IMG/VR virus record: IMGVR_UViG_3300020165_001224
Coordinates: 1-23,375 of that record
Length of the DNA: 23,375 nucleotides
Reading direction: 5' to 3' (one strand)
Source: a virus
The notes beneath the pieces were generated by a model, which was not told the DNA's origin, ran no database searches, and worked only from the letters and a program-made list of their open reading frames with translations. The position numbers were made by a program, and so were the translations under genes. Numbering within the stretch: the first letter of the stretch is position 1; each line of letters starts with the position of its first letter. Positions 1 through 23,375 of this stretch are shown here, piece after piece.

Positions 1-801
1 TGCGACTGGTATATTCTGGCATATAACATCATACTTCAGTTCTTTGGTATAGATGGCAGCTATCTCATTACGCTTCTCTTGCCACTTAGGCATCTGAGTT
101 AATCTATACTGAATAATATCTGCATTGGTAATAAACATCTTTGAGTTATAACCTAGTTCAGCAAAATCTTTATCTTTACCATGGCGTCTTACTCTTTTTA
201 CATAGTCGGCATGTTCTTTGTTATCAGTCATAAACATACCACCGCCAGATATACCAGCAACAACTTTATTACCATTGAAACTATATGATGAACATTCGCC
301 TATAGTACCTGCTTTACGTCCGTCAAGTGATGAGCCAAGAGACTGAGCAGAGTCCTCTATAAATCTAATACCATTATTGATACACCATTCTTCTATCTCT
401 TTTGTTTCGGACATACTACCATAAAGATGAGTATAGATTAGTGCCTTAGTTTTATTGGTCGTCATACGTTTAATGCTATCGAGTGATATATGATAACTAT
501 GTAAACTTATATCGCAAAACACAGGAGTTGCACCTACCATAGAAATGCAAGATGATGTAGAAATCCATGAGAAATCTGAAACAAGAACCTCATCACCAGG
601 TCCTATTCCCCATAAAGAAAATCTAAGAGCATCTGTAGCATTAGCCACAGCTACACAATGCGAACGTCCTGTATATGAGGAGATTGCTGATTCTAAACCT
701 TCGGTACTACCTTCAACTTCTTTAACCATTGCTTGGTCAAAAAGTAAATGGTACATCTCTCGGTTTTCTTGATATTCTCTATCCCACCCGTTGTAATTCA
801 T
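1..801 (-). CDS. DegT/DnrJ/EryC1-type PLP-dependent sugar aminotransferase (partial, C-terminus outside window)
   Basis: Open frame of 267 codons that runs off the left edge. The start is an ATG (MNYNGWDREYQ) overlapping the end of the upstream glycosyltransferase-like gene by 23 nt. Fold type I aminotransferase motifs are in the expected order: a substrate/PLP phosphate-loop region (VANATDALRFSL, about residues 52-63), the PLP ring-nitrogen aspartate in IEDSAQ (D150, with Q153), and the Schiff-base lysine in SYSFNGNKVV (K179) followed by a Gly-rich GISGGGMF loop. Family members transfer an amino group from glutamate to a keto-sugar nucleotide, making amino-deoxy sugars for LPS, O-antigen or antibiotic glycans; the protein is cytosolic. 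About two thirds of a usual 370-400 aa protein is present. It is the last visible gene of the minus-strand operon, next to a glycosyltransferase-like gene, which fits sugar building. The exact sugar substrate cannot be read from the sequence. Confidence 0.9.
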   Translation of the reverse strand, partial: MNYNGWDREYQENREMYHLLFDQAMVKEVEGSTEGLESAISSYTGRSHCVAVANATDALRFSLWGIGPGDEVLVSDFSWISTSSCISMVGATPVFCDISLHSYHISLDSIKRMTTNKTKALIYTHLYGSMSETKEIEEWCINNGIRFIEDSAQSLGSSLDGRKAGTIGECSSYSFNGNKVVAGISGGGMFMTDNKEHADYVKRVRRHGKDKDFAELGYNSKMFITNADIIQYRLTQMPKWQEKRNEIAAIYTKELKYDVICQNIPVA

Positions 802-1651
802 TATATGCTTTCACTATTTCTTCAAGATTTGGTTCTTGCGGTTCTCTATTCATATAGACAGAACCACCATCAATTATATCTGCACTTCTGTTATATATAA
901 TTTCTTTATTAAAGTATTTACACTCCATAATAATTCTTGGAGCTGGATCAAATGTTTGCTTATTATAAACATAAGTCTCAAACATTCCCATAAGATTTTG
1001 AACTGGTGCGCTGACGTTATTCCAATCTGGATTTAAATAATCTTCGCCCTGCATTGTAAGAATACCATGGCTTTCATAATTTGGTACAACATCACTTAGT
1101 TCATTATAATACTCTTTGTTTGTACCTAAGAATAGATACTTAAACATTATATCATCTTTTGGAGTTTTGTAAAGAGAAAAGTTTATTGTTTTTTCAAAAT
1201 GATCACCATGGCCATTTGGATATACTTCTTTGTCACATAAACAATATGTAATATCAATTTTAAAATGTTCGAGGGCAAGTGAATACCCTTCTATATCATT
1301 TTCTGAATGTACTGAAATAATTGGTTTCTTACGAAATAATGAATGTAACATAAAGTAACGATCTTCATCATATTCGTGTAAATCTCTATATGGTATTGAA
1401 ACCATACTATGACCCATAACCATATTTACTTCTTTATCATCTGATGGATAATAATCATTAATATAAACATCTTCTATAGTATCTTTATACTTGTTTTCTA
1501 AGGATGCCATATAGTCTTCAGGTGCATAATCACGACGTGTAATAATATGAACCCTAGCTGGAATATCTGCAGCCTTAAGTGCACAACAATATTCATAACT
1601 ATAATGTAATAAACCATCAACTGGTTTACTTGTAACGATAATATTAATCAT
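779..1651 (-). CDS. Putative glycosyltransferase-like protein
   Basis: I take the ATG at 1651 (MINIIVTSKPVDG, 290 aa) because it begins directly with a beta-strand typical of Rossmann-type enzymes and overlaps the upstream gene by only 8 nt. An ATG eight codons earlier, at 1675, is also possible (298 aa). The N-terminal half alternates hydrophobic strands and helices. The C-terminal part carries FDPAPRIIMECKYFNKEII, which resembles the sugar-nucleotide-binding region of GT-B glycosyltransferases (a conserved Glu after a PR-hydrophobic strand, then a strand NKEIIYN). The family's usual EX7E is not exact: the spacing here is E-x6-E. It lies between a PP-loop ATPase and a sugar aminotransferase, which supports a role in glycan assembly. 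No signal peptide or membrane span is visible. Donor and acceptor are unknown, and the assignment rests on weak fold-level resemblance and context. Confidence 0.5.
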   Translation of the reverse strand: MINIIVTSKPVDGLLHYSYEYCCALKAADIPARVHIITRRDYAPEDYMASLENKYKDTIEDVYINDYYPSDDKEVNMVMGHSMVSIPYRDLHEYDEDRYFMLHSLFRKKPIISVHSENDIEGYSLALEHFKIDITYCLCDKEVYPNGHGDHFEKTINFSLYKTPKDDIMFKYLFLGTNKEYYNELSDVVPNYESHGILTMQGEDYLNPDWNNVSAPVQNLMGMFETYVYNKQTFDPAPRIIMECKYFNKEIIYNRSADIIDGGSVYMNREPQEPNLEEIVKAYNELQRVG

Positions 1652-2387
1652 TTTTAAATGCCCATTCTTTCTCATTACACCAGAAACATTTACCGCAAGG
1701 TTCTGTATAATGTTCGGTTTCTCCTGGAAATCCTACACATGAACTTGTATAGGGATAAAGGCTTTCCATTAGACCTTCATCTTTATATACTCCAGAAACA
1801 AATTTTTTATCTACATTAATATATGGTTGATACAGTCTGGTCTTCCAAGGGTTATTATCCCTAGTATCTCTTCGTCGTTCAGCTACATCGTAAAAACCAT
1901 ACTTGTGCTGATCTTCTACTGGCGGATTAGCTGTCATGCCCGTGACAATATATGATTCAGGATATTGTCTCAATATTCTGCCGGCGTTTTCTCTTAACAT
2001 TAATAATTTAACAAGACCTGATAAACCAGTGCATCTATCTACAATAGTTCCGTCCGGCATTGTTACTTTTTCTGATTCCCATTCATCCTCTGCCCTTTGT
2101 CTCCATTCGGGATCCATAATATCAAATGGATATACATCTTGCTCAGCTAGTTTACCATTAGGAAAAATTTCTCTCATAAGCTGAAGTATGTCAAGTGTAC
2201 ACTCATAATCCATAGGAGCTGTCTTATCTCTTCCCGTAAAAGGAATTACTTCAACTTCAGGAAAGAATTTAAGAATTAAATACAGTAAAGATGCTGAATC
2301 TAATCCACCCGATAGTGACAATAATACCTGTTTAGGTATGCCCTTGTCAAATAAATCAATAGTTTGATTTCCATAAGTTAGTTTCAT
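1644..2387 (-). CDS. QueC-like PP-loop ATP pyrophosphatase with C-terminal zinc motif
   Basis: 247 aa, starting immediately after the stop codon of the upstream radical SAM gene (TAG-ATG) with a strong GGGAGGG ribosome site. The N-type ATP-pyrophosphatase P-loop is SGGLDS at residues 26-31. Near the end lies C217-x13-C231-GK-C234-FW-C237, matching the four-cysteine zinc site of 7-cyano-7-deazaguanine synthase (QueC: SC...CGKCxxC), and the length is right for QueC. The order TGMTANPP, then a PYINVDKK strand, then SSC also follows QueC. However, the QueC substrate-region signature (YPDCRPEF) is not seen, and no other preQ0-pathway gene is in the window. It may therefore adenylate a different carboxylate or amide, for example in sugar amidation, as PP-loop enzymes in glycan operons do. 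PP-loop and zinc motifs are certain; the substrate is not. Confidence 0.7.
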   Translation of the reverse strand: MKLTYGNQTIDLFDKGIPKQVLLSLSGGLDSASLLYLILKFFPEVEVIPFTGRDKTAPMDYECTLDILQLMREIFPNGKLAEQDVYPFDIMDPEWRQRAEDEWESEKVTMPDGTIVDRCTGLSGLVKLLMLRENAGRILRQYPESYIVTGMTANPPVEDQHKYGFYDVAERRRDTRDNNPWKTRLYQPYINVDKKFVSGVYKDEGLMESLYPYTSSCVGFPGETEHYTEPCGKCFWCNEKEWAFKND

Positions 2388-3797
2388 CTAACCCTCCCAA
2401 AATTCTTCAAGTTCAGGAAATTCTTCAAATAAATGCATTTCCCATCTAGTACCAACATAAGCCTCATCTTGTTTTAAAAGATATTTCAAAACATCTTGTA
2501 TATTACAATCATTCTCAGGTGGCCTTTCAAGAGCTGCTTGAATATCTGGCCAGTCCTTATACAAAGGTATAAGTTTATTCTTAATTTTATACGGTAGATT
2601 ATTTACTCTTAAACCTTTAGGTCTTTCAATCATAGCCCAATTAATTTGGTGGATTTTAGGATTATCTTTACAGTAGTCAATGACTTTATGAAATCTCATC
2701 ACACTTAGAAATGATACCAAACCATTAAAATCCACAACAGTATTATCATATTCATTACAAATATCTATATTCTTTTCTACCTCATCCCAATCTGTTCTTC
2801 TTCGCATATATTCAATATCTCTACCAACACCATCAATAGATGCTACCATTGCAACTTTTTTAAACTTAGGAATATAATCAAAAATATTATGTCTTCCAGC
2901 TTTCATTTTTGTAAAATTGGTTTGATACTTAATGATAATATTTTTTGCTTCATCACATTCAATTAAGGCATCTAATAATTCATATTGCCTTTTCATTATA
3001 AGAGGTTCACCACCAATGATTTTAATACTTCTTGCATATGGAGCCAACTTTTTTATTTGCTCTAACATACCAACTGATCTATCTTTTAAGGCATTATTTA
3101 CATATTCAATTCTATTGTTATCCATTGGTCCAAATAACTCTTCATTCCAAACACCTTTTTTTACAGCCATATCCCACCGCATGGTAGAGTTAGCATGCAT
3201 ACACATATGGCAATCAAGGTTACATTCAGAGCCAAAGATTTTTAATTGTATTTCACATATTCTTTCATCAAAATAATATTCACCAGTTTCTCTAAAAAAT
3301 CTTGCAGTTCGTTCTATACCATCCCAGAATACAGGATCATTAGTATGCATTTTCATACAATTAGTTCTTCGAGATCGACCGTATCGCCTTTCATCTGATC
3401 TACATCTTTCGCATATTGTTTCAACAGCCTTGTAGTCTGAATTTGGATCTAACATTTCGCGGCGAATGCTATTCATGTATTCACTATTTTCCATCCAATC
3501 TTGAAGAGATACATCATCAATACTTACACGGGAATCTGAGCCAAAACAACAAGCTTGATAGTTACCATTTATTTCTGAATAAACTTGAGTCCAAGGAATA
3601 GAACAAAACCAAATGTTCTGATTTTTAGTTTGAGCTGTAATTGAGCTAGGATCTTCCATACTCTTTTCAATAGATTTACTTGTCTTATGAAACCATGCAG
3701 TAGTATCATATTCACCAGGTTTGGTTTTATCTCCCGGTCCACCTCGTTTCATATTATTTTCTATTACATCTAGTATATCTGAGTCAATGGGCTTCAT
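2388..3797 (-). CDS. Radical SAM enzyme with N-terminal SPASM/twitch-like cysteine region
   Basis: 469 aa. The [4Fe-4S]-SAM site is C192-NLD-C196-HM-C199, followed by the SAM-binding GGEP at 262-265. Unusually, an auxiliary-cluster-type cysteine region lies before the radical SAM core: C65 (CSIPWTQVY), C83-C84 (QACC) and C129-ER-C132, the pattern of SPASM/twitch domains that normally follow the core. Such proteins are usually annotated as twitch-domain radical SAM proteins and are common in marine phages; their substrates are unknown to me. The start is supported by an AGGTGA ribosome site, and a minus-strand late promoter lies about 30 nt upstream. It is the first gene of the minus-strand operon, so it is probably expressed late with the glycan-type genes. 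It may modify a peptide or a sugar; the sequence does not decide. Confidence 0.88.
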   Translation of the reverse strand: MKPIDSDILDVIENNMKRGGPGDKTKPGEYDTTAWFHKTSKSIEKSMEDPSSITAQTKNQNIWFCSIPWTQVYSEINGNYQACCFGSDSRVSIDDVSLQDWMENSEYMNSIRREMLDPNSDYKAVETICERCRSDERRYGRSRRTNCMKMHTNDPVFWDGIERTARFFRETGEYYFDERICEIQLKIFGSECNLDCHMCMHANSTMRWDMAVKKGVWNEELFGPMDNNRIEYVNNALKDRSVGMLEQIKKLAPYARSIKIIGGEPLIMKRQYELLDALIECDEAKNIIIKYQTNFTKMKAGRHNIFDYIPKFKKVAMVASIDGVGRDIEYMRRRTDWDEVEKNIDICNEYDNTVVDFNGLVSFLSVMRFHKVIDYCKDNPKIHQINWAMIERPKGLRVNNLPYKIKNKLIPLYKDWPDIQAALERPPENDCNIQDVLKYLLKQDEAYVGTRWEMHLFEEFPELEEFWEG

Positions 3798-3807
3798 TTA
3801 ATTCACC

Positions 3808-3815
3808 TATAAATA
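3808..3815 (+). promoter_or_regulatory. T4-type late promoter (TATAAATA), rightward
   Basis: Exact TATAAATA octamer in the 40-nt gap between divergent genes. With T4 spacing, transcription would start near 3821, just before the AGAGG ribosome site (3823-3827) of the gene at 3838. It overlaps the ribosome-binding region of the divergent minus-strand gene. Confidence 0.7.
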
Positions 3816-3827
3816 ATTATCCAGAGG

Positions 3828-3835
3828 TATTTATA
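3828..3835 (-). promoter_or_regulatory. T4-type late promoter (TATAAATA on minus strand), leftward
   Basis: TATTTATA on the plus strand, an exact TATAAATA on the minus strand. The predicted start near 3822 gives a leader of about 25 nt before the ATG at 3797. This promoter and the plus-strand one at 3808 face each other, so each transcript begins between the two boxes and crosses the other box. Confidence 0.65.
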
Positions 3836-3837
3836 AC

Positions 3838-4779
3838 ATGATTAAAAAAGCAGTAATAGAGATATGTGGTTCATGTAACTATACGTGTACCTTCTGTCCA
3901 CATTCTTTTGAAGGTGGCAGAGAAAAATCATTTAAAAGAATGATGAACTATAAGATGTTTGTTGATATGTTAGATCAATTAACAGATACAGAATGTGAAG
4001 AGATATATCTTGAAGGTTCTGGTGAGCCAACCATGAATAAGAAATTACCTGACTTTGTAAAAGCTGGTACTGATAGAGGATTTAAAATGTCCTTTATCAC
4101 TAACGGCTTCTGGTTTAAAGATGATCTTATGAAAAGAACCATTGATGCTGGTATGCACTTTGCTAGAGTTTCTGTTACGGGCTATAATCCTAGATTATAT
4201 AAAGAACAAATGAGTAAAGATGCTTTCTATGAAGTAATGGATAATACAAATGCTGCCATTGAATATGGTGGTAATATGGGTTCTTATCATTTAATCTTAG
4301 ATAACGACAACGTAAACTATGAGGCTAGTGAATACATATGTAACTGGATTAAACATGTTCCTGGGGTTAAGGCTTCTATATGGAAAATGCATAACTGGTC
4401 TGGTCAACTTGGCGTTGATTGGAGAATAGGTAAAAAGAAACGTAGCTGTGGTAGACCTTTCTCTCCTGATCTGATTGTAAGAGCAGGTGGTAATGGTGGT
4501 ATGACTGGTGCTGTTGTTCCTTGCTGTATGGTTTTAGGTCAAGATAGTAAAGGAGTATTAGGACACTTATCACACCAGACTATTGAGGAAGTATGGTATG
4601 GAGATGAATACAATAAACTAAGAAAAGCACATGAGATGCATGAATTTGATTCTATAGATTATTGTAAGAACTGCGACATGTTATATGATGCACCAGAGGC
4701 TTTGGTTTGGTCGAATTTTGATGCTGACTATAATACACTCACTGGTTCTTCTTTTACAATGGAACAATATAGAAAATGA
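3838..4779 (+). CDS. Radical SAM/SPASM domain protein
   Basis: 313 aa with the usual domain order. The radical SAM cluster motif is at the very N-terminus (C13-NYT-C17-TF-C20), then a GSGEP motif (60-64) corresponding to GGEP. The C-terminal SPASM-type region has C204, the pair C229-C230 (VVPCCMV) and C276-KN-C279, with the typical GVLGHLSHQTIEEVW segment between them. SPASM enzymes mostly modify peptides or proteins (sactipeptides, PQQ, mycofactocin) but some act on sugars or alcohols. An AGAGG ribosome site lies 10 nt upstream and a late promoter just before it. Its stop overlaps the next ATG (ATGA), so it is translationally coupled to the kinase-like gene. No precursor-peptide-like gene is directly next to it. 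Confidence 0.9.
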   Translation: MIKKAVIEICGSCNYTCTFCPHSFEGGREKSFKRMMNYKMFVDMLDQLTDTECEEIYLEGSGEPTMNKKLPDFVKAGTDRGFKMSFITNGFWFKDDLMKRTIDAGMHFARVSVTGYNPRLYKEQMSKDAFYEVMDNTNAAIEYGGNMGSYHLILDNDNVNYEASEYICNWIKHVPGVKASIWKMHNWSGQLGVDWRIGKKKRSCGRPFSPDLIVRAGGNGGMTGAVVPCCMVLGQDSKGVLGHLSHQTIEEVWYGDEYNKLRKAHEMHEFDSIDYCKNCDMLYDAPEALVWSNFDADYNTLTGSSFTMEQYRK

Positions 4780-5210
4780 ACATAGATAAAAAAAGAACTA
4801 GGATTACCGACTTTCATATTGTTAAAACAATTGAATATAAAGATAGCCCTGTCGAGACTGTTAAAAATTTAGAAAGATTGCATAAAGACAAATTTGAATT
4901 TATTAACATACCTTGGTTTAGATATGAAGTTTCTGGACACTCTCTTACAATTATATCAGAGTATATCAAAGGTAGATATATAGATTTATCTCATATGAAC
5001 TATCTTTGGAACGATGTTGTAATGCATAAAGGTGATTATAGTTTTCATGACTATCAGTTCTCAAATTTTATAGTTGATAAAGATAATAAAATATGGGCTG
5101 TGGACCTAGATGATTACTGCAAGATTAGTATATCAGATCGTGATAAAGATTGGCTAAAAATAAAAAATGAAGAAACATTGAGATTGAAGGAATTATGGAA
5201 CGCATTATAA
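4776..5210 (+). CDS. Minimal protein/aminoglycoside-kinase-fold protein
   Basis: 144 aa, start overlapping the previous stop (ATGA). Residues 56-66 (SLTIISEYIKG) look like the hinge strand of kinase/APH folds. Residues 91-97 (HDYQFSN) give the catalytic D-x4-N (D92, N97), followed by strand FIVD and DLDD (110-113) where DFG/DxD normally binds metal. The histidine sits at D-1 rather than the usual D-2. No glycine-rich loop or clear beta3 lysine is visible and the protein is about half the length of an APH-family kinase, so the N-lobe is greatly reduced. It could phosphorylate a sugar or small molecule made by the neighbouring enzymes, or be a kinase-fold binding protein. Fold call moderate; activity unproven. 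Confidence 0.6.
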   Translation: MNIDKKRTRITDFHIVKTIEYKDSPVETVKNLERLHKDKFEFINIPWFRYEVSGHSLTIISEYIKGRYIDLSHMNYLWNDVVMHKGDYSFHDYQFSNFIVDKDNKIWAVDLDDYCKISISDRDKDWLKIKNEETLRLKELWNAL

Positions 5211-5692
5211 TAGATGATTACTTAGATAAAAACGTATATGATATGTTATATAAAATGTATCAAAGTGCTAAAACTGGATCTGATGTAAAGAGAACTATGT
5301 TTGATTATGATCCTACTCCTGAAATTGCAGAACTTATCTATCTGTTTAGTCATAAAAGAAATTATGATAAACTAGCTAAGTTTATTCATACTGCTGCAAC
5401 TCCTCCTAATTACCATCACAGAATACATGATGAAGCAGAGTTTAAGATTATGTCTGCCATTGTTTATATCGGACCAGAAAAGGCACCAGGCACTACATTC
5501 TATATTGATGGTAATGAAGAAACTGTTGAATGGAAACCTAACAGACTAATGGTTTTTTGTGGAGAAACAAATGTTACTTGGCACGATTATAAATCAGATG
5601 ATAATATGAGGTTTACATATAATTATTTCTTAGTCGATCCTACAAAGATTGAGAACGAGACATACAAAAATCATGTTCTATATAAAATTTGA
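5195..5692 (+). CDS. 2-oxoglutarate/Fe(II)-dependent oxygenase-like protein
   Basis: 165 aa, overlapping the upstream gene by 16 nt. The double-stranded beta-helix signature is present: RIHDE supplies the first iron histidine and acid (H78 with E80, or D79), the strand MSAIVYIGP follows, then APGTTFYID, then KPNRLMVFCGETNVTWHD with the distal histidine H130, and R139 in MRFTYNYF as the likely 2-oxoglutarate-binding arginine. This is the arrangement of prolyl-4-hydroxylase-like and phage 2OG oxygenases, slightly shorter than the usual 190-220 aa. Such enzymes hydroxylate protein side chains, nucleotides or small molecules. The substrate is unknown; lysines of the phage's own collagen-like fibres are one possibility (see findings). 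Confidence 0.75.
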   Translation: MERIIIDDYLDKNVYDMLYKMYQSAKTGSDVKRTMFDYDPTPEIAELIYLFSHKRNYDKLAKFIHTAATPPNYHHRIHDEAEFKIMSAIVYIGPEKAPGTTFYIDGNEETVEWKPNRLMVFCGETNVTWHDYKSDDNMRFTYNYFLVDPTKIENETYKNHVLYKI

Positions 5693-6482
5693 TGAAAGAA
5701 CAGTTCAGGCTCATGCGACTATTATGAGCCAATTCTGCCATGTGTTATGGCGGATTCAAAGTATGTGCGAAGAAGGTCTTATAACAGATAAGGTAACTAT
5801 AAAGGTATTTGTGCCTATATTTTATAAAGGTTGTTATCATACACCTAACCATAAATATTCTTTTGACGAACAACTTAGATGGTTTATGGATAACTTTGAA
5901 GAACCTTCTTGTGGTGTAGAATGGATTGTAGAATTTTATGAAGAAACTTGTAATGTAACTTCTCCATGGAATGCACAATGTATTTGGCCATTTAAGAAAC
6001 AATGGGTAGGTGGAGGTGGTTACATTACTCTCCAGAAATATAAGAATTCAAAAGGCGGATATAATTATCATAGAAGAATGGCTGAAAAATCTGGTCAACT
6101 AGATATAATAGAAAATATAGAACAGTATTCTGATTATCCAGTTAAGATAGTTGACTACGAAATGCACCCTAGTGAACTAATTGATACTCTTATACATTCT
6201 GAGAAGCACTACACATATATGGGCGGCAGTTATTATACTGCAGCACTTATTAACTGTCCTACAATATGTTATGGGCATCCTACAGGTCACGTTTTTCCAG
6301 ATTCGCTTGAGGGTGAAGGCATGCCAGGTAGCGCATGGGGCGCCGTTATGGGTAATGGATTCTCTACAATATGTCAATATGATTTTAATAAAACCTATAA
6401 TGGTCCTCAGACATATGTTACCCATGCATCATCAGTAAATGATTTAAAAGGGTATCTATTGGAGTTACCACTACCCTTATAA
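5673..6482 (+). CDS. Unrecognised protein, possible GT-B-type glycosyltransferase
   Basis: 269 aa from the ATG at 5673 (MFYIKFDERTVQ), which overlaps the oxygenase gene by 20 nt. A TTG 24 nt earlier is less likely. The protein has a mixed alpha/beta pattern without signal peptide or membrane span. Near the C-terminus HYTYMGGSYYTAALINCPTI followed by CYG resembles the C-terminal signature of heptosyltransferase-like GT-B enzymes (Gly-Ser/Asp, then an Ala-rich helix, then Pro-hydrophobic-Gly). This resemblance is by eye and weak. The N-terminal half contains an aromatic- and cysteine-rich stretch (about residues 75-105) that I cannot place. Context among sugar- and side-chain-modifying enzymes favours a transferase. 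The stop codon lies inside a late-promoter box. I do not recognise the gene with certainty. Confidence 0.4.
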   Translation: MFYIKFDERTVQAHATIMSQFCHVLWRIQSMCEEGLITDKVTIKVFVPIFYKGCYHTPNHKYSFDEQLRWFMDNFEEPSCGVEWIVEFYEETCNVTSPWNAQCIWPFKKQWVGGGGYITLQKYKNSKGGYNYHRRMAEKSGQLDIIENIEQYSDYPVKIVDYEMHPSELIDTLIHSEKHYTYMGGSYYTAALINCPTICYGHPTGHVFPDSLEGEGMPGSAWGAVMGNGFSTICQYDFNKTYNGPQTYVTHASSVNDLKGYLLELPLPL

Positions 6483-6485
6483 ATA
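6478..6485 (+). promoter_or_regulatory. T4-type late promoter (TATAAATA), first of a pair
   Basis: Exact octamer that includes the TAA stop of the preceding gene. Predicted start near 6491, about 110 nt before the first structural gene. Confidence 0.55.
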
Positions 6486-6559
6486 CTTACAGTATTATTA
6501 TAACACATTTTGCGGGAATGTAAACCCTTAATTTAACTTTTTTTAGAGTGCAAAATCTT

Positions 6560-6567
6560 TATAAATA
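6560..6567 (+). promoter_or_regulatory. T4-type late promoter (TATAAATA) of the structural gene block
   Basis: Second exact octamer in the same 119-nt gap (6483-6601), the only sizeable gap before the virion genes. Predicted start near 6573, about 29 nt before the ATG at 6602, a typical late leader. The rest of the gap is AT-rich with a T-run (6538-6544), and I see no strong hairpin in it. Confidence 0.75.
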
Positions 6568-6601
6568 ACACTAATAACACAGTTGATGAATATGGGAAAA
6601 C

Positions 6602-6955
6602 ATGGCACAGGAAGAAACATTTACTATTGATCAAGGCGCGGATGTTGCCATTCAACTCTATCTGGTTAATACAGATGGCTCAGCAAAAAATTTAACAAAT
6701 CATTTAATATCTGCTAAAATGAAGAAAAATTTTAACAGTGATAGTGCTGATACAACAGATTTTGTTACTGCGGTTATGACGCCGCCGACTGATGGTATTG
6801 TTACTCTAAGTCTTACCAATTCACAAACAGATTTATTAAAAGCAGGAAGATATGTATATGATGTAGAAATGGCATACTCAGACAGTGATTCTAATACTAT
6901 CATAGAGCGAGTGCTTGAAGGTAGAATTGCAGTATCCCCATCTGTTACGAGGTAG
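6602..6955 (+). CDS. Small virion protein, baseplate/fibre adaptor-like
   Basis: 117 aa. It begins FTIDQGADVAIQLYLVNTDG and ends GRYVYDVEMAY...VLEGRIAVSPSVTR, the shape of a small beta-sandwich found in many phage tail and baseplate proteins: an N-terminal 'F.i.qGa' strand, a 'LSLTNSQTDLLKAGRY' middle, and 'G.v.vsp.VTR' at the end. It is the first gene behind the late promoter at 6560 and heads the fibre block. A GGGAAAA segment sits just before the ATG. No signal peptide. Probably a structural adaptor linking fibres to the baseplate; the exact position in the virion is not known. Confidence 0.65.
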   Translation: MAQEETFTIDQGADVAIQLYLVNTDGSAKNLTNHLISAKMKKNFNSDSADTTDFVTAVMTPPTDGIVTLSLTNSQTDLLKAGRYVYDVEMAYSDSDSNTIIERVLEGRIAVSPSVTR

Positions 6956-6960
6956 TATAA

Positions 6961-7215
6961 ATGGCGTCAAGAGTAGGTTTTAGCGGAACAGTTGGATCAG
7001 TAAAGGTTGCTGGTTCTACAACACAAATAAAAAAGATAGTAGTAGGTACACCCATTAGACGGGTTGCATCTGGTGCTTTTAATGTCTCAAGTTTAGGTGG
7101 AGTTGATACCACCGGTGCTGTAACTGGCTCTGTCTTAGTATATAATGAAACGTCCGGCAAATTTGAAGCCGAGCAAGAATTAGAAAATACTAACTTTAAT
7201 GGAGGCCAATACTGA
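6961..7215 (+). CDS. Small virion structural protein
   Basis: 84 aa, preceded by a GAGG ribosome site inside the end of the previous gene. The C-terminal half (VDTTGAVTGSVLVYNETSGKFE) matches a short repeat unit common in fibre proteins of marine T4-like phages ('vdtsg..dGsvLvYn...gkwe'). The N-terminus (SRVGFSGTVGSVKVAGS) is Gly/Ser/Val-rich beta. Its stop overlaps the next start (TGATG), so it is coupled to the 514-aa fibre. Probably a short fibre-associated or trimer-tip protein. Function beyond 'structural' cannot be stated. Confidence 0.6.
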   Translation: MASRVGFSGTVGSVKVAGSTTQIKKIVVGTPIRRVASGAFNVSSLGGVDTTGAVTGSVLVYNETSGKFEAEQELENTNFNGGQY

Positions 7216-8759
7216 TGGCATCAATAATACGATTAAAACGCAGTGCTACGTCAGGCAATCCAGCAACGTTAGCCGCCGGCGAAATGGCATATTCGTCCTT
7301 AGCAGATAACGGTTCCAATGGTGGTGATCGTCTCTATTTTGGACATGGAACAGAAACAGGCGGAGATGCTGCCAATCATGAAGTCATTGGTGGTAAGTTT
7401 TTTACACAGCAATTAGATCATGCTAAAGGTACTCTGACTGCTAACTCTGCATTACTTGTAGACGCAAATAAAAAGATTAACGAATTACTTGTTGATAATA
7501 TTACTATCGATGGTAATACAATTAGTTCAACAGATACTAATGGTAATATTGTTCTTACACCAAACGGCGATGGTCTTATTGATGTAAGTTTTACTAATAT
7601 TATCGACCTAGCAACACCTACGGATTCAGCTCATGCTGCAACTAAAGGTTATGTAGATGCTAAAGCTACAGCTGCTTTCCTTAAATATAAAGCTGGTTCG
7701 GATTCAGATATTATTGATCTTGATACCGAAACTCTTACTTTTGCTGGTGGTATTGGCTTAACTGCTACAGTATCATCTAATCAAGTTGCAATGGCTCTTG
7801 ATAACACTTCCGTAACATCTGGTTCATATGGTAGTGGAACAGCTATTCCTACATTTACTGTAGATGATCAAGGTAGACTTACTGCAGCTGGTTCAGTCTC
7901 TGTATCAACAACTCTTAATGTTGCTGGTGATTCCTCATCTACTGGCTCAATTGCTCTAGGTTCAGATACACTTAATATTAAAGGTATGGAAGGAATCGAT
8001 GTTACTGCATCTGGTTCTCTTTTCACAATTGCTGCAGAAACTGCTACTGATACTAATAAAGGTGTTGCATCTTTTGATGCTACAGACTTTGGTAACACTA
8101 ATGGTGCAATTACAGTTTCGGAAACAACTCTTGGTTCAACAGGACTAAATCCAGGTGCTACAGTTACTGATCTTGCTGGGTTGACACAATTAGATGTAGA
8201 TAATGTTAGATTAAATGGTAACATTCTATCTACAACAGACTCCGATAATGCTCTTATGTGGCTTGATCCTGGTAACAACATGGCTGTTCAAGGTAAAGTT
8301 ATTATCCGTGGTGATCTACAAGTAGACGGTACTCAAACAATCATTAACTCAACAACTATGACTGTTGATGATAAAACTATTGTTCTTGCTGACGGAGCTG
8401 CTGACTCAGCTGCTGCTACTGGTTCTGGTATCGAAGTATCTACAGCTGGTGCAAATATTCTATGGAATGCTGGTACAGATAACTGGGATTTCAATAGATC
8501 AATTAATCTTCCAAGTGGACTAGACTTTAAGATTGATGGAGTAGGAACTAATGAGCGCATTGATGATAGACTAAACAATCTTATTCAAGTTGGTGAAGGT
8601 TTAGACATTGTATATGATGACACAGCGAATACCCTTACATTCTCAGCTGAATTAGCCACATCTTCTAATCCAGGAGTTGCAAGCTTCAGCTCAGATTATT
8701 TTACAGTTGACGGTGCTGGTGAAGTTATCATACATGAGGTTAATGGCGGAACATACTAA
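7215..8759 (+). CDS. Tail fibre-like structural protein
   Basis: 514 aa. The N-terminus IIRLKRSATSGNPATLAAGEMAYS is a known phage-fibre adaptor motif (basic KRS followed by 'L..GE.Ay'). The motif ATPTDSAHAATKGYVDAKA at about residues 132-150 is a widespread fibre element often at the start of a trimeric stalk. Two degenerate repeats (GVASFDATDFGNTNGAITV and GVASFSSDYFTVDGAGEVII) and a segment VDGTQTIINSTTMTVDDKTIVLAD are typical of marine T4-like structural proteins. Composition is rich in Gly, Ser, Thr, Asn and Asp with almost no Cys, as expected for a fibrous beta protein. Which fibre it forms is not known. A palindromic gap of 62 nt follows it. Confidence 0.8.
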   Translation: MASIIRLKRSATSGNPATLAAGEMAYSSLADNGSNGGDRLYFGHGTETGGDAANHEVIGGKFFTQQLDHAKGTLTANSALLVDANKKINELLVDNITIDGNTISSTDTNGNIVLTPNGDGLIDVSFTNIIDLATPTDSAHAATKGYVDAKATAAFLKYKAGSDSDIIDLDTETLTFAGGIGLTATVSSNQVAMALDNTSVTSGSYGSGTAIPTFTVDDQGRLTAAGSVSVSTTLNVAGDSSSTGSIALGSDTLNIKGMEGIDVTASGSLFTIAAETATDTNKGVASFDATDFGNTNGAITVSETTLGSTGLNPGATVTDLAGLTQLDVDNVRLNGNILSTTDSDNALMWLDPGNNMAVQGKVIIRGDLQVDGTQTIINSTTMTVDDKTIVLADGAADSAAATGSGIEVSTAGANILWNAGTDNWDFNRSINLPSGLDFKIDGVGTNERIDDRLNNLIQVGEGLDIVYDDTANTLTFSAELATSSNPGVASFSSDYFTVDGAGEVIIHEVNGGTY

Positions 8760-8765
8760 ATACAA

Positions 8766-8798
8766 GTGATAATATCACACTGAGTTTTTTAATTCAGT
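8766..8798 (+). terminator. Two adjacent palindromes in an intergenic gap, possible weak terminator
   Basis: In the 62-nt gap after the 514-aa fibre gene lies a perfect 13-nt palindrome GTGATAATATCAC (8766-8778), directly followed by an 8-bp stem with one G-U pair (8779-8786 with 8791-8798, loop TTTT). A T-rich tail (8804-8811) follows. A TATAAT hexamer at 8799-8804 has no matching -35 box. It could be a terminator, an RNA processing site or an RNA-stability element. The stems are AU-rich, so intrinsic termination would be weak. Confidence 0.35.
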
Positions 8799-8821
8799 TA
8801 TAATCTTTTTTAAGGGTCATT

Positions 8822-11134
8822 ATGGCAGTAAAATTAATACATAAAAAGAGTTCTGTTCAAAACAGGATTCCAGATAGCTCTGATTTAGAATATGGTGAAT
8901 TAGCCGTAAACTATGCAGATGGTAACATCTATTATAAAGCTGCTAATAATTCTATTCTAAGATTTCTTGATTCCGCTGGTGTTCAAGGTCGGATCGATGA
9001 AGGTCTTACAGGAATTACCGCTGGTGCTAGAAATGCTATTTCTGTTAGTGATAATGGTGGAGATGGTTCTTTAGGTTATAATGCATCAACTGGTGTTATT
9101 TCATATCAAGGACCTGTAAGAGCAGATGTTGTTGCTCATCTTCATGCTACTGGTGATATTTCTTTTGATTCTTCTACTGGTACTTTTGATGTAACAACAT
9201 ATAAAACTTCAAATTTTACTACAGACTTTGGTAATAAATCAACATCAGACCTTTCTGAAGGTACTAATAGATATTATACTGGCGCTAGACACGATAGTGA
9301 CTTTGATATAAGGCTTGGTATTAAGAATACGGGTAATTTAGCCGAAGGTTCTAATCTATATTATACTAATGCAAGAGCAGATGCTCGAGTAGTTGCAGTT
9401 ATGGATAGTGATAGGCTAGACTTACTTGCTAAAGACTATGCCACAATAACTGGCACACAAACTCTTACTAATAAAACTATTACTTCTCCAAATATTAGCT
9501 CACCTGTATTTAGGGATAGTGCTGGTAACCAATCTACAATGCATATGCATGAGTATTCTGGTATATCATTTAATACAGAAGCATCATTTGGCGACTCTAA
9601 TCATACTGTATATCACTTTGGTGGTGACTCGTCCAGAGATACAATTGTTTCTCTTGGTAAAAATGATCAGTTTAATCATGCAATTGGCATCTCTGGTGTA
9701 CAAGCAGCTAATGACTTTATTATTGGTTATGAAGGTAATGCAACAAACTTTAAAATTAAAAGAGATATTGGTGCCAATTATGATCTTTCAAATGGTACTA
9801 CACTATTCTCTATTGACTCAACAGGTATTGTTGATATTCCATCAAACATACAATCTACTAACAAAACAACTGGTGCTTTGGTTGTTGCTGGTGGTGTTGG
9901 TGTATCTGGTGATATCCGTGCTTCTGAGATCATTACATCTGGTAACGTCCAGGCTCAAGGTAACTTTATTGGTAACGTAACTGGCCAAGTTTCTACATTA
10001 TCAAATCATAATACTGGTGGCCTTTCAGAAGGTACAAATAAGTATTATACGTCTACAAGAGTTGATTCTGACTTTGATGCTAGATTAGCAACTAAAAATA
10101 CAGGCAATCTAACCGAAGGTGGCAATCTTTACTATACTACAGCAAGAGCAGATTCAGATGCAAAGAATGCAATAACTGTAACTGATGCTGGTGGTGATGG
10201 TTCTCTTAGTTATAATGCTTCTAATGGTACAATTACATATCAAGGACCTGTTGCATCAGACACAAGGGCTCACTTCTCAGGTGGTACTGGTGTTACTATT
10301 ACCGGTGGTTCTATTGCTATTGGTCAAGATGTTAGTACATCATCAGTAGTTACTTTTGCCGGTGGATCAACTATCTCTGGTAACTTGAATGTATCTGGTG
10401 ACCTTGTTGTTGGTGGTGATCAGATTAACAATCAGGTAACTGATCTTAGAGTTACCAATGCAATGATCAAACTTGCTGACTCCAACTCAACAGATGCTGT
10501 TGATATTGGTCTTGTTGGTAGATATTCTGATGATGGTGGAACAACTATCAGACGAGCTGGATTTATTAGAGATGCATCTAACGGCGAGTTCTATGCTTTT
10601 GAAAACCTTATACAAGATGGGTTAGATTCATCAGTATCCGATCAAACTATTGATGTAGGACATAGTAGTTTTGAATTAGGTACTTGGAACTTTGGGGCAC
10701 TTCGTGGACAATACTTAGGTTTTGACTCAGACTTCTCTGCTTTCCAATCAGATTACAAAGTAAAGACAAGTAACTATACTGCAGTGGCAGGAGATAGATT
10801 AGCAATTGATACTTCTGGTGGGGCTTTTACTGTAACTCTACCAGCTAGCCCTGCAACAGGTAATACTATTCACTTTATAGATATAGCTAATTGGAATGCA
10901 ACAAACTACTTAGATGTTGCAAGAAATGGGCAAACAATTGAAGGGAATGCAGATAACTTCCGACTTGACCTTGGTCAGAACACCGTCGATTTTATCTTTA
11001 TAAATAATACATGGAACGTATTTGCGGCTATAGGACAAAGAGGACCAACTGGTCTTCAAGGTGCCGCTGGAGTAAATGCAGATTCCGACACACTTAATCA
11101 AAATGCGATAGCATACGCAATAGCTTTAGGATAG
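8822..11134 (+). CDS. Large tail fibre protein with internal repeats
   Basis: 770 aa. The N-terminal adaptor motif VKLIHKKSSVQNRIPDSSDL is followed by YGELAVNYADGNIYYK, the same class as in the preceding fibre. Two kinds of internal repeat occur twice each: a GGDGSL.YNAS.G.I.YQGPV unit (about residues 72-99 and 450-478) and an LSEGTN.YYT..R.DSDFD...KNTGNL.EG unit (about 143-190 and 401-445). LTNKTITSP (about residue 220) is a common fibre-shaft repeat. Near the end the chain has beta-sandwich-like ADRLAIDTSGGAFTVTLPAS, then a short collagen-like GPTGLQGAAG and a Gln/Asn-rich tip. A ribosome site AAGGG precedes the ATG. Probably a trimeric fibre shaft. Confidence 0.8.
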   Translation: MAVKLIHKKSSVQNRIPDSSDLEYGELAVNYADGNIYYKAANNSILRFLDSAGVQGRIDEGLTGITAGARNAISVSDNGGDGSLGYNASTGVISYQGPVRADVVAHLHATGDISFDSSTGTFDVTTYKTSNFTTDFGNKSTSDLSEGTNRYYTGARHDSDFDIRLGIKNTGNLAEGSNLYYTNARADARVVAVMDSDRLDLLAKDYATITGTQTLTNKTITSPNISSPVFRDSAGNQSTMHMHEYSGISFNTEASFGDSNHTVYHFGGDSSRDTIVSLGKNDQFNHAIGISGVQAANDFIIGYEGNATNFKIKRDIGANYDLSNGTTLFSIDSTGIVDIPSNIQSTNKTTGALVVAGGVGVSGDIRASEIITSGNVQAQGNFIGNVTGQVSTLSNHNTGGLSEGTNKYYTSTRVDSDFDARLATKNTGNLTEGGNLYYTTARADSDAKNAITVTDAGGDGSLSYNASNGTITYQGPVASDTRAHFSGGTGVTITGGSIAIGQDVSTSSVVTFAGGSTISGNLNVSGDLVVGGDQINNQVTDLRVTNAMIKLADSNSTDAVDIGLVGRYSDDGGTTIRRAGFIRDASNGEFYAFENLIQDGLDSSVSDQTIDVGHSSFELGTWNFGALRGQYLGFDSDFSAFQSDYKVKTSNYTAVAGDRLAIDTSGGAFTVTLPASPATGNTIHFIDIANWNATNYLDVARNGQTIEGNADNFRLDLGQNTVDFIFINNTWNVFAAIGQRGPTGLQGAAGVNADSDTLNQNAIAYAIALG
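10999..11006 (+). promoter_or_regulatory. Possible internal late promoter (TATAAATA)
   Basis: Exact octamer inside the fibre coding region, 132 nt before the next ATG. It could give extra transcript for the 982-aa gene. It may also be chance, since the codons for F-I-F-I-N-N naturally produce this sequence in an AT-rich genome. Confidence 0.25.
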
Positions 11135-11137
11135 ACA

Positions 11138-14086
11138 ATGGGAAAACAATTAATTCGTGATTATGTATTTACACCTGGAGGTGCCGGAGCAGGTACAATT
11201 GAAATTCCAGGGACTTATACTTTGGACCAATTCCTAATCATTACTAACGTAACCGACAATGTGGTTATTTACAACTTTGCTGGTGCTGAACATGCCGGTA
11301 CAACTGCTGTAGTAACATCTGCAAATAGCGCAGATGATGGGCATTGGCCTACAATCGTAACCAGAGAAAATGGTTTTACTACACTTACACTAGCTAAAGC
11401 TACTACAGGTATGGCATCAACTGATCTTCTGCAAATCTTTGTAGAAGATCCACAAGGTGATACAACTATCAGACCTTATGCATTTGGTACAGATGCTATT
11501 GAACGTATGAGAGTATCCTTACCAGAGTCAATGATTGATGCTGACTTTGAGTATGGATTGCAGCCTACTAAATGGGCTGGCTATGGTACTGTTAAAGGTT
11601 ACCCATCAGTTTATCAGAATGAAGGTATTGATATTAATACTACTGCTGTAACGACAAACTACAATTCTGGTTCAGCTACAAACTCTTTAATTACAGTTAC
11701 CTTTGAATCAGCCCACGGTCTATCAGTTGGTGATGTTGTTAACGTATCAGGGTTAGATGCTGGTGTTGCAGGTTTCTCCCGTGCAGATGGTTCATTCCTT
11801 GTTGAAACAATTGTTAATACAACGAGGTTAAAATACTATGCTCGTGGTATTGTTGGTTCGTCAAATGGACAATCATTACATACAGAAGAAACATTAACAA
11901 GAGTTGGTGGTATCTATGCGGGGGCTTCTATTCCAGTTGCTAGTGCTACATCTAATGGTGCTAACCCAAGTGTAATTACTCTAAACTTTACTAACCCTCA
12001 CGGACTTATCCCAGGCACAAACATTCACGTTGAAGTTGGATCGGGTACTAATAGAGACTATGCATCAGGACCTTTCTTTATTAAATCAACTCCGTCACTC
12101 ACATCTCTTACATTTGCTGCCAGATCAGGTGCAGTGGTAAGTAGCCCAGCAACTATTACTTTATATGCTCTTTCTAATGCTACAATTTTGCATAGACCAG
12201 CAGATGGTGGTGTTATTCTACAAACAAAAACACCTACATATGCAGCTTCTGTTGTTCGTGTGAGTAAAAGGTATTTTAGATATCAGTCTGGTAAAGGCTT
12301 CCTATTCTCAACTGGTACACTCTTTGCTCCTAACTATGATATTAGGTCTATATCTGCAGCTGGTACTTCTGTAGGATCTTTGATTACAATCGGTACTGAT
12401 GAGATTGACCATGGTCTACAACCTGGTGCTAAAGTTAGACTAGAAGGTATTGAGACATCTGGATATGAAGGAACATACACAGTTGACTCTATCGTAGATG
12501 ACTATGTTTATAAAGTAGCGGCAACACAAACTCTAGGAGCAACAGATCCGGTACTCAAAAGAGTTGCTACAATGTATGTTACTGAGTGGCGAGGTGCAGC
12601 TGTTCGTGCAGGCATGTTTGATGATGTTAACGGAATTTTCTATGAGTTTGATGGTAAACAAGTATATGCTTGTAAACGTACCTCAACTCAACAGATCACT
12701 GGTACATTAGGAGTTACTGCTAACGGAAGTGCAATTACAGGATCCAATACTAGACTTACTGAACAATGTAAAGCTGGAGATAGAATTTCAATCCGTGGTA
12801 TGATTCACTTTGTGACTCAAGTTGCTTCCGATACTTCTATGTTTGTGACTCCTGACTATCGTGGTATTACAGCCTCTGGTATTAAAGGTAACCTTATTAC
12901 AGATATTAAAGTTCCACAAAGCCGTTGGAATATTGATAGAATGGATGGCACTGGTATTCATAACCAGTCAATGCATAATTTAGATGTTAATAAAATGCAG
13001 ATGGTTGGTTTCCAATACTCATGGTATGGAGCTGGATTCATCGACTTTATGATTCGTGGATCAGATGGACACTGGAATATGGTTCACAGAATGAAGAACA
13101 ACAACATTAATAACGAAGCATTTATGCGGTCTGGTAACCTTCCAGTGAGATATTCTATTGAGAATGACTCACCTATTACACACCTAACTGCAACAGTTAA
13201 TAACTCAACTACTACTATTCCAGCTGCTGAGTTAGGCGAATTTGATGATGCTGGTACACTTATGATTGATAACGAGATTATATCATATACAGGTAGATCA
13301 GTAACTACAGGAGCTGGTAACTTTACAGGTTGTACAAGATCAGCTACTCTTACTCAGTATCAGCAAGGTACTACAAATAACCTCACTGCTGGTTCAGCTG
13401 CAACACATAGTAATAAGACAGGTATCATTGAGATTTCAAACACTTGTTCTCCGACACTATCCCACTGGGGATCTGCCCTAGTCATTGATGGAGACTTTGA
13501 CTTCGACCGTGGTTATATCTTCAACTACTCTAACTCACACAACTCTGGATCAGATCAGATTGTTACAACTCCTATCACATCTTTTGTGCTTAGACTTGCA
13601 CCTTCTGTATCTAACTCATCAGTTGGTAGACTTGGAGCTAAGGATCTTCTTAACAGATCACAGCTACTCCTTAAAGAATGTGCTGTTGTTTGTGGGCGTG
13701 GTTCATCATCATCAGGTGAGGTTCATATTCAAGGGATTATTAATCCTAAGAACTTCCAAGATGCTACATGGAAATCACTCTCAGGTACTACAGAAGGTGG
13801 CCAGCCTAGCTTTGCTCAAGTTGCAAACAAAGGTGATATTACATGGAGCACTGGCTCATATGCGCAACCAGGAGAACGTATCTTCTCATTCATTGCTGCG
13901 ACATCAAGAGCAGATTCACTTGTTACTTCTGCTGATATTGATCAGCTTAAAGAATTATCAGGTGCTCCTCTCGGAGGTGATTATAAATTCCCAGATGGCC
14001 CAGACATCTTGGCTGTGAATGCATTCTGTTTATCTGGTGATGTTAAAGCGTCTATTCAGCTTCGTTGGTCTGAAGCGCAGGCTTAA
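11138..14086 (+). CDS. Large baseplate/tail structural protein
   Basis: 982 aa, 3 nt after the preceding stop, with AGGATAG as ribosome site. The N-terminus GKQLIRDYVFTPGGAGAGTI followed by EIPGTYTLDQFLIITNVTDN is, to my knowledge, a recurrent start of large structural proteins in T4-like marine phages. The middle has at least three repeats around an HGL-x-x-G motif (H193, H288, H425), each followed by V.V.G and a strand-rich segment. The second half includes FMRSGNLPVRYSIEND, followed by several Ser/Thr-rich beta segments. Cys are few. Its place between fibre genes suggests a baseplate or fibre-attachment role. I cannot link it safely to a named T4 gp. Confidence 0.7.
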   Translation: MGKQLIRDYVFTPGGAGAGTIEIPGTYTLDQFLIITNVTDNVVIYNFAGAEHAGTTAVVTSANSADDGHWPTIVTRENGFTTLTLAKATTGMASTDLLQIFVEDPQGDTTIRPYAFGTDAIERMRVSLPESMIDADFEYGLQPTKWAGYGTVKGYPSVYQNEGIDINTTAVTTNYNSGSATNSLITVTFESAHGLSVGDVVNVSGLDAGVAGFSRADGSFLVETIVNTTRLKYYARGIVGSSNGQSLHTEETLTRVGGIYAGASIPVASATSNGANPSVITLNFTNPHGLIPGTNIHVEVGSGTNRDYASGPFFIKSTPSLTSLTFAARSGAVVSSPATITLYALSNATILHRPADGGVILQTKTPTYAASVVRVSKRYFRYQSGKGFLFSTGTLFAPNYDIRSISAAGTSVGSLITIGTDEIDHGLQPGAKVRLEGIETSGYEGTYTVDSIVDDYVYKVAATQTLGATDPVLKRVATMYVTEWRGAAVRAGMFDDVNGIFYEFDGKQVYACKRTSTQQITGTLGVTANGSAITGSNTRLTEQCKAGDRISIRGMIHFVTQVASDTSMFVTPDYRGITASGIKGNLITDIKVPQSRWNIDRMDGTGIHNQSMHNLDVNKMQMVGFQYSWYGAGFIDFMIRGSDGHWNMVHRMKNNNINNEAFMRSGNLPVRYSIENDSPITHLTATVNNSTTTIPAAELGEFDDAGTLMIDNEIISYTGRSVTTGAGNFTGCTRSATLTQYQQGTTNNLTAGSAATHSNKTGIIEISNTCSPTLSHWGSALVIDGDFDFDRGYIFNYSNSHNSGSDQIVTTPITSFVLRLAPSVSNSSVGRLGAKDLLNRSQLLLKECAVVCGRGSSSSGEVHIQGIINPKNFQDATWKSLSGTTEGGQPSFAQVANKGDITWSTGSYAQPGERIFSFIAATSRADSLVTSADIDQLKELSGAPLGGDYKFPDGPDILAVNAFCLSGDVKASIQLRWSEAQA

Positions 14087-14102
14087 TAGGAAATAAAAAC
14101 TA

Positions 14103-15893
14103 ATGGTACAAAAGCTAAGTGATCATCTAAATATTAGCCTAGGGTTGGCAGCACAAACCGACTCTGCAGATGTTCTTGCTATTATTAGAGAAACAAACAT
14201 TGCTATGGACTCCGGTACCATGGGTGATTTTGTTGCGACTATTGCTGGTAAAGGATCTGATGCAGGTATTACAGTTCTCAACTCTGGTACTAATAATGCA
14301 GATGTTCAACTTAGATTAGACTCAGCTGTTGCTGCTACTCTTACAGGGTCTCAAACACTTACTAATAAAACAATTAACCTTACAAACAATAGTTTGACTG
14401 GTACTATTGGTCAGTGGAATGCAGCTCTGAGTGGCGGTAACTCTTTCACAACATTAATTGGTACTGAGACACTTACTAACAAGACACTGACTTCTCCTGT
14501 TCTTAATACAGTTGATATCAACTCTGGTGCAATTAATGATATTAGTACATTCTCACTTAGAGATGCTACTGTAGCAAGCTATGAACTTTTACTTGCAGCA
14601 AACAGTTCAGTTAACGCAAGTGCTGATAGAACATTAACCTTTGATGTAAAAAATGCTAATAGAACTTTAAGTCTATTAGGTAACTTAACCCTTGGTGGTT
14701 CTCTTACTACATCTGGTGCATACGGAACTACACTCACAGCAACTGGTACTACATCAGTCACGCTACCAACATCTGGTACTCTTATATCAAAAGATGGTAG
14801 CAATAATGTAACTGGTATTAATAATATTACAGCCACAGGCACTGTTGATGGCAGAGACTTATCTGTAGATGGTGATAAACTTGATCTAATTGAAGCTCAA
14901 GCAGATGTTACTGATGCTGGTAATGTTGGGACTGCTTTAACAGCATTTTCTACAGGTACTGATGCAACAGGTTCAGACCTTATACCGGTATATGATGCCT
15001 CAGCAGGTACATGGGAAAAGCAAACTATTACTAATGCATCCTTGCAAGGACCTGCGGGTGGAACTGGTGCTAAAGGGCAAAAAGGTCAAGCCGGTTCTAT
15101 TGGTGTTGACGGTGATGCAGGTGCTAAAGGGCAAAAAGGTGAAGTTGGTCAAAAAGGTGCGGCTGGTTCTAATGGAGCTGCCGGTGCTAAAGGACAAAAA
15201 GGTGAAGTCGGAGCCAAGGGTGCAGCTGGTTCTAATGGAGCTGCCGGTGCAAAAGGTCAAAAGGGTCAAAAAGGTGAGATTGGTGAATCTGGTTCTGGTG
15301 CATCTGGTGTCAAAGGCCAAAAAGGTGAAGTCGGTGGAACTGGTGGAACTGGTGCTAAAGGTCAAAAAGGCGACGGTGGAGCTAAAGGACAAAAAGGTGT
15401 ACCTGCATCATCTATCACAAATACAACTGCTCCAGGTGGAGCTGTAGACGGTGATCTTTGGTGGGACGAGGAAACTGGTGCTCTATATATTTACTATAAT
15501 GATGGCACTTCAAGTCAGTGGGTACAATTTAATAATGCAGTTGTTCCAGACGGATCTATAACAGGAGCCAAACTTGTTGATGACTCAGTCACTGCAGCTA
15601 AACTGGCTGATAACTCTGTTGATTCTCAACACTATGTTGATGGTTCTATTGATAGAGTACACTTAGCAGCTGACATCGTTGATGGTACTAAGATTGCTAA
15701 TGATGTAATTAACTCCGAACACTATGCAGCCGGATCTATAGATGCAGAACATTTAGCATCTAATTCCGTAACACAAGTCAAACTTGCAGATGATGCTGTT
15801 GGCGCAAATGAATTAAAATCTGTCGTATCCTTTGTAGTGTACAACTCAGCAGGTACAGCACTCAAAACCATATACGGCGCAGGAGGCACATAA
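14103..15893 (+). CDS. Tail fibre with collagen-like stalk
   Basis: 596 aa. The N-terminal third is an alpha/beta adaptor plus shaft with two LTNKT repeats (LTGSQTLTNKTINL and IGTETLTNKTLTSP). Residues 316-434 form a collagen-like G-X-Y tract of 39 triplets with one two-residue interruption. After it comes a small globular segment (APGGAVDGDLWWDEETGALY, with YYNDGTSSQWVQFN) and a shaft of short repeats built on 'DxSV..akLAD.SVDSqHYvdGSID..HLA'. Such repeats form triple beta-helical rods in phage fibres. The end YNSAGTALKTIYGAGG is short and compact. A ribosome site AGGAAA precedes the ATG. Probably a trimeric host-contact fibre. All lysines of the collagen part are in Y positions. Confidence 0.85.
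   Translation: MVQKLSDHLNISLGLAAQTDSADVLAIIRETNIAMDSGTMGDFVATIAGKGSDAGITVLNSGTNNADVQLRLDSAVAATLTGSQTLTNKTINLTNNSLTGTIGQWNAALSGGNSFTTLIGTETLTNKTLTSPVLNTVDINSGAINDISTFSLRDATVASYELLLAANSSVNASADRTLTFDVKNANRTLSLLGNLTLGGSLTTSGAYGTTLTATGTTSVTLPTSGTLISKDGSNNVTGINNITATGTVDGRDLSVDGDKLDLIEAQADVTDAGNVGTALTAFSTGTDATGSDLIPVYDASAGTWEKQTITNASLQGPAGGTGAKGQKGQAGSIGVDGDAGAKGQKGEVGQKGAAGSNGAAGAKGQKGEVGAKGAAGSNGAAGAKGQKGQKGEIGESGSGASGVKGQKGEVGGTGGTGAKGQKGDGGAKGQKGVPASSITNTTAPGGAVDGDLWWDEETGALYIYYNDGTSSQWVQFNNAVVPDGSITGAKLVDDSVTAAKLADNSVDSQHYVDGSIDRVHLAADIVDGTKIANDVINSEHYAAGSIDAEHLASNSVTQVKLADDAVGANELKSVVSFVVYNSAGTALKTIYGAGGT
15048..15404 (+). repeat. Collagen-like G-X-Y coding repeat (39 triplets)
   Basis: Encodes residues 316-434 of the fibre. 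The dominant unit is GAKGQKGEV, with GSNGAA spacers. A 21-aa block is repeated with a 63-nt period (starting near 15165 and 15228). One interruption (GS) lies after GEIGES. The only prolines are in the first triplet (GPA) and the last (GVP). All 17 lysines occupy the Y position. Confidence 0.95.
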
Positions 15894-15896
15894 TAA

Positions 15897-16964
15897 ATGG
15901 CTGCTATTAATTTTCCAAGTTCACCAGCAAACGGTGCCACTCATACAGCGAATAATGTAACATGGGTATTTGAATCCGCTAAAGGGGTATGGAGAGCTGC
16001 TACATTTGCCGATGCACCTACTGGAGCCAAAGGCCAAAAAGGTGAGAAAGGCCAGAAGGGTCAAACGGGTGACACTGGAGCCAAAGGTCAAAAAGGACAG
16101 ACTGGTAGCACGGGTTCAACCGGTTCAACTGGGGCTAAGGGACAAAAAGGCGAAGTAGGAAACACAGGTTCAACTGGGGCTAAGGGACAAAAAGGACAGA
16201 CTGGTAACACGGGTTCAACCGGTGCGAAAGGTAATACAGGAAACACAGGTTCAACTGGCCAAAAAGGTCAAAAGGGTGAAGTTGGCCAAAAAGGTGCAAC
16301 AGGCTCAACTGGTTCTACTGGTAGCACTGGCTCTAAAGGTCAAAAAGGTGATACTGGGAATGTTGGAGGTAGTAACATTGATATTACCAATATCGGCATT
16401 TTCTCTAATGCTTCATCTAACTGGACTGGTGATCCAGGCACAAAAGGTAAAATTCAATACCACTCAAATAGATGGTATATTGTTGCAGACTCATCTTCAA
16501 ACAGAATTGTTCAGTTTAGAAGAAACAACTCCGATGTATCGTATGTTGATAACTCAGGTATCTATCAAGGTACTGCAGCATCTGCTAACTGGTCTGACCT
16601 TGCGGAGAAATATTTAGCTGATACGATATATGAACCAGGTGATCTTTTAGGTATTGGCGGTAATGAAGAAGTTACAATCTGGCAAAAAGGTATGCCGGTT
16701 GCAGGTGTTATATCTACATTGCCTGGGCTTAGAATGAACGTATCTGAAGAAAATAAAGAGGATCCGCTATGGCCCTTTATTGCTCTGAAAGGACGTATTC
16801 CTTGTAAGATAAATGGTACTGCTCAAAAAGGCGACTATATAGTAGCAGATGATAATGGTAAATGTAAAGCAGTTACTGTCGAACGTGCTTCTGAAATACA
16901 CTTCTTACATTATATTGGTGTAGCTTTAGAGGACGGTGAAGGAATAGTTGAGGTTAAAGTATAA
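15897..16964 (+). CDS. Second collagen-like tail fibre with 'DLAEKYLAD' C-terminal domain
   Basis: 355 aa. A strong AGGAGG ribosome site lies inside the end of the previous gene. Residues 1-40 (INFPSSPANGATHTANNVTW, then VFESAKGVWRAA) form a short adaptor found at the start of many phage fibre proteins. Residues 43-156 are 38 perfect G-X-Y triplets. The C-terminal 200 residues contain ANWSDLAEKYLADTIYEPGD and LLGIGGNEEVTI, a domain common at the end of marine phage fibres and reminiscent of intramolecular-chaperone-type fibre ends; no autoproteolysis motif is certain. It probably trimerises through the collagen helix. Its stop is fused to the next start (TAATG), coupling it to the first Cys/His-tailed protein, so the two may form parts of one fibre. 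Confidence 0.85.
   Translation: MAAINFPSSPANGATHTANNVTWVFESAKGVWRAATFADAPTGAKGQKGEKGQKGQTGDTGAKGQKGQTGSTGSTGSTGAKGQKGEVGNTGSTGAKGQKGQTGNTGSTGAKGNTGNTGSTGQKGQKGEVGQKGATGSTGSTGSTGSKGQKGDTGNVGGSNIDITNIGIFSNASSNWTGDPGTKGKIQYHSNRWYIVADSSSNRIVQFRRNNSDVSYVDNSGIYQGTAASANWSDLAEKYLADTIYEPGDLLGIGGNEEVTIWQKGMPVAGVISTLPGLRMNVSEENKEDPLWPFIALKGRIPCKINGTAQKGDYIVADDNGKCKAVTVERASEIHFLHYIGVALEDGEGIVEVKV
16023..16364 (+). repeat. Collagen-like G-X-Y coding repeat (38 uninterrupted triplets, no proline)
   Basis: Encodes residues 43-156. Triplets are mainly GQK, GAK, GST, GNT and GQT. By my count Y positions hold 16 Lys, 19 Thr and 3 Val; no Lys is in X and there is no Pro at all. The nucleotide sequence has locally exact copies (for example around 16126-16152 and 16167-16193). 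Confidence 0.95.
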
Positions 16965-17374
16965 TGCCAACCTATGCGCAACTTAACTCAAGTTTACAAT
17001 CACAGTGTGGTGGGCAGTTAAGAACATTTGATAAAACAGCAACAACTACGGTTACTGCTTATATTAGAGTTTATGGTACAGATAATACATTCGGTGCTGT
17101 AATGGCTTCACAAAACGGACCTACATCATCTAGTGGATTTAACCATAGATTTGAATATGTAAACGCCAATAATACATTATATGCAAATTATCTTGATAGC
17201 GGAATTGCTACTGGTTCAAGAATATATAGTCAAGATGTTATTGACTCAATCAATAATACATTAAATAGAACAGTTACCTTAATCGAAGGTAGAATAACAA
17301 ATAGATCAATCAGTGCTTTATTATGTCACAATAGTTGCCACAGTAGTTGCCACACATCAAGAGGTAGACGCTAA
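16964..17374 (+). CDS. Small Cys/His-tailed virion-type protein, copy 1 (candidate modification substrate)
   Basis: 136 aa, start overlapping the fibre stop (TAATG). The body is hydrophilic and strand-rich (AYIRVYGTDNTFGAVMASQN, and FEYVNANNTLYANY), with one Cys at residue 15 (QCGGQL). A predicted helix (SQDVIDSINNTLNRTVTLIE) leads to the C-terminus, where residues 121-136 read CHNSCHSSCHTSRGRR: three CHxS units with 4-residue spacing and a basic end. No signal peptide. About 60% of positions are identical to the following gene by my count. It follows a collagen-type fibre and precedes radical SAM genes in the same coupled operon. I infer a fibre-tip or tail protein whose C-terminus binds metal or is enzymatically modified. 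No named family is recognised. Confidence 0.7.
   Translation: MPTYAQLNSSLQSQCGGQLRTFDKTATTTVTAYIRVYGTDNTFGAVMASQNGPTSSSGFNHRFEYVNANNTLYANYLDSGIATGSRIYSQDVIDSINNTLNRTVTLIEGRITNRSISALLCHNSCHSSCHTSRGRR
17324..17371 (+). other. (CHxS)3-RGRR C-terminal motif, copy 1
   Basis: Codes for residues 121-136 of the first small protein. The Cys residues are at 121, 125 and 129, each followed by His, which would put all Cys on one face of a helix. The last four residues are RGRR before the stop. Confidence 0.9.
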
Positions 17375-17790
17375 TGGGTAATATGTCAAGAGATAGTGTT
17401 GACAGCTATATTCAAACATATTGTGGTTCTCAGCTAAGAGGTTTTGATAAAACTATCAGCTATTCAGTGAATGCTTATATTAGAGTTTATGGTACGGACA
17501 GTATATCTGGTGCTGTAATGGCTTCACAAAACGGACCTACAGCTAATGCAACTGTAAACCAAAGATATGAATATGTGAATGCTAATAATACATTATTTGA
17601 TAACTATATTGATGGCGGCGTTTCAGCCGGATCAAGAGTATATGCTCAAGATATTGTAGATACAATTGAAGATGGAGTGAGACGTGCAGTTGATTTAATT
17701 GAAGGTAGAATAAGTAACAGATCGTGGAGTACATTACTTTGTCATAATAGTTGCCATAGTAGCTGCCACACATCAAGGGGAAGACGCTAA
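17374..17790 (+). CDS. Small Cys/His-tailed virion-type protein, copy 2 (tandem paralogue)
   Basis: 138 aa, coupled to copy 1 by TAATG and to the first radical SAM gene by another TAATG. The alignment with copy 1 needs no gaps apart from two extra N-terminal residues. Strongly conserved parts are CG.QLR.FDKT, AYIRVYGTD, GAVMASQNGPT, EYVNANNTL, LIEGRI.NRS and the whole tail from LLC onward (residues 121-138). The strand regions and the helix (AQDIVDTIEDGVRRAVDLIE) vary, as expected if two subunits pair or face different partners. The invariant tail inside a diverged body points to selection on the CHxS unit. Function is unknown; see copy 1. Confidence 0.7.
   Translation: MGNMSRDSVDSYIQTYCGSQLRGFDKTISYSVNAYIRVYGTDSISGAVMASQNGPTANATVNQRYEYVNANNTLFDNYIDGGVSAGSRVYAQDIVDTIEDGVRRAVDLIEGRISNRSWSTLLCHNSCHSSCHTSRGRR
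17740..17787 (+). other. (CHxS)3-RGRR C-terminal motif, copy 2
   Basis: Codes for residues 123-138 of the second paralogue. The amino acids are identical to copy 1 although several codons differ (for example CAT for CAC, AGC for AGT, AGGGGA for AGAGGT). This indicates conservation at the protein level rather than a very recent DNA copy. Confidence 0.9.
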
Positions 17791-18956
17791 TGTCTATGCA
17801 AAAATCATATTGTAAGCAGATGAGATATTCTGGGCCAGAAAGCCTAGCACCGTCTGATGCAACAAAGTTTGATGTTCTCATTCAAATGGAGGTTCTTGCA
17901 GGGTGTGATCACGGCTGCTTGGGTTGCTTCGTTGATAAGAATATTGATCCAGCAATGAATCAAATGATCATTGACAGAGCTAAAGAACTTACTGATGGAG
18001 TAAAGCGTACTGGATTAAACCTACGTGAATTTGTTATCGGACCAACAGATTTCTTTACAGCAGAAAATACAGAATCCGTATTAAACAACTCAGTAGTTCA
18101 AGAGATTATGAGAGAACATACTGGAGCACGTATTGCTGCACCAGCTAAGTTTGATAAAGTTTCTATGGATAAACTTGAGCACATTTTCTCTATTCTTGAT
18201 GATGAAGATAAGTATCGTAAAGAAATGATTATTGAATTTATTATGCCAATTGGTAGAGTAGGTGAAATGTTAGATGATGACGATTACTTTGATGAAGTAA
18301 TGCGTAAAGTTGAATTCTTTAAGAACGATACACCTAAACAAATGGATTGGTCTTGGACTCTTCAAGCATCAAATGTTGTTGGTAAAAAGATTGATAAAGA
18401 AACATATAATAGAATTATTGATAAATCAGTAAATGAATATAATACTATTGTTGAGATGAATCCAGCTTTCTCTCGAGCGCGTAGTCAATTAATTAAAAGA
18501 AGTAATTTGTTTGCTTGGAATAATTTCCTTGGAAAAGTAATTGATGAAGATAATGCTAATAAGACAGTAATGTCTATGGCTAATCTTTACTGTAATTCAA
18601 TTAACTTTATTGGATTAACTATTGTACCTGGAGAAAATGGACCAACAACACATCTAAACGTAATGCTGCATGAGCAAGCATTTTTCTTAGATAATAAAAA
18701 CCTAGATGTGACTGGGCTTACCTTTGAAGAAATCCTTCAGAGAAAAAATGAGCTAGTTACTAAAGGGATAAATAAATCAAGTAAAGTAAAAGACTGTTCT
18801 GATTGTCAATATGCTGTTGCTTGTGCTAGCCGTCTTATCTTTGAGGCGCAAGACTCACTTAATATTGATGGGTGTGTGCTTAATAAAGATATTCTTGAGC
18901 ACTACAATCCATATGACTTTACTTGGAACGATGATGCTGAAAGGGCAATGGGATGA
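17790..18956 (+). CDS. Radical SAM enzyme A (CxxxCxGCF / IGPTD subfamily) with C-terminal auxiliary-cluster cysteines
   Basis: 388 aa, coupled to the Cys/His-tailed genes by TAATG. The radical SAM site is C39-DHG-C43-LG-C46-F; where most families have GGEP it has VIGPTDFF (82-89). The C-terminal region has C336-x2-C339-x5-C345-x16-C362, fit for an auxiliary Fe-S cluster of SPASM/twitch type. After it comes a 26-residue acidic tail. Enzymes of this architecture generate a 5'-deoxyadenosyl radical and often crosslink or epimerise residues in peptides. No RRE (precursor-binding) domain is recognisable in the N-terminal 30 residues. It is the first of four related enzymes in the operon and immediately follows the candidate substrates. 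Substrate assignment is inference. Confidence 0.85.
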   Translation: MSMQKSYCKQMRYSGPESLAPSDATKFDVLIQMEVLAGCDHGCLGCFVDKNIDPAMNQMIIDRAKELTDGVKRTGLNLREFVIGPTDFFTAENTESVLNNSVVQEIMREHTGARIAAPAKFDKVSMDKLEHIFSILDDEDKYRKEMIIEFIMPIGRVGEMLDDDDYFDEVMRKVEFFKNDTPKQMDWSWTLQASNVVGKKIDKETYNRIIDKSVNEYNTIVEMNPAFSRARSQLIKRSNLFAWNNFLGKVIDEDNANKTVMSMANLYCNSINFIGLTIVPGENGPTTHLNVMLHEQAFFLDNKNLDVTGLTFEEILQRKNELVTKGINKSSKVKDCSDCQYAVACASRLIFEAQDSLNIDGCVLNKDILEHYNPYDFTWNDDAERAMG

Positions 18957-20053
18957 TTGGTCAAAATTTATACTATCTAAACAACACAAAATATATTTCA
19001 AATGTTACCAATTTGGAAACCGTGATTGGTGAACTTAATTCTTACTATCATACTAAGACGCCAAGAAATATTGTGATTGTTCAACCATCAAGTGGTGCAA
19101 GATTAACAGAAGGACAGTATACTGAACTTGCTAGATTGCAACGTACAGATGCTCCTGATCTTATTACCTTTATGGAGTGGGATGCTGTTAACACTATTTC
19201 ATATATTCAGAATAGTGATAAGAGAATACTTTTATTTGCTACTGAAGAGGATATGCTTACTGTTTATGTAAAATATACAGCAGGACTATTAAAAGCATGT
19301 GGTTGGTATGATTCAGCAGATGATACTGACGGATGGGCAGCAGACTTTATTGAAGCTACACTTGCAATGGATGTAATGTTTACATATATGCAAGCTTCTG
19401 AAACCCTTGGTGATATCTCAGATTTCTGTGATAATATTCTTAATCGTAGTGCTGATTCAGATGGTGGTGCCTATGTGGTAACATATCAGAATGGTAAAAA
19501 CTTTAGCTACGATTTACTATTCTGGCTTAATGATAACCATAGAAATGCTTCAGTACAAGCTTTAATCAAAGAAAAGTTCACTGTACACCAGTCTGTAATG
19601 GCTCAGGATGTTATGGAACACTTTACATCAAGACGACACTATATGGCATATATTCTTTCTGTTATTGATTGGATGAATGCAAATACTGCTCGTAATTCTG
19701 CGTATGCTACTAATAAAAAAGCCTGGGTTACAGACTGTTATATTACAAAAGCTAATGCAGGTAACTATACAGCTGCTTTCTATAAGTTAGAAGAATTGTG
19801 GAATCTAGTTAAAGATGATACAGCCTTTATTGCAGCACACCAAGATAAAGCAGATAGTGATGCAGACGGCTGGGAATATATGGATCTATACACAGAATTT
19901 AAAAATGTGTTTCCTATTGTTCGTAAGGTTCTACAAAACGACTTTGATATGGATAACTTAACAGCTGATTTAAAGTTGATAAATACAGATGTACAATTCT
20001 TCTCAAAGAGACAGAATCGTATCCCCTATCTTATCCACAAATATCCATTGTAA
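18953..20053 (+). CDS. Unrecognised 366-aa protein in the radical SAM operon
   Basis: The start overlaps the preceding stop (ATGA). I do not recognise a family. Residues 1-110 look alpha/beta: strand NIVIVQPSSGARLT, helix GQYTELARLQ, then strand KRILLFAT. The rest is largely helical, with many Asp and aromatic residues and a stretch GKNFSYDLLFWLNDNHRN near residue 180. There are only three Cys and no signal peptide, membrane span or catalytic motif I can name. Because it sits between radical SAM enzymes with coupled translation, it may be a partner that binds the substrate or an enzyme, or a virion-assembly protein. No further function is supportable. Confidence 0.75.
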   Translation: MIGQNLYYLNNTKYISNVTNLETVIGELNSYYHTKTPRNIVIVQPSSGARLTEGQYTELARLQRTDAPDLITFMEWDAVNTISYIQNSDKRILLFATEEDMLTVYVKYTAGLLKACGWYDSADDTDGWAADFIEATLAMDVMFTYMQASETLGDISDFCDNILNRSADSDGGAYVVTYQNGKNFSYDLLFWLNDNHRNASVQALIKEKFTVHQSVMAQDVMEHFTSRRHYMAYILSVIDWMNANTARNSAYATNKKAWVTDCYITKANAGNYTAAFYKLEELWNLVKDDTAFIAAHQDKADSDADGWEYMDLYTEFKNVFPIVRKVLQNDFDMDNLTADLKLINTDVQFFSKRQNRIPYLIHKYPL

Positions 20054-20066
20054 GGAAAATTTTATT

Positions 20067-20819
20067 ATGCAAGAGCTTGATATTAATCAATGTTATGAGT
20101 TACCCTTAGCTCCTCAACACCTTGTTCAAATATATAAAGACAAGGAGTCTATAGAGGACTATATCCTTTGGGTTGACTATGAAAAAACAAAAGAAAAGTT
20201 ATCACCTCAGCATATTATTATCTACCTTGCTAATACTAACTTTAAAACAACTTTCTCTGCAATTGACGATGATCTAATTAAAGCATATATTCAATCTGAC
20301 TTTATGGTAGACTGTCCCTTGTTAGCTCGTATTGTTGTTCTTCTTATTAAAGTAAAATACCAACACGAAATATTTGGTCAGGAAGCAGAGCTTCTACCTA
20401 TCTTTGATATGGAAAGATTAATTAAGTTTAATGAACAAAACGAAGAACTTATGGATAAATTGGTTGCCACTGTTGCATCTAGTGTACCATTTGCTCTCAG
20501 TAAATTCTATAATGGTTTACCACCAGAGATTAAAGAAAAAGAAGTAAATCTAACTGACTTTTTGGACCTTGTAGAAGTTACGGATGCTCCACCTCCATGT
20601 GGACCTAACATTGCTAGACTGCTTACTGTTGGATTTGATGCTCTATTACTTATTTTAAGTAAGGAAGGCTTATCTGTAGAATACAACAAACAGCTATATA
20701 ATGATTCTCCAAAGTATTTTGGAAAGGATCTTTATTTTATTATGTGTGAAACTAAATTGACAGATCAGATTATATCTTTCTTCCCAGAGGACTTTATTTT
20801 AAATGCGAGTGCAACTTAA
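20067..20819 (+). CDS. Unrecognised 250-aa protein in the radical SAM operon
   Basis: I choose the ATG at 20067 (MQELDINQCYELPLAP) because an AAGGA ribosome site lies 10 nt upstream and this removes a 65-nt overlap that an upstream in-frame ATG at 19989 would need. The protein is mostly helical and acidic. It has a hydrophobic helix LLARIVVLLIKVKY near residue 90, probably buried rather than membrane-spanning, and a helix LLTVGFDALLLILSKEGL near 190. A Pro-rich turn DAPPPCGPN lies at about 173-181. No catalytic motif is recognised. It is the only gene of this operon with a 13-nt gap instead of an overlap. It overlaps the next radical SAM gene by 17 nt, and a role as partner or chaperone of the enzymes is possible. 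Confidence 0.75.
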   Translation: MQELDINQCYELPLAPQHLVQIYKDKESIEDYILWVDYEKTKEKLSPQHIIIYLANTNFKTTFSAIDDDLIKAYIQSDFMVDCPLLARIVVLLIKVKYQHEIFGQEAELLPIFDMERLIKFNEQNEELMDKLVATVASSVPFALSKFYNGLPPEIKEKEVNLTDFLDLVEVTDAPPPCGPNIARLLTVGFDALLLILSKEGLSVEYNKQLYNDSPKYFGKDLYFIMCETKLTDQIISFFPEDFILNASAT

Positions 20820-21825
20820 TGGTTCATATGCTGGGTATTATTCATATGATCCAGAACACAGCCCTATTAATCAGGACTTTCTGAGAACAGAAATAAATCT
20901 GGATATACTCCATGGCTGTGATCAGATGTGTCCTGGTTGTTTTATTCCTCGTAAAAACTTAACTAATCCAGATCAACTAAAAAATCTATATGAGCTTTTA
21001 GTTAAAGGCGATTACCATCCAGACGAAATTGTAATCGGACCAACTGACATCTTTGATGCTCAGAACTTTAATGAAATTATGAATCATCCTTATATGAAGA
21101 AACTCTATGAGATTTCTGCAATTGGATATACATCCACACTTTTACAAGATTATGATTCTATACACTATAAACTTAAAAAGATATGGGATCTGTATTATCA
21201 TATTAAACGTATTCCGGATATAGATTTTAAGATAGTTTTAGACGTTAATAAGTACCTTGACAATGAGTTGGACGATTGGTACAGAAACCTCGAGCTGTTT
21301 AAGAGTGGTTCTGTACAGTTTAGAGTAAATTATACTAAGGATGTATTCAACCGAATTGGTTATAATGAATTATGTGAAAGAGTATACAAAGACTTTAATG
21401 CTCCAGTTGTAATAACTCCATCGTTTCTTACAGATAGAAATGCAAGAGGTAAGGTTGAACAATATCTAAGTAACTTCCGCAACGATATGCTTGCTCAAAA
21501 AATAGATCCTAAATGGCAAAATCTTTATACTTTCTTTGATGCTAAGTTTAATGGTTTTGGTTGCCAAAATTATAGTTTCTATAATGGTAAGTTGTATGTT
21601 AACCCTTTTCTATATGATGCTATTATACAAAGAACACCATTCTTTGAAACAACTATGGATGAGAATAAACTATATCAGAATATTGAATATGCTCAACAAG
21701 TAGACGACTGCAATGGTTGTGAATTTATGATGAGTTGTGCTGAAAGAAATGTGCATATGTATATGGAGTCACGGAACATAGATCAGTGTGTCGCGATGAA
21801 AGAATATATGCATGCCTCTCATTAA
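20803..21825 (+). CDS. Radical SAM enzyme B (CxxxCPGCF / IGPTD subfamily)
   Basis: 340 aa, start overlapping the previous gene by 17 nt with AGAGG as ribosome site. The cluster motif is C39-DQM-C43-PG-C46-F, at the same residue numbers as enzyme A. EIVIGPTDIFDAQNF follows at about 75-89. The auxiliary cysteines are C303-x2-C306-x5-C312-x16-C329, with spacing identical to A and C. Before them, LYVNPFLYDAI matches YLSPFMYENMA of enzyme C, so B and C are closer to each other than to A. It ends soon after the last Cys, without the acidic or basic tail of A and C. It is presumably a cytosolic peptide- or protein-modifying enzyme acting during late infection; the substrate is inferred from gene order only. 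Confidence 0.85.
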   Translation: MRVQLNGSYAGYYSYDPEHSPINQDFLRTEINLDILHGCDQMCPGCFIPRKNLTNPDQLKNLYELLVKGDYHPDEIVIGPTDIFDAQNFNEIMNHPYMKKLYEISAIGYTSTLLQDYDSIHYKLKKIWDLYYHIKRIPDIDFKIVLDVNKYLDNELDDWYRNLELFKSGSVQFRVNYTKDVFNRIGYNELCERVYKDFNAPVVITPSFLTDRNARGKVEQYLSNFRNDMLAQKIDPKWQNLYTFFDAKFNGFGCQNYSFYNGKLYVNPFLYDAIIQRTPFFETTMDENKLYQNIEYAQQVDDCNGCEFMMSCAERNVHMYMESRNIDQCVAMKEYMHASH

Positions 21826-22969
21826 GAACAATTTATATTACGAACTTACCACAGAGACACAGACAAAGCCAGTATCTGCAGTAAAGATACAGCTTGATGT
21901 ATTAGATGGTTGCCATCATAAGTGCCCTGGTTGTTTTGTACATCGCAGAGGTAATGCTAGTGATGAACATCAGTTAGATAAAGCAAAAGATTTTATAAGA
22001 AGCATAACAGATCAGGGAATCTTGGTTGATGAGATGCTTATTGGACCAACTGACTTTCTTGCATCAGAAAACTTCTATGAAGTGATGCCACATCTTCTGG
22101 ATATCATTAACGAAAACTCACCTATTCTTGCATTTGTATCTACACTTATTGATGGAGATATAGAAAGATTTGTTGAGTTTATTAATGAACATGTTAATCT
22201 TGATACAGAAATAGAAATTGGTATTGCAACAAATCCTTACAAGTTTTTTGAAGAAAAGTATTTACAACACATTAGTGATATGTTATACTATATTGATCAA
22301 AATGTAAAGCATGAGGTTACATATACATTTGTCGTAAATATAAGAGATTATGGTTTAGATTATACTACACTACATGATAAAGCAGTAGAGAAGTTTCAAA
22401 CAATTCTTGACTTTGTACCTTCGGTATCAAGATCACATAAGCCTAATATTATTCTTGCAACACTAGATAAGTTTAATGAATACTTTAATGTATTAAGTCT
22501 TGATACTAAACTAAACAATATCATGGTAGATCATTCACACGCTGGTATGAATTATCAGGTTCTAAACTATAAGAAAGGCGATTGGTATCTAAGCCCATTT
22601 ATGTATGAAAATATGGCTATCTATGATCCTATGTTTAAGATAGAATCCTTTGACGATGTATATACAAATGTAGATACACAGATAGAAAGAGCAAAGGGAA
22701 CAGAATGTGAAAACTGTCCATTATTTACATCTTGCTATAACAGAAAGATTATATTATTAAGAGATTACTTAGGTGTGGATAGATGTATTGCTCCGAAAGA
22801 GAATATGCTAAGGAATATACATAACTATAACGGACCAGCTCAGACTATGTATGAATGGGATGGCTATTCTGTTGAAAACGATAAGAATGGTTATAGAAAA
22901 AGATTTTTAGTTACCAAAGATGATGATCCAGAATTAGAAAGATTGAGGAAAATTTCATATGTTAGTTAA
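21812..22969 (+). CDS. Radical SAM enzyme C (CxxxCPGCF / IGPTD subfamily) with charged C-terminal extension
   Basis: 385 aa, overlapping enzyme B by 14 nt. The cluster motif is C34-HHK-C38-PG-C41-F, then EMLIGPTDFLASENF, and auxiliary cysteines C299-x2-C302-x5-C308-x16-C325. A C-terminal extension of 60 residues (beginning IAPKENML, with YNGPAQTMYEWDGYSV and a charged end) is absent from B. It could contact a partner such as the small protein encoded next, whose start overlaps this gene by 11 nt. The enzyme core between the two cysteine regions is alpha/beta barrel-like in its strand/helix rhythm. Having several similar enzymes suggests successive or residue-specific modifications, but the sequence does not show which residue each would act on. 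Confidence 0.85.
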   Translation: MPLIKNNLYYELTTETQTKPVSAVKIQLDVLDGCHHKCPGCFVHRRGNASDEHQLDKAKDFIRSITDQGILVDEMLIGPTDFLASENFYEVMPHLLDIINENSPILAFVSTLIDGDIERFVEFINEHVNLDTEIEIGIATNPYKFFEEKYLQHISDMLYYIDQNVKHEVTYTFVVNIRDYGLDYTTLHDKAVEKFQTILDFVPSVSRSHKPNIILATLDKFNEYFNVLSLDTKLNNIMVDHSHAGMNYQVLNYKKGDWYLSPFMYENMAIYDPMFKIESFDDVYTNVDTQIERAKGTECENCPLFTSCYNRKIILLRDYLGVDRCIAPKENMLRNIHNYNGPAQTMYEWDGYSVENDKNGYRKRFLVTKDDDPELERLRKISYVS

Positions 22970-23153
22970 ACCTAAAAGAGTAATGATTGATCCACCTAAC
23001 GGATGGAGATATGGCTTTCCTAAGATGCTGCCTTTAATTCCAAAAGAAGGAAAGAACTTTAGATTAAAAGACTGGCTAATTCAAGAAGGTTATCCGCCAC
23101 ATGAAATAACGGATAATCCTAACTTTGCTTGTCGAATGTGGGAAACTGATTAA
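22959..23153 (+). CDS. Small conserved-looking 64-aa protein between radical SAM genes
   Basis: Start overlaps enzyme C by 11 nt and its stop overlaps the next start (TAATG), so it is translated within the operon. The sequence has a Pro/aromatic core (IDPPNGWRYGFPKMLPLIP), then a helix-turn segment NFRLKDWLIQEGYPPHEI, and ends FACRMWETD with a single Cys. The Pro-Gly-Trp composition looks like a compact, non-enzymatic fold. Similar short 'DPP.GW.YGFPK' proteins seem familiar to me from T4-like marine phages but I cannot give a function. It may bind a radical SAM enzyme, given its position, or be an unrelated small phage protein. Confidence 0.65.
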   Translation: MLVKPKRVMIDPPNGWRYGFPKMLPLIPKEGKNFRLKDWLIQEGYPPHEITDNPNFACRMWETD

Positions 23154-23375
23154 TGTTAAATGACGAATGGAAAAATATTGTAGCCAAGGGCCATAAGCTT
23201 GAGGAGTTTACTGCTGTATCATCCATGAGTCAATATAAAATACAAGTCAATCTTGAAATACTTGAGGGCTGTTCTTATATGTGCCCTGGTTGTTTTGTTA
23301 AACGTAAAGGCAATTGGAATCCAAACTCTATTGCAACATTTCACTCTTTGGCACTTGAGTTAAAAGATAGAGATG
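23153..23375 (+). CDS. Radical SAM enzyme D, N-terminal part (cut by window end)
   Basis: The frame is open from the ATG at 23153 (MLNDEWKNIVAKGHKLEEF) to the window end, 74 complete codons. After a beta-strand KIQVNLEILEG come C40-SYM-C44-PG-C47-F and VKRKGNWNP, closely matching enzymes B and C (the Cys motif followed by basic residues and an Asn). The stop of the 64-aa gene overlaps this start (TAATG). The IGPTD and C-terminal cysteine regions lie outside the window, so completeness cannot be judged. It is the fourth member of the same subfamily in one operon. Confidence 0.85.
   Translation, partial: MLNDEWKNIVAKGHKLEEFTAVSSMSQYKIQVNLEILEGCSYMCPGCFVKRKGNWNPNSIATFHSLALELKDRD

Follow-up and report, generated by a model that had tools for sequence, protein, structure and literature searches.

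A widespread phage island linking an invariant C-terminal Cys/His tag to radical SAM enzymes beside tail fibre genes

Here, we describe an island, widespread in unrelated phages and present in some predatory bacteria, in which a nearly invariant 16-residue C-terminal tag, (C-H-x-S)3-R-G-R-R, that is, CHxSCHxSCHxSRGRR, is encoded beside a set of radical SAM enzymes. The best explanation, which we consider likely, with no modification having been measured, is that of a maturation island, whose radical SAM set would modify the C-terminal tag of a fibre-associated structural protein before virion assembly.

The window, that is, the whole stretch of DNA analysed, comprises 23,375 nucleotides (positions 1 to 23,375 of the IMG/VR record IMGVR_UViG_3300020165_001224), and all the coordinates given below are on its + strand. 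Sugar-type genes and a QueC-like gene are present in the upstream part of the window. Two fibre genes precede the island. The first (14103..15893), with collagen-type repeats, matches PHROG tail fibre families, while the second (15897..16964; Pfam Collagen, 2.1e-18; PHROG tail fibre, 4e-34) is also of collagen type, and in other phages the gene maps show its relatives next to the module. Directly 3' of it are the two tagged paralogues, which are the first genes of the radical SAM operon. Tagged protein 1 (16964..17374; 136 aa; PHROG 35144), the putative substrate, ends in CHNSCHSSCHTSRGRR (residues 121-136; 17324..17371), and tagged protein 2 (17374..17790; 138 aa) carries the same C-terminal tag (17740..17787). 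They are followed by the radical SAM enzyme RX-A (17790..18956; motif CDHGCLGCF, with a C-terminal Cys cluster), and by two conserved proteins without assigned role, U1 (18953..20053; 366 aa) and U2 (about 20067..20819; 250 aa). U1 has no family match in Pfam or PHROG and is conserved at the same place in other module loci; homologues of U2 are present in 46 of the 54 module loci. Downstream are located RX-B (20803..21825; CDQMCPGCF), RX-C (21812..22969; CHHKCPGCF; Pfam Radical_SAM at 7e-5, below the cut-off), a 64-aa protein (22959..23153) and RX-D (23153..23375; CSYMCPGCF), of which only the 5' part is present, since it is cut by the window end. The first junctions of the island are TAATG, TAATG and ATGA, while those after U2 are overlaps of 17, 14 and 11 nt, and then TAATG.

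The first-pass annotation of the window had described two small paralogues with a shared C-terminal tag in a near-gapless operon after a collagen-type fibre, accompanied by two unrecognised proteins and a 64-aa protein, and all of this held for the genes, the junctions and the Pfam Collagen match. Its wording "without gaps" held only in part, as there is a 13-nt gap between U1 and U2 if U2 starts at 20067. The motif CxxxCPGCF that it gave for the enzymes holds for RX-B, RX-C and RX-D but not for RX-A, which has CLGCF. It had also counted four related radical SAM enzymes. The four are indeed mutually related, but the number failed, because the window end cuts the island. The overlapping contig IMGVR_UViG_3300020595_000175 corresponds to positions 13858-23375 of the window with one mismatch across 9,518 bases, and carries nine radical SAM genes together with a cupin-like protein and a 2OG-Fe oxygenase. 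In this contig RX-D is complete (385 aa), and is followed by RX-E, R2, R4, R3, R1, the cupin-like protein and the 2OG oxygenase. The scale of the system had thus been underestimated: five radical SAM families, cupin proteins and 2OG oxygenases belong to it, each system having between four and nine radical SAM enzymes, and bacterial chromosomes carry it too.

In all, 185 distinct proteins end exactly in the tag, and their N-terminal parts fall into nine mutually unrelated families. These proteins are about 125-365 aa in length, 110-350 aa of which lie outside the tag, and they are unnamed in all the libraries searched. All the 185 canonical tags show C-H-x-S with period 4. At the third residue after each Cys (555 sites), Ser occurs 494 times, Asn 41, Ala 15, Gln 3 and Arg 2, and Thr and Gly are absent (0/555). 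A natural variant with His replaced by Phe (CFTS) retains F-x-S. At the fixed residues synonymous codons are freely chosen, and a DNA or RNA element beneath the tag was rejected, since both Cys codons and both His codons are used about equally. The tag is predicted to be helical, with low confidence. For the tagged protein, Foldseek gave no match with E <= 0.001, and the PDB sequence profile search found nothing. A DNA search of cultured phages with the window sequence and a tblastn search with its tagged protein also gave no match, because only the short tag is common to the tagged proteins. The cultured relatives were reached via another tagged protein and R1 instead.

Carriers of the tag include T4-like marine phages, the cultured jumbo phages FLC6, Atu_ph07, DT01 and Phosso, and Bdellovibrio-type bacterial chromosomes. 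The linkage between tag and enzymes runs both ways. A radical SAM gene is located no more than 1.3 kb away in 38 of the 40 loci selected by the tag, and conversely, a tagged protein was found in all the 76 loci selected by R1 that had room for one. Among 241 genomes R1 is present in 13, which include all six genomes with the exact tag; variant tags occur in five of the other seven. Consequently, the predicted co-occurrence of CHxS-tailed proteins and these enzymes held in both directions, well beyond this virus group. A precursor gene beside a maturase gene, the two co-occurring across genomes, is one criterion for a RiPP-like system, and it is fulfilled here. A chance motif was rejected on the basis of the exact C-terminal recurrence and the radical SAM linkage.

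The enzymes themselves resemble peptide maturases only distantly. R1, represented by FLC6 gp71, scores 28.8 against the SPASM model TIGR04085, above the cut-off of 27, while RX-D scores 14.2. The best named models for R1 are the peptide maturases DynA, PapB and YhhB, but the matches to named maturases are far below the equivalog cut-offs (for example, 46.4 bits against 445 for YhhB and 33.7 against 370 for FxsB), and the cut-offs of the named 3-CyFE models were not reached. No function was assigned to R1-R4 by any library searched. The AlphaFold model of U2 has a predicted pLDDT of 89, and no PDB fold match was found for it by Foldseek with E <= 0.001. No RRE or leader-recognition family was found in U1 and U2 of the window, in their FLC6 and DT01 counterparts or in P133, and none of the module genes that were mapped or scanned could be recognised as encoding a peptidase or an exporter. 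NrdG-type ribonucleotide reductase activators were rejected, the matches being weak (0.0006 to 0.04) and far below the cut-off. Queuosine enzymes were likewise rejected, the QueC-like gene being upstream on the other strand and outside the module.

The module is usually preceded by a tail fibre gene, a placement that recurs in unrelated phages. Fibre or virion structural genes were found upstream of the module in all the eight loci scanned, as well as in the window, whereas most bacterial islands have no obvious fibre gene. In Atu_ph07, the tagged protein gp170, with the C-terminal peptide FCHSSCHASCHNSRSRR, stands at the start of a gene cluster in which many products are virion proteins detected by mass spectrometry (PMC6102473). 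That the tagged protein is part of the virion is a strong inference from synteny and from this boundary position of gp170; its location at the tail tip is inferred.

Based on these observations, we propose the following mechanism. The substrate would be a structural protein carrying a portable 16-residue C-terminal tag; here, the two paralogues would most likely be tip or collar components of the upstream tail fibre. That the radical SAM enzymes modify the tag is strongly inferred; they would do so in the infected cell, ahead of virion assembly, and U1, U2, the cupin and the 2OG-Fe(II) oxygenases would assist them. The first-pass proposal that the enzymes modify the CHxS units at a tail tip is thereby supported, with both the modification and the tip location still inferred. 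The bond chemistry and the host-contact role are hypotheses. In each unit, by analogy with triceptides and dynobactin, the His ring may be joined to the beta-carbon of the second residue after it (H-x-S), the Cys may be further linked or oxidised, and the product would be a rigid, protease-resistant tip touching the host surface. The motif expected for triceptides, an aromatic residue separated by one position from a residue with a linkable beta-carbon, is present in the tag. The use of Ser, Asn, Ala, Gln or Arg without Thr or Gly at the third position, together with the F-x-S variant, fits His(Phe)-Cbeta cross-links better than metal ligation, and the known precedents His-Cb(Ala), His-Cb(Arg) and Phe-Cb(Ser) match this pattern (PMC11002830). 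It remains possible that the exclusion of Thr and Gly reflects structural packing instead.

Several known systems could be compared with the module. Triceptides (HaaB, YhhB, MscB, XncB) and dynobactin (DynA) likewise involve SPASM radical SAM enzymes and an aromatic-x-(S/N/A/R) motif, with both His and Phe known as aromatic partners (PMC11002830). However, in those systems one or two enzymes act on a small peptide, in contrast to a phage protein of 125-365 aa with four to nine. The His-Xaa-Ser system (HxsA/HxsB/HxsC/HxsD) also has His-Xaa-Ser repeats near several radical SAM enzymes, but the tag repeat differs in its period of 4, its invariant Cys and its RGRR end. This system was rejected, since the tagged proteins do not match HxsA and the enzymes stay below the HxsB and HxsC cut-offs (for DT01 R2, HxsC 21.0 bits against 267.9 and HxsB 19.5 bits against 370; for DT01 R3, HxsC 25.5 bits). 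The tip of the T4 long tail fibre (gp37), metal-bearing through His-x-His, is likewise a His-rich end of a fibre component, but no His-x-His occurs in any of the 185 canonical tags, and radical SAM enzymes are not known to take part in the T4 system. In pelagimyophages, the host recognition cluster contains radical SAM cassettes, for which no substrate, tag or function was stated (PMC7029224); in both gene type and genome region they probably correspond to the module. In the Chiangmaivirus jumbo phages FLC6 and SURPRISE13, cupin, radical SAM and 2OG genes have been classed as accessory or unknown (PMC8066314, PMC11898562). These are the same module, and FLC6 gp72, annotated as hypothetical, bears the tag.

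Could the same observations be explained otherwise? The tag Cys and His residues might serve, along the axis of the fibre, as ligands of metal ions or of a cofactor of the iron-sulfur or organometallic type; the radical SAM enzymes would then build this cofactor, as HydE/HydG and NifB do, without cross-linking residues. The Cys/His pattern and the low-confidence helix prediction are in favour of such a metal tip, and the T4 long tail fibre tip is known to have His-coordinated iron. Nevertheless, we consider it unlikely, as ligation leaves unexplained both the exclusion of Thr and Gly at the third position and the replacement of His by Phe with Ser retained, and among named models R1 comes closest to peptide maturases, not to cofactor assembly enzymes.

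Less likely still are two further readings. As a classical RiPP, the modified tag would be cleaved off and target either the host cell or rival phages or bacteria; the precursor-like build of variable front and fixed end, the RiPP-type enzymes and the chromosomal copies in predatory bacteria agree with this. However, it is very doubtful given the lack of any recognised peptidase or exporter among the mapped or scanned genes of the module, the large non-tag parts of nine families located downstream of tail fibres, and the position of gp170 at the boundary of a virion-protein gene cluster. Alternatively, the enzymes could act on the fibre, for example its collagen repeats, or on a host sugar, the tagged protein being a mere assembly partner. 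The adjoining fibre genes and the sugar-type and QueC-like genes of the upstream window part could be cited for this, but several adjoining fibres have no collagen-family match, yet no R1 locus with room lacks a tagged protein, and the strict conservation of the C-terminal tag is the behaviour of an enzyme substrate. We hold this reading to be highly improbable.

Radical SAM cross-linking is familiar from small peptides; here, such chemistry is apparently tied to a viral structural protein via a strikingly invariant short tag, common to phages whose hosts are marine, freshwater or soil bacteria and to bacterial predators. The first-pass annotation knew of no described system of this form, and no description of the tag or module was found in the open-licence literature searched, which is not proof of absence. 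If the maturation island is confirmed, covalent radical chemistry would join the means by which phages build their host-contact parts, an explanation would be at hand for the radical SAM cassettes, so far unassigned, that abundant marine phages carry, what these enzymes do in jumbo phages could be tested directly in cultured phages, and a portable tag with its enzyme set would become available for peptide engineering. A bolder reading, which could as easily prove wrong as right, is that viruses possess a radical pathway of many enzymes, four to nine of them radical SAM enzymes and the others oxygenases, dedicated to cross-linking the portable 16-residue tag on a host-contact protein of their own, and that Bdellovibrio-type predators apply the same pathway to a chromosomal protein. 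To our knowledge, such a pathway would match no known kind of system. If this reading were true, phages and predatory bacteria, both killers of bacteria, would have in common a contact tip with chemical armour.

The window is an entire IMG/VR virus record of 23,375 bases. From 14 kb onwards, it carries two collagen-containing tail fibre genes (14103-15893 and 15897-16964), two small paralogous genes (16964-17374 and 17374-17790) and then a run rich in radical SAM genes. Both small proteins end in CHNSCHSSCHTSRGRR, that is, in the tag (CHxS)3RGRR, and the genes 3' of them are radical SAM A, the unknown genes U1 and U2, radical SAM B, radical SAM C, one encoding 64 aa and the truncated 5' part of radical SAM D, mostly abutting or overlapping, with 13 nt as the largest gap (gene calling was mechanical throughout). 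The first-pass annotation had reported CHxS-tailed paralogues with adjoining radical SAM genes, and this observation held. For the small tagged proteins, no family was found in Pfam or NCBIfam, while PHROG 35144, of unknown function, matched the first one at 6e-6 via its C-terminal half. The AlphaFold model of the tagged protein from the window (pLDDT 78) comprises a helix at the N-terminus, a beta region and one further helix, and its confidence is low over the tag; U2 was modelled at pLDDT 89. Neither had a PDB match at E <= 0.001, nor did the tagged protein have one in a viral structure library at the same threshold.

The contig IMGVR_UViG_3300020595_000175 (L018) shows one mismatch in 9,518 bases to window 13858-23375 and belongs to the same virus population. 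There, RX-D, of the C...C.GCF radical SAM family, is complete and is joined by an additional RX-E, after which an opposite-strand block encodes a 235-aa protein, R2 (CHLNCAFCH), a 133-aa protein, R4 (CNFRCDFCY), R3 (CNFKCSFCS), the core enzyme R1 (CNLNCAHCF) and a cupin-like protein; a 2OG-Fe(II) oxygenase gene (PF13759, 8e-13) follows on the + strand. The full island thus has nine radical SAM genes, and the four related enzymes noted earlier failed as a total. The proline-rich 64-aa protein (window 22959-23153) lies between RX-C and RX-D, likewise in L018, and it is optional, because RX-C and RX-D overlap directly in many relatives. Upstream, the window has two more SPASM-type radical SAM genes, 2388-3797 (-) and 3838-4779 (+), for which the search used found no relatedness to the RX family, and a QueC-like gene, 1644-2387 (-).

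Do the tag and the enzymes occur together elsewhere? A scan of IMG/VR for DNA encoding CHxxCHxxCHxxRGR gave at least 120 stretches; in 79 of the 80 examined, the pattern formed the exact open-frame C-terminus (...CHxxCHxxCHxxRGRR-stop). A same-strand radical SAM-like gene was located no more than 1.3 kb away in 38 of 40 distinct loci, counting only those with 1.3 kb available on each side; in the other two, L076 and L104, about 1.75 kb intervenes before the first enzyme, a stretch that U1 and U2 occupy in L076. As controls, 4 of 25 genes more than 5 kb off in tag-selected loci were radical SAM-like, and any such gene was present in only one of 13 loci where the pattern was not C-terminal. Conversely, loci were retrieved by R1 alone, each scan being confined to the best 80 matches. 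The sole non-canonical R1 neighbour in the first set was CHYSCFTSSCHFSRGRR, in two near-identical loci, and a canonical tagged protein was found in 75 of the 76 loci with room in the second, the remaining one ending in CHSSCHGSCHGSRARR.

The survey was extended to 241 bacterial genomes from the phylum of a Halobacteriovoraceae MAG. Of these, 13 contain R1 and six have the exact tag, all six being among the 13 (hypergeometric 6.7e-9), although the six were first met via the tag. Variant tags lie in the same cluster in five of the seven other R1 genomes, namely CHGNFPPPCHGSRGRR (three genomes), CHSNHCSHSNHGSRGRR and CNSNFICHSNCYTPPPKSRSRR; no tag-like C-terminus was seen in the last two within the ~4 kb read around R1. 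It should be noted that the loci in these counts are not phylogenetically independent. The proposed survey of whether tag and enzyme genes co-occur and lie together was passed from both the tag and R1, and the earlier inference that the enzymes modify the tag is supported by co-occurrence, the modification itself being inferred.

Among 54 representative loci, the recurrent order is fibre - cupin - R1 - tag - U2 - U1 - R2 - (2OG) - R3 - R4 - P133, which recurs in unrelated phages with losses and insertions, and U2 homologues are found in 46. The tagged gene is directly preceded by R1 in most non-pelagiphage loci, while pelagiphage-type loci have the same parts with R1-R4 at the far end and an enlarged RX family beside the tags. 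One module of pelagiphage type and one of single-tag type (L414 and L042) coexist on the 151-kb T4-like contig IMGVR_UViG_3300025138_000014. In each of the eight loci scanned for it, the fibre gene just upstream had its score as a tail fibre or a virion structural protein. P133 (131-147 aa, often starting MKxWKxRQ; L018:13169-13570 and relatives) recurs in 12 loci next to R4 and R2 and matches no known family; a role as substrate-recognition partner is possible. Upstream of R1 in L077 are seven paralogous genes (285-309 aa), a tandem expansion unusual for a phage contig, which by eye we take to be pantothenate synthetase-like. Major capsid genes of T4 type (Gp23, 2e-148 and 3e-150) are present on related contigs of 160 and 151 kb; among cultured phages, the closest are found in Phage C48C1 and the Methylophilales phages Melnitz, with cyanophages next.

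Bacterial carriers are Halobacteriovoraceae, Bacteriovorax and relatives, on contigs up to 593 kb. The Bdellovibrio/Bacteriovorax-type contigs L281-L284 and L307-L311 are chromosomal, and in several of them the module is accompanied by an additional R1 paralogue and by adjoining prepilin-like genes; contigs of this type also have variant tags, CHGNFPPPCHGSRGRR among them. One set of flanks we take, by eye, to be ordinary chromosomal genes.

Cultured carriers are Burkholderia phage FLC6 (gp70 cupin, gp71 R1, gp72 tag), Agrobacterium phage Atu_ph07 (gp172 cupin-like, gp171 R1, gp170 tag), Pseudomonas phage pPa_SNUABM_DT01 (00067, 00066, 00065, then more radical SAM and 2OG oxygenase genes) and Sinorhizobium phage Phosso, the tagged protein being annotated as 'hypothetical' in all four. 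For FLC6 and DT01, the gene scored in the eight-locus scan was one for a virion structural protein close to the module. Most Atu_ph07 virion proteins identified by mass spectrometry fall in CDS 31-76, 170-215 and 284-329 (PMC6102473). This numbering matches the RefSeq tags (gp215 is the capsid protein), and therefore one virion cluster begins exactly at the tagged gp170. That gp170 was detected in virions is inferred from this boundary.

Without their last 18 residues, the tagged proteins fall into nine families lacking detectable mutual similarity, and the two main types align in hhalign only across the last 56 residues. Pattern scans for tags without His in the first or the second unit returned no real example, and that for the third unit only one, CHTSCHSNCNCNRGRR. 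The tag is therefore a portable element of very strong conservation. It is the protein that is under selection, since both synonyms for Cys and for His are about equally used in 185 distinct canonical tags. Two residues after each His (555 sites), Ser (494), Asn (41), Ala (15), Gln (3) and Arg (2) are found; Thr and Gly are absent there, and frequent one position earlier (100 and 82). The sole internal His replacement seen in phages with Ser retained is Phe (CFTS, L270).

R1 scores above the SPASM cut-off. The named models that it matches best all describe peptide maturases, DynA (1.6e-13), PapB (2e-13) and YhhB (2.6e-12), each far short of its equivalog cut-off. Bonds between residues i and i+2 have been described for HaaB, C2(His)-Cb(Ala), YhhB, C2(His)-Cb(Arg), MscB, C4(Phe)-Cb(Ser), and dynobactin, Cb-Ntau(His) (PMC11002830). 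Such enzymes act on a beta-carbon that is unbranched and lies at i+2 from an aromatic residue, and they accept Phe for His. Because the residue pattern of the tag and its Phe-for-His replacement match these reactions, a His(Phe)-Cb link within each H-x-S may be proposed. Alternatively, the tag could ligate a metal; however, metal ligation predicts neither the unbranched beta-carbon at i+2 nor Phe for His. Under the His(Phe)-Cb model, the Cys residues may form additional thioether or disulfide links, or be oxidised by the cupin and 2OG proteins. The bonds so assigned are a tentative hypothesis, on balance more apt to be wrong than right.

That the tag is the module's substrate is well supported and very likely, the modification itself being without experiment. 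By analogy, the system would work like radical SAM RiPP maturation, and it is not placed in any named class. The mature tagged protein is likely to be part of the host-contact structure of the virion.

Follow-up and report, generated by a model that had tools for sequence, protein, structure and literature searches.

The window, by which we mean the whole stretch of DNA analysed (23,375 nucleotides; IMG/VR virus record IMGVR_UViG_3300020165_001224), encodes two adjacent paralogous proteins that end in the same Cys- and His-rich tail, with a tail-fibre gene directly upstream and radical-SAM (rSAM) enzyme genes directly downstream. The position of these enzymes immediately after the tail genes is the key fact of the locus, and it was absent from an earlier, sequence-only reading of this DNA. 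In the list below, "GC-type" is our own name for rSAM enzymes with a GC-x3-C-x-GC core.

15897..16964, + strand: collagen-like tail-fibre protein, encoded just before the tail pair (Pfam Collagen, 2.1e-18; PHROG tail fibre, 4.4e-34)
16964..17374, + strand: putative substrate protein 1 (136 aa) with C-terminal CHxS tail (weak PHROG 35144 match)
17324..17371, + strand: tail 1, CHNSCHSSCHTSRGRR, the end of substrate protein 1
17374..17790, + strand: putative substrate protein 2 (138 aa), 63% identical to protein 1
17740..17787, + strand: tail 2, CHNSCHSSCHTSRGRR, with the residues of tail 1 and different codons
17790..18956, + strand: GC-type rSAM enzyme 1 (GCDHGCLGC core; terminal CxxCx5C...C), by family HMM, conserved columns and a weak Pfam Fer4_12 match
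18953..20053, + strand: partner protein of ~360 aa, family A6/A7, without known relatives (A6 or A7 in 89/111 loci)
19989..20819, + strand: partner protein of ~250 aa, family A5 (PHROG 20767), without known domain (100/111 loci)
20803..21825, + strand: GC-type rSAM enzyme 2, by family HMM and conserved columns
21812..22969, + strand: GC-type rSAM enzyme 3 (Pfam Radical_SAM 7.3e-5, under the curated cut-off), by family HMM and conserved columns
23150..23375, + strand: GC-type rSAM enzyme 4, start only, as the window end cuts the gene (HMM 8e-23; whole copies in relatives)

The C-terminal tail

Both tail ORFs of the window terminate in LLCHNSCHSSCHTSRGRR and a stop codon. Over these last 18 residues there is no amino-acid difference and 6 of the 18 codons differ synonymously, while a pairwise comparison of the two proteins gives 63% identity. 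The sequence-only reading had proposed a shared end on two diverged paralogues, encoded by different codons, and both points were borne out. Its figure of about 60% for the bodies was right as to divergence and slightly off the measured 63%, and the interval that it gave for the tail feature, 17324-17787, does hold the two real tails but covers tail 1 plus all of paralogue 2. In the window's own body family the mean column identity is 44%, and invariant columns fall almost entirely within the tail.

Residue conservation was assessed in 127 distinct proteins gathered by enzyme-based (reverse) searches, in which the tail was not used as a query. C1, H2, C5, H6, C9, H10, R13, R15 and R16 are invariant in these tails, apart from one with a single inserted residue, which upholds the earlier claim of strong protein-level selection on the C-H pairs. 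The residue x that follows each His is variable (A, S, T, N, G, Y or Q). At i+2, Ser predominates, Asn is occasional, Ala and Gln are rare, and Gly is absent from register-correct tails. Because Gly is common at x, its absence at i+2 does not reflect a bias against Gly as such (p about 1e-15, as a guide only, since the sequences are related). This pattern fits bond formation at the beta carbon of the i+2 residue, with which it is compatible and of which it is no proof; among the known products of rSAM enzymes are bonds from His C2 to Ala or Arg C-beta and from the His ring nitrogen to Tyr C-beta (PMC11002830). The enzyme set is present without an R-x-R-R end in a few loci (L063, L136, L146 and L213), and the role of RGRR is thus not absolute.

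Occurrence in phages and cellular genomes

The exact pattern CHxSCHxSCHxSRGRR was found in 42 stretches in an IMG/VR scan, in all 42 as the last 16 residues of an ORF before the stop. We rejected a coincidental motif on the grounds of this C-terminal placement in 42/42 exact matches and of the reversed CHxS...RGRR pattern, which has no match within the record. When RGRR was not required, in two looser IMG/VR scans, the set grew to 195 distinct CHxSCHxSCH-containing ORFs. Of these, 147 have a CHxxRGRR end, about 30 match by chance through simple repeats, and most of the other real ones end in RSRR, RARR or similar. The general form, CHxSCHxSCHxS-R[G/S/A/N]RR, closes unrelated bodies of about 110-300 residues. 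The bodies cluster into two large families, of 87 and 76 sequences, and a number of small families; only three body families align with one another in profile comparison. The motif is widespread and conserved, being found in well over a hundred phage records, and the ground on which the sequence-only reading would have been refuted, a rare or unconserved motif, clearly does not apply.

Cultured phages with the tail infect Burkholderia (phage SURPRISE13, = S13; tail protein gp072), Pseudomonas (DT01; gp065), Agrobacterium (Atu_ph07; gp170) and Sinorhizobium (Phosso). The Burkholderia phages FLC6 and FLC8 also have it, with a tail protein that is 88% identical over its full length. A tblastn search of the named phages with either window paralogue gave no match, and these phages were reached only through the enzymes and the exact motif, not through the window bodies.

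Two variants of the tail deserve mention. On two phage contigs of 240-250 kb (L180:7817-8512 and L181) the tail has grown into long CHSSCHSNVPV... repeat arrays, which still terminate in CHSARGRR or CHSNRGRR. A 504 kb virus record (L146) encodes at 545-1138 a divergent tail, CHTNCHSSCHSSCHSSCHGSSGGW, which lacks R-x-R-R; this very large phage has kept a TEAC-like enzyme (see below) and an A5 partner despite the divergence.

Among 84,980 bacterial and archaeal genomes, scanned with a pattern that required a CGN codon for the first Arg, the motif occurred twice, both times in Bdellovibrionaceae MAGs.

Contig DDVI01000089.1 (L060/L356/L357), Bdellovibrionaceae UBA2316: complete cassette and tail
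Contig JAHBUU010000170.1 (L061/L358), Bdellovibrionaceae MAG: complete cassette and tail

One of these cassettes has cytochrome oxidase and acyl-CoA ligase genes on its flanks and for this reason looks chromosomal. Both adjoin S74-domain fibre-like genes, one of which encodes a pilin-type N-terminal methylation motif.

The enzyme cassette

The GC-type enzymes of the window share the GC-x3-C-x-GC core and a C-terminal CxxCx5C...C, and are interleaved with the two partner proteins. The window end falls inside the cassette, and relatives show its full extent: 9-10 rSAM genes, a cupin, 2OG-Fe oxygenase-type genes and the two orphan partner families. The first half runs from the fibre gene through two tail proteins to five GC-type rSAMs, A6 (~360 aa) and A5 (~250 aa). 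The second half, usually on the opposite strand, has the rSAM families CGQ, CYL, CSS and TEAC, each labelled by its core motif, together with a small conserved protein, a cupin and a 2OG-oxygenase-family protein. A 25.6-kb record encoding the identical substrate has the TEAC (SPASM) enzyme downstream. In the layout of jumbo phages, a cupin and the TEAC rSAM precede one tail protein, and the remaining enzymes follow. Usually the tail gene has the SPASM (TEAC) enzyme gene as its immediate upstream neighbour. A B12-binding rSAM is part of some cassettes. The largest families of conserved neighbours contained no recognised protease, exporter or transporter, and no RRE-like leader-binding domain was found. 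In SURPRISE13 (L003:10105-11282), two dihydrofolate reductase genes lie inside the rSAM cassette.

The TEAC alignment has an invariant CxxxCxxC and a full, invariant set of SPASM Cys, and the TEAC enzyme passes the cut-offs of both TIGR04085 (SPASM; 31.9 bits, cut-off 27) and Pfam Radical_SAM (32.8 bits, cut-off 29.5). Among annotated families it comes closest to DynA, anSME, YhhB and PapB, in each case far under the cut-off, and its closest PDB relatives are anSME, CteB, ChlB, YydG and SuiB. TEAC is a family of its own among the protein- or peptide-modifying enzymes. A 151 kb virus record (G009, the record of L150) encodes two full-length TEAC enzymes, at 29116-30156 and 58769-59764, and this phage possibly carries two complete tail systems of different type.

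The GC-type family conserves CxxxCxxC and the C-terminal Cys by column analysis, has one member in the window with a weak match to Pfam Radical_SAM (23.4 bits, cut-off 29.5), and aligns by profile with a clear SPASM enzyme family at 76% probability. Profile searches of the PDB gave no credible relative for the GC-type families A1 and A2 or for the partner families A5 and A7, and A5 has no Pfam match. We dismissed a "LicT" match of 18953-20050 as noise (20 bits, cut-off 300).

Association of tail and enzymes

Tail and cassette co-occur in both search directions, and because many loci come from phages related by descent, none of the counts in this section are independent. In the forward direction, the fetched DNA had a match to any rSAM HMM in 166 of 174 tail loci and in 0 of 31 control contigs, the controls being contigs of similar length from relaxed scans (L191 included) whose match lay in a simple repeat or in the wrong context. 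In the reverse direction, a search with the TEAC alignment alone found the tail in 73/80 loci. Five of the other seven are on contigs that end too soon (L237, L263, L267, L285 and L288), L295 has a variant tail, CHAQCHSSCHNSRGRR, and L275 shares its contig with L328, which carries the tail. The first GC-type enzyme of the window, used as a single-protein query because the family alignment is too diverse, led to the tail in 45 of 46 loci; the one remaining, L339, lies on the same contig as L045, which has it. Searches of whole records found TEAC in 29/30 tail records (the exception is a fragment) and in 0/9 controls. The association spans unrelated bodies, records of 37 to 504 kb and several gene orders, with a single or doublet substrate on the same strand as the enzymes or on the opposite one.

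Comparison with known systems

Three known rSAM systems resemble the one described here. Hxs (HxsA with the rSAM proteins HxsB and HxsC, and HxsD) likewise has C-terminal H-x-S repeats and more than one rSAM encoded alongside, but the phage tail has an invariant Cys before every His, an R-x-R-R end and a fibre-gene setting. Eight tail proteins of different body types gave no match to an HxsA-type or other NCBIfam model, the maturase models scored far under their cut-offs (HxsB, 23.7 and 21.5 bits against 370; HxsC, 30.7 against 267.9), and none of the cassette proteins scanned, from SURPRISE13 or from the window, matched HxsD. An HxsA4 match of the fibre protein at 15897-16964 was rejected as stemming from its collagen-like repeats. 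The CXXX-repeat system (TIGR04115) also combines a Cys at every fourth residue with an rSAM/SPASM enzyme, whereas in the phage tail the second position is always His, the body is large and several enzyme families are present; the maturase model gave 21 bits against a cut-off of 350.

Triceptide-type enzymes join an aromatic residue or His at position i to the C-beta at i+2. The enzymes of triceptides, daropeptides and dynobactin (YhhB, HaaB, DarE and DynA) are rSAM/SPASM proteins and include the nearest annotated relatives of TEAC. Those systems, however, pair one enzyme with a small secreted peptide, unlike the phages, with up to nine or ten rSAMs, 2OG oxygenases and a phage-protein substrate, and scores against the 3-CyFE family models stay far below the cut-offs (YhhB, 46.2 bits against 445; DynA, 49 against 450; FxsB, 36 against 370). 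As judged by the models tested, the system would work like a RiPP-type rSAM system yet stand outside the Hxs, CXXX-repeat and triceptide families.

The papers found on jumbo and marine phages list enzymes of the cassette type individually, unlinked to a tail motif (PMC8066314, PMC11898562, PMC5332604, PMC5468394), and one T4-like genome has 12 rSAM genes (PMC5332604). In the open-licence literature we found no paper connecting these genes with the tail and no description of such tail remodelling for any virus. PHROG 35144 (a tail protein) and 20767 (a partner) are without function annotation.

Fibre context and probable virion location

The fibre family encoded directly upstream of the tail pair recurs, again upstream, in 68 of 111 non-redundant loci. 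Within the window, the two tail-fibre proteins encoded in succession at 14103-16964 have long collagen-like Gly-x-Lys-Gly repeats. In two loci a recognised domain follows the tail motif: an S74 chaperone domain in L076:2489-3430(-) (PF13884, 1.5e-11), and a Hint domain in L105:1-1236(-) (PF05203, 2e-15). S74 chaperone domains are typical of self-cleaving phage fibres, and Hint domains are of the self-splicing type. After cleavage by either, the motif would lie close to a new C-terminus, so that these self-cleaving domains may serve to expose it. At L221:5041-6288(+) the motif is followed by a Pro-Thr-rich linker and a Hint-like end that Pfam does not recognise.

The cultured phage Atu_ph07 offers a link to the virion. 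According to the published report, most virion proteins found by mass spectrometry fall in CDS 31-76, 170-215 and 284-329 (PMC6102473). CDS 170 encodes the tail protein and opens the cluster CDS 170-215, and rSAM genes 165-168 sit just outside it, by the cluster limits given in the report's text. We take this as indirect proteomic evidence for a place in the virion, and consider it likely that the tail protein is located in the virion or fibre.

Proposed maturation of the tail

We propose that the phages encode a RiPP-like maturation cassette dedicated to the CHxSCHxSCHxS-RGRR tail as its target, and put the probability of this at roughly three in four. A small protein made beside the tail-fibre genes carries the terminal tail. 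The rSAM/SPASM and rSAM-like enzymes, the oxygenases and the two partner proteins would then act on it; following the usual reasoning in the field, the near-perfect co-occurrence makes the tail a very likely target of these enzymes. The invariant C-terminal R-x-R-R would serve as a recognition or follower element, and RGRR is probably the recognition end. The product is the least certain part: the likeliest chemistry would be His(i)-to-C-beta(i+2) three-residue crosslinks on each H-x-[S/N/Q/A], with the three invariant Cys oxidised further or joined in thioethers, and we advance the crosslinks only tentatively. The modified tail, rigid or metal-binding, would be displayed at the tip of a fibre or baseplate protein for contact with or passage through the Gram-negative envelope, and we judge the chances of a function in adsorption or entry to be evenly balanced.

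Among the three roles guessed for the tail in the sequence-only reading, it is modification or crosslinking that the evidence favours over the others, as the tail is nearly always encoded with an rSAM cassette. If the C-H pairs, unmodified, bound Zn, Fe or Cu at the tip of a trimeric fibre in the manner of HxH or PAAR-like sites, with the rSAMs acting elsewhere, the invariance of Cys and His amid varying neighbours and the fibre genes around the tail gene would be accounted for. The constant company of the enzymes in both search directions, the invariant R-x-R-R and the order of SPASM gene followed by tail gene would not, and we regard such a tip as distinctly improbable. A related idea accepts the modification and differs in its purpose, with Cys and His turned into a chelator or redox cofactor for metal or electron chemistry rather than stiffening. 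The Cys-His-rich sequence agrees with this, as do the many Fe-dependent enzymes, including 2OG oxygenases, the cupin and the B12-type rSAM, and copper-binding, His-crosslinked RiPPs are known (PMC10206099); nothing separates it from plain crosslinking, and on balance we think it rather unlikely.

The RiPP-like architecture, with Hint after the tail in L105 and a self-cleaving S74 in L076, could also suit a tail that is cut off as a small bioactive peptide, either an antibacterial or a superinfection factor, the body being a leader only. Against this, the bodies are large, conserved and set among fibre genes, the body gene opens the Atu_ph07 virion-protein cluster according to the text of the report (PMC6102473), no protease or exporter family was found among the conserved neighbours, and S74 or Hint cleavage would expose the tail as the C-terminal end of the body without releasing it. 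A released peptide is accordingly improbable. Mere co-location in a late-gene block inherited together would draw on the many loci from related phages, but it is scarcely credible when bodies without detectable similarity, in records of 37 to 504 kb and in several gene orders, still come with the enzymes, and when two bacterial MAG contigs likewise combine the two.

Returning to enzymatic maturation, we believe that the tail is very probably chemically remodelled. In its most far-reaching form, which we hold to be somewhat doubtful, a complete multi-enzyme rSAM pathway (as many as nine or ten rSAMs, with 2OG oxygenases, a cupin and sometimes a B12-rSAM) would build an unprecedented covalent structure on a virion fibre-tip tail, needed for entry into Gram-negative cells, and a relative in a predatory bacterium would employ this cassette next to its prey-recognition fibres. 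Phage virion proteins are normally regarded as built of ordinary amino acids. If the proposal is true, many phages, cultured jumbo phages included, chemically build part of their host-contact apparatus, and the long-listed, unexplained rSAM genes of marine and jumbo phages are accounted for. It would also provide a source of new peptide-crosslinking enzymes and a clear prediction for mass spectrometry on existing laboratory virions.

Bdellovibrio recognises prey with phage-like S74 trimeric fibres, the MAT proteins (PMC10769870). The present system resembles these in its fibre-gene context, in one S74-ended tail protein and in the two Bdellovibrionaceae cassettes, and differs in that an rSAM-modified tail is not reported for MAT fibres. 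By analogy only, the parallel supports a role in Gram-negative cell contact, and it is possible that in Bdellovibrionaceae the system acts on the predator's fibres.

Finally, we note that the window has a second, different enzyme block at 779-6482, which lies before the structural genes and is not related to the cassette HMMs. It comprises a twitch-domain rSAM that scores above the NF033640 cut-off, an rSAM/SPASM protein, a QueC-like protein and an ORF resembling oxygenases.
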